Made by a program: the position numbers and the translations under genes. The notes under the pieces were generated by a model. It had not been told where the DNA came from and made no database searches. It saw only the letters and a program-made list of their open reading frames with translations. Shown piece by piece: positions 1-55,054 of a stretch of 55,054 bases of DNA. The first letter of the stretch is position 1. Every line of letters starts with the position of its first letter. The DNA comes from a virus, in IMG/VR virus record IMGVR_UViG_3300044846_002992, positions 1-55,054 of that record, one strand, 5' to 3'.

Positions 1-2
1 GC

Positions 3-230
3 TCACGCAACCTATGCCTTGGAGAATACTTCAATTACCTCTCAACTCACCCTGTAGAGCTTCTCATCAGCAACGAAGCCAACAACGACCTCAACTGGCG
101 AGGAAGAGCGCTTCTTGGTGAGTGGCATTCCACCCACTTCCAAATCGAAACATGGCCACCAATTCAATCGAGCGAGCATCAAGTCCCGCCTCCAGTCGCA
201 GAAAATTTCTCTGCCTGGTCGCGGCCCTGA
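3..230 (+). CDS. 3' end of an unidentified protein (partial)
   Basis: An open frame runs from the first complete codon at position 3 to a TGA at 228-230, giving 75 residues of C-terminal sequence whose start lies outside the window. It contains LLGEWHSTHFQIETW and ends ENFSAWSRP. GEWHS faintly recalls JAB/MPN peptidases, but the HxH...S..D metal pattern is absent. It overlaps the start of the next gene by about 80-110 bases, which is long compared with the ATGA overlaps elsewhere. Either this frame or the N-terminus of the next one may therefore be wrongly assigned. No function is proposed. Confidence 0.35.
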   Translation, partial: SRNLCLGEYFNYLSTHPVELLISNEANNDLNWRGRALLGEWHSTHFQIETWPPIQSSEHQVPPPVAENFSAWSRP

Positions 231-772
231 AAGCGAAGGGTATCAAGTCCCTTGAGCAATTTCTTGCTGCGGAGGATGTCCCCAAAGACGCACCGCTAAA
301 CCAGCTCCTCATCGCCATTGAGGAGGCAAAGCGACTCCAAACGCCACGCTATGAGAAGGCCCTCAAGCGCCTCGTGGAAGCGGATGGATCATTCACCCCA
401 ATTTTGTCACCGGAGATGGGATGGGTGGAGTTTGAGCAATTGAGGCTGGGGCAAATGAAGCGGTCCAGGCTGAATGAGTATGAAACCCATTTCATTTGGT
501 CTCCCGTGGAGGTGTGGGTAAGGTTTTACAGATCCCATCGAGACAAGCAGGTCTTTCACCTTATATCTCTTCTCACTGGAGAGAGTTACTATGCGGGAGT
601 GGATGGAGCCGATTGGACCGCCACTATGAAAATGATGGAGGCCGACAATTCCGAATCGTTCCCCATCCAGCGAGCGCCAAATTCCCAGATGAGCATCACC
701 CTCCCAGCTCTCCTTCTGTCAAAACCCCTCATTCCAATCACCCCACTCGTTTCCAACGTCATTTACGCATGA
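152..772 (+). CDS. Unknown protein upstream of ThiF-like gene
   Basis: The ORF is open from an ATG at 122. I prefer the ATG at 152 (206 residues), although neither start has a Shine-Dalgarno sequence. The N-terminal half is helical and charged (KGIKSLEQFLAAEDVPKDAPL, EEAKRLQTPRYEKALKRL). The middle is Trp-rich (FIWSPVEVWVRFYRS) and the C-terminus is hydrophobic (ITLPALLLSKPLIPITPLV). Its stop codon overlaps the ATG of the ThiF-like gene (ATGA at 769-772), so the two are probably translationally coupled and may work together. In E1/ThiF cassettes such as PRTRC the neighbours are often E2-like or JAB proteins. I see no catalytic Cys or JAMM motif here, so that link rests on context only. Confidence 0.55.
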   Translation: MATNSIERASSPASSRRKFLCLVAALKAKGIKSLEQFLAAEDVPKDAPLNQLLIAIEEAKRLQTPRYEKALKRLVEADGSFTPILSPEMGWVEFEQLRLGQMKRSRLNEYETHFIWSPVEVWVRFYRSHRDKQVFHLISLLTGESYYAGVDGADWTATMKMMEADNSESFPIQRAPNSQMSITLPALLLSKPLIPITPLVSNVIYA

Positions 773-1440
773 ATAGTCCAACCAAATTCGCCATCGTAGG
801 AGCTGGAGGTATTGGCTGTGCCATTGCCCCGCTTCTTTCCCGCCTCGGATCAATCGTCCTCATCGACGCCGACTCTTACGAGCCCAAGAACGTCGAGCGT
901 CAATTCCCGGCTCTCACCAGCACGGAAAACAAGGCATCTGCTTTGGCCTCGCTGCTTCAGCCTCACACACTCCAAAGCGTTCAATTCATCCCGTCCTATA
1001 TGAAGGGGATTGAAATCGCCAATAGCCCGGAGTGGGAAGGTGTTGATTGCCTGATTGGGGCGGTGGATAACAATGAATCAAGAGCCATCATCGCGGAGCT
1101 TTCGTGGGGGTTGGAAATTCCAGCCATCCTTGCGGGGAATGCCCATGAGCACGGTGAGGCCCACCTCGTCATCCCCAATCGCTATAGCCCCCTCGATCAC
1201 TTCGAGTTTCCCATCATCCCGCATACAGCTCCATGGGGCTGCAATGCCGACTCCGTGGTGGAAGAACATCCTCAGACACCGCTGGCAAATGCCCTCGCGG
1301 CAGCGGCAGCAATGCACATCCTGCTCTCGTGGCGGAAAGCCTCCAAAGTGGATAACGTCATTGTCTATTCGAGGCTTGATCCATTTAGCGGCGTGGTAAA
1401 GCGTCTGCGCGACATGGAGAGCGAGTCCTCAGAGGGCTGA
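769..1440 (+). CDS. ThiF/E1-like adenylyltransferase
   Basis: The ATG at 769 overlaps the upstream stop; an in-frame extension to 496 looks non-coding. The 223-residue product opens with a Rossmann nucleotide-binding site (FAIVGAGGIGCAIAPLLSRLG). Then come VLIDADSYEPKNVERQF, matching the ThiF/E1 acidic and N-x-x-R-Q region, and CLIGAVDNNESRA, matching the conserved VDN segment. A Cys in PWGCNADSV near residue 160 could be the thioester or metal-site residue. ThiF/E1 proteins adenylate the C-terminus of a ubiquitin-like or sulphur-carrier protein. The short length resembles PRTRC-type ThiF proteins rather than full E1 enzymes. No ubiquitin-like partner is visible in the window; it may lie to the left. 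Confidence 0.82.
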   Translation: MNSPTKFAIVGAGGIGCAIAPLLSRLGSIVLIDADSYEPKNVERQFPALTSTENKASALASLLQPHTLQSVQFIPSYMKGIEIANSPEWEGVDCLIGAVDNNESRAIIAELSWGLEIPAILAGNAHEHGEAHLVIPNRYSPLDHFEFPIIPHTAPWGCNADSVVEEHPQTPLANALAAAAAMHILLSWRKASKVDNVIVYSRLDPFSGVVKRLRDMESESSEG

Positions 1441-1444
1441 AGTT

Positions 1445-1458
1445 TTTCGTCAACAAAA
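1445..1458 (+). repeat. 14-bp GTCAAC-core site, copy 1
   Basis: Reads TTTCGTCAACAAAA and exactly matches the consensus TTKYGTYRACRMAA. It lies between the ThiF-like stop and the ATG at 1475, 16 bp upstream of the start and oriented with it. Confidence 0.85.
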
Positions 1459-1474
1459 CACACAAACACACATC

Positions 1475-2032
1475 ATGATCCAAACAGCACTATCACAAGG
1501 CTCCATCCTCAAGCTCGGTCCAGTTACCGTCAAAAAGACCTTCGACATGAAGGCTGGCGATAAAAACCGCTACGTAATCGTCACTGACCAGTCAGGCGAA
1601 GCAGCCCTCAAAATTTGGGGCGCAGCAGCAAACACAGCTCTCAACGCGGGCGACTCAATCACCCTCATCGGCACAGGCCCGAAGGGCGGAATCAAGGCTC
1701 AGGAATGGCCAGCAGGCTCAGGGAAGTGGTCACTCAATGCGAACGATTGCCGCCTCGAACTTGGAGGTGGCTCCAGGACTCACCAGGAGCCCTTAGGCGG
1801 CTCCGAAGAGCACGTCGGCTACTCTCATCCAGAAAGCCACTACTCGCCTCCTACAGGCAATTCTGGAGACAAGCTGGAAGCGGTGGCGAAACGAGCAGCA
1901 GCAGGAACAGCTTTCTACATTGACGAGCTTGTGGTCAATCACGGCTTCAGCAAGGACGAGGCCATCATGCTCGCTCAAGGCGCTCACTCGATGTTCCCAC
2001 TCTACTGGGGCGGAGAAAAATTCCTCCATTGA
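1475..2032 (+). CDS. OB-fold nucleic-acid-binding protein, SSB-like
   Basis: 185 residues. The first ~95 residues look like an OB-fold: alternating beta segments TVKKTFDM, NRYVIVTDQSGEAALKIWGAAA and GDSITLIGTGPKGGIKAQEW. The layout of a polypeptide that tracks a 'GEAALKIW' strand is common in phage single-strand-binding proteins and replication accessory proteins. A Gly/Ser/His linker (95-130) leads to a small helical C-terminal domain (AVAKRAAAGTAFYIDELVVNHGFSKDEAIMLA) that could contact partner proteins. The primase-helicase downstream supports a replication role. The start has no Shine-Dalgarno sequence but carries site copy 1 in its leader. The family is assigned by strand pattern, not by catalytic residues. 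Confidence 0.55.
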   Translation: MIQTALSQGSILKLGPVTVKKTFDMKAGDKNRYVIVTDQSGEAALKIWGAAANTALNAGDSITLIGTGPKGGIKAQEWPAGSGKWSLNANDCRLELGGGSRTHQEPLGGSEEHVGYSHPESHYSPPTGNSGDKLEAVAKRAAAGTAFYIDELVVNHGFSKDEAIMLAQGAHSMFPLYWGGEKFLH

Positions 2033-2326
2033 TGATTTGCGGCGACGGTATGCTTGGCGGGTCCTTTCTGCCCCATTTTCACCAGCGTCACCCCGCGACC
2101 AAGTAGGGAAGAGTGACGCGCCGCATCCAATCACAACAACGCACCTCCAAAGTGCAGGTTGTGTCCAGCCGTAAGCGATCGTAGCGAGCTGGGCCCGTCT
2201 CAGGGATACGAGACTACCATTCGGGCGTGAATTCGTAGCCGAACGAAAGACAGGCATGCGAAAATTGCCATCCCGACCCGCAGCGGATCTGCGGAGGAGA
2301 GACTGAGTAAGCCCTCCTCAAGTGGC
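2033..2326 (+). ncRNA. Structured intergenic region, candidate RNA or leader
   Basis: There is no credible gene in these 294 bases, but there is a chain of complementary segments. They are 2039-2043 with 2120-2124 (GCGGC/GCCGC), enclosing 2085-2089 with 2115-2119. CACAAC 2132-2137 pairs with GTTGTG 2158-2163, with GCAC/GTGC (2141-2144/2152-2155) inside. GTCTC 2197-2201 pairs with GAGAC 2210-2214, TTCGG 2220-2224 with CCGAA 2239-2243, and CCGCAG 2278-2283 with CTGCGG 2289-2294. Five consecutive stems suggest a stand-alone small RNA or a structured 5' leader of the next gene. Strand is assumed from flanking genes. The family is unknown. Confidence 0.5.
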
Positions 2327-2347
2327 GTGCTCAACCCTTTTCCAATC

Positions 2348-4297
2348 ATGATTAGCCCATCCAACTACCCTACAAACATGACGCCTCTGCCCGAGGCTTA
2401 TCGCGACTACCTGGTCCTTGGATGGGGAAACTCATTTCTAGTGCCAGCCAATTTTCAAGGAATTGCATTAAGCGAGGGTGCCAACAATTGGAACGATGAC
2501 AGCAACTGGAGCGGACTATCCACAAGAAGACTTTATGCCGCTCCTCCCAACTCTGCCATTGTAAGAGCAAACCTTCCTCAATTGCCTGAGGGTGCTCGCA
2601 TTCTTGGTTTGGGGGGCTCATTCAGTGTTGGGGAAATCTTTCGGGGATGGGCCATCAGCGAGCCATTCGCCGAATGGAGAGAAGGCGATCACTGGAGTGG
2701 GACAAGCGAAGAAAACATCTATGCCATTATGGAAACTCCTCAATCAGCTCCAGCGCCAACTCGATCGTTTATGCTCCCGCTGCCATCAGCCTGTCTGCTT
2801 GCCATCCCGGAGGGACAAATTTACCTTGGGACGGGTGGGGAATTTGAGACAGGAGGAGAGCGGTTTAGGGGGCGCTATGGCACACATCGCTTTGGACTCG
2901 AAGGGAACCAAAGCGGACATCAAACTGACTATCACTACTGCGCTCCCGCAAACTCGAATGTGGTAAGAATGAACCTGCCACCTCTGCCTGAGGGGTTTGC
3001 CATTGTCGGATACGGGTCAGCATTAATGCCGCCGATCAACGGAGGTTATCGCCTCAATCTTGAAAGCCCAGACCCGACCTGGGAGGGGCCTGGTGATTTT
3101 GCAGGAAAAGACTGGGACTCCATTTACGCGGTGAGAGAAGCTCCCGCAGTAGAAGACCAGCTGCAAGAAGTCCAAGTGGAGCAGCCGCAACAGCAAAAAG
3201 CAGCTCTTCAGTGGCATGTTGTCATTGGAGGTCAAGCTCTCTCAACTTGTGACGAGGTGCGGGTCGCTGCCTCTCCATTAGTTTCCGACTCAAACAACCT
3301 GCTCGGGGTGACTAATGCCATTGATGAGGCCATGCGAGTCAGCGACCCCGATCTCTTCATCGAAAGCTGGATTGATAAAGAGCCAGCTCTCATCTCCATG
3401 CTGGAGTGGGTTCCGCTTTCGTCAACGCAAGGAGTAGACATTCACGCCATTGCGGAGTCGAACGCCACCATTGCCGACGTGATCACGAAGGCTGCTGCGG
3501 GCGTCATGCTGCGCGGAGGCTTCTCAAGCCACTTCCGCTATCTTGAAGACGGAACGCTTGCCATTGACCCATCCAGCCCTCCCACAGTGGATCAGGCTTA
3601 CGAGTTGCTGCGCCGCACCCTTGAAATCAAGGAGACGGCCTCAAAGCTCGACAACTACTCTGCGTGGATGCTGGGGATGATTGCGGACCAGTTTGAGGTG
3701 TATTTCGGGGAGCGTTTCGACCCCTCCGTCATCATGCAGCAGACCAGCAGGGCCTACAACACCTACGTTTGCTCTCTGGGCACCTTCCGTGCTTGGTGGA
3801 CCGAGAAGCGCAACCTATCATTCACTCACCACCGCGAGGTTCAATATGCCAAGCATCTCGATCACGACACTGGCGGGCGCGTTCTCGACCTCTCAGAGCG
3901 CTTCAAGCTCACCGTCCTCCAGCAGCGCAAGCTCATCTCCTACGCCAAGCGATTCGACATCGCCAACCTTGAAGGCGAGATGGGCGAGATGGGTGAGTTG
4001 GAAGAGGGTGATGTGGAAGGGCTGATGGAGCGCATCGACATCCGAGCGGTGAACAAGCGCTACCTCTTCTTCCTGCGGACCACCAACAAGTGGTTTGAAT
4101 ACAAAGGTCCATTTGAGAACATTCCCAACGGGGCCTCTCCCATCATCAATGCGGACACCCGTCAAATCATGGGCCAAGATGGTCAAGCTACGAAGCCTGA
4201 CGAATGGATTCCTGTTGGTGTCATTGCCTCTCCAGCAGCCCTTGAATCTGTTGGGTTTGATGTAGAGGATGAAGAAGACGAGGAGGATGAGTCGTGA
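2348..4297 (+). CDS. Multi-module protein with four copies of an unknown WSG/GxGG module
   Basis: I use the ATG at 2348 (649 residues); a GTG at 2327 is also in frame. The N-terminal ~280 residues hold four copies of a ~60-residue module with the pattern LPEG..ILG.GG.F....FRG......W..GDHWSG....IYA. Clear examples are NWSGLSTRRLYAAP, DHWSGTSEENIYAIM, NQSGHQTDYHYCAP and DWDSIYAVREAP. A related copy starts the protein at 16454-17254. A Gln/Glu-rich linker (~275-295) precedes a helical C-terminal half (LEIKETASKLDNYSAWMLGMIADQFEVYFGERF) and a very acidic tail (DVEDEEDEEDES), as often seen in DNA-mimic or SSB-type tails. The function is unknown. It could be a replication or regulatory protein, given its position between an OB-fold protein and the primase-helicase. 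It contains site copy 2. Confidence 0.7.
   Translation: MISPSNYPTNMTPLPEAYRDYLVLGWGNSFLVPANFQGIALSEGANNWNDDSNWSGLSTRRLYAAPPNSAIVRANLPQLPEGARILGLGGSFSVGEIFRGWAISEPFAEWREGDHWSGTSEENIYAIMETPQSAPAPTRSFMLPLPSACLLAIPEGQIYLGTGGEFETGGERFRGRYGTHRFGLEGNQSGHQTDYHYCAPANSNVVRMNLPPLPEGFAIVGYGSALMPPINGGYRLNLESPDPTWEGPGDFAGKDWDSIYAVREAPAVEDQLQEVQVEQPQQQKAALQWHVVIGGQALSTCDEVRVAASPLVSDSNNLLGVTNAIDEAMRVSDPDLFIESWIDKEPALISMLEWVPLSSTQGVDIHAIAESNATIADVITKAAAGVMLRGGFSSHFRYLEDGTLAIDPSSPPTVDQAYELLRRTLEIKETASKLDNYSAWMLGMIADQFEVYFGERFDPSVIMQQTSRAYNTYVCSLGTFRAWWTEKRNLSFTHHREVQYAKHLDHDTGGRVLDLSERFKLTVLQQRKLISYAKRFDIANLEGEMGEMGELEEGDVEGLMERIDIRAVNKRYLFFLRTTNKWFEYKGPFENIPNGASPIINADTRQIMGQDGQATKPDEWIPVGVIASPAALESVGFDVEDEEDEEDES
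3417..3430 (+). repeat. 14-bp GTCAAC-core site, copy 2
   Basis: Reads TTTCGTCAACGCAA, an exact consensus match inside the multi-module gene, co-oriented with it. Confidence 0.8.
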
Positions 4298-4692
4298 ATG
4301 ACATCCCGACACCGAGGACGGAAGCCGAGCGGTTGAAGCGGGAGCTTGACTCATACCAGAAAGAAATACCGGATTGTATTCAAAGCGCGAAAGATGCTCA
4401 CTTGCAAAATTGGGAGCAGCTTTCCATTATCGGCGTATTAAGGCGATTCCCTCAAATTTGCCATTGGTATAAAACATCGGAGCGCGAGCTTGCCGAGGCA
4501 CGGGAATCCGAGGCATCCGAGGCGCGATGGGCGGCTCAATACAAGCAGCAACGGGACGCACTGGCGGGCGTTATTCTCGACATCCGCGCTGGATACGGCG
4601 GGCAAGTGGTCGATCCTGATTGCGCCTGTGATGACTGTGAGTTTCTCGGAAAACTGGATTCCGCCCTCGCCACCCTAGAAGAGAGGACCTGA
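4294..4692 (+). CDS. Small coiled-coil protein, function unknown
   Basis: 132 residues from a GTG that overlaps the preceding stop (GTGA at 4294-4297), suggesting coupling. It is rich in Glu, Arg and Lys with heptad-like stretches (TEAERLKRELDSYQKEI, SERELAEARESEASEARWAAQYKQQRDALAGVIL). It carries a Cys cluster near the C-terminus (PDCACDDCEFLGKL) that could bind a metal. This resembles small 'ead/Ea22-like' phage accessory proteins with a central coiled coil, but no family is certain. Confidence 0.6.
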   Translation: MNDIPTPRTEAERLKRELDSYQKEIPDCIQSAKDAHLQNWEQLSIIGVLRRFPQICHWYKTSERELAEARESEASEARWAAQYKQQRDALAGVILDIRAGYGGQVVDPDCACDDCEFLGKLDSALATLEERT

Positions 4693-4693
4693 T

Positions 4694-4885
4694 ATGATTG
4701 CCCTCACAATAGCTCTAGGGCTCCTCTTGCTTCTGCTGCTCATTCTCCGTGAAGAATGGCGAAAGCTGGTGAAGCAAGCCCGCCTAGGCGTTCAATCCAC
4801 GTTCTCTCACGCCCATCAAATTTACCCTCACGCCAAGCCATTCTCCCATCCTCCTGGAAAATACCTCCCAAGGCAAGACTCCTAA
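4694..4885 (+). CDS. Small single-pass membrane protein
   Basis: 63 residues starting one base after the preceding stop. A strongly hydrophobic N-terminal helix (MIALTIALGLLLLLLLIL, residues 1-18) is followed by a basic stretch (REEWRKLVKQAR) and a His/Pro-rich tail. This fits an inner-membrane anchor with a cytoplasmic tail (positive-inside). No function can be assigned. Size and topology are compatible with an early inhibitor or accessory holin, but it lies far from the lysis genes at 43.8-45.4 kb. Confidence 0.5.
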   Translation: MIALTIALGLLLLLLLILREEWRKLVKQARLGVQSTFSHAHQIYPHAKPFSHPPGKYLPRQDS

Positions 4886-4946
4886 AAAGACAGAGTTTCT
4901 CAAAAAAGCTGGATTTGCCCACAAGCCCAGACAGCATCCCTCTCCT

Positions 4947-6842
4947 ATGACCAATCCCGAAGAATTCTACTCCTTCTCAACCGTCCTCGATACTGTAGGA
5001 TCACGCATTGACGAGCTAGTCAGCTACCTACTGCCTGCTGCCCGCAAGCAAGCTGGCTGCTACCGCGTAGGAGGCATTGACGGCTCTCCTGGCTCCTCCC
5101 TCTCCATCTCCACCAAGCCCTCCAATGCTGGCTGCTACTACGACCACAACGGAGGCGACAGCGGCAACGCTATTGGCCTCTGGGCGCACGTCAAAGGCCT
5201 AGACTACCAAGCAGCAGGCCGCGACCTCGCTCGCTTCCTAGGAGTGGCTCCAGAGCCCCGCATGCACATGCCCAAGCGGCGCAACCCTCCCAAGATTGTC
5301 CGAGAGGAGCGAGGACTTACCATGACCTGTGGCGGGCGAGAAGTGCATGTAGGCCCCCTCAACGCCAAAAGCATCAACTACGCCCTGTCACGCGGCATCA
5401 CCGAAGCCACCCTTAGACTCGCAAAATGCACCTCCACCGACACCCACATTGTATTCCCCCACTTCGATGAAGAAGACAAAGCAGTTTTGCTTAAAGCTTG
5501 GTCCTGTGACGGGCGGAAGCATATGTTCTCGAACGATGATCCTGTTCCAACCCTATTCGGCAAAAACATGGTTGACCCACTCAAGTCGGGATCGACCCTA
5601 ATCATCACGGAGGGGCAGTGGGACGCTCTGACATGGCAGCAGCTAGGCTATCCAGCCGTCTCCATCCCTTCAGGAGTCAGTAACGATGAGTGGATTGGTG
5701 AAGACTGGTCGTTCCTCAATTGCTTCTCCCAGATTTACCTCGATTTTGATGACGACCCACCCGGCCAAGAAGCCGAGCTGAAAGCCAAAGTGAGGCTGGG
5801 TTACGACAGGTGCCGCTCGATCCGCTATCGCTTCAAAGACGCCAACGCTGCGCTTGTGGCGGGCGCTGAGGACGTTCTCCGAGAAGCCTTCAAGCATGCC
5901 AAAGAGGCCCCTGTAGAGCGCATTGTCAAAGCCTCTGACATCAAAGACAAGGTGAAGGATAGGCTCAACCGGACCAACATGCAGGCCGGAACCCCGTTTT
6001 TCCTGAGGAGCGTTGAATTTGAATTTCGCCCCTACGAAATCACGCTTTGGTTCGGAATCACGGGTCACGGCAAATCCTCCATTCTCTCCAATCAAATCTG
6101 CTATGCTGCCTCCTTGGGTAAAATGGCGATGGTGGCATCCTTCGAGCAGGCCACGCCAATGACGGTGGCGGCAATGCTTTCGCAGTTTACCTCGGATGCA
6201 CAAATTGGCTCCAGTCCTGACTTTGACGAAGCCTTTGATGCCCTAACCTCTCGAGTGATGTTCTTTGACTCGATGCTTCGCGCCAACCCGGATGAACTCA
6301 TCGCCACGATGACCATTGCCCACAAGCAGTTGGGCATTGATGAATTTGTCATCGACAACATCATGACGCTGGAAGTGGACAGACAGGACAACACTGCCCA
6401 AGCGGCTGTCGCCGACAGGTTTCGGGTTTTTGCTGCTCAGTTCCCAGTTCACATTCATCTGGTTGCCCACCCCCGGAAGCCCCCAGCAAACGAGGCTTCA
6501 AAGCCCCCCTCCATCGCGGACATCATGGGCGCTTCAGAATGGAGCGGCATGGCTCACAACGTCATCTGCGTATGGCGTGACGTAGCCAAAACGCAGCGCC
6601 TCTCAGAGATGCGAGACGAGCAAATGGATGCTGCTGAAATCATGGCGTTCGATGAAAGCTGCCCTGATGGCAAGGCCTTCTGGCGAAAGCAGCGCGACTC
6701 AGGCGAGCTGCCAATGGTGTCTTATCGCTTTTGCAAAAAGACCAAACGCGCGTGGAAAACACCCGATGATCTCATGCCCCTGTGGTTCCCTGAGGATCAT
6801 CAATTTGGCGGCGAAACAATCTCCACAGAGGAGCAAGGCTGA
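4947..6842 (+). CDS. Primase-helicase, T7 gp4 type (TOPRIM + RecA-like)
   Basis: 631 residues. The N-terminal region (~1-100) contains GCYYDHNGGDSGNAIGLWAH, like the zinc/primase-associated N-domain of phage primase-helicases but without a clear CxxC pair. A TOPRIM domain follows at ~215-300 (LIITEGQWDAL with the catalytic Glu, then IYLDFDDDPPGQ). The helicase domain spans ~360-600: Walker A GITGHGKSSI (~370), Walker B-like DEFVIDNIM (~465) and the switch segment HIHLVAHPRKP (~505), as in DnaB/T7 gp4. It should prime and unwind the replication fork. Lack of the zinc-finger cysteines would imply altered template recognition or a degenerate primase, as in some phage homologues. The start has no Shine-Dalgarno sequence. 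Confidence 0.93.
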   Translation: MTNPEEFYSFSTVLDTVGSRIDELVSYLLPAARKQAGCYRVGGIDGSPGSSLSISTKPSNAGCYYDHNGGDSGNAIGLWAHVKGLDYQAAGRDLARFLGVAPEPRMHMPKRRNPPKIVREERGLTMTCGGREVHVGPLNAKSINYALSRGITEATLRLAKCTSTDTHIVFPHFDEEDKAVLLKAWSCDGRKHMFSNDDPVPTLFGKNMVDPLKSGSTLIITEGQWDALTWQQLGYPAVSIPSGVSNDEWIGEDWSFLNCFSQIYLDFDDDPPGQEAELKAKVRLGYDRCRSIRYRFKDANAALVAGAEDVLREAFKHAKEAPVERIVKASDIKDKVKDRLNRTNMQAGTPFFLRSVEFEFRPYEITLWFGITGHGKSSILSNQICYAASLGKMAMVASFEQATPMTVAAMLSQFTSDAQIGSSPDFDEAFDALTSRVMFFDSMLRANPDELIATMTIAHKQLGIDEFVIDNIMTLEVDRQDNTAQAAVADRFRVFAAQFPVHIHLVAHPRKPPANEASKPPSIADIMGASEWSGMAHNVICVWRDVAKTQRLSEMRDEQMDAAEIMAFDESCPDGKAFWRKQRDSGELPMVSYRFCKKTKRAWKTPDDLMPLWFPEDHQFGGETISTEEQG

Positions 6843-6868
6843 GCTTCCAATGGCCCCAAAGTGGCTGA

Positions 6869-6892
6869 TGGAGGTTTTTAGTTTTCCCTCCA
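6869..6892 (+). other. Hairpin after primase-helicase gene
   Basis: TGGAGG (6869-6874) pairs with CCTCCA (6887-6892) around a T-rich 12-base loop, 27 bases after the primase-helicase stop. There is no T-run after the stem, so it is not a convincing intrinsic terminator; it may be an mRNA end-stabilising or processing hairpin. Confidence 0.35.
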
Positions 6893-6900
6893 TCGGGACT

Positions 6901-6930
6901 TTGACAGTTGCGCCCTCCAACTGGTAATTG
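6901..6930 (+). promoter_or_regulatory. Possible sigma-70-type promoter before 7018 gene
   Basis: A perfect -35 hexamer TTGACA (6901-6906) is followed after 18 bases by TAATTG (6925-6930), a weak -10. The region overlaps a GCCCTC/GAGGGC inverted repeat (6912-6917 with 6936-6941) that could be an operator or leader hairpin. It would drive the small-gene cluster from 7018. The rest of the 175-base gap shows nothing else. Confidence 0.3.
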
Positions 6931-7017
6931 GAAGAGAGGGCAAATTTTCAAGCATAACGTCAAAGTGGAGGGACCGGCGGGGAGCACCGCGACGCCGAAG
7001 CCAACCAACTCACCCCA

Positions 7018-7311
7018 ATGAAAAATCGAACTAACAACGCCGTTACGCCGGTTCCTCTCTCACGACTTGTTGTGCCTTGGCCGGATGAGGATGACTATGA
7101 TGGCGAAACCGCTCAACTCTACCGCACCGTCGATCAAGACTGGAGCTTCCAGTTCCCCGGTTGGAAATGGGTGGCAAACCAGATCAACGCCGAATACGGA
7201 AACAACCGCACCGCTGCCGCCTGCCGTTCAAAATGGATACGATGGGTGAAGGCTCAATTCATTCGGCACAACGATGAGTCCATCCACGGCGGAAAAGGAA
7301 GCTTAAAATGA
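7018..7311 (+). CDS. Myb/SANT-like small DNA-binding protein
   Basis: 97 residues, no Shine-Dalgarno sequence. The central segment FPGWKWVANQINAEYGNNRTAAACRSKWIRWVK has the spaced aromatic residues and 'W..VA..IN..Y...RT..ACRSKW' logic of Myb/SANT-like helix-turn-helix domains found in phage regulators and resolvases. Basic residues at the C-terminus (GGKGSLK) could aid DNA binding. It opens a run of short overlapping genes after a possible promoter, so an early regulatory role is plausible. The specific target is unknown. Confidence 0.55.
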   Translation: MKNRTNNAVTPVPLSRLVVPWPDEDDYDGETAQLYRTVDQDWSFQFPGWKWVANQINAEYGNNRTAAACRSKWIRWVKAQFIRHNDESIHGGKGSLK

Positions 7312-7607
7312 AAGAAGGACGTTGCCCGCCGTTGGATGAGACGACTTGTTGCGCATTGGTGGATGCGCTAAGTGAGGTGCTGCCGCAACATGCGATGGCC
7401 TGCGTCTCAAGGCTCAATCTCCATGATAAGCCATGGTCGTTCGACGTGACCGACGACGGCGGGCCACTCATAACGCCGGAAAGTTGCAGATGTTCCGGCG
7501 GCTCCATGAGGTATCTCAGGGCACTGCTGCCTGATGGACACCCGAAAGGATTTTCGCGCAACGAAAAGGGCATGGCGCGGGGAGCGCATGAGAAGCCCAT
7601 GGAATAA
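7308..7607 (+). CDS. Unknown small protein, paralogue of 17942 gene
   Basis: 99 residues; the ATG overlaps the preceding stop (ATGA). The segment LDETTCCALVDALSEVLPQHAMACV aligns with FHEATCSALVDFLIAETSEDAVFCF of the protein at 17942-18199, indicating a shared domain of ~30 residues. Three Cys near the middle (CC, CRC) could be structural. No known family is recognised. The 59 bases after the stop hold no gene. Confidence 0.5.
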   Translation: MKEGRCPPLDETTCCALVDALSEVLPQHAMACVSRLNLHDKPWSFDVTDDGGPLITPESCRCSGGSMRYLRALLPDGHPKGFSRNEKGMARGAHEKPME

Positions 7608-7666
7608 AATGGGACGACTCTCCCCGTCGACCATCATCGACTTGTTCTCTGAATCAGCCCAAATCC

Positions 7667-7963
7667 ATGAAAGACATCGAATCACAAGCTATCGAATATG
7701 CAGAAGCTCTGAACGACATTGCGGATGTTCTCGACATGCCCACTGGTGCGAAATCCGCCGAAATAGTGCAAGCTGCCCGCAACCGATGGTCGAACGGAAT
7801 CCATACGTGCCACGACAAATGCAGCCGCGAAAGGTGCGTTGAGCGCCGCAAAATGAGATCCATGCGGGAGGCGCTGGAATACATCGCCCATAGTGGACTG
7901 TCCGCGCGGCATCTTTCCGACCATGCCCGAGATCACCTTTTTGTCAACAAAACCAACTTATGA
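7667..7963 (+). CDS. Unknown small Cys/His protein
   Basis: 98 residues: N-terminal helices (DIESQAIEYAEALNDIADVL) and then a Cys/His cluster, TCHDKCSRERCVERR, which could form a small metal site. The C-terminus is LFVNKTNL, encoded by site copy 3, so the last codons are shaped by the DNA motif. The stop overlaps the next ATG. Function unknown. Confidence 0.5.
   Translation: MKDIESQAIEYAEALNDIADVLDMPTGAKSAEIVQAARNRWSNGIHTCHDKCSRERCVERRKMRSMREALEYIAHSGLSARHLSDHARDHLFVNKTNL
7939..7952 (+). repeat. 14-bp GTCAAC-core site, copy 3
   Basis: Reads TTTTGTCAACAAAA, exact. It is 7 bp upstream of the ATG at 7960 and co-oriented. Confidence 0.85.
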
Positions 7964-8250
7964 AAACAACCACAGCCCTAATCCTAGAAGACTCAGACTT
8001 CACCAAAGACAAAAATCTGAAGTTTGAAGCTTTTGAAGCAATGTGCCACGCAGAAATCGTAATTCGCGGATCGGCAGTAATCAAAAACAGACCCACTGGA
8101 GAAATCTCCGAGAAGGGCCCAGATATGTCTAAAGGCCCTGCCAAGCGCGTCCGCAGGGCAAGAACCCCAGAAGTGACCATCGAGCCTCTACAAGCAGCGA
8201 CAGGACCTCAAAGCGACACTTCACCAGAACCATCCGATCACGATGGCTAA
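7960..8250 (+). CDS. Unknown small basic protein
   Basis: 96 residues starting in the ATGA overlap with the previous gene and 7 bp after site copy 3. The first half is ordered (ALILEDSDFTKDKNLKFEAFEAMCHAEIVIRGSAVI). The second half is Lys/Arg/Pro-rich and probably disordered (GPAKRVRRARTPEVTIEPL). It overlaps the RNA ligase start by 8 bases, so the two are likely co-translated. No family recognised. Confidence 0.5.
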   Translation: MKTTTALILEDSDFTKDKNLKFEAFEAMCHAEIVIRGSAVIKNRPTGEISEKGPDMSKGPAKRVRRARTPEVTIEPLQAATGPQSDTSPEPSDHDG

Positions 8251-8932
8251 TCCAATCCGAATCACCACCATGCACCCCGAGTTCACATCCTTTCCTAAGC
8301 TGGCCCGCCTAAACCGCGAAATCTGGATCACTGAAAAAATCGACGGCACCAACGCTCAGGTTCGTATCATCAAACCCGAGGTCGCCGTCTCTGAATTTTC
8401 TGGATGGGTTGCCCACGTTGACGATCATCTCATCTGGGCTGGAAGCCGCAACCGCTGGGTGACGCCGGAACAAGACAATCACGGCTGGGCTCGCTGGGTA
8501 AAAGAAAACGCAGAAGAGCTGGTCAAGCTTGGCTACGGCTCCCATTTTGGGGAGTGGTGGGGAAGCGGAATTAATCGCGGCTACGGCCTGACCAAGGGCG
8601 AAAAGCACTTCAGCCTTTTCAACACTCTGCGCTGGAGCCCTCCGGGACAGCCCACAATTCAGTCAGGAGAGCGCTGGGACGACAAGTCCAAGGTGATGAC
8701 GCCGATCTTCACGCAAGAGGCTCCGGCCTGCTGTGGAGTGGTTCCTGTGCTCTATCGCGGGCTGTTTGAAACCGAATGCGTCAACATGGCGCTGAGCGAG
8801 CTCAAAGCGGTAGGCAGCATTGCATCTCCGGGATACATGAACCCAGAAGGAGTTGTTGTCTTTCACACAGCCGCCAACTCGGCGTTCAAAGTGACCATCA
8901 AGGACGACGAGAAACCCAAAGGCGCGGCCTGA
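8243..8932 (+). CDS. RNA ligase, Rnl2-like nucleotidyltransferase
   Basis: 229 residues with the covalent nucleotidyltransferase signature. Motif I is EKIDGTN (residues 31-37, Lys32 as AMP-accepting nucleophile). A motif III-like region is near HFSLFNTLRW (~115), motif IV is PEGVVVF (201-207) and motif V is AFKVTIK (214-220). It is a compact, ligase-core-only version, as in phage Rnl2/DRAB-type RNA ligases, and would seal 3'-OH/5'-phosphate RNA nicks using ATP. It lies 0.6-2 kb upstream of a tRNA, an interrupted tRNA and a large structured RNA, with a HAD-type end-processing candidate at 17251. A role in tRNA repair or rejoining is therefore an attractive inference. Confidence 0.85.
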   Translation: MANPIRITTMHPEFTSFPKLARLNREIWITEKIDGTNAQVRIIKPEVAVSEFSGWVAHVDDHLIWAGSRNRWVTPEQDNHGWARWVKENAEELVKLGYGSHFGEWWGSGINRGYGLTKGEKHFSLFNTLRWSPPGQPTIQSGERWDDKSKVMTPIFTQEAPACCGVVPVLYRGLFETECVNMALSELKAVGSIASPGYMNPEGVVVFHTAANSAFKVTIKDDEKPKGAA

Positions 8933-8935
8933 GCA

Positions 8936-9481
8936 TCACCCTTCCCTCGTCCAGCAGCCCGACCAAAACGGAAACGCGTCCGCGCTCCCAAGCTGATCGC
9001 GAGGAACCCACACTTTGAGCGGCAAATAGCACCCGCAAGCTCCGCAAGCCTCGGGCGCGTCCACCTTCTCGGGTGGATGAATGGTGAGCTTCAAAGCGTC
9101 CTTGCACGTCGGGCACCCCGCCACCGAAGAGCGAAGCGGGCACCCTCTGCAAATGGAAGCTCTGCGATGCGCCTCCTGCGGAGCCACCAAAGAGCTGTCC
9201 ACTACGCGCTTCGCCATGAAGCGGAGGAAATTAAGAGCCGATCCCACCGACACCAAGCGTCGCTTCGCGCCGCCGGGAGCACGCTTGACGTGCTTGGGGT
9301 AGGCAGCAGCCAGCGCAGTCCAAACGAGCGATTCCCAGTTGATTGGGAGCCTTAGGTCGTTCTGGTCGTAATGACGCCTAAATTGATTGAAAAGCTGACC
9401 TGTGGTTTTGCCCGATAGGCGAACGCCCTCGACGGTGACGCTGAATTTACTTGGCACAGGCCCGTTTGTGGTCCATTTCAT
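8936..9481 (-). CDS. Cys-rich zinc-ribbon protein, transcribed leftward
   Basis: 181 residues on the opposite strand to its early-gene neighbours. Unusually here, an AGGAGG Shine-Dalgarno lies 16 bases before the ATG at 9481, and site copy 4 is a few bases further upstream. The C-terminal third has the series CRGCPLRSSVAGCPTCKDA ... CGACGCYLPLKVWVP ... SGCW. These are three Cys pairs plus CGC-x-L-x2-K, a layout seen in phage and plasmid zinc-ribbon proteins of unknown role. The N-terminal part is basic (QFRRHYDQNDLRL, GGAKRRLVSVGSALNFLRFMAKR). It ends 4 bases from the RNA ligase stop, so the two genes converge. Possibly a nucleic-acid-binding regulator. Confidence 0.65.
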   Translation of the reverse strand: MKWTTNGPVPSKFSVTVEGVRLSGKTTGQLFNQFRRHYDQNDLRLPINWESLVWTALAAAYPKHVKRAPGGAKRRLVSVGSALNFLRFMAKRVVDSSLVAPQEAHRRASICRGCPLRSSVAGCPTCKDALKLTIHPPEKVDAPEACGACGCYLPLKVWVPRDQLGSADAFPFWSGCWTREG

Positions 9482-9502
9482 GCGCGTCAGCCTACCTCCT
9501 GG

Positions 9503-9516
9503 TTTTGTTGACGCAA
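9503..9516 (-). repeat. 14-bp GTCAAC-core site, copy 4
   Basis: On the minus strand it reads TTGCGTCAACAAAA, exact. It is 21 bp upstream of the leftward ATG at 9481 and 4 bp before the tRNA at 9521, so it could serve a divergent control region. Confidence 0.85.
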
Positions 9517-9520
9517 GAAC

Positions 9521-9596
9521 AACCGGGCATGACCCAAGGCTGGCGAGCTGGTTTCCAACTCCGGCTGGGTGAGTTCGATTCTCACTCCGGTTGCCA
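9521..9596 (+). tRNA. tRNA-Trp(CCA)-like, 76 nt with encoded CCA
   Basis: Acceptor AACCGGG (9521-9527) pairs with TCCGGTT (9586-9592), followed by discriminator G and CCA. The T-arm is GTGAG-TTCGATT-CTCAC (9569-9585). An anticodon arm CTGGT / TTCCAAC / TCCGG (9548-9564) gives anticodon CCA with U33, and G73 agrees with tRNA-Trp. One T-T mismatch closes the anticodon stem and the D-arm (9530-9547) does not pair well. Another folding register would give TCC (Gly). It may be divergent, decaying or in need of modification. Confidence 0.6.
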
Positions 9597-9604
9597 TTTT
9601 CAAA

Positions 9605-9632
9605 AGCAGGATAGCTCAGAAGGTAGAGCGTT
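9605..9632 (+). tRNA. 5' half of an interrupted tRNA-Met-like gene
   Basis: AGCAGGA (9605-9611), TA, then a perfect D-arm GCTC-AGAAGGTA-GAGC (9614-9629) and G26. The acceptor strand is the exact complement of TCCTGCT at 10083+100 (10083 is inside the ORF; the matching strand is 10183-10189), which sits beyond the HNH ORF. The anticodon stem that should follow is replaced by a T-run and the ORF leader. Confidence 0.7.
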
Positions 9633-9671
9633 TTTTCTTGATGCTGACTAGGCTACCCCACATCCTCCCGC

Positions 9672-10148
9672 ATGCCCATCTGTAAAAAGTGCGAATCCAG
9701 ATTTCCCTGCAAAATCACAATCGAAGGCAAAAGGCGAAATCTCGCCAAACGTCGCTATTGCCTCATTTGCTCTCCTTTTGGAGCGCACAATACCATCCAG
9801 CTACATATAACGCAGCCGCCGAAGCTTGAAAGGAAATGTGATTCCTGCCAACGGGACTACATCTACGAAAAAAGCAAAGGCCATAAAGCAACCCGATGTA
9901 ATTCATGCACCCAGTCCGAAAGAAGAAAGGCGCGAAAACGACGCCTCGTTGATCTTAAAGGAGGCCAATGCGAAAAATGCGGTTACTCAAAATCATTAGC
10001 TGGTCTTCATTTTCATCATAAAGATCCAACCATCAAAGAATTTGAAATCAAACACGTCTTTGGAATGAAGATGGATACCCTGCTTCGGGAGATTGAAAAA
10101 TGTTCTCTCCTGTGCGCAAATTGCCACGCGGAAGAACACGAACGATAG
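9672..10148 (+). CDS. HNH homing endonuclease inserted in a tRNA gene
   Basis: 158 residues. Zinc-finger pairs run through the protein: CKKC near the N-terminus, YCLICSPFGAHNT, CDSCQRDY, CNSC and CEKCGY. It ends in an HNH core, LHFHHKDP ... CSLLCANCHAEEHE. The 'CxxC...R.YC..C.P.G.HNT' N-terminus is typical of free-standing HNH homing endonucleases in phages. The ORF sits exactly between the two halves of a tRNA, with only ~39 bases before and no spacer after its stop. That is too little for a complete group I or II intron unless the ribozyme overlaps the coding sequence. It would cut intron-less tRNA alleles to spread. Confidence 0.88.
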   Translation: MPICKKCESRFPCKITIEGKRRNLAKRRYCLICSPFGAHNTIQLHITQPPKLERKCDSCQRDYIYEKSKGHKATRCNSCTQSERRKARKRRLVDLKGGQCEKCGYSKSLAGLHFHHKDPTIKEFEIKHVFGMKMDTLLREIEKCSLLCANCHAEEHER

Positions 10149-10193
10149 CCCATACCCCAATTGTCGTAGGTTCGAGTCCTACTCCTGCTACCA
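10149..10193 (+). tRNA. 3' half of the interrupted tRNA-Met-like gene
   Basis: Directly after the HNH stop: CCCATAC (loop-like, CAT at 10151-10153), CCCAA (3' anticodon strand, 10156-10160), TTGTC, T-arm GTAGG-TTCGAGT-CCTAC (10166-10182), TCCTGCT (10183-10189), A and CCA. The acceptor pairs 7/7 with 9605-9611. The 5' partner TTGGG of the anticodon stem is missing from the 5' half. Confidence 0.7.
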
Positions 10194-11225
10194 CTTTTGC
10201 GAGTAAGCGACGTTGGCCCGTGTCGCGCAATGTCCTCGCGAACGATGCGAATTCCAAATTCGTTTCGTGTGAACGGGCCGCCACCCTCCAGTCCTTCAAG
10301 GCGTAGCCCACCCCCTCGGTGAGGGGTCTCGCGGTGCAAACCCGCGTGGAGGATTGGAGTGTGGTGGAGGCGTCATAGCTTAGTGCAGAGCGTCGGGCAA
10401 ATAACCCGCATGAACGGAACGTAGCAAACTCCTGGCGCGAACGAAAACCACACAGACACCCCGGAAAGACGGGGCGAGACACATCCAGCGCCCTAAGAAA
10501 CAGGCTCGACCTGCCCAAAGGCTGGATTGCGGGCGGAGCGTCATGCCGTTACCGGACACCGTAACCGGACTATTTCCGGGAAATACTAGTCCAATCCCGA
10601 AAACTGGACCACAGCAGTATCTGTGGAGGCTAGTCCAGAATAGCCATACCTGCTGGGCTTGGCGGAGTCACCCGCCTATATCGTCCGGGATGAATCATCC
10701 GAGACCGCAGTGGCCAAACCTGCGAAACTAAAGGGCATCAATTTCCAATCCAATGAGAGAGCGGCGCGGAAGCCAAAGCACAGCAGGAGACGTATTCCAC
10801 CTGTCGCTTGAGACGCGCCTACAGTCGGTGATGCAACGCGCTTTAATCCGATGTCAGCCTGTGCAAGCGCGACTAGCAGGAGCCGTAGTAGCGCACGGCC
10901 TCTCTCACCCTTTCCAATGACACCTCAGCCTGCCGAGACCGTCCAGCCGGGGCGCGGAGCGCGCGCGTTAGGCGCATAATGCTCCCTCGCAAATGTCCGG
11001 AATCAGGGGCGTAGCGGGTTGGGGTGCCACCTTTCACACAATGACGCGTCATCGCAAAGGAGCGGGGCCCAGATTGACGACCAGCTCCATGAAGTTTGGC
11101 GTTAATTCCTTGAAACGGACAAACGCTGGGATGCACGAAACCCCAAGTGGGGCAGCGGTGGGGCCAAACAGCCCCCTTGAATAATTATGGGAAATAGCCG
11201 CCGGAGCCAGTAGCCGCTGGCGCGC
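10194..11225 (+). ncRNA. Candidate ~1 kb ornate structured noncoding RNA
   Basis: No credible ORF; its sense fits the tRNAs just upstream. Local and long-range helices are dense. They include 10215-10221/10273-10279 (GGCCCGT/ACGGGCC) closing two hairpins (10223-10241 and 10242-10268), 10281-10290/10355-10364 and 10312-10326. A tRNA-like fold occupies 10370-10438. Further stems are 10459-10474, 10483-10489/10521-10527, 10567-10592, 10604-10638 and 10661-10676. Long-range pairs are 10735-10740/10829-10834 and 10755-10761/10900-10906 (GAGAGAG/CTCTCTC). The 3' part has 10956-10985 and 11153-11158/11214-11219 enclosing 11160-11175. It ends with GCCAG/CTGGC (11206-11221) and a short T-run. Size, phage context and position after tRNAs recall GOLLD and ROOL RNAs, but I cannot match the consensus. 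Confidence 0.75.
10370..10438 (+). ncRNA. tRNA-like domain inside the large RNA
   Basis: GCGTCA (10370-10375) pairs with TGGCGC (10433-10438) as an acceptor-like stem, followed by TA. A D-arm-like GCTT-AGTGCA-GAGC (10378-10391) comes next, then an anticodon-like arm CGGG-CAAATAA-CCCG (10394-10408). GGA/TCC (10416-10418/10430-10432) stands where the T-stem would be. There is no U33, no canonical T-loop and no CCA, so it is not a functional tRNA but looks derived from one or mimics one. Confidence 0.5.
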
Positions 11226-11232
11226 GTCACCT

Positions 11233-11246
11233 TTTTGTCAACAAAA
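11233..11246 (+). repeat. 14-bp GTCAAC-core site, copy 5
   Basis: Reads TTTTGTCAACAAAA, exact. It follows the end of the structured RNA and is 14 bp upstream of the ATG at 11261. Confidence 0.85.
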
Positions 11247-11260
11247 CCAAATCAACCCCT

Positions 11261-11716
11261 ATGAAAACAGACACCTCAATTGCAGCGCCTCAAAGAGCCT
11301 CTGCCCAAATCACGCCAAAACCAACAAAGGCCCAAATCATCAATGCCATTATTCAAGAGACCATCGCTGCCCGCATGGTTGAGAATGCCAAAAGGGAGCA
11401 AAAGCGATTGGTTATTCAGGCAAAGATGGATAAGGAAATCCAAAAATTAAAAAAGCGCTCCATCAAAATCGGAGACCTGGTGATCAACAACAGCTCTGGC
11501 CCAGACATTGCCGTTCCTTATCAAAAAATTAACGGAACGCCAGAAATGGCAAGGCTCGCCTCGGAAATCAAAAAACTTGCACCCCTTACAACCTGTCCAT
11601 TCAACGTAAAAGAGGAGGTTGTTCAGCGAATGGAAAATGAAATGATTGCCTTCATTCTGAGTCAGCCAGGAATGAAAAACGCCATCCAATCGACCATTCA
11701 AAAGCTTGGCTTGTAA
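11261..11716 (+). CDS. Unknown helical protein
   Basis: 151 residues, first gene after the RNA block, with site copy 5 in its leader and no Shine-Dalgarno sequence. It is mostly helical and Lys-rich (KPTKAQIINAIIQETIAARMVENAKREQKRLVIQ, KMDKEIQKLKKRSIKIGDLV), with a second half of mixed helices ending IQSTIQKLGL. There are no Cys/His clusters or nucleotide-binding motifs. Its stop overlaps the next ATG by one base. It could be a small nucleic-acid-binding or scaffold protein; the family is not recognised. Confidence 0.6.
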   Translation: MKTDTSIAAPQRASAQITPKPTKAQIINAIIQETIAARMVENAKREQKRLVIQAKMDKEIQKLKKRSIKIGDLVINNSSGPDIAVPYQKINGTPEMARLASEIKKLAPLTTCPFNVKEEVVQRMENEMIAFILSQPGMKNAIQSTIQKLGL

Positions 11717-12102
11717 TGGACGAACTTGAGCAGATCAGAGCTGACATGCTTGCCCGAAAGCTCAAGCAAAACGAGCGCAGGGCCAAAGCGGGCAAAAAGC
11801 CAATGCATCCCGAGCTTGTCCGCAAAACAGCCAAAAAGACCCCCTCACGAGCCAGCAAGCCGCCTCCAGCGCCATCAGGGGAAGAAGCTGATACCAACCT
11901 CTCATTTGATGAATGGAAAGCCTGTGGTTGGTCCGTGAAGAGAGGAGAAAAGTGCTCAGGGTTTGACGCGGAAGGCATCCCGCAATTTAATAGAAGCCAG
12001 GTTAGAAAAACCAACTCATGGAAAACAAGCCATCAAACGCCATTATCAATCACGCACTCGTTCACGAAAAAGCGCTCAAGCGGGCCGTCTCGGAAAAGCT
12101 GA
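11716..12102 (+). CDS. Unknown basic protein
   Basis: 128 residues. The basic N-terminal half (MLARKLKQNERRAKAGKKP, RKTAKKTPSRASKPPPAPSG) is likely disordered and nucleic-acid-binding. Then comes NLSFDEWKACGWSVKRGEKCSGFDAEGIPQFNRSQVRK, a segment of the 'GY.V.RG....G.D..G.P.F...QV' type that recurs in phage early proteins of unknown role. The last ~28 residues overlap the next gene (from 12018) in another frame, an 85-base overlap that is unusual here. Confidence 0.55.
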   Translation: MDELEQIRADMLARKLKQNERRAKAGKKPMHPELVRKTAKKTPSRASKPPPAPSGEEADTNLSFDEWKACGWSVKRGEKCSGFDAEGIPQFNRSQVRKTNSWKTSHQTPLSITHSFTKKRSSGPSRKS

Positions 12103-12746
12103 CTTGGGAGCAAATCAGCATTCACTGCGGCATTGCGCCACATACAGCCAAATCCTACTGCAAAGTGCTTGGGATTGACGTCTCAAATTTGAGAGGCAAA
12201 CGCGTCAAGCTCGCCAGATCAAAGCACGCAGACACCATCATCAAGCTTCGCGAAGAAGGACAAACCCTTGAGGAAATTGGGGGCAAAATCGGAATTACGA
12301 GAGAGCGAGTAAGACAAATTCTGGCAAGGTGGTCTCCAAACACCATTATCAGAGTGAAACACGCAGCCATCAAAACCTGTCCCGTGTGCTCAAGCGAGTT
12401 TTCGGGACAAGGGAGAACATGCTCTCAAAAGTGCGGAGGCATCAAAAGAGCCAAGCATTCATACACTCGCGATTTGGCTGTTCAAATCATGAAGCTGCGC
12501 GAAAGGGGCCTGACCTGGGAGCAGGTAAGCAGCCAACTAATTCCTGGAGTTCATCACCCAGGATGGTTTGTCGGGCTTCACAGGGTTAAAGCCCAAGTTT
12601 TCTCAAGCGAAGAAATTGCCATCCATTTCTCAAAACACGGAGAGCCACGCGCTAAGCAGCAAGAAATCAAACTTTCCACCACTACCCAAAAACCCTCCAA
12701 ATCAATCATCACCAAGCTGAAAGAAGCCATTTATGGAAAATCCTGA
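12018..12746 (+). CDS. HTH regulator with sigma-70 region-4-like motif and zinc finger
   Basis: 242 residues. There are two or three helix-turn-helix units. KLTWEQISIHCGIAPHTAKSYCKVLGI is at ~30-55, and LREEGQTLEEIGGKIGITRERVRQILARW at ~75-103 closely resembles the sigma-70 region 4 recognition motif. LRERGLTWEQVSSQLIP is at ~160-175. Between them CPVCSSEFSGQGRTCSQKC (~120-140) forms a zinc-finger-like knuckle. Regions 1-3 of a sigma factor are absent, so it is not a full sigma. It may be a DNA-binding transcription regulator or a partial sigma-like activator. It is the best candidate in the window to read the repeated 14-bp site, though that is pure inference. Confidence 0.72.
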   Translation: MENKPSNAIINHALVHEKALKRAVSEKLTWEQISIHCGIAPHTAKSYCKVLGIDVSNLRGKRVKLARSKHADTIIKLREEGQTLEEIGGKIGITRERVRQILARWSPNTIIRVKHAAIKTCPVCSSEFSGQGRTCSQKCGGIKRAKHSYTRDLAVQIMKLRERGLTWEQVSSQLIPGVHHPGWFVGLHRVKAQVFSSEEIAIHFSKHGEPRAKQQEIKLSTTTQKPSKSIITKLKEAIYGKS

Positions 12747-13092
12747 AGAAGACCCCATCATCAAAATGATCCGCTCCATTGCTCAAGAGCGGCGCGGCCA
12801 ATTTGCAGCCTTGAGTGAAGCGGAGGCTGAAATGAAAAAAGACTCCGACAAGGTGGAGCGTGAAATTCTGATGGAGCTGTGGGCAAAAGCCGGGGACGCG
12901 CCACACACCTACTACATCGCCATCAAAACCATCCATCAATTTGTCGAGGCCCTCAATGGGATGCGATCAATCGAAGGTGTTCCAATCGACATGCACATCC
13001 TCATCTGCGAAACGCTCGCAAAATGCGCAGAAGTGGATGCTAGGGCCTTGAGGGCGGTTCAGGCCGCCAAAGAAAAACACAACGTGGAATGA
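12733..13092 (+). CDS. Unknown helical protein
   Basis: 119 residues overlapping the regulator's end by 14 bases and the next gene by ATGA. Helical throughout, with an acidic/basic N-terminal coiled region (RRGQFAALSEAEAEMKKDSDKVEREILMELWAKAG) and a Cys-containing C-terminus (ILICETLAKCAEVDARALRAVQAAKEK). No motif recognised. Sits in a co-translated run leading to the RecE-like nuclease. Confidence 0.6.
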   Translation: MENPEEDPIIKMIRSIAQERRGQFAALSEAEAEMKKDSDKVEREILMELWAKAGDAPHTYYIAIKTIHQFVEALNGMRSIEGVPIDMHILICETLAKCAEVDARALRAVQAAKEKHNVE

Positions 13093-13346
13093 AGACCCCA
13101 TCATACCAACAGCTCACCAATTGGTGCGACTTGCATGGCATCACTCTTACGCGAGAAGCGGGTGGCGTCAGGGCTGTTGCCTATGACCGCAACCAGCAAA
13201 TCATTACGTCCATTTTCTCATCGGCAAACTCGGCAGTGAAGGGGAAAGTCAATGAAGCCGCGTGCGCCATTCACGCATGCGATGCCATTGCTGAATCGCT
13301 GCTCATTGTAAAGCCCTCTATAGCCTTCCAGCTCAACTCAAAATGA
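13089..13346 (+). CDS. Unknown small protein
   Basis: 85 residues, ATGA-linked on both sides. Alpha/beta pattern: LTNWCDLHGITLTREAGGVRAVAYDRNQQIITSIFSSANSAVKG, then two helices rich in Ala/Cys. No known family. Position directly before the exonuclease suggests a recombination accessory protein (a guess from context). Confidence 0.5.
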   Translation: MKTPSYQQLTNWCDLHGITLTREAGGVRAVAYDRNQQIITSIFSSANSAVKGKVNEAACAIHACDAIAESLLIVKPSIAFQLNSK

Positions 13347-14242
13347 AACAAGCCTCCCTCACTCCGCGACAGTATCACCAACTGCAATTTGATCTAAACA
13401 AGCTGCCCGACCTAACGAAGACAGGTCCAATCTCAGCCTCCATCCTGAGCGCTGCGCGAGACCCTCTCCGAATGGTGCTGTGCCAAAAAGCGCAAACCAA
13501 CGAAATGCAGTGGGGCAATCTCGTTGATACCCTCTGGCTGACCCCCGCTCTGTTTGCCTCTGAATACGCCCTACTGCCCGAAGACGCGCCTCGCGATGTT
13601 CGTGGAGACAAACGCATCATGAACGCCAAGAAGCCGTCTCAGGACTCCCTGGACGCCATTGCGTGGTGGAATGGCTGGGATGCAAAAACGAGAGGTCAAA
13701 CCCCCATCAAGCAGGCAGAGCTGGATGAGGCCAAAATGGCCGTCAGCATGCTCAACCAAAATGACTTGGCCCGCTCCATCCTGGAGGCATCAAGCAAGCA
13801 GGTGGCCCTTGTGGGAGATTCGCCCTATGTCCCTGGAGCCAAAGCAAAATGCCTCATCGACCTCCTGCCAACCAGCGGGCCTTTTGTTGACGCAATTCCA
13901 GACCTCAAGACCACCGGGCAAATGGGAGAAAAGCAACTGGCCTCCACCGCGTTCACCTTCGACTACATCTTCAAGCTGGCCTACTACGGAGTGCTGGCAG
14001 AAATCGCCGGATTCGGCCCCAGGACGCGAGGTGTGCTGGTTTGGCAAAACTCCTCTTTCCCCTTTGAGGTGAAGGTGAGAGAGATCCCCAAGTCGCAAAT
14101 GGACATAGCTCGGCAGCTTCTGATGAGTCGCCATCGCAAACTCCAATCAATCAACCCCGCTGACATCAGATCCCACTTCGACACCACCCTCCGAGAAATG
14201 CCATTGCCCGACTGGGCGATGAATGCTTACGCTTCGGAATGA
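13343..14242 (+). CDS. PD-(D/E)XK exonuclease, RecE-like
   Basis: 299 residues. Substrate-entry and active-site segments fit the exodeoxyribonuclease VIII-like PDDEXK (DUF3799) family. MQWGNLVDTLWLTP is at ~50-65, and WWNGW and IKQAELDEAKMAVSML at ~110-135. CLIDLLPTSGPFVDAIPDLKTTG at ~170-192 supplies the Asp and the D-x-K catalytic residues. Such enzymes resect 5' ends for single-strand annealing recombination. No annealing protein is recognised nearby; one of the small neighbours may act as partner. Start ATG overlaps the previous stop. It carries site copy 6. Confidence 0.85.
   Translation: MKQASLTPRQYHQLQFDLNKLPDLTKTGPISASILSAARDPLRMVLCQKAQTNEMQWGNLVDTLWLTPALFASEYALLPEDAPRDVRGDKRIMNAKKPSQDSLDAIAWWNGWDAKTRGQTPIKQAELDEAKMAVSMLNQNDLARSILEASSKQVALVGDSPYVPGAKAKCLIDLLPTSGPFVDAIPDLKTTGQMGEKQLASTAFTFDYIFKLAYYGVLAEIAGFGPRTRGVLVWQNSSFPFEVKVREIPKSQMDIARQLLMSRHRKLQSINPADIRSHFDTTLREMPLPDWAMNAYASE
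13882..13895 (-). repeat. 14-bp GTCAAC-core site, copy 6
   Basis: Minus-strand reading TTGCGTCAACAAAA, exact; inside the RecE-like gene and opposed to its transcription, the only such case in the rightward block apart from copy 4. Confidence 0.8.
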
Positions 14243-14682
14243 AAAAGCGCAAAGCCGCGAAGAAACGCCCAAAACCCAGAGCGGGCCTAGAGCGCCCCTG
14301 GAACAACGGAGCGTGGACAGACGCGAGAATGCGGGCGTTTGCCATGAGCGCTCTCAGACGAGCCGCGTGGCCCCCGAAACACCAAGTCATTCAACGCGCC
14401 TTCGTCAAAAAAGGAACCAATACCAAGACTGGAAAGCCCTGCATGCTTCATCGCTGCGAGGAGTGCCAAGGGTTATTCCCGAAGGGGTCAATGAAAGCCG
14501 ATCACACGGAGCCGGTCATTCCACTGTCCCACAACTGGGCCGAAGGGGACAACTTCCTCGGCTACAACTTCAACGAAGTGATGCGCCGTTTGTGGATTGA
14601 AGCCGACGCTGGATGGGGCGTCCTCTGTGAAGGCTGTCACAACAAGAAGAGTTTGGAAGAAAAAGCTGCACGCAAATCATGA
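14239..14682 (+). CDS. HNH nuclease-like protein
   Basis: 147 residues. Basic N-terminus (KKRKAAKKRPKPRAGLERPW) is followed by RCEECQGLFPKGSMKADHTEPVIPLSH (Cys pair, then D-H of the HNH core, ~72-98). GWGVLCEGCHNKKSLEE (~127-143) gives the second Cys pair and the final H. This matches a common phage endonuclease family found beside recombination genes. It could cut branched or double-stranded DNA. Linked by ATGA overlaps to the RecE-like gene before and a small gene after. Confidence 0.8.
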   Translation: MKKRKAAKKRPKPRAGLERPWNNGAWTDARMRAFAMSALRRAAWPPKHQVIQRAFVKKGTNTKTGKPCMLHRCEECQGLFPKGSMKADHTEPVIPLSHNWAEGDNFLGYNFNEVMRRLWIEADAGWGVLCEGCHNKKSLEEKAARKS

Positions 14683-15026
14683 ATTTGGAACCCTTCTGCT
14701 CGCGCATCAAACTCGTTGGCTTAGAGCCTCAAATCAAATGGGCCACATCCATCCGTAAGAAAAAGGTGGAAGCGTGGAAAGCGATGACCTTTCGCCATCT
14801 AGTCATGGCAACAAAGCCTCATTTGACTGATGCCAACTTCAAAGCCATGGGATGCGTGACGGATAAGCACATTATCGCGTTCCTGTGGGCTGTTGCAAAG
14901 CATTCAATGTCATGCCCAAAAGCCCAATGGTGGATGCAGCACAGGGATGATCACATCGCCTCATGGCTCCCCCATTCCATCAAAGAGTGCGTAGCCCATT
15001 TCTCAAAAACCAAGCCATTCAAATGA
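14679..15026 (+). CDS. Unknown protein
   Basis: 115 residues, ATGA-coupled to the HNH gene. Trp- and His-rich helices (VEAWKAMTFRHLVMATKPHLTD, IIAFLWAVAKHSMSCPKAQWWMQHRDDHIASWLPHSIKECVAHF). The pattern is of a compact helical domain without obvious catalytic residues. No family recognised. Confidence 0.6.
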   Translation: MNLEPFCSRIKLVGLEPQIKWATSIRKKKVEAWKAMTFRHLVMATKPHLTDANFKAMGCVTDKHIIAFLWAVAKHSMSCPKAQWWMQHRDDHIASWLPHSIKECVAHFSKTKPFK

Positions 15027-15232
15027 GCCAAGGAATAACCCTTTATGGATCGGACGATGTCAGTCGTGCAGGACACAACATGCAGGCTGCCGCAAACGAT
15101 ATGCTTCGCGCGTCGAGAACCATAGAAGAATGCACCAGACGTTTGGAATTTCTTTTTGGCCAAGGATACGGATCTAACCTAGACCGCCTGATCGAAGCGC
15201 TGGAAAAAAATGCCCCACCTATTGAAAAATGA
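15023..15232 (+). CDS. Unknown small protein
   Basis: 69 residues from the ATG at 15023, which overlaps the previous stop; an extension to 14963 is less likely. Sequence SDDVSRAGHNMQAAANDMLRASRTIEECTRRLEFLFGQG suggests one long amphipathic helix followed by a short tail. Function unknown. Confidence 0.5.
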   Translation: MSQGITLYGSDDVSRAGHNMQAAANDMLRASRTIEECTRRLEFLFGQGYGSNLDRLIEALEKNAPPIEK

Positions 15233-15504
15233 CAATCAACACCTCAGACATGGAAAGCGCGTGCCGCGCCTGGGAGCGCGATGTTGCCTTATGGCAGGTA
15301 TCCAGAGACGAAGGCGAAGAAATCCCGTGTCCACAAAAACCCGAGGGTTACGACCTGTTCGTTCAAGGTGAAGACCCCATGAACTTTTTGTCAACAAAAG
15401 GTCCACGCTGCCAAGGAGGCGGCCTAGTTCCAGCAAGCTGGACATCAACAACACTTCCGGTAAGGCTACCGGAACAACATTTGCACCAACCCGACCTATT
15501 ATGA
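15229..15504 (+). CDS. Unknown small protein
   Basis: 91 residues, ATGA-coupled on both sides. N-terminal half looks genuine (MTINTSDMESACRAWERDVALWQVSRDEGEEIPCPQKPEGYDLF). The C-terminal half is encoded by site copy 7 and by a hairpin (CCGGTA/TACCGG, 15458-15474 region), so it may be constrained by DNA or RNA function rather than protein. Confidence 0.4.
   Translation: MTINTSDMESACRAWERDVALWQVSRDEGEEIPCPQKPEGYDLFVQGEDPMNFLSTKGPRCQGGGLVPASWTSTTLPVRLPEQHLHQPDLL
15386..15399 (+). repeat. 14-bp GTCAAC-core site, copy 7
   Basis: Reads TTTTGTCAACAAAA, exact; co-oriented, 101 bp before the Nudix start at 15501. Confidence 0.85.
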
Positions 15505-16457
15505 CACAACCAGCCGAATCCGTCCTCGTCATCCCTCGCTCAGCATTCATCGAGCATGAATCATTTGAGGGCTTCCGCTCTCTTGAGGGCAGAACCGACT
15601 TGGGTGATTATCTACAGGGAGCGCCAACCAAAGTGGCTCAGTTTCTCAATCGCGACGAAGCCGAAACCAACCCGTTCTTCCTTCAAATCATCCCCTACAT
15701 CATCCTTCTCTCTGAAGACAACGTCTTCCTCTACAGGCGTGGCTCCATTGGCTCGGAAAGCCGCCTTCACGGGCAGTATTCCATTGGCTTGGGTGGTCAC
15801 GTCAATTCGGAGGATGACCCGTCAGGAGAGCCATTCTACGCCTTCCTCAATGGCGCAGCCCGAGAGCTGAAGGAGGAGGTGGGTCTCACTGTCGATTTGG
15901 AAACCCTACGCGGGTCCGCAATCGGCCTCGTGAACGACGAGCTAACTGATGTGAGCAAGGTTCATCTGGGTGTGGTTCTCATCATCAAAGTGAGCGCTGC
16001 CGCAGCCAAAGAAATTCTGACCAAGTGCGAGAACACTCTCTTGGAACCCCAATGGATTCCGCTCTACGAGCTGGAAAATCCCCAGCTTGCCACCCAGTTT
16101 GAAAGCTGGTCCTCCTACGCTGCATCCCACCTCATCGCACAAGCCTGTCAGGAGCCCAAGTGGGACGACAAGGCCTTCCGTGAGCGTGTCGCCATGCTGT
16201 CCATTTCGGCAGCCAACCTATCGTCCTCAGCTACCAGCTTCCTGCTTCAGGAGTCGCCTCGCGGTCACATGATCAGCAAAGCCATGGTTGAGGCTGGCGC
16301 TGGCGAAGTTCAGTGCATGCTCGCTGGCCTCATCGGAAACGCCGACATTGAAGGGCATGAGGTGAAGAAAGCCGCAAAGGAGTTTCACGCGACGCTTGGC
16401 GACATTGTAAAGCACCAGAAAGTCACCATGAAAGACCTCACCGTCACGCCTCAATGA
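15501..16457 (+). CDS. Nudix hydrolase-domain protein
   Basis: 318 residues. A Nudix fold at ~65-190 is shown by GLGGHVNSED (97-105) and the Nudix helix AARELKEEVGL (119-129: Arg121, Glu122, Glu125, Glu126, Gly128). The spacing between the first Glu and R-E is about three residues longer than the standard box, so the loop is expanded. A helical C-terminal domain (~215-315, AANLSSSATSFLLQESPRG ... EVKKAAKEFHATLGDIVKHQ) is of unknown role. Nudix enzymes split nucleoside diphosphates linked to another group; in phages they may clear modified nucleotides or decap RNA. Coupled by ATGA to the next gene. Confidence 0.85.
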   Translation: MTQPAESVLVIPRSAFIEHESFEGFRSLEGRTDLGDYLQGAPTKVAQFLNRDEAETNPFFLQIIPYIILLSEDNVFLYRRGSIGSESRLHGQYSIGLGGHVNSEDDPSGEPFYAFLNGAARELKEEVGLTVDLETLRGSAIGLVNDELTDVSKVHLGVVLIIKVSAAAAKEILTKCENTLLEPQWIPLYELENPQLATQFESWSSYAASHLIAQACQEPKWDDKAFRERVAMLSISAANLSSSATSFLLQESPRGHMISKAMVEAGAGEVQCMLAGLIGNADIEGHEVKKAAKEFHATLGDIVKHQKVTMKDLTVTPQ

Positions 16458-17254
16458 GCGAGCTTCCACACAACGCCCAAGTCCTAGGAAAAGGAGGAAC
16501 CTTCAAAGTGCCCGTTGGCGGCTTCCACGGCTGGATGCGCCTTGGCGATGATCCCTGGCAAGAAGATCACTGCTCTGGCGTGACGGCGGCGCTGGAGTTT
16601 GCATGCCCGATTGGCAGTGATGTCTGGAAGTTAAATCAGCCGGAAGTTGAGTCTGAAGTTGCGTCAACAAAACCAGAAGAGCGCGAAGGGGAAATCCCAT
16701 TGGCCGACCTCATTAACGCCTGTTGCCGGACTGATTTTGAAAATGATGAAGAAGCTAGGCGGGCAATACGAACAGAGCAATTCCAGCGCATGGAAAAACT
16801 GCTGTGGCCACGAAACCCAGGCAAAACAGTGAGTCCAATGCCCATCACGCCAGAAACCCACAAAGTGGAAGGCTACCCGCAATTGCCTCAGAATAGCTCA
16901 GGTGAGGCTTGCGCATCTCCAGAGGTGCCAAGCCTTCCAAATCCATTTGAAGCCCTTCAGAACGCTCCTGACGAAGAAGAAGACGTTTTGGAAGAAGCGC
17001 TCCGAATCACGAGTGGCGACAGGCAAAATCAATACGGCCCGCCAGATCAAGACTTCACCCGCACAGCAGCAATGTGGAGCGCTCTCTTCGGGCACAAGCT
17101 AAAGAGCCCCTTCGAGGCTCGTGACGTAGCGATGGCGATGATTTGCTTGAAGTTGTCCCGAGAAACTCATCAGAGAAAGCGCGACAACGCCGTTGACGGG
17201 GCTGGCTATTTCAGGTGCCTTCACCTATGCAATTTGAGCAAAAAACCGGAATGA
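16454..17254 (+). CDS. WSG/GxGG-module plus DUF6378-like protein
   Basis: 266 residues in two parts. Residues 1-60 repeat the module found four times in the 2348-4297 protein (LPHNAQVLGKGGTFKVPVGGFHGWMRL...EDHCSG). After a variable linker, residues ~180-266 (LEEALRITSGDRQNQYGPPDQDFTRTAAMWSALFGH ... ARDVAMAMICLKLSRETHQRKRDNAVDGAGYFRCLHLC) match the DUF6378-type helical domain. That domain is common in phages and probably all-alpha NTP-pyrophosphatase-like. The fusion links the unknown module to nucleotide metabolism. Site copy 8 lies in the linker. Confidence 0.72.
   Translation: MSELPHNAQVLGKGGTFKVPVGGFHGWMRLGDDPWQEDHCSGVTAALEFACPIGSDVWKLNQPEVESEVASTKPEEREGEIPLADLINACCRTDFENDEEARRAIRTEQFQRMEKLLWPRNPGKTVSPMPITPETHKVEGYPQLPQNSSGEACASPEVPSLPNPFEALQNAPDEEEDVLEEALRITSGDRQNQYGPPDQDFTRTAAMWSALFGHKLKSPFEARDVAMAMICLKLSRETHQRKRDNAVDGAGYFRCLHLCNLSKKPE
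16659..16672 (+). repeat. 14-bp GTCAAC-core site, copy 8
   Basis: Reads TTGCGTCAACAAAA, exact; inside the DUF6378-like gene, co-oriented. Confidence 0.85.
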
Positions 17255-17937
17255 GCAACAAAGCAGCGCAACGCGCAAAGCGTCTTCAGAAAGCCATTGA
17301 AATTGGAGAGCAATCCCTCAAGCGCCTCAATCTCGACCGAAACAACCCGAAGCTCGTGAGGCAGGCCGTAATGTCCATGAGGCTGTGTCACGCTCTCTCT
17401 CAGCCAATCAACGTGAAAATTAGCGAATCAATGGAGTGGTTCAAAGAGAGCGCCGAAATAGAAAAAGAGGCAGAAGTCGGAATTGGCATCCCAACCCCAT
17501 CAAAGGTGCTGTTTCTCGATGTGGACGGGGTTCTTAATCGCTGCGGAAAATCCAATCAGGGCCTGGAAACAGACAAAGTTGAACTGCTTGCTCAAATCGT
17601 TCGGGAAGCCAATCCTTCAATTGTCGTCTCTTCCACATGGCGAATTTTCGAGCATCAAATAAACAGGCTGAAAACAGTGCTGCAAAGCATTGAGGCCAAC
17701 TTCATTGGAACCACTCCATGGCATAATGGTAAAACTGAAGGGGGTCTCTACATAGCCAAGGCGCGAGGAAACGAAATCCAGGAATGGATGGACGAAAATG
17801 GAACTCCTGAGAAGTTTGTCATTCTTGATGATGATTCAGACATGCTCCACCTCAAGCCTCACCTAATCAAAACTGAGTCATTTGTGGGTCTCACGTCAGA
17901 AATCGCCAAATCGGTAATTGAGGCGCTGAACGCATAA
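17251..17937 (+). CDS. HAD phosphatase of RNA-repair ('Swiss Army Knife') type
   Basis: 228 residues from the ATG overlapping the previous stop; an upstream start at 17215 is unlikely. The N-terminal ~85 residues are helical. The HAD domain starts at ~88: VLFLDVDGVLNRCG (catalytic Asp pair), PSIVVSSTWR (motif II Ser/Thr), and VILDDDSDM (motif IV acidic cluster, ~192). The HAD_SAK-like arrangement is typical of phosphatases attached to RNA ligase/kinase repair systems. It could remove 3' phosphates from cut tRNA, complementing the RNA ligase at 8243. The gene order does not place them in one operon, so cooperation is an inference. Confidence 0.78.
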   Translation: MSNKAAQRAKRLQKAIEIGEQSLKRLNLDRNNPKLVRQAVMSMRLCHALSQPINVKISESMEWFKESAEIEKEAEVGIGIPTPSKVLFLDVDGVLNRCGKSNQGLETDKVELLAQIVREANPSIVVSSTWRIFEHQINRLKTVLQSIEANFIGTTPWHNGKTEGGLYIAKARGNEIQEWMDENGTPEKFVILDDDSDMLHLKPHLIKTESFVGLTSEIAKSVIEALNA

Positions 17938-17941
17938 GCTC

Positions 17942-18199
17942 ATGGACGCCGCCCCTAAATCTCCACATCGCCAGGGACGCTCCTCGGCGTTCCATGAAGC
18001 GACTTGTTCTGCTCTTGTGGACTTCCTTATTGCAGAGACTTCCGAGGACGCTGTGTTTTGCTTCATCTCTGCAATCTCCTGCTTTGGAATCACGGATAGG
18101 GAAGACGCTATCGCCGCAATGGAGAAAGACCACGACACCCGCAACTGGGCTGTCATCACGGCAAACCTGATCCCCGAGCCTTATGTGCAGAACAGCTAG
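17942..18199 (+). CDS. Unknown small protein, paralogue of 7308 gene
   Basis: 85 residues, last rightward gene before the convergent late block. Contains FHEATCSALVDFLIAETSEDAVFCFI, similar to LDETTCCALVDALSEVLPQHAMACV of the 7308-7607 protein, then ISCFGITDREDAIAAMEKDHDTRNWAVI. Probably a small helical domain with buried Cys. Function unknown. Confidence 0.5.
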   Translation: MDAAPKSPHRQGRSSAFHEATCSALVDFLIAETSEDAVFCFISAISCFGITDREDAIAAMEKDHDTRNWAVITANLIPEPYVQNS

Positions 18200-18212
18200 C
18201 TCATCCACTGCT

Positions 18213-18231
18213 AGGTCGGATGCGGCGACCT
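18213..18231 (+). terminator. Hairpin between convergent gene blocks
   Basis: AGGTCG (18213-18218) pairs with CGACCT (18226-18231), loop of 7. It stands in the 68-base gap where rightward and leftward transcription meet. No strong T-run, so termination (either direction) is only suggested by position. Confidence 0.35.
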
Positions 18232-18267
18232 GTTCTATTGAGCGACAGCCGGGGAGGAGAGGTGTGG

Positions 18268-21200
18268 TCAGCGCCTCCACTGATTGTCCCAAATTTGGGC
18301 GCCTGTTTTGTTGACAAAACGCTTGTTCAAATCTTGCTGGAGTTCCCGCGGAGTGAATGGCATGCCTCCCAAAAGGAGAAGTCCCATATCCCGGACGGAA
18401 ACTTCATCAGGGGCGTTGCTGATCACCGTGAGAGGCTCCACGATATTCGCCACGCCGTCCATGACCAGAGAGTAGCGAGCCAGATCGTTCATCAGGGATG
18501 AAGTGGCGGTGTAGATGGCATTGTCCCATCCGCTACCATCACTGATGTCGGTGTTTTCCAAGGTGAAGCCAGCACGCTCAAAGTGAGCCGGGCTTCCTGG
18601 AATCAGAGGATCAACAACCTTGTTCATGGCGTATTGCCCAAATGCTCCACCGACCGCAGTGGAGGCCACAAGGCCAATGTTGCCATAGGGAACCTGCTTT
18701 AGAACCTCCATGCCCAATTCGACAGTGATCTGGTGCAGGTCCTGATTACTCTTAGACTCGTCAAACCCTCCAACTGAATCGGACCAGCCGATGGGACGCG
18801 TGCCACCCAGGGTTAGCGCAACCCACTTCATCATAGTGCGCTCGTCTGGGTTTTTCGGATCAATCCCGAAGAAGCTTGCATACAAATCCTCGCGCTCTTC
18901 CTCGTCCATTCCTGTGAGCATGCCGATTCCCTGTGCGATAAGGTATGACGCCACTTTGTATTTCACAAGGCGGAACAGGACGTTCTGAATGACATTCGAC
19001 GCAAGGAGGCGCTTGCCAACCGCGCGAGCCTGGGCATCTCCATTCATGATCATGCTGTAGGCTGCCATGCTGTTGCCAGCAACATGGACCTGGTGGTTCG
19101 AAAGCTGCATCGCGCCAAGCCTCAAGATCTCAGCCCCGATGGTCTCCCGTTGCTGGAACGCGCCAGCCTTCTTTGACTGGTCGGCGGTAGCGGCCATGTC
19201 TGCCACGTCCCGTTCGGAGCGGCGCAGGACAGAGGATGTGACCTCTTCCATGCTGAAGGAGGGCTCTAGGAACTCCTTGACTGTCAGTTTCGCGGGCATG
19301 CCAGCCGCCTCACGGGCAGCATTGATGTGCCTCACGACAGAATCTATGAAGATTGTATTGGCGATGGTCTTTTCCGCCCCGCCGATCACTGTCTGGACCA
19401 TGCGACTACCTGCCTCCATGGCAAGACTGCCAGCTCTCCCCACAGTGTCCGTCACGGGGGATAGGATGTTGGTGGCTCTTCCGGCAAGACGGCCCCGTGA
19501 ACGCATGCCTTTCGACGGGCGCACGTAGTTGATGTCGTCAAGGTAGTCGCGTTCGCCATTGGCCTTTCGAAGCTGCACGTTGATTCCAATCTCGGCGACG
19601 CGACGGTCAATGCGAGAAGCAAGGTTGTCAGGTAGCGCGGTTCCGGTCAAGGCGCGCAGAGGCGCTCCAAGGCCGTTCATGGCCCTGTGTAGTAAGTAGT
19701 CAGCGTAAAGAGCCATGTATCCCACGTTCTTGCCAACGCCTCCATGCACCATTGCGTAGGTGATGACTGCTGGCAGGGTTTGGGTATAGAGCTGGGAAAC
19801 AGAATTGAGAGCCTTCACGATGCCGAGCTGGTGAAGCTTCTGGACAAATCCCATCGCGCGATGCTTCGGTCCCTTGGAGGCCATCTCCTTGCGCAAGATT
19901 TGTTGCCCCATGTGGGCAATTGCGTTCGCTGCGTCAGTGAGCTGGTCTTCCTTGCCAGGAAGAAGAGTGGAGGCGTTCTCGTCGATGTAGCCATAGTCAT
20001 CAGTGCCCTTGGCCAAAACTCCATCGTGAATGTGGGTGGTGCCAACGGTGGCACGGAAAGCCTCGTAGGCCGGAGTGACGTTCTGCCTAAAGAGCATATC
20101 CTCCGCGATGCGCAGAGGCACCGTCAGGCCGTTGGTGTCGAGCATGTGCATCTCTCCGTGCTTCGGGTTGCGGACAGGCGACTGCATGAATGCAGCGCGT
20201 CCAAGCCCGAGCCGCTCATGGAGTGGAGCAATCTGCTCTGAGGTTGAGTGGGTCCTGCCGAAGGTTTGCCACATCATGGCCATTGGAGTTACTCCCTCCA
20301 TAAATTTGGTGTCCACACCGGAAAGTCTGGCTTGCTCGACATACGACTCACGCAGGTAGTTCAGGGTTTCGTTGACAAAAGTGCCCCATTGCAGAGAGCG
20401 TGGAGGCAGCGTGGCCTGCAGGCTCAGAAGCTCAGCATCTACATCAAAGCTGGACCCGGTGGTCATCCTGGCAAGGGGATCACGAAACGTCTTTTCAAGC
20501 TCTTGAACAATAACCCTCTGCTCAAGCAGGCGATAGGTCTCCTCGGTCATGTAGGCCTTCAGCTCGGAGGACTTCTGGCGAAGCTTCTCGATGCTCATGG
20601 AGAGAAGATCAGTCCTGGTGGTAGCTCCGGTAGTAGGAGGAAGCCCGGCAAGGATTGCCTCCTCAATACCATCCAGCGCCTGCAGGAACATCTTCTGCAT
20701 GGTCTTGACACGATCCTGAACCTTCGAGCCTGAAGGGCCAGATTGGATGTATCCACGCATCGCAAAGAACATATATCCAAGAGACGACTCCCACAGAACG
20801 TCAGGCCTGCTGGACGCCCTGGTAAAGGCGCGCTTGAAGCGACCACCAAAAATTTTGTTCATCTTGCGGTTGAACAACTTGGATACCTCATTGAGTTGAG
20901 CGCGATGATTATTGATGCCAGTCTTACCAGCAGGACCGTAGGACAGCACGCCAATCATGTCCTCGGCAGACTCAATGGCTGCAAACTTCTTGGCGAACAA
21001 CTTCCTCATGGCTCCGTCATGGTTCATCAGCATGGAAAACACGCCACCCTCAGCAAACGGCTTTTCTTTTTCCGTCCAGATGCGGGATGGAAGATAGCCA
21101 GACTCGATCAGAGCGGCAGACTGATTACTGCCAATCTGGGCCTCAGCAAGGTTGGCAACGACGTCAATCTTGCGAACAGTGCTGATTGTTGGGCTGCCCA

Positions 21201-24200
21201 TCTCACGCATCAGGGCTTCAGCCTGCACCTGCACCGAGCCGGAAAGCATATTGCCCTTCAGGGCCGCGATGATAGAAGCAATGCGAAGCTCCGTCGAAGA
21301 GCGGACAGACGCTTTTGGATCGAAGGCCCCAAGCTCTGCAGCAGTGTTTCCAATACGAGATGTGGCGCGATGGAAGCCAAGAATCGGATTGAGCGAGACC
21401 ATGTAGGCAGAAGCGTCGCGCTTCGACTGTGGATCAATGTGCGCCGCAGTGCGGAGGTTGGCGGAGCCATCAGCATTGACCTTGAGTGGAGCCCGTGGAG
21501 CGGCTGGCTTGGAGTCCACCGGACCAATCTGGTTATCCACAACGTGGTAAGGCTCACCAGTGAGTATGGTCATGGTATCAGCCACAATCTCGGCCTGTTC
21601 GTCAGCCGTGCGGGCCGCGACGTGGTTTGCAGCAAATTTGTCCAGAAGGCTGGAGTTGGCGATGTTCCTAGTATAGTTCTCCTCCCAAACCTGGGCTCTC
21701 CAGAGATGGTCACGGCGAAGGGCCTCAACGTCGTCTGCAGCTCCGAAGTAACGAAGCTGGCTCGGAAGATCCATGCCGCGTGGGGCGAACACCTTCTGTT
21801 TGCGCCTGATATATTTCTGCTCTTCGCGGAGGGCGTCCGAAAGAAGCCTCTCGGCCTTGCCGCGTTTATGGCGCTCGCGCTCCTGAAGGATGTTACGGGA
21901 CAGACTGAGTGCAATCTGGCGCTTGGTATTGGTGCTTAAGCCTTGAACGGCGGCGTGATTGGCTGACTCCATCTCGCTCAGAGTGCGGAACACGTCCATT
22001 ACCAAGGCGTTGGGAGTGTCTGGAGTGTTGTCCACGCGTGCCTCCCGGTCAGAGAGGCGCTGGGCCAGAATGCTCGTAAGCGCTTGCGCCTGCTGCTCAA
22101 ACGGGAACACGGACGCATGGATGGATGCCGCGATTGCCTGACGCTTCTCATCAGGAGACATCGTCTTGCTGATCAGGGCACTCACAATTTGGGGAAGCGC
22201 TTCATCAGGGATTTGGATTTCCCTATTCGGCTCCACACCGGAGAACTCCAGCGAGCTCAGGCCATTGGATGGGTCGTATGTCGCCAAGCCTTCCGCGGCC
22301 TCTAGGGCGGCAGCGGCTTCTGCGGTGCGCCTCACGCCAGTTGTGGTGGACATGCGGGTGGCGTGCGCCTGGATGCTTGCAATGGAAGCCAGGGCGTCAT
22401 CCAGAGAGTCCAACGCGTTGTTGCCCATGCGGAGCTCTGTAGACATCAGGCGCATTCCCATGCGCTCACCAACGAAGGTTGTGTAGGCATCGACAACTTG
22501 GTTGAACTTGCTTCTGGCCCTGCCCATCGCCATCACCGCGCGGAACAACGACTCATTTGCAGACTCCTTGGTTGCAAGGTTTTCAGCAGCCTCGCCTGCG
22601 GCTCGGGCGGCTTGCGCCTCCTGATGAAGGCGTTTGAAATTGGCTTCAGCCTTGGACAGCAGCTTGGAAACGCGGCGAGACTCGGCGGCGATTGCGGCCT
22701 GTTTCGACTCGATAATGACAGGGGTTCGGGTCAGGCCATTGCCGGGACTGGTTGCTGCAATCCTGTCACGCAGGGCATCCACTCCAAAAGCCTTGGCAAG
22801 CTGGGATAAGCTGGTCTCAATTTGCACGTCGGTCATGACGTGAGGAGCCTTCCCTCCGTTCATGACGGCGACGTAAGCATCAAACGCGGTCTCGTCTTTG
22901 ACGCTTGGGTTGCGCTGGTAGGTAATAGAGTTCGCCGCCCATTCATCAGCAGCAACACGCTGCCTGCTCTGACGGGCCTTGTAACGGCCTCTGGCTTCGT
23001 TCAGGCGGGTCTCAAGGACGTTCAGACGCTCCATGTCGGCCTTGCGACGCGCGGACTCAGCACGGGGATTCTGGATGGCAGGAGACGCAATCCTGGACAG
23101 CACTCGGGCATTAACCCTCGGGGCTTGCACGAGACGCAGGGAACGAAGCAGATCGCCACTCCGAGACTCAAATTGCTCGATCACAGAGTTGGTCATTGCA
23201 TCCACCAGCTCGCTGGCACCATCGAAGTGGGACTTAAGGAGAGGGCCCGCATCAGCCCAGTGGCCTTCTGCGATGGTCAGGTATTTCCCGCGGCCTAACA
23301 CCTCGCGAAACTGCTCCATATCACGAGCCGCCAACAAGTCCTTCCTGACCTCGTCCAGCTCGCTGATGGCATCAGAGACCACCTTAGCCTCAGCCATTGC
23401 GTTCGCGGCGGAAGTCTCCATCTCCGCGATTTCGCGCATGGCCTTGTTCGCCTCGCGCCTGATCATCGTCTGCTGCCAGGTGAGGCTGTCCACCTCCTGC
23501 TCGACTGGCTGAATGTCAAGATGACTGAAGCCATGGTTGGCCACTTGATGGAACAGCTCCTCTTGCGCCTTCCTAAAGACCTCCCCAGTCGAAAGGGCGC
23601 TACCAGTGGCGAGACCAGGCACAGTCAGGACATACACTCCGTTTTCATCAATGGTCCACTTTGTTGGAAAAGTGGCAGGCTTTTGAATGGGCTGGCGAAA
23701 AAGCTTTGCCCCTTTCACGGCGGCATCGTGAGCTGCTGTTTTCTTGAGCCTGTATCCGACGATGCGCGAGTAGGGAAGTCCAGTGATCATACCGGCCTTG
23801 TCCCACTGATCGCGACCACGCTCATCTTGCCCAATTCGCATCTCAATTCTCACGGGCTCCACCTCATCTCCCGTGTATTCCCTGCCAGTTTTGTCAACAA
23901 AAATAGGCCTGCCTTGGGCGTCGTGCTTCTGAAGCTTGCGCATCACAACACGGCCCTGTTCCTGACGCTCCCGCTTGATCTGCGGGAGGTTGGCGGCAAT
24001 CTCCAAACGGGCCTTGCCCCAGGCGTTCGTGACTTCGACGGCACCGTCGGCCTGCGCAATTGGGAATGCTCCCTTCTTGAGCCTGCCTTCATACCAGTTT
24101 TGCCCGGAGCCTCCCATCTGCGAAAACGACCACTGCTTGTAATGAGCGGCGACGTCCTCCTGCCATTCCGTGGTAAACGGAACGACGCTCAGGAAGTAGC

Positions 24201-27200
24201 TGCGCAGGCGCTCTGCGGCCTCTCCAGACATGGCGAGGAGCGACTCCACCGAAGGCGAGGCGATGCCAGCGCCGTTCCAGCCACCGCGGTCACTTTGGTC
24301 TCCCAAAATCCAATCGCGTAAGTCACCATCGGGAAGAGCCGCCAGCATCTGCCGGGCCTCGAAAGAAGTAAGCTTGGTTTCGCGGTTGGTACCAACAAGA
24401 GCCCCAAGGCCACGCGGAGCCTTGGCGTGCTTCTCATCCACAAATGGATTGCTCTGGTCCGCAGAATCCCACGATGGATTCACATTATCCAGGACAGAAT
24501 GCAGCAGACTGTTGGCCCACTCAGCGCGGATGGACATCACCGGAGTGCCGGATGGCGTTCCCACAATGGACATGCGGCGCTGATAACCTTCCTCAGTCTC
24601 ACCGTCAGTGACAACCTCCTCAGCAAACTCATTGGCAAGCGCGTCAAACTCCTCGTCTCCAAACTGAACATTCTCCATGCCCTTGCCGCGGTCAGCAAGG
24701 CTTCTTGAAATACGTTCCTCGGTCTCGATAAACTTGTCGTAACCAGGGAAGCGTGCGTCATCAATAAGCTCGCCACGGGCCGCTACAGCCTCAGGACGGA
24801 TGGGGCCGATGCCAAGCGGCATCACATTCATGGAAAGTGACAAGGCAAGCTTGGCGTCGTTATTGGTCATCGCCAGCGCAATGACGCCAGCGGCGCTCTC
24901 GGGAGAAAGACGTCCAGCCATCGAAATTGAGACAGAAGGATCAAACCACGGGGCAGCAGGATGGTTTCCGATATTGCGGGCGGCGGCAATAGCCGAGCGC
25001 TTTGCCTTCTCGGTCTCGCGGGCTGCAACAAGGTAGATTTTAGCGTCCTCCTCCTCAGTGATGGTCTTTCCGACCAGTTCGTAATCAGATTCCAGACGTT
25101 CACGGATGGCCTGCGCCAAGGAGTCGGGGTTGTTGCGAGGGCCGCGAATGGCTTCCGTGATTCGCCTGGCTTCTTTCACCACATCAACAGCCCCATTTTC
25201 ATGCAGCCAAACCAGCATGGCCTCAAGAGCGGCCACGGAGTCTTCAGGCGTCACTTGGACAGCGGAGCCGTATGGGAACGCCAAGACGGGAGCCTGCTTG
25301 TCAGGAATGAACAGGACGGTTGGAATACGGGCACCAGTTTCTTGAGTAACAAGCCCCTGCATGCCCATCTTTTCAAGCTGGGTATTGTCAATTTTGTCTG
25401 TTGCGCCACGAACCTCTTCGGACTTGTGGCGGTCCTGGCGACGATCATCACGCAGCAACAACTCGCGCTGGGCTGGAGCGCCAGTGCGTCTGGCAACACC
25501 ATCGCCAGCAACAACGCTGCCTCGATCCTGAGAACTAGTCCAGGGCACGTCACCGTCGATCACCGCGATGTTCCTGATCATCATTGCAACCGCGCTCACA
25601 ACGTGCCCGCTGGCCTGGTCGTCGCCACCATGGAAAGCGGCGGGATTGATTGGCATTGTAGCACTTGCGTAGAACTGGACATGCCCGCCACGCTCGCGCA
25701 GAGCCTCAATGGTGGCAGCCGCTTCAGGGTGGGATGCCTGAAGATTGGCAAGCGCACCGTCGAAAGTGTTTCGTTCACCCCGAGAATCAAACAGGTTCTT
25801 TCCAAAACGTGTGATCAGCCCGCGTTGTTTATGCTCTTCGTGACCCTGGGCAAGTCTGAACATGATTTCATTATCGAGCGCGTCAGTGTCATATCCTTCA
25901 CCAAGCGCGAAGCGTGGGTCATTGACGAAGGAGTAGACGTGCTCGCGGTTGCCTCCAAGCAGGGCGCTGAGGGCCCTTGCGCGCCAGCGGCCAAGGGACA
26001 CGGCCTGCATGGCCTCACGGTTCTGCTCGGCCCGAACACGCTCTGCGGTCAAGTCGCCCTCTTCCATCCGACTGGCTGTATCACGGTCTGCGGAGGTTGT
26101 AGCGTAGTAGTTGCCGACAGCCTCATCGTTCTCTGGGTCAACGCCATGACGCAAAAGCGCGGCCCTTTCCAGGGAGATGCTCTCGAACTGCTTCATCAGC
26201 TCAACTGGCTCGTCTGGACGAATCAGGGAAATCATTACTGAATTCTGCAATGGGCCAAACTCCGCATCCTTGGGTCGCGCGGCTTCCTGCGTCGATTGAG
26301 CCCGGACATCAATCTCAAACTCGATTTTGCTCATCTCGTCAGGATCTACAGGGAACTCGGCCCTGCGGCTGGCGGAGCGGCGCATGCTGTCGCGCCTGTC
26401 GTTGGCCTGTCTGATGGCTGACTTGTAGATGGTATTGACCAAGGAGACTCCATTGTAGAGTTCCCAGGCACGGAAAGTCAGATTGGTCGGGCGCTCTGCA
26501 AGCGCCTTGGCTTGAGCAGCAAAGACTGAAGCCTGCTCAATACCAGCCAGCAGACGGTCGTATGCGCCACGGGATTTCTTGAGGCGGTCGCGAAGAGGCA
26601 CGCCATCAATCACAAGGTCTTTTGTTGACGCAAGAAACTGAACCAGCCTGGGCGCGAGAATGGAGTTGGCAAGTCCAGCGGGCGTGAGGCCGTCACGATG
26701 ACTCAAGAGCGGATGCGTCTGATCTGCAGAGACGTCGTGCATCGTTGATACAAACTGGGCGGCAGCGCTCACCAAGTCATCAAGGAACCCGGAGTCGAGC
26801 ATCTTCGCCAGGTTCTCTTCGGGGCCAACTTCGAAATTGATTTCGCCGCTTGGGTCTGCAAGAAGCGCAAGATCGGGAGGGGTGATGATCAGCTCTGGAG
26901 CGAACGGGGAGCGATTGTAGGTATCGACCGCAGTGATAGGTAGGGAGAATCCAGCCGAGTTTACGGCCTGCGTATTGACGCCCGGATGACCGCGCCAAGC
27001 GGCCTCCGTCAGCGACTCATAAAGCTTGCGAGTGATAGCGATGGCATTACCCTTCATCACGCTATTGCGCTCTGACGAGTCCATCTTCTCTCCGATGTCA
27101 TTGATGGACGCGCGGGAGAAGGGATCGGGATTGACACCAAGGATCTCGAACGAGCCATCCACGCCAGACATGACGTCATTTGCAACAGCCTCAACCACGA

Positions 27201-30200
27201 CACTCATCATGCTCTCGGGCTGTGACTTCATCTTGCCGCCTTGCATTCCGACAGCAATGTCATAGGACGAGCCTTCACCAGAGCTGATGGTCATGGTGCC
27301 ATACGGGGAATCAATCTGGAAGCTTGTCAAAAATCCAGTTGTTGGAATGAGCGGGTTGGCAGAGTCGGCCATATCGCCACCAGAGAATGCAATCGGGCCG
27401 ATATGCACTGGCATCAGGTCAATCTTTGCTGAGTGCCTGAAGTCGAGTCCACTCCATGAGGTTGACGGGGCCCACAGGGAGCGCGGAGTGTCGCCGCCCA
27501 TGGTGATGTATGCCAGCTCTGCTCTGAAATTACGCAGGCGAGCGATGGCGTCATGAGATCCGGCAGCAGACGCAAGGGCGCTGATGGTCCTGCTGGCTGC
27601 AGTGGGGTCTTTCAGAGAGTCGTTGATCAAGGATCCGGCACGAGACGGGTCGCGCATGAAGAGATCAAGAAGTCCGTCCAGGCCATTGATTGAACTAACA
27701 GCATTAACTCTGGCCATTGCCAGATCAAAACGCTTGGCCTCGATCTGACGCACCAAACTCTGTAGTGCTTTGATATGAGGAGTGTCGGAGGTGGACTTGA
27801 GGATTGGCTGCAGGAGCGCGTTGACGTCGGCCAGTCGGTCATCAACCAGCTTTTCAGCAGCGAGGTAGGCCTCACGACTCAGCGAAAACTCGGCCATGTC
27901 CTTCTTGAACTGGTCAAGAGCCTCTGTCACCGCAGCACTGGCAACAGCTTGTTCCGCCCGGATGGCATCCAGCGCTGCTTCGAGCTCATCTGGAGATAGG
28001 TCTGGATCGACGCTGGTGTCGGTGAGCTTGTCAACCAGTTCACGCGATACGGAGAGAGCTCTGTCTACCGCTCCAGCACTTGGGGCGACTGGCTCGGCCA
28101 TCATGGAGAAGGCCTTCTTTGCGTCCTGGTGGGCCGTCAGGGCTTTCGAAAGAGCGATGTCGCCAGTGGATGCCCGCTTCAGCAGGGAGGCCTCCAGCTC
28201 GTCAATAGAGGCCACAATCTCACCTACGGCAGAGTCACGACTGAAGATGGTGCCGTTGATGGCAGCAATCAAATCGGCAGCAGGCATTCCAGCCTCGCTC
28301 TCAATAGCCAACTCGATTTGTTGACGCAAGTTGGCCGTGTTTGAGACAACCGCGTCAACCAGCTTGGTCACGGGACGGTCATTCTCGTCGCGTGCGTCAC
28401 GCCGGGAGCGCTGCAGGCCGAAAAGCGGCTCGCCAAGATTACGAAGGCGGAGGAGCGAGGACAGGTCGCGCTCTGCTTCCACGAGGCGCTCAATAAACTC
28501 AGGGCGTCCGTTGTCGTTCAAAACTTCAAGGGCCTCGGAGAGCTCCGCATCATTGATCCCTGGAGCTGGCTCAAGACGACCGCCCACAAGGGACACCGGC
28601 ATCAGATCGGGATCGCCGGAGGCGGCGCGCATCCGACCAATCACACCGCGGACAGATGCCTGAGCCGCAGACACACGAGCGCCAGCGCGAGCAAACTTAT
28701 GAATGCCGCGCAAAGTCACAACCTGTTGCCTGGAGGCCTCGTTGCCAACTCCCTGCACATCAGGAGAAAGAAATCCCTGCTCGCTCACCACTTTGTTGAG
28801 GCGTTCAAGCATGATGCCAATTTCGTTCGGGAGGCCATTGGCCACGCGATGCGCCTCAAGCATGTTCTTCACGGCGCGGACGAGACGGTTAGCCATCTCG
28901 CGCAAGCGCTGCAGAAAGCCCCGTGAGCCCTCAGTGGCGTTGTCGGCGTAGTAGCCAAAGTCAGCCAGCACAGAGCCGCTGGTCTTGCCTGAAACAAGCC
29001 TCTGACGGAACTGTGCCATCCACTCGTGAGAGGATGCAACAAGCTCTTCGAAAGAGATACCCCTCACTGCCTCATCGACAGAATTGAACGGAGTCGCACC
29101 GAATCCAGCGCGACGCCAGTTGATGGCAGTAAGCCACGACTTTGCCAGACGTGGATTAGACAAAGACTGGTTGGTCAGATTTTCGGCCAAATCCATCATC
29201 TCGTCGTCCGTGAACTCGGAGACGCTGGCAATGTGGACGAGCTCTTCGTATACAATCTGGGCCAAATACTCGGCGAAGTCCTGAACCGCATAGTATTGCC
29301 CAACCTTGTTGCTTGGGGCGATGCGGTTGTATTTGCTGGCCAGCGAACGTGCCACGTTCTCTGGATTCACCTCGATCATCAGCGTGCCATCAGCAGATGG
29401 ATTTACCTGCATGGTAACGTCTGGATCATCGGTCCAGGTGACATGCTTAGCCGCAAACTCGTCAGAAACCAGCGACCCAACCTGCGCCAAAACCATCTCT
29501 TTTGTCAACGCAATGACCTCCGGGGAAACGGTGCCTTTACCTGCGGTGATTGATTCCACGATTGTGGCGGCAATCTTCTCGGCCTTCTCGGTGATGTGCC
29601 TGCGAGGAGTGTAGCGACTGATTGCCGAGAACACCTTGGAACCAAACGTGTTGGCATCAAACTGACCGGAAGTTCCGACCTGTGAAGTCACCTCGGCCAG
29701 GTCGTAGCGGATACGCCCGTCTTTACCAACCTCACGATTCACGACGATGTGCGCGCTCTCAACCTTGTTGTCCTTGTTGACGCCGAGCACCAAACCTCCC
29801 ACCTCAGCAGTGACATCCAGATCTCCTTCAGCGCCGGAATACATGACAGAGCGTCCCGAGTCCTTGCCGTGCTTCTTGCTGGCAGTCAGGAGCTTGGACT
29901 TGTCAGAGGACGAGAGCACGACAGAGGCGTCTGTGGCGACGGTTGCCACTGGGGCAGTGGTGGCGGTCTTGAGACCTCCTTTTGCAGCGGCGCGCTCACG
30001 ACGTAGACGAGCAAACCTCTCCTCGATGGTCTCATTGGCTGGAGGAGCCTCTGCTGGAGGGGTTGCCTCCACGGCGGGCTCGGGCTCTGGAGCCGCCTCC
30101 ACCTCTGGGGCAGAAGCGGGCTCCGACTCTTGTGTTACAGGTTCCGGCATTTGCCCTTCGGCTTGCCCTTGCCCTTCGATTTCGTCTTCATCGGGTTGTG

Positions 30201-32670
30201 GTGTTTGAGGTTCCGCTGCGGGCAATTCTTCTGCTGGAGCAGCCTCGGCTTCAGCCTCTTCGGCAAAAGCAACCTTGCCACCATTGGCAAATGATGATGC
30301 CCATGCGGCATCTCCTGGCTTCTGACCAACTTGAGCGCTACCCTTCATCACGACAAAGCCTTTCGGGGTTTTCGTGACGGTGATGACATCGGGACCGCTG
30401 CCTGACGTGACAACAGCACCATCAGGCAAGCCTTCAAGCTCGGCGACAATCTGGGGCCTTGCGGAATCAAACGCGCCTTGCTCGTTGCGGTCGAAAGCAG
30501 TGATGGTTCCTCCGTCCTCAATGATGGAGGGCTTGGCAGCAGGGGGCTCCGCCCCTGGAATGTCGTCGTCCGCAGCATCATCGGGCACGTCCTTCATGTC
30601 TGCCTGGAACAGCTCTGCAGCAATCGGACGATTGCGCTTCAGACTTGCCTCGGAGGCTGGTCCAATCTGACCAGTTGCGCGGTTGATTGCGCGCCCGGTC
30701 GAACGAGGGGCCAAAGCATTCTGGAAGAAGATGACGTCCTGTTCTGGGTTTCCAGGGTCCTGTGCCAAGCTCCAAACTCCGGTCTCTCCAGACGCGGAAG
30801 GAGCGTTAAACCAAATCTTGCCACTTTCCGGCGGGCCAAACACAGCCTCGGCGATGCTCTGGAAAGTCGAGTCTTTCGCCCCAAGCTGGATGGACTGGCC
30901 AGAAGAAGAGGGGAGAGCGACTGGAGCTGGAGTGAATACTGGAGCTGGAGTAGCCGCAGAAGGCACAATACCAGCGTTGATTACAGCGGTGGGCTGGACA
31001 GCCGCGGCGGTTCGCGCGAGACCATGTGCAGCAAGATCGCGCTCAAGACCAGGGAATGACTGGATAGACTTACTGATCACATCAATAGACCCGCCCAGCA
31101 TGGCACCAATGCCAGCGGCCTCACGGGCACCATCCCAAGCGTCCGCGATGTTCATGCCTGGATCGAAGTTGACGAAGGCCTGTGCCCATTCGTCAGCGCC
31201 TTCTTCCAGGCCCTCCCCAACAATGCCCTTCAGGAGATCCTTGGTAAATTTATACACCACTTTGCCAGCAGCCATCTTGGCACCATCAGCACCAGTCTTG
31301 CCAGCCTGAAGGGCGATTGCCTTGATGAAGTCTTTCACCGTGACATCTGCCGCAGCCTTGCCAGCCATGGTGGATTCCACACCACCCAGGCCCATCATCA
31401 TGAAGGCTCCGGTGATGAGGGACGTGGACACCCCAGCGCGCCGCGCCAAGGCCTCCGCCTCCTCGCGGGTCTTGCCTTGCGCGATGGCGTCAGAGTAAGT
31501 CAAACCCGCAGACTGCCCACCAGCAAGCAGCGTGGCCGATACAAGCCCGGTTGTTCTCGCGCCAGAGGCCGTTTTGGTGACAGCGCCACCAATACCGCCA
31601 GCGCCTCTTGTCAACAAAACATGCGTTAGTAGCGATGGGGCTTCATGGAGAATCACTTCAAAAACACGCCCAGCGCCTGAGCCTCGGGCCTCTTCGCCTT
31701 GACCAAGCGACGAAGTCTCCGACTGATCAGCCGCCCAATTGGACAGCGTGTCAGAATTGAACACACCTCCAAGGAGTCCACCGACAGTGGCATTGATCTT
31801 AGCGCCGCCAACCATAACGTCGCCAGCCGCCCTCGCGCCAGTGCCAGCCTTGTCAACCACCTGCTTCTTGAACTCACTGACAAACGCAGGGGTCCCGAAT
31901 TCATCCAGTTTGCCGTACTTGATGGCCCAATCAATTGGATCCTCCATTGGAGTGCCTTTGGCCATAACCGCAAACTCCTCAAGCTTGCGCGCGGCAATCT
32001 CGATCTGCTGGTCCTTGAGTCTTGCGCGGAACTCAGCCTTGCGCTCGGGAGATGTTGGCATCGCCTCAATCATCGCCTCGGCCTTCTTGTCATCCAGCCA
32101 GTCGGCATTCTTCTGGTTGGCAATGATGTGTCCATCAGAGAGCGCGCGGCCCTGTTCTCCGGGCTCCATCTTACGGGTTAGGGCTACAAGGTCATTCCAC
32201 GCGGTCTGGACCTGCTCTGGAGTAAGGTTTTGCTCTTGAGCAAACTGCTTGAGAGCCTCATTCGTCACCTGATTGTGAGAGAATCCGGGGCGGTCAGTGG
32301 TCCTGTAGCCAGAGGCCTGTGCAGCAAGCGTTGCGCCCGCCTTAATAGAGTCCAACATGCCGCCAGCGATGTCACCAATAGCATCAAAAAAGCCGCTATC
32401 ATTCGGGTCATCGGCCTTGAGCTGCTGCATCTGAGGGGCATCCCAATTGCCATCTGGAGCAAGTCGAATACTCTTGTCTGCTGCGTAGTTGGAAGCGCTA
32501 CCAAACGACTCCAACAGACCAGCCGCGGAGAGCTTGTCCTGAAGGGCCAGATAAGCTGGCTTCTGCATTCCATAGACAGGTGCCTCAGAGGCCTCGTCCA
32601 CCGGAATACCCCACAACGAATCGGACGCGGGCGCGTCGTCCACTGGAATGCCCCAAGTGCTCTCGTTCAT
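18268..32670 (-). CDS. Giant 4800-residue virion/ejection-type polyvalent protein
   Basis: One uninterrupted 14.4 kb frame, the last late gene. Residues 6-25 hold a tandem WGIPVD repeat. Residues ~330-500 are Gly/Ala-rich amphipathic segments (GAGGIGGAVTKTASGARTTGLVSATLLAGG, ITGAFMMMGLGGVES) able to enter membranes. A Pro/Glu linker lies at ~805-870. YEELVHIASVSEF near 1143 looks like a degenerate metallopeptidase E-x-x-H helix. Long coiled-coil and Ala/Arg-rich tracts fill the middle. Hydrophobic stretches recur at ~4290 (SQLYTQTLPAVITYAMVHGG) and ~4560 (VLFRLVKYKVASYLIAQGIG). This fits large 'polyvalent'/DarB-like or internal virion proteins injected with DNA. I find no vRNAP-type RNA polymerase motifs. 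Start ATG overlaps the upstream stop. Confidence 0.85.
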   Translation of the reverse strand: MNESTWGIPVDDAPASDSLWGIPVDEASEAPVYGMQKPAYLALQDKLSAAGLLESFGSASNYAADKSIRLAPDGNWDAPQMQQLKADDPNDSGFFDAIGDIAGGMLDSIKAGATLAAQASGYRTTDRPGFSHNQVTNEALKQFAQEQNLTPEQVQTAWNDLVALTRKMEPGEQGRALSDGHIIANQKNADWLDDKKAEAMIEAMPTSPERKAEFRARLKDQQIEIAARKLEEFAVMAKGTPMEDPIDWAIKYGKLDEFGTPAFVSEFKKQVVDKAGTGARAAGDVMVGGAKINATVGGLLGGVFNSDTLSNWAADQSETSSLGQGEEARGSGAGRVFEVILHEAPSLLTHVLLTRGAGGIGGAVTKTASGARTTGLVSATLLAGGQSAGLTYSDAIAQGKTREEAEALARRAGVSTSLITGAFMMMGLGGVESTMAGKAAADVTVKDFIKAIALQAGKTGADGAKMAAGKVVYKFTKDLLKGIVGEGLEEGADEWAQAFVNFDPGMNIADAWDGAREAAGIGAMLGGSIDVISKSIQSFPGLERDLAAHGLARTAAAVQPTAVINAGIVPSAATPAPVFTPAPVALPSSSGQSIQLGAKDSTFQSIAEAVFGPPESGKIWFNAPSASGETGVWSLAQDPGNPEQDVIFFQNALAPRSTGRAINRATGQIGPASEASLKRNRPIAAELFQADMKDVPDDAADDDIPGAEPPAAKPSIIEDGGTITAFDRNEQGAFDSARPQIVAELEGLPDGAVVTSGSGPDVITVTKTPKGFVVMKGSAQVGQKPGDAAWASSFANGGKVAFAEEAEAEAAPAEELPAAEPQTPQPDEDEIEGQGQAEGQMPEPVTQESEPASAPEVEAAPEPEPAVEATPPAEAPPANETIEERFARLRRERAAAKGGLKTATTAPVATVATDASVVLSSSDKSKLLTASKKHGKDSGRSVMYSGAEGDLDVTAEVGGLVLGVNKDNKVESAHIVVNREVGKDGRIRYDLAEVTSQVGTSGQFDANTFGSKVFSAISRYTPRRHITEKAEKIAATIVESITAGKGTVSPEVIALTKEMVLAQVGSLVSDEFAAKHVTWTDDPDVTMQVNPSADGTLMIEVNPENVARSLASKYNRIAPSNKVGQYYAVQDFAEYLAQIVYEELVHIASVSEFTDDEMMDLAENLTNQSLSNPRLAKSWLTAINWRRAGFGATPFNSVDEAVRGISFEELVASSHEWMAQFRQRLVSGKTSGSVLADFGYYADNATEGSRGFLQRLREMANRLVRAVKNMLEAHRVANGLPNEIGIMLERLNKVVSEQGFLSPDVQGVGNEASRQQVVTLRGIHKFARAGARVSAAQASVRGVIGRMRAASGDPDLMPVSLVGGRLEPAPGINDAELSEALEVLNDNGRPEFIERLVEAERDLSSLLRLRNLGEPLFGLQRSRRDARDENDRPVTKLVDAVVSNTANLRQQIELAIESEAGMPAADLIAAINGTIFSRDSAVGEIVASIDELEASLLKRASTGDIALSKALTAHQDAKKAFSMMAEPVAPSAGAVDRALSVSRELVDKLTDTSVDPDLSPDELEAALDAIRAEQAVASAAVTEALDQFKKDMAEFSLSREAYLAAEKLVDDRLADVNALLQPILKSTSDTPHIKALQSLVRQIEAKRFDLAMARVNAVSSINGLDGLLDLFMRDPSRAGSLINDSLKDPTAASRTISALASAAGSHDAIARLRNFRAELAYITMGGDTPRSLWAPSTSWSGLDFRHSAKIDLMPVHIGPIAFSGGDMADSANPLIPTTGFLTSFQIDSPYGTMTISSGEGSSYDIAVGMQGGKMKSQPESMMSVVVEAVANDVMSGVDGSFEILGVNPDPFSRASINDIGEKMDSSERNSVMKGNAIAITRKLYESLTEAAWRGHPGVNTQAVNSAGFSLPITAVDTYNRSPFAPELIITPPDLALLADPSGEINFEVGPEENLAKMLDSGFLDDLVSAAAQFVSTMHDVSADQTHPLLSHRDGLTPAGLANSILAPRLVQFLASTKDLVIDGVPLRDRLKKSRGAYDRLLAGIEQASVFAAQAKALAERPTNLTFRAWELYNGVSLVNTIYKSAIRQANDRRDSMRRSASRRAEFPVDPDEMSKIEFEIDVRAQSTQEAARPKDAEFGPLQNSVMISLIRPDEPVELMKQFESISLERAALLRHGVDPENDEAVGNYYATTSADRDTASRMEEGDLTAERVRAEQNREAMQAVSLGRWRARALSALLGGNREHVYSFVNDPRFALGEGYDTDALDNEIMFRLAQGHEEHKQRGLITRFGKNLFDSRGERNTFDGALANLQASHPEAAATIEALRERGGHVQFYASATMPINPAAFHGGDDQASGHVVSAVAMMIRNIAVIDGDVPWTSSQDRGSVVAGDGVARRTGAPAQRELLLRDDRRQDRHKSEEVRGATDKIDNTQLEKMGMQGLVTQETGARIPTVLFIPDKQAPVLAFPYGSAVQVTPEDSVAALEAMLVWLHENGAVDVVKEARRITEAIRGPRNNPDSLAQAIRERLESDYELVGKTITEEEDAKIYLVAARETEKAKRSAIAAARNIGNHPAAPWFDPSVSISMAGRLSPESAAGVIALAMTNNDAKLALSLSMNVMPLGIGPIRPEAVAARGELIDDARFPGYDKFIETEERISRSLADRGKGMENVQFGDEEFDALANEFAEEVVTDGETEEGYQRRMSIVGTPSGTPVMSIRAEWANSLLHSVLDNVNPSWDSADQSNPFVDEKHAKAPRGLGALVGTNRETKLTSFEARQMLAALPDGDLRDWILGDQSDRGGWNGAGIASPSVESLLAMSGEAAERLRSYFLSVVPFTTEWQEDVAAHYKQWSFSQMGGSGQNWYEGRLKKGAFPIAQADGAVEVTNAWGKARLEIAANLPQIKRERQEQGRVVMRKLQKHDAQGRPIFVDKTGREYTGDEVEPVRIEMRIGQDERGRDQWDKAGMITGLPYSRIVGYRLKKTAAHDAAVKGAKLFRQPIQKPATFPTKWTIDENGVYVLTVPGLATGSALSTGEVFRKAQEELFHQVANHGFSHLDIQPVEQEVDSLTWQQTMIRREANKAMREIAEMETSAANAMAEAKVVSDAISELDEVRKDLLAARDMEQFREVLGRGKYLTIAEGHWADAGPLLKSHFDGASELVDAMTNSVIEQFESRSGDLLRSLRLVQAPRVNARVLSRIASPAIQNPRAESARRKADMERLNVLETRLNEARGRYKARQSRQRVAADEWAANSITYQRNPSVKDETAFDAYVAVMNGGKAPHVMTDVQIETSLSQLAKAFGVDALRDRIAATSPGNGLTRTPVIIESKQAAIAAESRRVSKLLSKAEANFKRLHQEAQAARAAGEAAENLATKESANESLFRAVMAMGRARSKFNQVVDAYTTFVGERMGMRLMSTELRMGNNALDSLDDALASIASIQAHATRMSTTTGVRRTAEAAAALEAAEGLATYDPSNGLSSLEFSGVEPNREIQIPDEALPQIVSALISKTMSPDEKRQAIAASIHASVFPFEQQAQALTSILAQRLSDREARVDNTPDTPNALVMDVFRTLSEMESANHAAVQGLSTNTKRQIALSLSRNILQERERHKRGKAERLLSDALREEQKYIRRKQKVFAPRGMDLPSQLRYFGAADDVEALRRDHLWRAQVWEENYTRNIANSSLLDKFAANHVAARTADEQAEIVADTMTILTGEPYHVVDNQIGPVDSKPAAPRAPLKVNADGSANLRTAAHIDPQSKRDASAYMVSLNPILGFHRATSRIGNTAAELGAFDPKASVRSSTELRIASIIAALKGNMLSGSVQVQAEALMREMGSPTISTVRKIDVVANLAEAQIGSNQSAALIESGYLPSRIWTEKEKPFAEGGVFSMLMNHDGAMRKLFAKKFAAIESAEDMIGVLSYGPAGKTGINNHRAQLNEVSKLFNRKMNKIFGGRFKRAFTRASSRPDVLWESSLGYMFFAMRGYIQSGPSGSKVQDRVKTMQKMFLQALDGIEEAILAGLPPTTGATTRTDLLSMSIEKLRQKSSELKAYMTEETYRLLEQRVIVQELEKTFRDPLARMTTGSSFDVDAELLSLQATLPPRSLQWGTFVNETLNYLRESYVEQARLSGVDTKFMEGVTPMAMMWQTFGRTHSTSEQIAPLHERLGLGRAAFMQSPVRNPKHGEMHMLDTNGLTVPLRIAEDMLFRQNVTPAYEAFRATVGTTHIHDGVLAKGTDDYGYIDENASTLLPGKEDQLTDAANAIAHMGQQILRKEMASKGPKHRAMGFVQKLHQLGIVKALNSVSQLYTQTLPAVITYAMVHGGVGKNVGYMALYADYLLHRAMNGLGAPLRALTGTALPDNLASRIDRRVAEIGINVQLRKANGERDYLDDINYVRPSKGMRSRGRLAGRATNILSPVTDTVGRAGSLAMEAGSRMVQTVIGGAEKTIANTIFIDSVVRHINAAREAAGMPAKLTVKEFLEPSFSMEEVTSSVLRRSERDVADMAATADQSKKAGAFQQRETIGAEILRLGAMQLSNHQVHVAGNSMAAYSMIMNGDAQARAVGKRLLASNVIQNVLFRLVKYKVASYLIAQGIGMLTGMDEEEREDLYASFFGIDPKNPDERTMMKWVALTLGGTRPIGWSDSVGGFDESKSNQDLHQITVELGMEVLKQVPYGNIGLVASTAVGGAFGQYAMNKVVDPLIPGSPAHFERAGFTLENTDISDGSGWDNAIYTATSSLMNDLARYSLVMDGVANIVEPLTVISNAPDEVSVRDMGLLLLGGMPFTPRELQQDLNKRFVNKTGAQIWDNQWRR
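18306..18319 (-). repeat. 14-bp GTCAAC-core site, copy 9
   Basis: Minus reading TTTTGTCAACAAAA, exact; near the 3' end of the giant gene, encoding FVNK. Confidence 0.85.
20367..20380 (-). repeat. 14-bp GTCAAC-core site, copy 10
   Basis: Minus reading TTTTGTCAACGAAA, exact; inside the giant gene, encoding FVNE. Confidence 0.8.
23889..23902 (+). repeat. 14-bp GTCAAC-core site, copy 11
   Basis: Plus reading TTTTGTCAACAAAA, exact; inside the giant gene, opposed to transcription, encoding FVDK. Confidence 0.8.
26620..26633 (-). repeat. 14-bp GTCAAC-core site, copy 12
   Basis: Minus reading TTGCGTCAACAAAA, exact; encodes LASTK, a different frame from copies 9-10. Confidence 0.8.
28316..28329 (-). 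repeat. 14-bp site, one mismatch, copy 13
   Basis: Minus reading TTGCGTCAACAAAT, last base differs from consensus; encodes LRQQI, the third frame. Confidence 0.6.
29500..29513 (+). repeat. 14-bp GTCAAC-core site, copy 14
   Basis: Plus reading TTTTGTCAACGCAA, exact; inside the giant gene, opposed to transcription. Confidence 0.75.
31606..31619 (+). repeat. 14-bp site, one mismatch, copy 15
   Basis: Plus reading TCTTGTCAACAAAA, second base differs; inside the giant gene, opposed to transcription. Confidence 0.6.
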
Positions 32671-34151
32671 GGCTTTATGTATGGTTTGCCATCAGGGGCA
32701 ATGAATCGAACACCAGACTTCAAAGCGCCAATGCGACTTCTAGCTTCCTCTTCGGAAAGCTGGGAGAAGTCATTGGGGTCTTTAGGTGTTCGCGGAGTTG
32801 GAGTCATTTGCTTGGCTTTGAATTCTTGAGCGACATTGACGAAATCGCGAGCAGCTTGTGCCGCTGCTTTCCGTTTGGCCGCGTGGTCCTCTTCGGTCTT
32901 TGCGGCCTCAAGAGACGCAGTGATGTCAGTAAGTTTAGTAATCGGAACACCAATAGCAAGATTGACTTGGGTGATCCAGTCCTCGGCAAACCCGATGGCC
33001 TGGTCTCCATTGTCCGGCACTTTAAGCTCACTGCCACTGCCCTTCACTGGCTCGTTGAATCCCTTGAACGCATCAACCACATCCTTGTAAGAATTCCCGA
33101 GATCCGCTGCAAAGGACAGAAGCTCGTCCCTAGCAGTAATGGATTTTGAGGCTTCTTCGGTATATCGCGAGTAGCGACGAATGTTCTCCACGATCACAGC
33201 CTTGGCGGTGGCGCGTTCTTCGTCAGGGAGAGCCGTATTGGCATATACGTCAATCGCCTGACCGAGGGCTGTCCGCTCTTCGAGAGTGAGCTCCTCGCGG
33301 GCCCACGTCGGATGAGCGAGCATTGCTGGTGCAGCCCGGCTGCCACTTAGGGCCGTCATGGTGGCCTTGACGTCCGTGATAGGGACACCACTACCCAATG
33401 CTTCCTGAATGCCCGCCTCAGCGTCGAGAGAGCCATCAAGACCAAAGGCTTTGATTTTTGCGAGGTTCTCATTGGTCTCGCGGAGGTCCTGTTCAGCCTT
33501 CACTTTTAAGGCCTGCTTCACGACCGCGTCAGCATCCAGACCGAGCAGCTTGGAATTGTAGTCCATCTGCATGAGCTTCTTGGTAGCGTCCGGGTTATCC
33601 CGCATCCATTCCATGCGGTCCTCGTCTCCCATCTTCGAGACAGTGTTGTGGATGTCTTGCGCCTCCCTGGCTAGATTGCGGCTGGCGATGTCGGCGTCCG
33701 ATTCAAACATGGAGAGCGCCTTGCCACCCATGTCAACGAATTTGCTATTGGTCAGAATGGATGGATTGGCCTGGGTGTGTTGCGACATTGCCCACTTGAG
33801 ACCCTTGTCCGGGTTCTTGGCGAGAAGATCGTTCACCTGCTGCATAGCGCTAATTGCCACAACATCGTCCTGAGAGTCCTGGGTGAACTTCCTGTCCAAT
33901 TCTTGCCTCATGCTCTGAGCATTGGTAAGGTCGCGCTCTTGGTTGAGTTGGGCGGTTAGGTTGGCTCGAAACTTCAGATCGTCCTCAAGCCACTTGTATC
34001 CCGTGGCAGCATCAATGCCTGAAACGGTTGGCATGGGGTTGAGGATGTGACTAGTAATCCGCTCATCCACAGCTCGCTCGGGAGCGGTGAATTGACGTGA
34101 CACTTCCTGAACGCGGGTGCCAGATGAGCGTGACTGGAATGGAGATGACAT
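32667..34151 (-). CDS. Internal virion protein, coiled-coil, T7 gp15-like position
   Basis: 494 residues from the ATG at 34151, five bases after the upstream stop; an extension to 34187 is less likely. Helical and charged throughout (FRANLTAQLNQERDLTNAQSMRQELDRKF, VVKQALKVKAEQDLRETNENLAKIKAF). It ends with an Arg/Glu-rich segment and ...FIAPDGKPYIKP. The position just upstream of the giant gene, with an ATGA overlap, parallels the internal core proteins of podoviruses that form the ejection channel. No enzymatic motif is seen. Confidence 0.6.
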   Translation of the reverse strand: MSSPFQSRSSGTRVQEVSRQFTAPERAVDERITSHILNPMPTVSGIDAATGYKWLEDDLKFRANLTAQLNQERDLTNAQSMRQELDRKFTQDSQDDVVAISAMQQVNDLLAKNPDKGLKWAMSQHTQANPSILTNSKFVDMGGKALSMFESDADIASRNLAREAQDIHNTVSKMGDEDRMEWMRDNPDATKKLMQMDYNSKLLGLDADAVVKQALKVKAEQDLRETNENLAKIKAFGLDGSLDAEAGIQEALGSGVPITDVKATMTALSGSRAAPAMLAHPTWAREELTLEERTALGQAIDVYANTALPDEERATAKAVIVENIRRYSRYTEEASKSITARDELLSFAADLGNSYKDVVDAFKGFNEPVKGSGSELKVPDNGDQAIGFAEDWITQVNLAIGVPITKLTDITASLEAAKTEEDHAAKRKAAAQAARDFVNVAQEFKAKQMTPTPRTPKDPNDFSQLSEEEARSRIGALKSGVRFIAPDGKPYIKP

Positions 34152-34155
34152 GGAT

Positions 34156-35376
34156 TCAGTAGGAGTGTCCGGTAAAATACAACCCAAGAGACTTCAGAGT
34201 TTTATTCAAAAGGGAGTCGGGGTCAGCAAAGCTAACCGGAGGCTCCATTTCATTCCAGAGCTTATTATAGGCGTCGCGCTTAGTCTTGAGCTGCTGGTCT
34301 AGTTTTTCACGAGCAATGGCGGAGGAATCAGAAAGCTGACGATCAAGAGTGGTCGCAAAATGTTTTGGTGGGCGAGTCTGAATAAGGGATTGTGATGGTG
34401 CGGACTGGCTGGCCTGAGTGCCTTGGGGGTTAAGGCTCTGAATTAGAGGGCCGATAGTAGGAATCCCCCCGCTCAAAAACGATTTACCCAAAGCATCAGA
34501 AAGTGGAGGCGACTGAAATTGAGTTGACGCAAAACCGCTACTGGGTGCTGGAGCGGGAGTTGCCGATGCTTGATAGTCAGACATCAAGGAGCTCGCCTCT
34601 GAGAAAGCGCGAAGGCGATCAGCCAATGGCGTTGAACTTTCATTCTGCCCCCCGATAGCCTGTGGGGTAGAGCCTTGAGGGAGACTGGTTGGAGTGGATG
34701 CTTGGCCAGCAGCAAAAGACGGAACCGGAAGGCCCGGCTGAGGGCTTCTCAGAAGGGAACCGGGGGCCGGAGTGGTTGAGCCGCCAGTCGCCTGAGCCCA
34801 TGTTGATGGCTGCGCTGGCGCTGCTGGAGCAGCGCTGCCTGCTGGAGCCGTAGTTGCATCACGACCCAAGTAGCGGTCAATGGCATCACGACCAACCCCG
34901 ACGCCAGCACCTCGATCATAAGCACGCTGAAGAGCCCCCTCGTCCCCAGACTGAATGAGCGCGGAGCGATTGAGATCTTGCGCGAAAGTCTGCCTGTCTC
35001 GCAAAGATCCTTGGGTCACGGCTTGAGGTTGCTGAAACGAAAGAGAGTCGCGACGATTCTCGAATTGAGACATCAGGCGGTTTTCCACAGCACCAGCCTG
35101 CCGGATTCCGCCAGAGCTAAACCCGCCCTTATCCATTTCCTGAAGCACTTGGAATGCCCCCATGGAATTGCCTGAGCGAAGCGCGTCACGATAGGCCCTG
35201 CGACCCATGCGCTCCATGCGCTTGAAGTTTTGAACGCCTTCGCGAACCCCGCGTTGTTCCGACTCGGCTTGACGCTGCTCATTGAGGGTTTTGCCTAGGC
35301 GCGAAAATCCACTTGTGCCAAAAGCGCGGCCATTCATAGGACCTGCAAAATCGGAGTTGTCTTTGGTTGGGTCCAT
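34156..35376 (-). CDS. Internal virion protein, Ala/Pro/Ser/Gln-rich
   Basis: 406 residues; I use the ATG at 35376 (an in-frame TTG sits two codons earlier). N-terminal part is helical and basic (RLGKTLNEQRQAESEQRGVREGVQNFKRMERMGRRAYRDALRSG). The middle (~190-330) is low-complexity (APAGSAAPAAPAQPSTWAQ, GSTTPAPGS). The C-terminus is a helix (ALAREKLDQQLKTKRDAYNKLWNEM-like). Position between adaptor and ejection proteins recalls T7 gp14. Site copy 16 lies in it. Confidence 0.55.
   Translation of the reverse strand: MDPTKDNSDFAGPMNGRAFGTSGFSRLGKTLNEQRQAESEQRGVREGVQNFKRMERMGRRAYRDALRSGNSMGAFQVLQEMDKGGFSSGGIRQAGAVENRLMSQFENRRDSLSFQQPQAVTQGSLRDRQTFAQDLNRSALIQSGDEGALQRAYDRGAGVGVGRDAIDRYLGRDATTAPAGSAAPAAPAQPSTWAQATGGSTTPAPGSLLRSPQPGLPVPSFAAGQASTPTSLPQGSTPQAIGGQNESSTPLADRLRAFSEASSLMSDYQASATPAPAPSSGFASTQFQSPPLSDALGKSFLSGGIPTIGPLIQSLNPQGTQASQSAPSQSLIQTRPPKHFATTLDRQLSDSSAIAREKLDQQLKTKRDAYNKLWNEMEPPVSFADPDSLLNKTLKSLGLYFTGHSY
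34519..34532 (-). repeat. 14-bp site, one mismatch, copy 16
   Basis: Minus reading TTGCGTCAACTCAA, one base off consensus; co-oriented with the late genes. Confidence 0.55.
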
Positions 35377-35378
35377 AA

Positions 35379-36068
35379 TCAAGCGAAGTTGGTGCGGGAG
35401 CGTCTGCGAACAGGTTGAAATAGGAGGGGCTTAAACACCTCGTTGGCGAGACCCCTATATGCTTTTTCGTGCTCATTGCAAGTGTTGATAGCCAAGCTTC
35501 TGTATTCGAGGGATTTGGCCGCATCGTTGGCTTCCTCATAAACAATGGAGAGCATCATCTGCTTGATGGCTGGAGCCGAGGGGCACAACACGGCTGACCA
35601 GTCACTAGCGTAAGAGGTGATGGCTGCAAATCGGCAAAGGGCGTCCACCTCATTGATTGACGCGTCGCTCACCTTGTAGGTGCGAAAACGAGTGATGACA
35701 TCGTCCGACTCATCAGAGGTTGATTGATCCTCAAGAGCGTCAGTCCATCCTTGGTCCACAAGACGAGCGGAGCAGCCCTCAATGCTGATTTCTCCAGGTC
35801 CACCCTCAAGGTATTCAGTTTCCTGCCAAACAATGCCTTGAGGCATTCCACCAACTCGGCAGCCAACAATCGACTCGTATTCCTCTGGGAGCACAATGAG
35901 GCCATCATCACTTGGAGAGAAGGAGTCGGGCTTTCGAGTCCAGTGCCAACGCCCTGAAGCGAGAAGGCGCTCGTCAGCCTCAAGGAGAAGGCGCTCAAAC
36001 TCCGCATCGTCGCCCGGAGCCACCAAGTCCTGGTAGCGCTGCTTCAGGGAGTGAACGGTGAGAGGCAT
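35379..36068 (-). CDS. Head-tail adaptor / tail tubular protein A-like
   Basis: 229 residues. N-terminal helices (LTVHSLKQRYQDLVAPGDDAEFERLLLEADERLLASGRWHWTRK) lead to a central beta region (LPEEYESIVGCRVGG, LEGGPGEISIEGCSARLVDQGW). The C-terminal helices (MMLSIVYEEANDAAKSLEYRSLAINTCNEHEKAYRGLANEVF) include a 'NEHEKAYRG'-type motif like that in gp6/T7 gp11-like connector proteins. It would form the ring under the portal. Assignment is by overall pattern and position. Confidence 0.5.
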   Translation of the reverse strand: MPLTVHSLKQRYQDLVAPGDDAEFERLLLEADERLLASGRWHWTRKPDSFSPSDDGLIVLPEEYESIVGCRVGGMPQGIVWQETEYLEGGPGEISIEGCSARLVDQGWTDALEDQSTSDESDDVITRFRTYKVSDASINEVDALCRFAAITSYASDWSAVLCPSAPAIKQMMLSIVYEEANDAAKSLEYRSLAINTCNEHEKAYRGLANEVFKPLLFQPVRRRSRTNFA

Positions 36069-36071
36069 GGC

Positions 36072-37370
36072 TTATAGAGGAGTGTTTTCACGCGAAGCGC
36101 AAGTCCCATCTTTTGTTGACGCAACAGACCAACCAAATCCTCGCTGTGTGTGCTGGCCCTCACGCTTCTCCTTGTCCTCGCTCCACAAGCGACCGGGTGC
36201 CTCGCGGAGGATGGAGGCTGCCATTTCCGAGCCCCAGCAAGACTCGATTCCAGCCGTGAGGGAGTTGGTATCGTGCATGGCGATGACTGGGGTTTTCAGA
36301 GCAAGGGCCGTCGCCAAATCAGCAAGGGCGGGCCAGCGATGATCGCCGTCAATGAAGACCAAATCAGCCTCGATGCGGGCCTCCCAGTAGGGCTTGAGGT
36401 GAACGGTGATTCGGTCTTTGGCTTTGCATGCGTCAATGCGGGCTTGGAGCGCTGGGGTGATGTGAAGCTCAATGATGTGAAACTGCTCGATAAAGCCAGA
36501 ATCAAGAGCATCCAGAAAAGCCTGAGTGCTCACTCCGTCATGTGATCCAATTTCAACAGCGACCTTTGGTGAATGCTCCTCGATTAGAGCCTGAAGCATG
36601 AGGACGTGGCCTTCATCCATGTGCATAGGCCATTGGCTTCTGGCTGTCCTTTTCGCTGTTTGCCTTGGCTTGATCGAAATCAAATTGCGTTTCATGTTGG
36701 AGGGCGTTCTGACGAGCATTTTCGGATGAGGCGCTGAAGGAAGTCGGCGTTTGTCCAAATCGGCGAACCTGGAAGCTTTCTCTTTCCCGTAAACATGGAA
36801 CATCCATGCAGGTTTGAACTCTTTCGGAAACGAGTGCCATTTCCTGTCCAAATCCCAAATCTTCAAACCATCTCTCTCAGCAAGCATCAGCCACCAGTTG
36901 AAGTGATTTTGCTCCATGATGCCCTCGATGTAAGGCTCCTCAATCACGCGAAGAAGTCGCTTCGCCGCATCCCTGTCCACCACCCAAATCCCAGCATTGC
37001 GGTAGTTGCCGCCATTGTCAGGCTCTTCGCCGAAGTGCTCAATGCACCAAGGAATCCAGTAGGGGTTATTCACTCGTCTGGCATGGCACCTTGCGTGCAT
37101 TCCGGGCCCAAAGTGGGGAAAGGGGGCTTCCGGGTGAACGAGGACATCCGCATCCACATACATCATCTGATCGGAGTCTCCACGAATGAACGCCCTGAGC
37201 ATGTCCACCTCGCAAAACTTCACGTCCGGGTATCCCTTCTCAAGGGCTGTTTCATCGGTCCAAATATGCCTCTCCAAGCCGTGGCGTTTACACCACGCAT
37301 CAAGAGTTTTGGAGCACCTCTCCATCCAAAACGGGTTGCCGAAGCGAATGGTGTGAACCTCCACCTTCAT
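36072..37370 (-). CDS. Glycosyltransferase-methyltransferase fusion
   Basis: 432 residues from the ATG at 37370, which overlaps the upstream stop; a 45-residue extension is rejected. The N-terminal GT-A-like part has MKVEVHTIRFGNPFWMERC, the DxD metal motif in MMYVDADVLVHPEA (~73-83) and NAGIWVVDRDAAKRLL. The C-terminal class I methyltransferase has VAVEIGSHDGVSTQAFL (~268) for SAM binding and ADLVFIDGDHRWPALADL with PVIAMHDTNS. It could transfer and then methylate a sugar on a virion protein or host surface. Its location within tail genes favours virion decoration. Site copies 17 and 18 lie at either end. Confidence 0.8.
   Translation of the reverse strand: MKVEVHTIRFGNPFWMERCSKTLDAWCKRHGLERHIWTDETALEKGYPDVKFCEVDMLRAFIRGDSDQMMYVDADVLVHPEAPFPHFGPGMHARCHARRVNNPYWIPWCIEHFGEEPDNGGNYRNAGIWVVDRDAAKRLLRVIEEPYIEGIMEQNHFNWWLMLAERDGLKIWDLDRKWHSFPKEFKPAWMFHVYGKEKASRFADLDKRRLPSAPHPKMLVRTPSNMKRNLISIKPRQTAKRTARSQWPMHMDEGHVLMLQALIEEHSPKVAVEIGSHDGVSTQAFLDALDSGFIEQFHIIELHITPALQARIDACKAKDRITVHLKPYWEARIEADLVFIDGDHRWPALADLATALALKTPVIAMHDTNSLTAGIESCWGSEMAASILREAPGRLWSEDKEKREGQHTQRGFGWSVASTKDGTCASRENTPL
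36111..36124 (-). repeat. 14-bp GTCAAC-core site, copy 17
   Basis: Minus reading TTGCGTCAACAAAA, exact; 42 bp upstream of the adaptor ATG at 36068. Confidence 0.85.
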
Positions 37371-38365
37371 TTTTCCCAAGGGGCTTTCGTTGACAAAAGA
37401 CGCCTCAGCTCGTCCTGCGTTCTCGGGTCCGGACCTCCAGATTTGTGGTTGAGGTAGCGATGATTCCCCGGAACCGGGAGCCGATTGGTTTTGTGAGGAT
37501 CGCATGGTTCGTGAGGCGTTCTGTGATGATTGTGGTAAATGTTGACCCAGCTTCCCTTAAAAGCCAAGTAGAACTCGCGCATCACCTCAATGGACTTCTC
37601 TCTCTCGAAAAGATAGGGGGTGTGCGTTGCGAAGCGCCAGATGGGGCTGTGGCCTCGCTTCTTGAGTTCCGCGCACGCATCTCCCATTGCCTGCCTCCAG
37701 CCGTTCTGAGACGATCTGAGGGCATCTTCCTGATCGTCGAGAGTCCCCTCGGTGAGGGCGATGCGGAGGTCGTCCCAGCCAGTAGGCCTGAGGAAGTAAA
37801 TGTCATCGTTGGTCCAGCAAACCTCATCGGCGATTTGGAGACCAATTTGGTTTGCCGCCCACAAGCCCGCAGCTCTCGATTGCTGGTATTCGGGAATGAG
37901 GATGAATTGAACGCGCTCTCCCGACTTCAGCCACGCTGGGGCTCGATTGCCGATGATGTAAATGGGGGACTCCTTGTCCTTGAAGAAACGATGGATGGAG
38001 CGCAGGGAATACTTCAGCTCGTCCCAGGCCTCATTCACGGCAAGCCATGGGCACACGATGGCCCTTTCGTGACGAGGCTCGTAGATGGTGAAGGGCTTGG
38101 GCTTCTGGGTGACGTAGGGCTTGGGCGTGCTCCTTCGCTGGCTCGCGGTAGGGAATGCCGAGGGGCGAACTAAATTTGGATGGTTTCTTTGGGTTGCTTT
38201 CATGTCTCGTGGTTGGCCGCATCCGGCGCATGATTTGACTAGCTGGGCTCCTTGGTAAACTGGCCCATCCTCTCCGCCTTTCAGCTTCCAGCGCATCAAG
38301 GCTGGTCTGCTGCTGATTTGCGGAGAAGAAAACGGGTCATCCTGATGATTGGTCTGATTCAACAT
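37367..38365 (-). CDS. Glycosyltransferase-like protein (Stealth/GT-A style)
   Basis: 332 residues from the ATG at 38365, overlapping the upstream gene by 29 bases. A CAGCGQ zinc-knuckle-like piece is near residue 45, then VCPWLAVNEAWDELKYSLRSIHRFFKDKESPIYIIG. The acidic motif VCWTNDDIYFLRPTGW (~185-200) parallels DxD-type metal sites of capsule phosphotransferases and GT-A enzymes. SWVNIYHNHHRTPHEPCD follows. It is next to the GT-methyltransferase fusion, so the two likely act on the same substrate. ATGA overlap at its end. Confidence 0.65.
   Translation of the reverse strand: MLNQTNHQDDPFSSPQISSRPALMRWKLKGGEDGPVYQGAQLVKSCAGCGQPRDMKATQRNHPNLVRPSAFPTASQRRSTPKPYVTQKPKPFTIYEPRHERAIVCPWLAVNEAWDELKYSLRSIHRFFKDKESPIYIIGNRAPAWLKSGERVQFILIPEYQQSRAAGLWAANQIGLQIADEVCWTNDDIYFLRPTGWDDLRIALTEGTLDDQEDALRSSQNGWRQAMGDACAELKKRGHSPIWRFATHTPYLFEREKSIEVMREFYLAFKGSWVNIYHNHHRTPHEPCDPHKTNRLPVPGNHRYLNHKSGGPDPRTQDELRRLLSTKAPWEK
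37385..37398 (-). repeat. 14-bp GTCAAC-core site, copy 18
   Basis: Minus reading TTTTGTCAACGAAA, exact; 14 bp upstream of the ATG at 37370, inside the previous gene's end. Confidence 0.85.
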
Positions 38366-39851
38366 AAATTCCAAAATTGGGGTAAATTTGAAACTTCTCT
38401 CCGAGCGCAGACCTATAGCATAGCACCCTGACATTTCGCACTTCCGTGACGCCGTCCATTCCCTCGGGAACACGAACAACGGGAGACCATGGACTGCATC
38501 TTTCATCCGACGAGCTTTCTGATAAACTTAATGAAAAGCTATCCGATCCAGAAGATTCGCTTGGATGCGTTGGAGGCCCGGTCCACTCCCATGATTTTGG
38601 AGTAATTTGGGGCTCTGGAGGAGTGGAGTCTTGAGAGTCGTCCCACCCATCTGGAAAAGAAACCTCGTCCCACTCGATTCGGTAGTAGCTCCCATAATGG
38701 TCATCGGGAACGCACCACCCATACCTAATGTCCTGACCCACAATTAAACCAGACCAATCATCAACAGATTCAGAAAACCTAGCCATGCAAAACCCCTCAT
38801 ACTCGCACGGATTACTTCCGCCTGAATCGCTCACGCCATCCCAATTCATCTGGTTTCTCGCCCACTCAAGCCCGAGGGCCAATTGCTCAATTGGGGAAAC
38901 GGCTTCACCAAACTCTGTCTCAATTTCGGTCGATGAGCTTCGAGGTCTTACGGGAGAGCCAAAAAATTCCTGAACAAATGGATTTGGCTCTTCCTCCGTG
39001 CTTTCAGAGGGTTCTGAAAATGGCTCACCATCAACAAATGAAACATCGTAAAGGGTGGAGCTGATGGTTGTCTTGGTGGTGCAGGGAGGCCAAAACTCAA
39101 CTGGCTCATTCGGCTCTGCTGGCTCTTCTGGTTCGTTTGGTGGATTGTAGTCGGGCTCATCGCCAACCATGCCGCCGTCCACCCAATCATCATAAGCCTC
39201 CTGATACCCCTCATCGTAACTAGCTAAATCAATAACCCACTGAGCATGATCGCTTTCCCAATCACTATGATCCAACTCCCACTGAGCGAATTCGTCCTCC
39301 CATTCAGCATACGCTGGATTAAGGTCTCCTCCAACATCCTCATAGGTGAATTCCCGAGTTAGGGTGGTGACAATCTTCCGTTCTTGAGGAGATCCGTAAA
39401 CGTAACCAACCCTTTCTTCCTCAGAGAAGCTTCCCGCAACCTCGCATCTTGTTGACTCCTCAGAAGTTGAAGAAGCTCCGCACTGAATTACAGAAGCGCT
39501 CCAGCCCTGACTCCACTCCTCCACAACTTCACGCAAAAGAGTCCCGGAGACAATTTCACGCTCATAGGGATAATCCTCAAGAATGACAGTCCCGCCATCT
39601 GTCTTGGCGTAAACATTAGTGGTGAGGTTTGCGCCTGAATAGGATGTTCCAGTCCTCTGGCTAAGATGAAGGCTGAATTCAGGACTTAAATCTGAGCTGC
39701 TATCAGAGCTTAAAAGTGTTTGCTTGTATCCAGCGGTTACGACTGCAAATCCAATTGACTGGCAAACCTGAATAGGCCCTGGACACTCCGGCATCGCGCA
39801 GCATCCACACTGCTCCAGTCGCTCATTCCAGTCATGTAAAAACTCAATCAC
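38337..39851 (-). CDS. Acidic, Ser/Trp-rich putative structural protein
   Basis: 504 residues, very acidic. N-terminal Cys group (QCGCCAMPECPGPIQVCQ) followed by beta-rich sequence. At ~175-235 there is a periodic Trp/Tyr/acidic stretch (AYAEWEDEFAQWELDHSDW, ESDHAQWVIDLASYDEGYQ) like a long helical or W-x6 repeat. Then come a Pro/Glu segment and Ser-rich tracts (SSGSDSFSLSLSESSSDE). No homologous family recognised. Position in the tail block suggests a tail or spike-associated protein. The low-complexity segments may be glycosylation targets for the adjacent transferases (inference). Confidence 0.6.
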   Translation of the reverse strand: MIEFLHDWNERLEQCGCCAMPECPGPIQVCQSIGFAVVTAGYKQTLLSSDSSSDLSPEFSLHLSQRTGTSYSGANLTTNVYAKTDGGTVILEDYPYEREIVSGTLLREVVEEWSQGWSASVIQCGASSTSEESTRCEVAGSFSEEERVGYVYGSPQERKIVTTLTREFTYEDVGGDLNPAYAEWEDEFAQWELDHSDWESDHAQWVIDLASYDEGYQEAYDDWVDGGMVGDEPDYNPPNEPEEPAEPNEPVEFWPPCTTKTTISSTLYDVSFVDGEPFSEPSESTEEEPNPFVQEFFGSPVRPRSSSTEIETEFGEAVSPIEQLALGLEWARNQMNWDGVSDSGGSNPCEYEGFCMARFSESVDDWSGLIVGQDIRYGWCVPDDHYGSYYRIEWDEVSFPDGWDDSQDSTPPEPQITPKSWEWTGPPTHPSESSGSDSFSLSLSESSSDERCSPWSPVVRVPEGMDGVTEVRNVRVLCYRSALGEKFQIYPNFGIYVESDQSSG

Positions 39852-40438
39852 GAACGGGTGATGTTATAGCTGCTTGGGCAAAAGCCAATTTGAATGTTAC
39901 CCACTCTTGCGGGGGCAAACCCGGTTGAGGTGAAGGTTCCGAGTGAAATGTAGGCGTTCTTTTCTGTTGAAGAAGCAGCGGTTGGAAGTGTGTTTTCTGG
40001 GATTGAGCCGGAGTCGAGAATGGCATCAGCAAGATCGGTGAGATTGAAGCCGGGCATCAAGACATCATCCTCAACCACTCCATTTCCGGTGCATTGAAGA
40101 ACAAGGTGGTCTCCAGGATCACCTTCTGGGCCAGTGCTGCCATCAACAACCTTCACCGCATCCCACGCGATGGTGTTGTCTCCCGCCGTTACAGTGCCAC
40201 CCTGAAGGTAGATGTCGCCACCATCAGCAATGAGGCCATAAAACGCTCCAAACTCCACCGTGGCGGCACCGTTTGTTCCGCGCGGATTACGAATCTCAAT
40301 GGTCTTTTGGGGCTCTTCAACTCCAGGGCCATAAGATGGTGCTGCGTAGCCATAGGAGCGGGGCTCAGGCATTCCCAGTGGTGGCTTGGAGAACGACTGA
40401 ACGAGCTGATCTAGGGAGATGGGGGCGGGATTATTCAT
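39848..40438 (-). CDS. Putative tail/fibre structural protein
   Basis: 196 residues from the ATG at 40438 overlapping the upstream stop. N-terminus Pro-rich (RSYGYAAPSYGPGVEEPQKTIEIRNP). The middle is beta-rich with GSTGPEGDPGDHLVLQ, a short collagen-like Gly-x-Pro piece typical of phage fibres. Ends VGNIQIGFCPSSYNITRS. ATGA-coupled to both neighbours. Confidence 0.55.
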   Translation of the reverse strand: MNNPAPISLDQLVQSFSKPPLGMPEPRSYGYAAPSYGPGVEEPQKTIEIRNPRGTNGAATVEFGAFYGLIADGGDIYLQGGTVTAGDNTIAWDAVKVVDGSTGPEGDPGDHLVLQCTGNGVVEDDVLMPGFNLTDLADAILDSGSIPENTLPTAASSTEKNAYISLGTFTSTGFAPARVGNIQIGFCPSSYNITRS

Positions 40439-41685
40439 GCACCTGTAACCCAATTAATTTGAGCTGGTGGAACTGGCCTAGTCACCACTTTCCGGGTTCG
40501 AAGGAATCCTCCACGAAAAGGCTGTTGGTCATCAAAGGCCGTGATGGTTGCTGGCCATGTAGTGAAATTAGTGGCTGAAAAGTGACGAGCCGATCCAGCG
40601 TTCTCTGCATACACCGCGTCAGTATTACCGATATCACATCGAACAGCAATGGCCCCATGAAGACACTCAGGGATGTTCAGCGTGAAGAATGGGGAAGCGT
40701 AGTAGATGCGCGTAGGCTGCATTTGCTCCACAACGGGGATAGAGAAGGGTGTGATGCTCCATGTAGTGGTGGTGGTGGTGAGACAGGGGCCGTTGTAGCC
40801 CTCTGGTGAGAACCTGATGGCGGGGAAGTAGTCGAAGCTTCCATCTAGCCGCTCCCAGTTGAGCAGCTCATAGGTGTCGAGAACTGGGGGCCAGTAGTAG
40901 TTGTCGTTGCTGGTGTAGGAGTGAATGGTTAAGAGGCCATCCACCATCACCCCTCCAATTACTTGAGCGGTTTCAATGATGAACCACTGCTCAGAGAGTT
41001 GCTTTCCGCTGCGCTGCGTCCCATCTGATTGGAGCCCCCAATAGGCATTAGTCGGGGCGGCGAAAAGAGCGGTGGCGGTAGTGCTACCAGTAACTACCTC
41101 TGTGGCGTAGTAGAGATTGGTCCACGAAAAAAGCGACTGACCATTCAGCGGGTCCACGCCAATTTCCCTGATGCTCGTTCGTTTGATGTAGGTGCGGACA
41201 TCAAGAACGTAGAGGGAGTTGATTTCCTTTTCTGGCGTCTCTCCCTGTCTGCGCTCAGACAAGACGTAATCAGACACCACGGAGGGATCGCCAGAGCCAG
41301 TCCCGAACAGTTCCGCTGGGATGTTTGGCATGGAAGTTCCCATAACGGGAACATCCGGGTCCCACTCATCACGGGGGATGATGTAAACGCGCTGAACGGC
41401 TTTGAACTTCACGCCTCCAATGTCTGCATCCGAGAAGGCGAAGTTGTAGAGGTCTTGATTCTCACGGTCAGCCGCAAACCACCACATTTGCTTCCCGTCC
41501 TCTTTGCGCGTTTGAATGAAGACGAGCTTGTGATTGGGCCATTTGACGACGTTCTCGTGAGGCTGCCCGTATGGGGGCCATTTGTTCTTCGGGAGAACAT
41601 TATCCCTCACTTCATAGAACAGCACATCCGTCGCGATGGGCGTCGGATATGCCTGAACCTGAAACCTTTCGTGAGCGAGGGCCAT
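40435..41685 (-). CDS. Putative virion structural protein, beta-rich
   Basis: 416 residues. Beta-rich with aromatic strands (VLFYEVRDNVLPKNKWPPYG, LFSWTNLYYATEVVTGSTTATALFAAP, YYWPPVLDTYELLNWERLDGSFDYFPAIRFSPEGYNGPC). No enzymatic motif. Conserved position between fibre genes suggests a tail baseplate/nozzle-type or fibre-connector protein. The leader gap to the next gene upstream is 5 bases. Confidence 0.55.
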   Translation of the reverse strand: MALAHERFQVQAYPTPIATDVLFYEVRDNVLPKNKWPPYGQPHENVVKWPNHKLVFIQTRKEDGKQMWWFAADRENQDLYNFAFSDADIGGVKFKAVQRVYIIPRDEWDPDVPVMGTSMPNIPAELFGTGSGDPSVVSDYVLSERRQGETPEKEINSLYVLDVRTYIKRTSIREIGVDPLNGQSLFSWTNLYYATEVVTGSTTATALFAAPTNAYWGLQSDGTQRSGKQLSEQWFIIETAQVIGGVMVDGLLTIHSYTSNDNYYWPPVLDTYELLNWERLDGSFDYFPAIRFSPEGYNGPCLTTTTTTWSITPFSIPVVEQMQPTRIYYASPFFTLNIPECLHGAIAVRCDIGNTDAVYAENAGSARHFSATNFTTWPATITAFDDQQPFRGGFLRTRKVVTRPVPPAQINWVTGA

Positions 41686-41690
41686 TGGGC

Positions 41691-42353
41691 TTATGCGGTG
41701 GCAACGCGAAGCTTTTTGAGGGTGGTATCCCAGAAAAAGTCACCAGAAGCAAGGGCGGCATTTGCAGCGGTAAGATCGACGTATGAAGGAACAGACGCAA
41801 GCGTTCCGCTGAAGTCCGGCAGATTGAAAGCCCTGTTGGCAGTGAGGGTCGAAGCCTGAATAGCCCATGAATACGTAGAATGAAATTCTAGAATCGCCGT
41901 CGAGCGAGGATCACCAACATCGGGATTCCAAAAAAACTCCACCAAGGAATCTCCAGATCGCATTTCGGTACCACCGTCTACCCCTGGCATCCAAAAAGAC
42001 TCAGCTCGTAGAGCGCCATAGTCATCTCGTAGTGCCAGGCTTTCTGCGGTATTGTCACTCGTCGCGGTGTCGAGCAATACCTTGTCTGCGGCGGACATCA
42101 CACCCGCCGTCTCGTCCGTCGCGGCAGGGATCTCCACCCCATCTCCGGAGTCGTTATCAATGATCACCACCTCTGGCTCGCCCGCGCCGAGGCTGAGGTT
42201 GACCACTCCGCCACCAAGAGGAGATACAGAGCCGTCAGCCTCGCGCACAGCAAGCTGTCCGGTGGCGGGGTTGTAAACCAAATCGACATAGCCCTGAGGC
42301 GGATTGCGGCGCTGCGTGTTCTTTTTGATGCGGAGGAAGGAGAAGATGCTCAT
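41691..42353 (-). CDS. Tail fibre/appendage protein
   Basis: 220 residues. Basic N-terminus (MSIFSFLRIKKNTQRRNPPQG), then YVDLVYNPATGQLAVREADGSV. The segment VEIPAATDETAGVMSAADKVLLDTA is of the 'ATxxxAGxMSAADKxKLD' type widespread in phage tail fibres. The C-terminus resembles fibre 'Tstart/Tend' layout (ANRAFNLPDFSGTLA). Site copy 19 lies 11 bp upstream of its ATG. Confidence 0.72.
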   Translation of the reverse strand: MSIFSFLRIKKNTQRRNPPQGYVDLVYNPATGQLAVREADGSVSPLGGGVVNLSLGAGEPEVVIIDNDSGDGVEIPAATDETAGVMSAADKVLLDTATSDNTAESLALRDDYGALRAESFWMPGVDGGTEMRSGDSLVEFFWNPDVGDPRSTAILEFHSTYSWAIQASTLTANRAFNLPDFSGTLASVPSYVDLTAANAALASGDFFWDTTLKKLRVATA

Positions 42354-42364
42354 TGGGGTGGTGG

Positions 42365-42378
42365 TTGCGTTGACAAAA
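42365..42378 (-). repeat. 14-bp GTCAAC-core site, copy 19
   Basis: Minus reading TTTTGTCAACGCAA, exact; intergenic, 11 bp upstream of the ATG at 42353. Confidence 0.85.
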
Positions 42379-42401
42379 GTGTGACCGATTTTTCAGGGAG
42401 G

Positions 42402-43412
42402 TCAACCCTTCATGCGAGCGTGCATCGAGCCGACGAGGGACAAGCCCTCCCAGATGGAGACATTCATGTGCAGGAATTCTCCAGAGCGAGAGACAAACTG
42501 GACTGCATAGCCATGACTCCATCCGGTTGGGTCGGAATGCCGCCAAAGCGGCTGTCGTTGACAGAGGCATCCGGGATTCCATGCTTTCACCAAGCCGACG
42601 CCAGGCATCACCATGGAAGCGGAGTCCTCGCGGTGAGTGTGGGCATACACCACATTACCCGCAGTTCGGCCCACGGCTGAGGACGCAGCGTTCTTGCCGG
42701 ACCCAAGCTCGTGAACGAAAAACACCTTCCCCAGCTTAATCCAGCCAGGAGGCAGGCCGGGAATTGTTTCTTCGGACCTACGATAGAAATTGATGCCTCG
42801 CTCCTTCAGGCGGAGCAGTTTGTCAGGAGCGAGCATCTGGCGCAAAAACTCAGCATCCCTGCTGTGACGCATAGTTTGATCCACAATCCACCGCTCGACC
42901 CGATCTTCATGATTGCCCTCAAGGTAGTGGATGACGGCTCTGGGAGCGGCCTTCACCACCTCATCAAGAAACCAGTTCCCAGCAGCGATGTCATCCTGCC
43001 ATGAGTAGGCAGTTTGAGCCACGTATCCGAGCGTGTGATGGGCTGCGAGAAAGCCGCCGCATTCCACAATGTCGCCAAGTAGGACAATTTCATCAGGGTC
43101 CCACTTCTTAAGGTCGGCAAGGAAGGCATCCACTGCTGGCTTGTCCATCATGCTTCCATGGACATCGGCGCAGATGACGCGAACGAGGTCTTCCCGATTG
43201 CAACTTGCGGGCTGAGGGGATGGGGGGATCGGGAACTTGGCGTTGCCCAGCGCCTCAAACTCCTGAAGGAGGTCATCCCTGTCCTTCGTTACAGCGGCTA
43301 GTTCCCGCTTTGTTTTCGCGAGGAGGGCTCGGGCCTTCGTCACTTCCGAAATGGCTTCATCAGAGCTGACGCGCTTTCCGGTCAAATCGTGTCCTGTGTT
43401 TGGTGCGCTCAT
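42402..43412 (-). CDS. Calcineurin-like metallophosphoesterase
   Basis: 336 residues. A coiled N-terminus (SEVTKARALLAKTKRELAAVTKDRDDLLQEF, ~25-55) precedes the phosphoesterase core. Its metal-binding motifs are VICADVHGS (D-x-H, ~80), VLLGDIVECGG (G-D, ~118), YLEGNHEDRVERW (G-N-H-E, ~167) and VVYAHTHRED (H-x-H, ~262). The substrate is not predictable (nucleotides, DNA ends or modified sugars). It is unusual to find it among tail and lysis genes. Start overlaps the preceding gene's stop. Confidence 0.88.
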   Translation of the reverse strand: MSAPNTGHDLTGKRVSSDEAISEVTKARALLAKTKRELAAVTKDRDDLLQEFEALGNAKFPIPPSPQPASCNREDLVRVICADVHGSMMDKPAVDAFLADLKKWDPDEIVLLGDIVECGGFLAAHHTLGYVAQTAYSWQDDIAAGNWFLDEVVKAAPRAVIHYLEGNHEDRVERWIVDQTMRHSRDAEFLRQMLAPDKLLRLKERGINFYRRSEETIPGLPPGWIKLGKVFFVHELGSGKNAASSAVGRTAGNVVYAHTHREDSASMVMPGVGLVKAWNPGCLCQRQPLWRHSDPTGWSHGYAVQFVSRSGEFLHMNVSIWEGLSLVGSMHARMKG

Positions 43413-43837
43413 AGGGAGTAGGATTGGGCTGTTTCAGGGCTAAGGACGAGGGCTTGCCACTCATCTTCACTCACTTCGACAAATTTCAAACACCCCATGT
43501 CTCGGGCGTGCTTCCGAATGGTTTCTTCGCTCATTCCCCAGTTCTTGGAAAGTTCGGCAAGTGTGAAGCCTCGATCTTTAGGGAGGCGCTTAATGAACTT
43601 GGCCGCGCTCTCAACGGGCCGTCGTGAAAGCACGTTCCTGCCTCTGAGGGCGATTCCTGGGCTGTAAACAGGGTCTGGCGAGGCGTTTGTAGCGTGGATG
43701 GGGATTGGCTGCATTTTCAACCTCACTGCGGCCACGAGGGCGGCAGAGGCCCCCTTGTAGTTCTTGGCGATGGAGGAGTTGTTTTTGCCCGGATTTCGAG
43801 CAATGGTGGAGGCGATGCGTTTTTCTAGGTCGTTCAT
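43409..43837 (-). CDS. Small HTH DNA-binding protein
   Basis: 142 residues. N-terminal segment EKRIASTIARNPGKNNSSIAKNYKGASAALVAAVRLKM is HTH-like. C-terminal RGFTLAELSKNWGMSEETIRKHARDMGCLKFVEV is a clear winged-helix/HTH motif. Two DNA-binding helices in one small protein resemble small-terminase-like or late regulators. Because no small terminase is visible next to the large subunit in this window, that role is possible but unproved. Followed 2 bases later (leftward from the endolysin) by its own start. Confidence 0.6.
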   Translation of the reverse strand: MNDLEKRIASTIARNPGKNNSSIAKNYKGASAALVAAVRLKMQPIPIHATNASPDPVYSPGIALRGRNVLSRRPVESAAKFIKRLPKDRGFTLAELSKNWGMSEETIRKHARDMGCLKFVEVSEDEWQALVLSPETAQSYSL

Positions 43838-43839
43838 AA

Positions 43840-44409
43840 TTATGCTTCGTTCGTGGAGAGTTTGCCAGTTGAGGCAATGCGATAGGGCTTCGCCCCGGCA
43901 GGGGTGGTGATGTATGGTGGTCGGCGAGCGGCAATGAGGCGATCCTTAGCAATGCGGGCAATGCTGACTCGGTTTCCCTGATTGCCACCAAATACGTGGT
44001 AGGCCGTGGAATCCTCGCCGACGTAAAAGCCAACATGGCCTCCTGAGCCTCGAGAAAAAACAAGCGCATCACCCAAAGCGGGCTTGGTGGTTTTCACTCC
44101 ATATTTAGCCCAGTTGCGAGCCCAGAGAGGGGACTTCACCACTTCCTCAATTTTCTTGAGGCGGCGGAAACAAACGACGGCAGCAAACAGTCCACACCAT
44201 GCAATGTCGTCATCAGAGAACCCGGAGACGATTGGCTTGCCTGCTGGAGAAGCGCCGTTCAGCTCGTCTCGCCAGCCGATGATAGTTCGGTTGGAGCCCT
44301 TCCCGACAATCTCCTGAATGCCGTGAAGCTCGATGCACAGCTTGATGGTGTTGGGGAGTTCCTTGACGGAATGAAGCCACTGATAGGCTTTGGGAAGTGG
44401 AGTGGTCAT
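43840..44409 (-). CDS. Endolysin, cysteine amidase/endopeptidase (TIGR02594-like)
   Basis: 189 residues. The catalytic core reads DDIAWCGLFAAVVCFR (Cys72), GDALVFSRGSGGHVGFYVGED (His125) and VFGGNQGNRVSI (Asn143). This is a CHAP/NlpC-like Cys-His-Asn arrangement of the TIGR02594 lysozyme family. No signal peptide, so export depends on the holin-like protein encoded directly upstream (ATGA overlap). It cleaves peptide or amide bonds in peptidoglycan. Confidence 0.85.
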   Translation of the reverse strand: MTTPLPKAYQWLHSVKELPNTIKLCIELHGIQEIVGKGSNRTIIGWRDELNGASPAGKPIVSGFSDDDIAWCGLFAAVVCFRRLKKIEEVVKSPLWARNWAKYGVKTTKPALGDALVFSRGSGGHVGFYVGEDSTAYHVFGGNQGNRVSIARIAKDRLIAARRPPYITTPAGAKPYRIASTGKLSTNEA

Positions 44410-44765
44410 GATTTTGGAAGGCGGTCACGCATGAGTTGCGTCTGCTCGGCCAGCGAGTGTTCCATATTCTGAAGAGTGGTAAGCATCGCCTGTCGAAGCT
44501 CAGCAGCTTCTTTAACCTCACTTTCGCGCTGATGCAAGAGGTCATCGCGATCTGCAATGCGAGCATCGGTGGTGATTTTGTAAAGAGCAAAGATTTTCAC
44601 TCCTCCCCAGATGGCAAGGCCCGCGACGACGATTGGCAATCCAAACTCCCGAAGCAAATCAGGAATGGCATCAGTGAGCGCTAAAAGCTTATCGGAAGCC
44701 CATAGAGTTGCGCTGGTTCCAAGAGCCATGAGGGCCTTGCTCATTTCTGCTGCGTCGTGTGTCAT
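44406..44765 (-). CDS. Holin/spanin-like single-TM protein
   Basis: 119 residues from the ATG at 44765, overlapping the upstream stop; the upstream extension is Pro/His low-complexity noise. One strong membrane helix (FGLPIVVAGLAIWGGVKIFALYKI, ~41-63) is followed by a charged coiled coil (DDLLHQRESEVKEAAELRQAMLTTLQNMEHSLAEQ). This fits a class of holins or an i-spanin-like protein with a long soluble tail. It lies between an alpha/beta hydrolase and the endolysin, so a lysis role is well supported. Confidence 0.7.
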   Translation of the reverse strand: MTHDAAEMSKALMALGTSATLWASDKLLALTDAIPDLLREFGLPIVVAGLAIWGGVKIFALYKITTDARIADRDDLLHQRESEVKEAAELRQAMLTTLQNMEHSLAEQTQLMRDRLPKS

Positions 44766-45364
44766 AATGGTGTGGCCTGAATGGCTTTCGGTGGAAACGC
44801 CCAGGTGGTGAGTTCCTCGCGGATGAGGTCCACCCACCGGGGGGCGTGGTCGATGAGGGTGTGGCGGAGGGGGATGATGAGGGGGTCCGCAACGTGGGTG
44901 CTGGTGGGATCCTCGGGGATGAGGTCGTGGCCGCGTGGGAGGTCGATCTTTTGGCGGACCCATGCGACGCGGCGGATGCAGCGCGGGACGGTGATTTTCC
45001 CGTTGGGGAGCATGGCGCGGAAGGCGAGGGGCTGGAGGCAGTTCCAGCGCGGGAGGAAGGTGTGGCGGTAGACGGGATCGCAAGCCAGCCAGAGGTCGGT
45101 GGAGATGCCGAGGGTGTAGGCGAATTTGGCGAAGGCGACGGCGGCGGCTTGGCCGTGGGAGTAGGAGACGAGGGCGACGTTGCGAATGCCCTGCCTTGAG
45201 AGCTGGTGGGCGAGGGCTTTCACGTCGGATGTCCAGTCCCGTGGGTGATAGGTGGTGATTTCTGAACTGGCGAACTGGCGGATGACGGAGAAAAACGCAT
45301 CCTCCGTCCCCGTGCGTGCGTGCTCGGACTCGCGAAAACCTTGGAATGTGAGGATGGCTCTCAT
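44762..45364 (-). CDS. Alpha/beta-hydrolase in lysis cassette (LysB-like position)
   Basis: 200 residues. The nucleophile elbow VALVSYSHGQAAAVAF (Ser69) follows a beta strand. LACDPVYRH (~93-101) may give the acid, and a C-terminal IDHAPRWVDLI the His. Pattern and size match small serine esterases or lipases. Its place next to the holin-like protein and endolysin recalls mycobacteriophage LysB, which cleaves envelope lipids. Here the host is unlikely to be mycobacterial, so the target is unknown (outer-membrane or surface lipid/ester). Confidence 0.65.
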   Translation of the reverse strand: MRAILTFQGFRESEHARTGTEDAFFSVIRQFASSEITTYHPRDWTSDVKALAHQLSRQGIRNVALVSYSHGQAAAVAFAKFAYTLGISTDLWLACDPVYRHTFLPRWNCLQPLAFRAMLPNGKITVPRCIRRVAWVRQKIDLPRGHDLIPEDPTSTHVADPLIIPLRHTLIDHAPRWVDLIREELTTWAFPPKAIQATPL

Positions 45365-45660
45365 GATTCGGGGATTATATCTTCGGGCGAAATATCAACC
45401 CTCTCGCCCATGCCTCCGAGAGCGGCAATGAGTTGTGAGAACTCGGGAAAATCCTTTGGGGTCATTGGCGGATCACCGCGTAGCGGGGTGTCGAACATTG
45501 TGTCGTCTCCCGGCACAAAGCATTTCCCGGCGTGCTCACCACGTAGAATTGGGAAGCTGCCTGGAATCCAATAAACGGGAAGCCCACGCGACGTTTGGGC
45601 GTCTGCAACGGCGGCGTTGACCGTCTGTGCTTGTTCTGGAGTGACGATGAATCCGATCAT
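45361..45660 (-). CDS. Unknown small protein in tail/lysis block
   Basis: 99 residues, ATGA-coupled to both neighbours. MIGFIVTPEQAQTVNAAVADAQTSRGLPVYWIPGSFPILRGEHAGKCFVPGDDTMF resembles small phage proteins that follow fibre genes. No catalytic motif. Possibly a fibre chaperone (context only). Confidence 0.5.
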   Translation of the reverse strand: MIGFIVTPEQAQTVNAAVADAQTSRGLPVYWIPGSFPILRGEHAGKCFVPGDDTMFDTPLRGDPPMTPKDFPEFSQLIAALGGMGERVDISPEDIIPES

Positions 45661-46541
45661 GGTAGTGTAAGTCCGGTTGCCCCCTCCCAGAGGTTCTTGA
45701 GGGCGAGTGAATATGCGCTGTCTTGCGCGTCCGTAAGTTCAAGACCGATGCTGAATGCGCCGATCTCTTCTCCGCAGAAACCAGTTACACTTCCCGAGAC
45801 ATTGTTGGCTAGAAACGCGACATTGACGTTGTTTGGTTGCGCCAGAATTGTTGTTGTCGAAGTGCCAAGCGTAGTGACTCCGCTGGTTTTGCGTCTTTTA
45901 AGAAAACGCGCCGATTCCGCACCGCTAAAAGTAAAGATGCCAAGTCTGTCTCCATGAGCCACGGTTCCAGTTGCCCTGCCTTGCGACGGACTAGCTAAAT
46001 CTGCATGGTATGCAGTCCCAGATATAAACATCCGGTTGACGTTGCTGCCTGATTGAGACCCAAACAAATAGGAGTTGGGTTTTATTGACGATGTTTTGTA
46101 AAGCCCTGCAAAGTGGTAGCTGCTTAGAGATAGCCCCAAAGTCGTAATCCCGACGTTGGTGTCCATGTAACCATTGGATGTCGGACTTTTTACAAATCCA
46201 GCACCATGAGTCACCTGACCGACAAACGTGCCGCTTGTCAGGGATTTCATACAGATGGCGTTGGGTGCAGCAACTCCCCAGATTGGCAGATATACGCGCT
46301 TCAACGAGGGATACCAGCCGTCAGATTTCCCAGTCTTGTAGAAGGTGTTGATAACCGACGCCTGCGCCCCGCTAACCACCCCGCCAGCATCCACTACGGC
46401 GTCGATGTAGGCGGCGGCGTCTGGGTCCAATACTCCAAACACCCCCGACATGGATCGGGCATGAAGTCCTAGTTCAAGAGCTAAGGCGAGTGACATAATG
46501 TATTGGATCCAAGAGTTGGCAAAACCGTCAGACGCTTGCAC
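45657..46541 (-). CDS. Tail appendage protein, LamG-like
   Basis: 294 residues from a GTG; an internal ATG (MSLALALELGLH, residue 16) may be the true start. DPDAAAYIDAVVDAGGVVSGAQASVINTFYKTGKSDGWYPSLKRVYLPIWG is the standard opening of phage receptor-binding proteins with a concanavalin/LamG-like domain. Gly/Ser-rich beta sequence follows (HFAGLYKTSS, FGSQSGSNVNRMFISG). The N-terminal VQASDGFANSW parallels the C-terminus VQVPDSFANS of the protein at 47619-47795, suggesting a duplicated module. Confidence 0.65.
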   Translation of the reverse strand: MQASDGFANSWIQYIMSLALALELGLHARSMSGVFGVLDPDAAAYIDAVVDAGGVVSGAQASVINTFYKTGKSDGWYPSLKRVYLPIWGVAAPNAICMKSLTSGTFVGQVTHGAGFVKSPTSNGYMDTNVGITTLGLSLSSYHFAGLYKTSSIKPNSYLFGSQSGSNVNRMFISGTAYHADLASPSQGRATGTVAHGDRLGIFTFSGAESARFLKRRKTSGVTTLGTSTTTILAQPNNVNVAFLANNVSGSVTGFCGEEIGAFSIGLELTDAQDSAYSLALKNLWEGATGLTLP

Positions 46542-46565
46542 GGCGGAACGACGGGTAATAGCGCA

Positions 46566-46895
46566 TCAGGCAATGACCTCCGGTGTTGAGTTTTCGACAG
46601 GAGCGACGTAAAGCACCGTACCATCCCCCTGCAGTTGGAAAACCTCCATGTTCGCCTCCGGCACGCCCAGATCCGGCTTCACCGTCGCCAGCGCACCACG
46701 GAACGCCACAAACGCCGTCAAAGCCTGCATTGCATTCGTCCCGAACCGATCCATGACCGCCTGCTCATGCCCCGGCGTATTCGCCAACGCATGCAATCGC
46801 CGCAACTGCGCATCCGTGTAGGAGGTCAGTTGCGAAATAATTTCCTGCATCTCATTCGATGCAGCCTCCGACGGCGTGATGTGAATTAGGCTCAT
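46566..46895 (-). CDS. Unknown small structural protein
   Basis: 109 residues from the ATG at 46895 (an extension to 46925 overlaps the upstream stop). MSLIHITPSEAASNEMQEIISQLTSYTDAQLRRLHALANTP is helical, then QALTAFVAFRGALATVKPDLGVPEANMEVFQLQGDGTVLYVAPVE. Probably a tail-fibre accessory. No family recognised. Confidence 0.55.
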   Translation of the reverse strand: MSLIHITPSEAASNEMQEIISQLTSYTDAQLRRLHALANTPGHEQAVMDRFGTNAMQALTAFVAFRGALATVKPDLGVPEANMEVFQLQGDGTVLYVAPVENSTPEVIA

Positions 46896-46905
46896 AAAGA
46901 TAAAA

Positions 46906-47607
46906 CTAGGGTCGATAGTGTGCAATCACCGTCAATGCCTGCAAGATCCCAACGTCCCCCGCGTTGATGCTGGAGTGAGTCACCTCAAAGGTCTGATCTA
47001 TCGCCGTATTGATGGCTGCATTGACTGTAAGCGCGGTGTCATCGCCTGACGGATCACTGTTATTGGTCGAATCCCAATAATACCTGGCATCGGTGACTTG
47101 GTGGTTGGTGAGTTGTTTTGTTGTCCCCTCATCTCCTCGATTCATTAACACAACCATGCCTCCAATGATTAAGTTCTGTGATGCGATTGACCCAAGCTGT
47201 TTGAAGGTCTGGCCGCCTAACCTGAACCGCGTGATTCTTGTGCCCACGTCGGCGGTATTTTTCAATGTGAAGGAAAAGCGCATTTCTAACCAACCATTCG
47301 GTCCCAGCGTGCCGCCGGGGACCGTAAATGACGCTAGGACCTCGTTAGCAACTGCTGGCGAGTGCGCGACCTTAACCGCGCTCGAAAAGATAACACGCGG
47401 CACATGCCTCTTCAGAACACTCCAAACAATCATCTCTTCCTCCGTCGCCGGAGTTGCATTCTGCCCCGTCGAACGCTGCACCCCAGTCCACGTCTTATTT
47501 CCTGAAACTGTAATGTTTCCATCAAAACCTATCGCTGAGCGCATTTCCGCATCCGTCAATGCAGCGAGCAGCTCGGAAACTGAGGTAGATGCGGTTAATT
47601 TTGACAT
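46906..47607 (-). CDS. Putative receptor-binding/fibre protein
   Basis: 233 residues. N-terminal SKLTASTSVSELLAALTDAEMRSAIGFDGNITVSGNKTWTGVQRSTGQN is the attachment-type segment seen in appendage proteins. A beta-sandwich-like C-terminus follows (RVIFSSAVKVAHSPAVANEVLASFTVPGGTLGPNGWLEMRFSFTLKN, RITRFRLGGQTFKQLGSIASQNLIIGG). Likely a tail spike or fibre tip. The next gene ends 12 bases upstream. Confidence 0.6.
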   Translation of the reverse strand: MSKLTASTSVSELLAALTDAEMRSAIGFDGNITVSGNKTWTGVQRSTGQNATPATEEEMIVWSVLKRHVPRVIFSSAVKVAHSPAVANEVLASFTVPGGTLGPNGWLEMRFSFTLKNTADVGTRITRFRLGGQTFKQLGSIASQNLIIGGMVVLMNRGDEGTTKQLTNHQVTDARYYWDSTNNSDPSGDDTALTVNAAINTAIDQTFEVTHSSINAGDVGILQALTVIAHYRP

Positions 47608-47618
47608 GAGGAATTGAA

Positions 47619-47795
47619 TTAAGAGTTGGCAAAACTATCAGGGACTTGAACGGCGAGACCATCGGCGTGATAGAGTTGGCGGCCATCCGCATGGAAAACG
47701 AAGACATATCCCAGATCCGGCAACAGAATAGAGGTGCCAGCCCACGGAAGGCGTGATGCCAAACTCAAATCAAGGGCTAAGGCAAGTGGTTGCAT
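47619..47795 (-). CDS. Small unknown ORF with FANS terminus
   Basis: 58 residues (MQPLALALDLSLASRLPWAGTSILLPD... to ...VPDSFANS). The opening LALALDLSLASR resembles SLALALELGLHARS at the start of the LamG-like protein, and the end VQVPDSFANS resembles its first residues. The short ORF may be a whole small structural protein or the shell left after loss of a central fibre domain. No Shine-Dalgarno sequence. Confidence 0.45.
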   Translation of the reverse strand: MQPLALALDLSLASRLPWAGTSILLPDLGYVFVFHADGRQLYHADGLAVQVPDSFANS

Positions 47796-47803
47796 GAAAG
47801 AGA

Positions 47804-48094
47804 TTAGAAAAGAGCCACAATGCCCTCAGCGTCGGTATCCTCAGAGAGGATGGCCTGACCGCCATAAGGGTAGGGAGAGCCTGCGGCAAAAAGGGCTAGA
47901 ACAGCCGTCCCACCATCAAGGCCCACGATGTTCACATTGCCATCCTCAAGGACCGCCAGCCCGCGAAAAGGGCGAGAGGGGCGATAGTCCTCAGCAGACA
48001 CATCAACCTCCTTGTAGATGACGACGCAGTTTGCCCCGGCCTTAATGGCTTGAGCGTTGATTGTTGCAAAAAATTCGGAGCGTTCTTCTGGCAT
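47804..48094 (-). CDS. Small putative virion decoration protein
   Basis: 96 residues, starting 7 bp after site copy 20. EFFATINAQAIKAGANCVVIYKEVDVSAEDYRPSRPFRGLAVLEDGNVNIVGLDGGTAVLALFAAGSPYPYGGQAILSEDTDA is beta-rich with Gly turns. Position directly after the major capsid gene and its terminator suggests a head decoration or fibre-base protein; not proven. Confidence 0.5.
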   Translation of the reverse strand: MPEERSEFFATINAQAIKAGANCVVIYKEVDVSAEDYRPSRPFRGLAVLEDGNVNIVGLDGGTAVLALFAAGSPYPYGGQAILSEDTDAEGIVALF

Positions 48095-48101
48095 GGCCGT
48101 G

Positions 48102-48115
48102 TTTTGTTGACGAAA
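48102..48115 (-). repeat. 14-bp GTCAAC-core site, copy 20
   Basis: Minus reading TTTCGTCAACAAAA, exact; 7 bp upstream of the ATG at 48094, just after the terminator. Confidence 0.85.
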
Positions 48116-48124
48116 GAGAAAAGG

Positions 48125-48164
48125 AAAAGGCCCCCTTGCTCAGGGGTTCTGGCAAAGGGGCCTT
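48125..48164 (-). terminator. Strong terminator after major capsid gene
   Basis: AAAGGCCCC(C)TTGC (from 48125) pairs with GCAAAGGGGCCTTT (to 48164): about 14 bp with one mismatch, followed in the leftward direction by a T/C-rich tract. It lies 20 bases after the capsid stop. It separates capsid from tail genes and would help give capsid mRNA its own level. Confidence 0.8.
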
Positions 48165-48183
48165 TCGTTGGGGGTTAGTCAGC

Positions 48184-49461
48184 TCAGACCGATTCGGTTG
48201 GGCAGATGATGGGTTGGATGTCAGTGCAAACCTTGTGGCGCAAGGTATACATGACATGGGGGTTGATTGGCTCAACGCCTGCGGTCATGACACCACGGAA
48301 GAATCCGAGCTTGCCATCGGGGTTGTAGGCAGGGGAGGTGGCGTCAAGGTTGACACTGTTCTTCCACTGGATGTCACCCAGATACATTTGCGGATCAAAC
48401 TTCGCACGGGATACGGAATTGATGGAGGCTGGAACGCGGAGCTGGTAGGCATCCTTCACGTAAATGTAGGAGTCCTGGAACTCGGCGGTGAGCCAGTCGG
48501 GGTTGACCTCTTTGCGGTAGGAGCCGTCGTCCTGGGGAATGAGGTAGTAGGGCTCAACGTATTCCCACGCATCGGTGAAATCAGATGCAGAAGCGTCACT
48601 GAGCGAGTCAGAAGCAAGTTCCGCATTGAAGTTGTAGCGATTTGGCATGTCATCCAGCATGTGGATGAAGCCCGCGTAGGTGTGACTGATGCCAAGCGCC
48701 TCAAGGTTTCGGTCAGCGGCAGCATACCGGAAGTCTTCACGAACCTCTGGCTCACGGGTGAGCGAGCGGGAAGTGAGGGAGTCGGTGATGAGGCCGTAAA
48801 CGGGGGCTCCATTCTGGATGGAGAGCGCGTGACGACGACCCTGTTCCAAGTTCAGCTTGTGATGGAAAAAATCCATGTGGCTGTTGGTCAGGCGGCTCGT
48901 GGCTGGGCTCTGAGGGAACACCAGGCCATCGGTTTCGTCCGTGTAGGACTGAAGCGAGCCGTCGATGATGTATTTCTTGGACCAGCGGGTGAAACCGTCG
49001 CGGTTCCAGTTGATCCAGTAGAGGCGAACCATGTCGCCAAGACCCCACTCGATGTTCCGCATCTGAACCTCGCGCTTCGCCGTGAGGAGAAGGTCGGTAA
49101 CGCAGAAGCGCGGCGACTGAATGGAGGTTTGGTAGAGCGCGGTCCGACGCAGGGTTTGGCTAAAGTTGATGGTGGAGACGGGAGGGATACAAGAACCTCC
49201 AGCATCGCCATCAGATTGGCCGTTGTTGAAAGAGACCAAGCCCCAAGTTGGGCGGCCTTCACTGCCAGCCGCGTTAGCGGAGGGATCGGCAACGTATGGG
49301 CGTTCCCACATGATGTTGTCGAAGGTTTCACCGATGCCGTCAGGCCATGCCACTTTGCGGGGCTGGCTGATCCAAGGGGACGAATGTTGCTCACGACGGT
49401 AGATGTCGTAAACGATGCGGCCACCTTCCGTGACCATGAATTGATTGATGTCGTTTGCCAT
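48184..49461 (-). CDS. Major capsid protein
   Basis: 425 residues from the ATG at 49461 (the frame stays open to 49626, but that part is non-coding leader). MANDINQFMVTEGGRIVYDIYRREQHSSPWISQ has the helical start and E-loop-like region of HK97-fold shells. Long helices and beta strands follow (REVQMRNIEWGLGDMVRLYWINWNRD, RSLTREPEVREDFRYAAADRNLEALG), with a C-terminal VEPINPHVMYTLRHKVC. Gene order after portal and scaffold, terminators on both sides, and a good Shine-Dalgarno sequence (AGGAG, 10 bases before ATG) all fit the most abundant virion protein. That SD is half of a GCTCC/GGAGC hairpin. Confidence 0.78.
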   Translation of the reverse strand: MANDINQFMVTEGGRIVYDIYRREQHSSPWISQPRKVAWPDGIGETFDNIMWERPYVADPSANAAGSEGRPTWGLVSFNNGQSDGDAGGSCIPPVSTINFSQTLRRTALYQTSIQSPRFCVTDLLLTAKREVQMRNIEWGLGDMVRLYWINWNRDGFTRWSKKYIIDGSLQSYTDETDGLVFPQSPATSRLTNSHMDFFHHKLNLEQGRRHALSIQNGAPVYGLITDSLTSRSLTREPEVREDFRYAAADRNLEALGISHTYAGFIHMLDDMPNRYNFNAELASDSLSDASASDFTDAWEYVEPYYLIPQDDGSYRKEVNPDWLTAEFQDSYIYVKDAYQLRVPASINSVSRAKFDPQMYLGDIQWKNSVNLDATSPAYNPDGKLGFFRGVMTAGVEPINPHVMYTLRHKVCTDIQPIICPTESV

Positions 49462-49470
49462 AAAAAGGGT

Positions 49471-49483
49471 GCTCCTGTGGAGC
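49471..49483 (-). promoter_or_regulatory. Ribosome-binding-site hairpin of capsid gene
   Basis: Leftward strand GCTCC-ACA-GGAGC: the second arm contains the Shine-Dalgarno sequence of the capsid ATG at 49461. A further stem GCACCC/GGGTGC (49575-49598) lies upstream. Together they suggest a structured leader that controls or protects capsid mRNA. Confidence 0.4.
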
Positions 49484-49643
49484 GGTTCAGGTGGAAGAGC
49501 CACTTGCGTAGTGCGTGCGGCAGATGCTTTAGAACGGCTTGAAGCTCCGAGCTGGCTAACGGCTGTCTGTTTCAGCACCCACAGCCATCGCGGGGTGCAA
49601 GGCCAATCAATGGGGTTTTCCACCACCTTGCAAGTTTTTTCGC

Positions 49644-49675
49644 AAAAAAAAGAGCAGGGGTCGCTAGGCCCCCGC
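49644..49675 (-). terminator. Intrinsic terminator after scaffold gene
   Basis: Leftward strand: GCGGGGG, loop of 8, CCCCTGC (one mismatch), TC and then eight T residues. It is a textbook rho-independent terminator between scaffold (stop at 49771) and capsid. The remaining leader (49462-49643) holds the two hairpins noted and no gene. Confidence 0.85.
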
Positions 49676-49770
49676 CCTTACAAATCATCAGGTGTCTCTC
49701 GCTCTGGTGTTCTGTGGAGCAAAGATGACACGTAACAAAGCGATTGTCAACAAGTTATGAATCGACCAGT

Positions 49771-51021
49771 TTATGCTGGTGGGGTGAATGTGAATTCCAT
49801 GCCCCTCATGCGATCGGCGAGGCCCTCGAACTCATTGCCTCCAGTGGGTGTTGGGGCTGGTTGACCGCTGATTGGGGCGGGTGCTTGTCTGGTGCCTTTC
49901 AGAATGGCCAACTCCTTGCGAAGCGCGGCAATGGCCTTACGAGCCTCTGGGAGGGCCGTAGCGGTGAATGCAAGATAGCCGATGTCGTCAGGCCCAAGCG
50001 TATTCAGATCAACGACAGAGGCCCCATTCATCGCTGCAATGGCAACGTCGGTGAGCTGGCCGGATGAGTCGGTGAAGCCCGGAACCGTTTTGGCATACTT
50101 GGTGAAGGACGACTCGACGGACGCCTTGAACAATTGCACTTTCTGCTCCGCTTCCTGACGCAGAGCTGTTTCACGAGCTAGACGGGCTTTCTCGGCGTTT
50201 GTTCCTGAAGAGGCTAGCAGAGCAGCGCCCTTGGCCTCGGCGGCCTTGTAGTCGTCGCAGAAGCGCTCAATGCGGCCTGCCGTCCGGGAGCCCAACTTCT
50301 GGTGGAGCTGCTCAAGCATTTGGTCCTGCTTGATGATGTCAGTTTCGGTAATGACGGCAAAGATGGAGCTGGGATCAATCTTGGAGGTTTCGGCAATTTG
50401 CCCAACCAGCTTCTCGATGGCCTTGATAGGCTCTCTGACTTGAGCGATGAACTCGTCCGACTCCTTCACCTCCACCTCGTTGTTAACCTGAAGCAGCTCC
50501 TTGTTGCGTTGACGCAACGCCTCGGCCTCGCCGCGAAGACGCTCAGCCTCTGCGGCCTGCTGCCTGAGGGTTTGCACCTCTGGAATTGAGTCGATGTCAG
50601 CAATGGGCTTCTGCTCCTTGAGAACCTTCAGTTCAGCACGGAGGCGCTTGTATTCGTCGCCGGGATGGCCCTTGGCGGTGATGGCTGCAACGATGGCATC
50701 TGTCTGAGCATCGAAGTCGAGGTTGGGCGTAGCCGCTGGAGTTTGCTTCACTCCAAAGGTTGGAAGATCATCATCTTCTTCATCAGCGTCAGGGATTGGC
50801 GCAACTGCTGGAGTCGATGGTTCTACCGGGGTTGCTGGCTCAGCAGACTCCACGGGAGCAGTGATGGATACGGGCGCTGGTTCATCCTCCACAGGCAAAC
50901 TGCCCGGAGGAGTGAAGGTGAAGTCCTTGCCAGCCATGCGGGAGGAGAGGCTTTCTCCGGCATAGTCGGAATCTCCAGCGGCTTCGTTGCGAAGGAATAG
51001 TGGGAATGCGTGTCGTTTCAT
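49771..51021 (-). CDS. Scaffolding protein
   Basis: 416 residues, acidic and coiled-coil. Low-complexity Pro/Glu/Ala region (~35-95, EDEPAPVSITAPVESAEPATPVEPSTPAVAPIPDADEEDDDLP) is followed by long helices (LRQQAAEAERLRGEAEALRQRNKELLQVNNEVEVKESDEF). A peptide near residue 35 (MAGKDFTFTPPGSL) is echoed by the extreme C-terminus (MRGMEFTFTPPA). The C-terminus of scaffolds usually binds the capsid; the duplicate near the N-terminus might be a second contact. Order portal-scaffold-capsid is classic. Carries site copy 21. Confidence 0.8.
   Translation of the reverse strand: MKRHAFPLFLRNEAAGDSDYAGESLSSRMAGKDFTFTPPGSLPVEDEPAPVSITAPVESAEPATPVEPSTPAVAPIPDADEEDDDLPTFGVKQTPAATPNLDFDAQTDAIVAAITAKGHPGDEYKRLRAELKVLKEQKPIADIDSIPEVQTLRQQAAEAERLRGEAEALRQRNKELLQVNNEVEVKESDEFIAQVREPIKAIEKLVGQIAETSKIDPSSIFAVITETDIIKQDQMLEQLHQKLGSRTAGRIERFCDDYKAAEAKGAALLASSGTNAEKARLARETALRQEAEQKVQLFKASVESSFTKYAKTVPGFTDSSGQLTDVAIAAMNGASVVDLNTLGPDDIGYLAFTATALPEARKAIAALRKELAILKGTRQAPAPISGQPAPTPTGGNEFEGLADRMRGMEFTFTPPA
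50504..50517 (-). repeat. 14-bp GTCAAC-core site, copy 21
   Basis: Minus reading TTGCGTCAACGCAA, exact; inside the scaffold gene, co-oriented. Confidence 0.75.
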
Positions 51022-51030
51022 GGATGCGTA

Positions 51031-51279
51031 TTATTGTTGTGAGTTGAGAGAACGTGGTTTAAGCGGCGTATTAGCCGGAGCGCTCTTCGCGATGACGGCA
51101 AGAACCCGGAACGCGTTTCTAGCCCCTTTTTCAAGAGCCATCTTGATTCCCGCTTCTGGGGCATCCAGACCCTCTACAGAGCCATCGGTCATGCGTAGCA
51201 CTTCCTCTTTGGCTGCCTTGAAAATAGGTGAGTCTAGGAGCTGCTGGAGTTCCTGTTGTTGAGCTTGGCTAAGTGACAT
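51031..51279 (-). CDS. Small protein between portal and scaffold
   Basis: 82 residues. MSLSQAQQQELQQLLDSPIFKAAKEEVLRMTDGSVEGLDAPEAGIKMALEKGARNAFRVLAVIAKSAP is helical. Small proteins at this place are common in podovirus head modules (head accessory or assembly factor). The start ATG is 2 bases after the portal stop. Confidence 0.65.
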   Translation of the reverse strand: MSLSQAQQQELQQLLDSPIFKAAKEEVLRMTDGSVEGLDAPEAGIKMALEKGARNAFRVLAVIAKSAPANTPLKPRSLNSQQ

Positions 51280-51281
51280 AA

Positions 51282-53633
51282 TTATCGTCCTGATTGAGCC
51301 CTGGCCAAGATTTCCTTGCGCCGGATGTCGGCTGCTGCTTGGGCGTCCATAGTGAGGATGCGGGCTGTTGATTCTTCGTGCATGATGGCTTGCTTGGCTT
51401 GGCTCAGTTGCTGCATCATTTGGATTTTGGCCTGTGCCTCAGCAAAGATTTTCGCCATCTTCAGGTCGTTGTCCTGCTGTGCGGCTGAAGCCTTCTGCTG
51501 CTCGGGGGTGGGAGCTGCGCCTTCAGCGGGCACCGCATTGCCATTCGGATCGAGGCCCTGGCTCTGATCCCCCTGCTCACGCAGCTTGTTGATGTGACGG
51601 AGCCCGTTGTCGATGATTTCTCCGGCCTGCTGGATTTGCTGGCGGAAGGAATTGAGTTCCTGGATGCGAGACTCGTGGACGGTGGTTTGCTCAAGCGTAT
51701 CGACGCAGTGGCGATAGAGCGGGATGTTTCGGATGGTCCATTCCGCGATGTCCACTTGACCTTCATTGACTTGCTCGATGCCAGCCACAAGCTCCTCGAT
51801 GTGCTCAGCGAGGTGGACCATTTTATTCTCTCCGTCAACCGGGTCGATGATGGAGCCTTCGAGAAGATCATTGTTTTCGAGCTGAGCAAAGGAAACATCA
51901 ACGTGGCCCCGACGTTCTCCGGGCTTGCCGAAGTAGCGATCTGCCGCGTTCTGGTCCTTGATTTCGGCAGCAAAGTCGTAGTTGAAATACTCCTTCCCGC
52001 GAGGGTCCATTTCCGCATAGAGCTGCCCAAGCTGCTGGAAGGCAATGAGACGGGAGCCCTTTGACCCTGCACCAGAAAGGCGCATGGCCGTAGTGGCCTC
52101 CAGATCAATCTTTCCAAGAACATCACGGGGGACGCCACGGGCAATGCAAGCCTCCTTCATCCGCCTAACCATCTTGGCGAGGGCGAGGTCGGTTTGTGAC
52201 TCATTGAACGAACGGCGAAGCAGCTCACGGATGTATTTGTCGTAGGGGGCGTAGAACAAGCTCACCGCAAATCCCTGCATCTTGTTGCTGAATTCCAGCT
52301 CAGCCGTCACCTGCATCTCATTCCGACGCGCTGTGGGATTGTTGACGATGGAAGAAGAAGAAAGGCCAGCGCCGTGCTTATTCATCACGTCCATGTTGGC
52401 GCTGAGGACGAAGCCAATGTTCTCATCCAGCTTCATCGTGTTCTGCTGCTGCATACCCTTGATCGCCTTGGGCGCGAGGGTGTAGTGGCCCATATCCCTA
52501 AATTGCAGGTCTTCGAGGGCGTCAACGCTCGACTCAGGCTGAAAGATTTCAGAGGCGCGGAAACGAGCACAGTCCATCATCTTGCTTCGGAGGATGTTGT
52601 CGGCCTGTCCGGGTTCGTAAAGCGCATAGCCAAATCCACGAATGGTGTAGATGCGGTTTTTGTTGCCAACCGAGAAGGCGAAAATTTGGAACATTTGGTT
52701 TGCGTCGTCGTAGGCGGAGCGCTTCCGATACACCCAATCCTCCGAGTCTCTCACTTGGCCATTGCTGTCCAACTTGTTCATTGGGGCGGCATAGACGGAA
52801 ATGGTCCCATCCAACTCACGGATGACACCCCACACCAACTGAACTGATGGGAGGTTGTAGGGGTTGGAGGCGCGGCAGGCTTTCACCATACGGGCTGCTT
52901 CCTCGAAGTTCCAGCGGTCGGAGTCGATGTCTCGTGGGCGGGCTTCCTCGATGAGCTTTTTGCAGGCTGGACCATTCCAGCCCTTGTAGTCCACCTCGTT
53001 CTCATGTCCTTCAATTTTGGCATACAACTCACTCACGCTCATGTAGCGGGAAATAGTCATGGCCTCAATCTTGGAGGGAACAGCCACTGCATCTGCGTCA
53101 AACTTGCAGTCTTCGAGGGAGCCGATTTGGTGGTTTAGGGAGGACTTGTCCTCGAACCAAGGAATGGAGATGCCGTGCGTGACGAAGGTGTCAACAAGCT
53201 GAAGGACGTTGGGGGGCATGAGATCCCACGCCCGAATCATCTTGGTCCATTCATCGCTCATGACGGCGGCGTAGGTGTCTCGGGCATCCGGGTCCACTTC
53301 CTCCTTGAGAACGATTTTGGCGAGGGTGGAGGGCGAGGTGAAGATGTCGATGAATGGGCCTACGGCTTCGTTTTTGAGAGCGGATGAAACGCCGTAGTTG
53401 ATGTTGAAGCGCTCTCCCATGTTCCGATCATCAAGGTCTTCCTGAACGAAAGGTGGAACAAAATCCATCAACTCCTGAACGGCTGCCCGGTTTGAGCTTC
53501 CTTCCGAGTCATCCTCGCAAAACCGATCATGCAAGGCGCGTAGCGCTGACGGAGATTGAAGGCGCTCGTCCTGGTCAATGGATTCGATTTCCATTGCTTC
53601 CAGATCGGCTTGGGATGCGGCAAATTGACTCAT
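51282..53633 (-). CDS. Portal protein
   Basis: 783 residues, large like N4-type and other podoviral portals. N-terminal NRAAVQELMDFVPPFVQEDLDDRNMGERFNINYG is followed by a beta/alpha core (SVQLVWGVIRELDGTISVYAAP, YRKRSAYDDANQMFQIFAFSVGNKNRIYTIRGFGYALYEPGQADN). A stem/crown region comes next (MKLDENIGFVLSANMDVMN, FSNKMQGFAVSLFYAPYDKYIRELLRRSF). The C-terminal tail is Gln-rich and coiled (EAQAKIQMMQQLSQAKQAIMHEESTARIL), suited to a barrel. ATGA overlap with the gene before it. Forms the dodecameric DNA entry ring. Confidence 0.85.
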   Translation of the reverse strand: MSQFAASQADLEAMEIESIDQDERLQSPSALRALHDRFCEDDSEGSSNRAAVQELMDFVPPFVQEDLDDRNMGERFNINYGVSSALKNEAVGPFIDIFTSPSTLAKIVLKEEVDPDARDTYAAVMSDEWTKMIRAWDLMPPNVLQLVDTFVTHGISIPWFEDKSSLNHQIGSLEDCKFDADAVAVPSKIEAMTISRYMSVSELYAKIEGHENEVDYKGWNGPACKKLIEEARPRDIDSDRWNFEEAARMVKACRASNPYNLPSVQLVWGVIRELDGTISVYAAPMNKLDSNGQVRDSEDWVYRKRSAYDDANQMFQIFAFSVGNKNRIYTIRGFGYALYEPGQADNILRSKMMDCARFRASEIFQPESSVDALEDLQFRDMGHYTLAPKAIKGMQQQNTMKLDENIGFVLSANMDVMNKHGAGLSSSSIVNNPTARRNEMQVTAELEFSNKMQGFAVSLFYAPYDKYIRELLRRSFNESQTDLALAKMVRRMKEACIARGVPRDVLGKIDLEATTAMRLSGAGSKGSRLIAFQQLGQLYAEMDPRGKEYFNYDFAAEIKDQNAADRYFGKPGERRGHVDVSFAQLENNDLLEGSIIDPVDGENKMVHLAEHIEELVAGIEQVNEGQVDIAEWTIRNIPLYRHCVDTLEQTTVHESRIQELNSFRQQIQQAGEIIDNGLRHINKLREQGDQSQGLDPNGNAVPAEGAAPTPEQQKASAAQQDNDLKMAKIFAEAQAKIQMMQQLSQAKQAIMHEESTARILTMDAQAAADIRRKEILARAQSGR

Positions 53634-54376
53634 GCTTGTGCTGGTTGCTCAAGTTGTTGTGCCATTTGGCGAAGCTTGTCAATGCCGGTGAAGTGGTGAG
53701 GGCGCTTGCCAGTTGCCTTCTCGATGAACGAAATGAGTTGGTCTTTTTCAAATTCATCCTCTCCGTGTTCAGAAATGGATGTTTTTTGTTCTTCTGGTAA
53801 GGCTTCATCCAGTCGCCGGAACAGAGCCTCCTTCTCCTCCAACCTGCTGAACCCATTTCCCATCAACAGATAGCGGCCACGAGAGCGCCACGATTCGTTG
53901 GTGGAGAAGCGGAACATCTTCATCATCTGCGCCGAAAGCTGGAGGGTGATTGGGCCTCGGGTCAGGAAGGTCTTGCCGTCCTGCTCAGCCAAGCCGCAAC
54001 TCTTTCCGCCACGGCTTCCATGGAGGCGGAGAATGGCCTGAGCCCAATTATCAACGAGCGGGACCGAGGGCTCATCAATGACCAGCCACGCGCCGGGAAA
54101 GCGCGAATAGGCCAGCATGGCGAAGCGGGCGAACATCGCCGCAACCTGAGCGTCGTGAGACAAGCTAAAGTTGCCCGAGCTTTTGATTGAAGAAGTGGTG
54201 GCGAAAACGTCGATGAGTGGGCGGGCGATGCGCTGGGCCTCTTTGGCAGAGATAACGCTCTGGTGGGAGATGATGAGAGCCCCGTTCACTTTTGCTGTTT
54301 GTCGCTCAGCCAAAAGCTGGATGGAGCGGGCCATGTCGGCCTTGTTGCTCTTCGTGAGGAAAATAACTGTGTTCAT
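53630..54376 (-). CDS. Unknown protein between terminase and portal
   Basis: 248 residues, ATGA-coupled to both terminase and portal. Alpha/beta N-terminus (NTVIFLTKSNKADMARSIQLLAERQTAKVNGALIISHQSV) is followed by AWLVIDEPSVPLVDNWAQAILRLHGSRGGKS and a helical C-terminus. VIDE resembles a Walker B strand, but no Walker A is present. It may be a DNA-packaging accessory. No family recognised. Confidence 0.6.
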   Translation of the reverse strand: MNTVIFLTKSNKADMARSIQLLAERQTAKVNGALIISHQSVISAKEAQRIARPLIDVFATTSSIKSSGNFSLSHDAQVAAMFARFAMLAYSRFPGAWLVIDEPSVPLVDNWAQAILRLHGSRGGKSCGLAEQDGKTFLTRGPITLQLSAQMMKMFRFSTNESWRSRGRYLLMGNGFSRLEEKEALFRRLDEALPEEQKTSISEHGEDEFEKDQLISFIEKATGKRPHHFTGIDKLRQMAQQLEQPAQA

Positions 54377-55054
54377 CTGTGTCTAATTTTGGAACTGCGT
54401 CCGCTGAAACCCAAGCGCCTAACCTTCGGCATTGCAATCAAAGAATTGGTCGAACCCATTTTTTTTGCCATGAAGCCATTCAGCGTCTCATTGAACATCC
54501 GGTTGATTCGGCGGTCATCACGCCTGATTTCCACCACATCAAGCAGCCCGTTCAGGATGGCCACCTCAACGAGAATGACGAAGGTGTCAGCTAAGTCGGG
54601 GCTTTTTCCGAGCCGCTTCTTCATGTCCGCCTTCTCCTCCACACAGGCGCAGGTGGCGGAGTGGTTTTTGACGTGCCACTTGCGTTGACACAACTCATCC
54701 ACCACGTCCTGAGGAATGCCCCTAATTTGGCCCTGCCTCACCATTGCCTTCGGCTGCACCCAGAGCTGGGTGACGCGGTTCTTGTAAATTTTCTCGTCGT
54801 TGGTGGAGTCGGGCCTGCGCTCGACGGGCTTCTCTCCAAAACGAATGCCATGCACCGCATGAGACCATTTGGTGTGAAGCCACTGCCCGAATACAACACC
54901 CCCACCCGTGGCGTCAAAGCCCGCCCTCTTCGCGGGGATGCGGTGGTATTCACAGTGCTCCCTGAATTGGTTGATGGTGCTTTCACTAACGGTGATGTCC
55001 ACTTCCTCGCCTGTGTCCGAAATCCCTTTGCCTGCCGCCTCCTGAACGATTTTG
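54373..55054 (-). CDS. terL: Terminase large subunit, nuclease domain (partial)
   Basis: The last 227 codons of a gene that continues past the window edge; the GTG at 55002 is not a real start because the frame is open upstream. The sequence AKRAGFDATGGGVVFGQWLHTKW carries the first acidic site of an RNase H-like nuclease. LGKSPDLADTFVILVEVA is the hallmark '(K)SPDLADT' third acidic motif of large terminases. It cuts concatemeric DNA during packaging. The ATPase half lies outside. Carries site copy 22. Confidence 0.88.
   Translation of the reverse strand, partial: KIVQEAAGKGISDTGEEVDITVSESTINQFREHCEYHRIPAKRAGFDATGGGVVFGQWLHTKWSHAVHGIRFGEKPVERRPDSTNDEKIYKNRVTQLWVQPKAMVRQGQIRGIPQDVVDELCQRKWHVKNHSATCACVEEKADMKKRLGKSPDLADTFVILVEVAILNGLLDVVEIRRDDRRINRMFNETLNGFMAKKMGSTNSLIAMPKVRRLGFSGRSSKIRHR
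54680..54693 (-). repeat. 14-bp GTCAAC-core site, copy 22
   Basis: Minus reading TTGTGTCAACGCAA, exact consensus match; inside terL. Confidence 0.7.

Follow-up and report, generated by a model that had tools for sequence, protein, structure and literature searches.

The longest ORF-less interval in the genome of an uncultured phage (IMG/VR virus record IMGVR_UViG_3300044846_002992, all 55,054 bases of which form the window analysed here) lies directly behind the 3' end of a tRNA on the same strand, and the leading explanation for this interval, 10194-11228, is that it encodes a large non-coding RNA forming the 3' part of a tRNA transcript. We give this reading a probability of roughly 0.4; it leads because large non-coding RNAs have precedents in phages and because no gene is present. 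The contig is otherwise compact: the ORF set covers ~94% of it, and replication genes on the plus strand lie in its left 18 kb. With the tRNA 3' half included, 10149-11260 is the longest noncoding stretch of the contig in this ORF set, and the gap proper, 10194-11260, runs from the encoded CCA end of the tRNA (10191-10193) to the next ATG (11261). A single 4800-aa ORF on the minus strand (18268-32670) takes up about a quarter of the contig. The features of the left part that matter here are as follows.

4947-6842, plus strand: primase/helicase gene
8243-8932, plus strand: RNA ligase gene
9521-9596, plus strand: tRNA-Trp(CCA)-like gene with encoded CCA, from the sequence and relaxed ARAGORN
9605-9630, plus strand: 5' half of a split tRNA (acceptor strand AGCAGGA, TA, D-arm GCTC AGAAGGTA GAGC, G)
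9672-10148, plus strand: gene for an HNH endonuclease of 158 aa that interrupts the tRNA (phrog_2255, E 2.4e-39)
10166-10193, plus strand: 3' half of the split tRNA (GTAGG TTCGAGT CCTAC, TCCTGCT, A, CCA)
10194-11228, presumed plus strand: ORF-less interval, candidate orphan large ncRNA, from codon usage, protein-family searches and fold statistics
11229-11250, plus strand: one occurrence of the TTTTTGTCAACAAAACC site that is dispersed in this phage (24-nt identity with 7933-7956)
13343-14242, plus strand: exonuclease VIII-like gene

The initial annotation saw no convincing ORF in this interval, and our analysis agrees. In 10200-11100, 180-nt windows had codon-usage scores between -0.41 and +0.02; these values fall where shuffled DNA does (mean -0.23, 95th percentile -0.06) and for the most part under those of the coding windows of this phage (mean +0.18, 5th percentile -0.11). 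Translations of the interval in all six frames, read through stops, matched nothing in Pfam at E <= 1 and yielded one PHROGs match only, at the chance level of E 0.79. One may postulate that unrecognised or frameshifted protein genes were missed, for example on the minus strand at 10048-10518 or 10873-11136, where ORFs of 156 and 87 aa are present; given these six-frame results this is highly unlikely, and the 156-aa ORF extends through the tRNA 3' half into the HNH gene.

Upstream, two tRNA genes had been proposed. One of them could be recognised by hand, a Trp(CCA)-like tRNA at 9521-9596 with acceptor AACCGGG/TCCGGTT, T-arm GTGAG TTCGATT CTCAC and a weak D-arm, while the second turned out to be divided by the HNH gene into the halves listed above. 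ARAGORN at default settings found no tRNA; its relaxed mode called tRNA-Trp(cca) at 9521-9596 with a score under the default threshold, and the tRNA-Sec covariance model reached 24.6 bits there (E 0.051), under gathering. This tRNA is degenerate. In the split tRNA, 10166-10193 provides a canonical T-arm followed by the 3' acceptor strand and CCA, and the 7-nt acceptor strand of the 5' half pairs fully with 10183-10189 across the HNH gene. When the flanks were joined, ARAGORN called tRNAs at 742 of the 1672 junctions tried, with an inconsistent anticodon; because no junction gives one clear anticodon arm, the sequence at 9605-10193 probably represents an interrupted rather than a spliced tRNA. 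A group I intron was rejected as an account of the insertion, given the shortage of noncoding sequence and the lack of an Rfam match; more generally, the Rfam scan returned no intron family for a group I or group II core, and the noncoding part of the HNH insertion amounts to only tens of bases, too few for such a core. Close to each end of the insert (about 9654 and 10153) there is a TACCCCA motif, and with the RNA ligase gene near the split tRNA, repair or joining of tRNA pieces would be conceivable.

Relatives of the HNH protein sit among tRNA genes in S-WAM2, Felix O1, phiK7A1 and a Pseudomonas aeruginosa phage, and homing into tRNA arrays is therefore ordinary for phrog_2255. The gene to the left of our interval resembles these in belonging to phrog_2255 and lying within tRNA sequence; in Felix O1, S-WAM2 and phiK7A1, however, the HNH gene lies against an intact tRNA or overlaps it slightly, whereas here it parts two halves of one tRNA. 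A reading that ranks close behind the large non-coding RNA, and is nearly as likely, is that the interval is decaying tRNA-array DNA, in which the movement of homing endonucleases broke up one tRNA, leaving pieces of earlier tRNA genes and spacers behind; a four-way junction with a T-arm-like hairpin near the left end of the interval would then be a relic tRNA, and the remainder functionless. The split neighbouring tRNA, the company that phrog_2255 genes keep in other phages and the degenerate tRNA-Trp are all consistent with such decay. A full kilobase of dead DNA would nevertheless be unusual for a compact phage genome, and the G+C content of 10194-11228 (0.589) is above that of both neighbours, the HNH gene (0.447) and the downstream sequence (0.52); that of the contig is 0.551.

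The initial annotation had further described dense RNA-like structure, a description that holds for the individual inverted pairs and is not supported for their density. All four arm pairs that it quoted (10215-10221/10273-10279, 10483-10489/10521-10527, 10755-10761/10900-10906 and 11153-11158/11214-11219) are exact reverse complements. Perfect inverted 6-, 7- and 8-mers numbered 156, 43 and 7, against means of 150, 39 (± 8) and 10.6 in dinucleotide-preserving shuffles, such that the 7-mers lie at chance level and the 8-mers below expectation. Folding of the whole interval gave z -1.5 on the plus strand, where 6 of 104 shuffles were as stable or more so, and z -0.3 on the minus strand (18 of 52); we tentatively assign the interval to the plus strand because the tRNAs lie on it and because the fold is slightly better there. 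By halves, the 5' half scored -1.7 and the 3' half +0.5, and 150-nt windows had a mean z of -0.38 inside the interval versus -0.22 elsewhere. Coding windows of the contig spanned z -2.3 to +1.0, and control RNAs scored -4.6 (EF24C ROOL), -1.6 (Lb338-1 ROOL) and -3.1 (ICP1 lncRNA). That pairing and whole-length folding do not rise above chance, and that the EF24C ROOL and ICP1 RNAs fold clearly better, counts against a non-coding RNA; chance-level folding of most of the interval, including its 3' half, is what decayed DNA would show. Because a genuine ROOL, that of Lb338-1, scores no better, the whole-length test separates real RNAs poorly: the weak score lends the structural claim no support, and it does not exclude a genuine ornate RNA either. 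Should the interval prove to be decayed array DNA, it would serve as a warning that counts of inverted repeats in G+C-rich sequence do not indicate ornate RNA. Elsewhere in the contig, a second noncoding gap of 294 bases (2033-2326) contains several hairpins (fold z -1.6) and is unrelated in sequence to 10194-11225, and among all local folds of the contig the one at 48107-48223 on the minus strand is the most extreme (Lfold z -5.6); it falls in a noncoding gap that has a strong hairpin of ~18 bp, possibly a terminator or regulatory element.

Local structure in the interval is concentrated at its 5' end, where the only two individually strong folds, 10215-10279 and 10278-10369, are found.

10215-10279, plus strand: three-way junction closed by GGCCCGT/ACGGGCC (z -3.1, 9 of 1000 shuffles as stable)
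10281-10368, plus strand: four-way junction, from folding, with a closing helix of ~20 bp and arms of 3, 6 and 5 bp
10330-10346, plus strand: T-arm-like hairpin CGCGG TGCAAAC CCGCG, from sequence and fold, with a stem of 5 bp and a 7-nt loop
10560-10735, plus strand: run of local hairpins with modest support (z -2.3 at 10600-10650, -2.2 at 10560-10650 and -1.6 at 10540-10735)

Both 5' folds are better on the plus strand than on the minus strand. The segment 10278-10369 has a z of -5.45, with none of 1000 shuffles as stable, and by Lfold the four-way junction scores z -3.85, about rank 59 of 1406 local folds contig-wide. These predicted folds at 10215-10368 should be regarded as suggestive only, because their boundaries were fitted and because ~58 folds in the contig are more extreme by Lfold z. 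In the predicted fold the T-arm-like hairpin is stacked directly on the closing helix of the four-way junction, and its 7-nt loop fits the T-loop pattern, U-G-C-A-A. Relaxed ARAGORN reads the junction as a D-arm-reduced tRNA-Pro(cgg), as would be expected of a relic in a decaying array. We rejected 10281-10368 as a tRNA, given that CCA is absent, the D-arm has 3 bp and the acceptor helix continues for ~13 bp; neither default ARAGORN nor the Rfam tRNA model matched this segment. A closing helix that runs so far past the acceptor stem, with no CCA, is also unlike a simple relic. We likewise rejected a second tRNA-like element around 10369-10440 (10365-10445, z +0.55).

Searches for known families and homologues gave no match to the classes to which the interval had been provisionally referred. 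Across the entire window, Rfam 15 gave no family at gathering, a scan that included OLE and HEARO, and at E ≤ 5 the region 9400-11300 produced only weak tRNA-Sec, YrlA and snoRNA matches, all in the tRNA block 9494-9629; the suggested membership in GOLLD, ROOL, OLE or HEARO thus found no match at this threshold. The ROOL model (RF03087) matched nothing in the window, though it recovered its positive controls in EF24C (264.8 bits) and Lb338-1 (213.5 bits); the GOLLD model (RF02032), which covers the conserved 3' domain, also gave no match, the model controls consisting of ROOL genomes only. Comparison by blastn with 50,697 phage and 72,556 plasmid records returned nothing meaningful, and read-through translations of the interval used as DNA probes of IMG/VR and GTDB genomes, a search that detects near-identical copies only, found no relative. 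A covariance model built from the single sequence of the four-way junction recovered its own antisense and no other copy among the loci compared. When relatives of the contig were sought through the primase, the exonuclease and the gene at 8936-9481, one locus (L002, primase 65% identical) was the sole syntenic one and the others (L003-L005) were distant; a scan of GTDB genomes with the 8936-9481 gene family gave nothing. L002 lacks the block and carries in its place a gene whose sequence is AAA-ATPase-like; this is compatible with decay and, like the failure to find homologues that could show covariation, counts against a large non-coding RNA. ARAGORN found no tRNA in L002, and its 350-nt noncoding gap was rejected as a counterpart of the interval (z -0.7, no similarity).

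At its right end, the interval is likely bounded by the TTTTTGTCAACAAAACC copy at 11229-11250, just upstream of the ATG at 11261. This semi-palindromic motif recurs across the contig, with 19 sites within 2 mismatches of TTGTCAACAAAAC where shuffles have 1.3 +- 1.1, among them 1447+, 7941+, 9502-, 11235+, 15388+, 18305-, 20366-, 23891+, 31608+, 37384-, 42364- and 48101-. The sites are mostly oriented with transcription, several directly upstream of start codons, and the motif is reminiscent of dispersed repressor operators (stoperators), or else of a promoter or leader motif used phage-wide. The 13 bp at 9500-9512 and 11237-11249 form a perfect inverted repeat, which was considered as a closing stem or as transposon ends of the tRNA/HNH/ncRNA block and rejected as an instance of the dispersed site, which has 45 matches in the contig at <=3 mismatches versus 14.7 expected. 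Operator-like sites do bracket the block, at 9500-9514 on the minus strand and 11235-11247 on the plus strand, and direct 7-mers in the interval are mildly in excess (56 versus 43 +- 8, with 10 of 200 shuffles reaching 56), as might be seen if the interval acted as DNA rather than RNA, whether as a replication origin, a recombination or packaging site, or a long regulatory region of the gene at 11261. We consider this quite unlikely: such sites occur all over the contig and so do not mark the block, a strong iteron-like array of direct repeats was not found, the cumulative GC-skew minimum lies at 33.6 kb with no turn at the interval, and the interval is G+C-rich rather than A+T-rich.

If 10194-11228 is indeed a large non-coding RNA, transcription would start to the left of the tRNA-Trp-like gene, pass through the split tRNA and the HNH gene, and continue for about 1 kb to the leader of the next gene; counting against this, neither a promoter nor a terminator was matched on the plus strand. 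Host tRNA-processing enzymes might then release the RNA at the tRNA CCA end; its 5' part would consist of the two compact junction domains at 10215-10368, of which one carries the T-arm-like hairpin, and a longer tail with loose structure would follow. Judged by the tRNA-linked lncRNAs of other phages, the molecule may accumulate during infection as RNA or RNP (a scaffold, sponge or cage) and be non-coding. A more specific version, in which it represents a new ~1-kb class of phage RNA with no relation to GOLLD or ROOL, transcribed together with the split tRNA and able through its 5' T-loop-bearing junction to copy or bind tRNA features, is unlikely.

The proposal that the interval belongs to a known class of large phage RNA or to a new one was borne out in position, which fits reported phage lncRNAs, and not in family, for which no match was obtained. 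ROOL and GOLLD are documented large phage RNAs, the latter being phage-borne, near tRNAs, > 800 nt long and sometimes with a tRNA inside (PMC12286853). Our interval is like ROOL (RF03087) as a phage-borne, tRNA-linked, ORF-less candidate for a large RNA, and like GOLLD (RF02032) as phage-borne, near tRNAs and > 800 nt long, with no match to either model. In ICP1, a ~1-kb ORF-less gap between gp139 and gp140 gives rise to an RNA of ~800 nt (PMC7567579), which is likewise outside GOLLD and ROOL; in that case, however, the phage is without tRNAs, the transcript has been observed, and the fold (z -3.1) is clearly better than that of our interval. In Kayvirus, the 570-bp lncRNA1 region lies directly after tRNA-Met and is highly transcribed (PMC7698491). 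The lncRNA1 and lncRNA2 of phage K and vB_SauM-515A1 (PMC7698491, PMC9241854) are similarly ORF-less and beside a same-strand tRNA gene, and Staphylococcus phage K, like our interval, has no Rfam ROOL or GOLLD match. The Kayvirus RNAs are shorter (525-570 bp) and their transcription is shown by RNA-seq; no sequence similarity was found between the present interval and phage K. The interval shares the positional features of tRNA-linked phage non-coding RNAs, taken as a class by analogy, as it is ORF-less, at least 500 nt long and beside same-strand tRNA genes. If transcribed, it would be another sequence-unrelated large RNA behind phage tRNAs, as with ROOL, GOLLD and the Kayvirus lncRNAs, and would speak for repeated evolution or recruitment of large RNAs by phages at such sites, with a shared function that would become testable.
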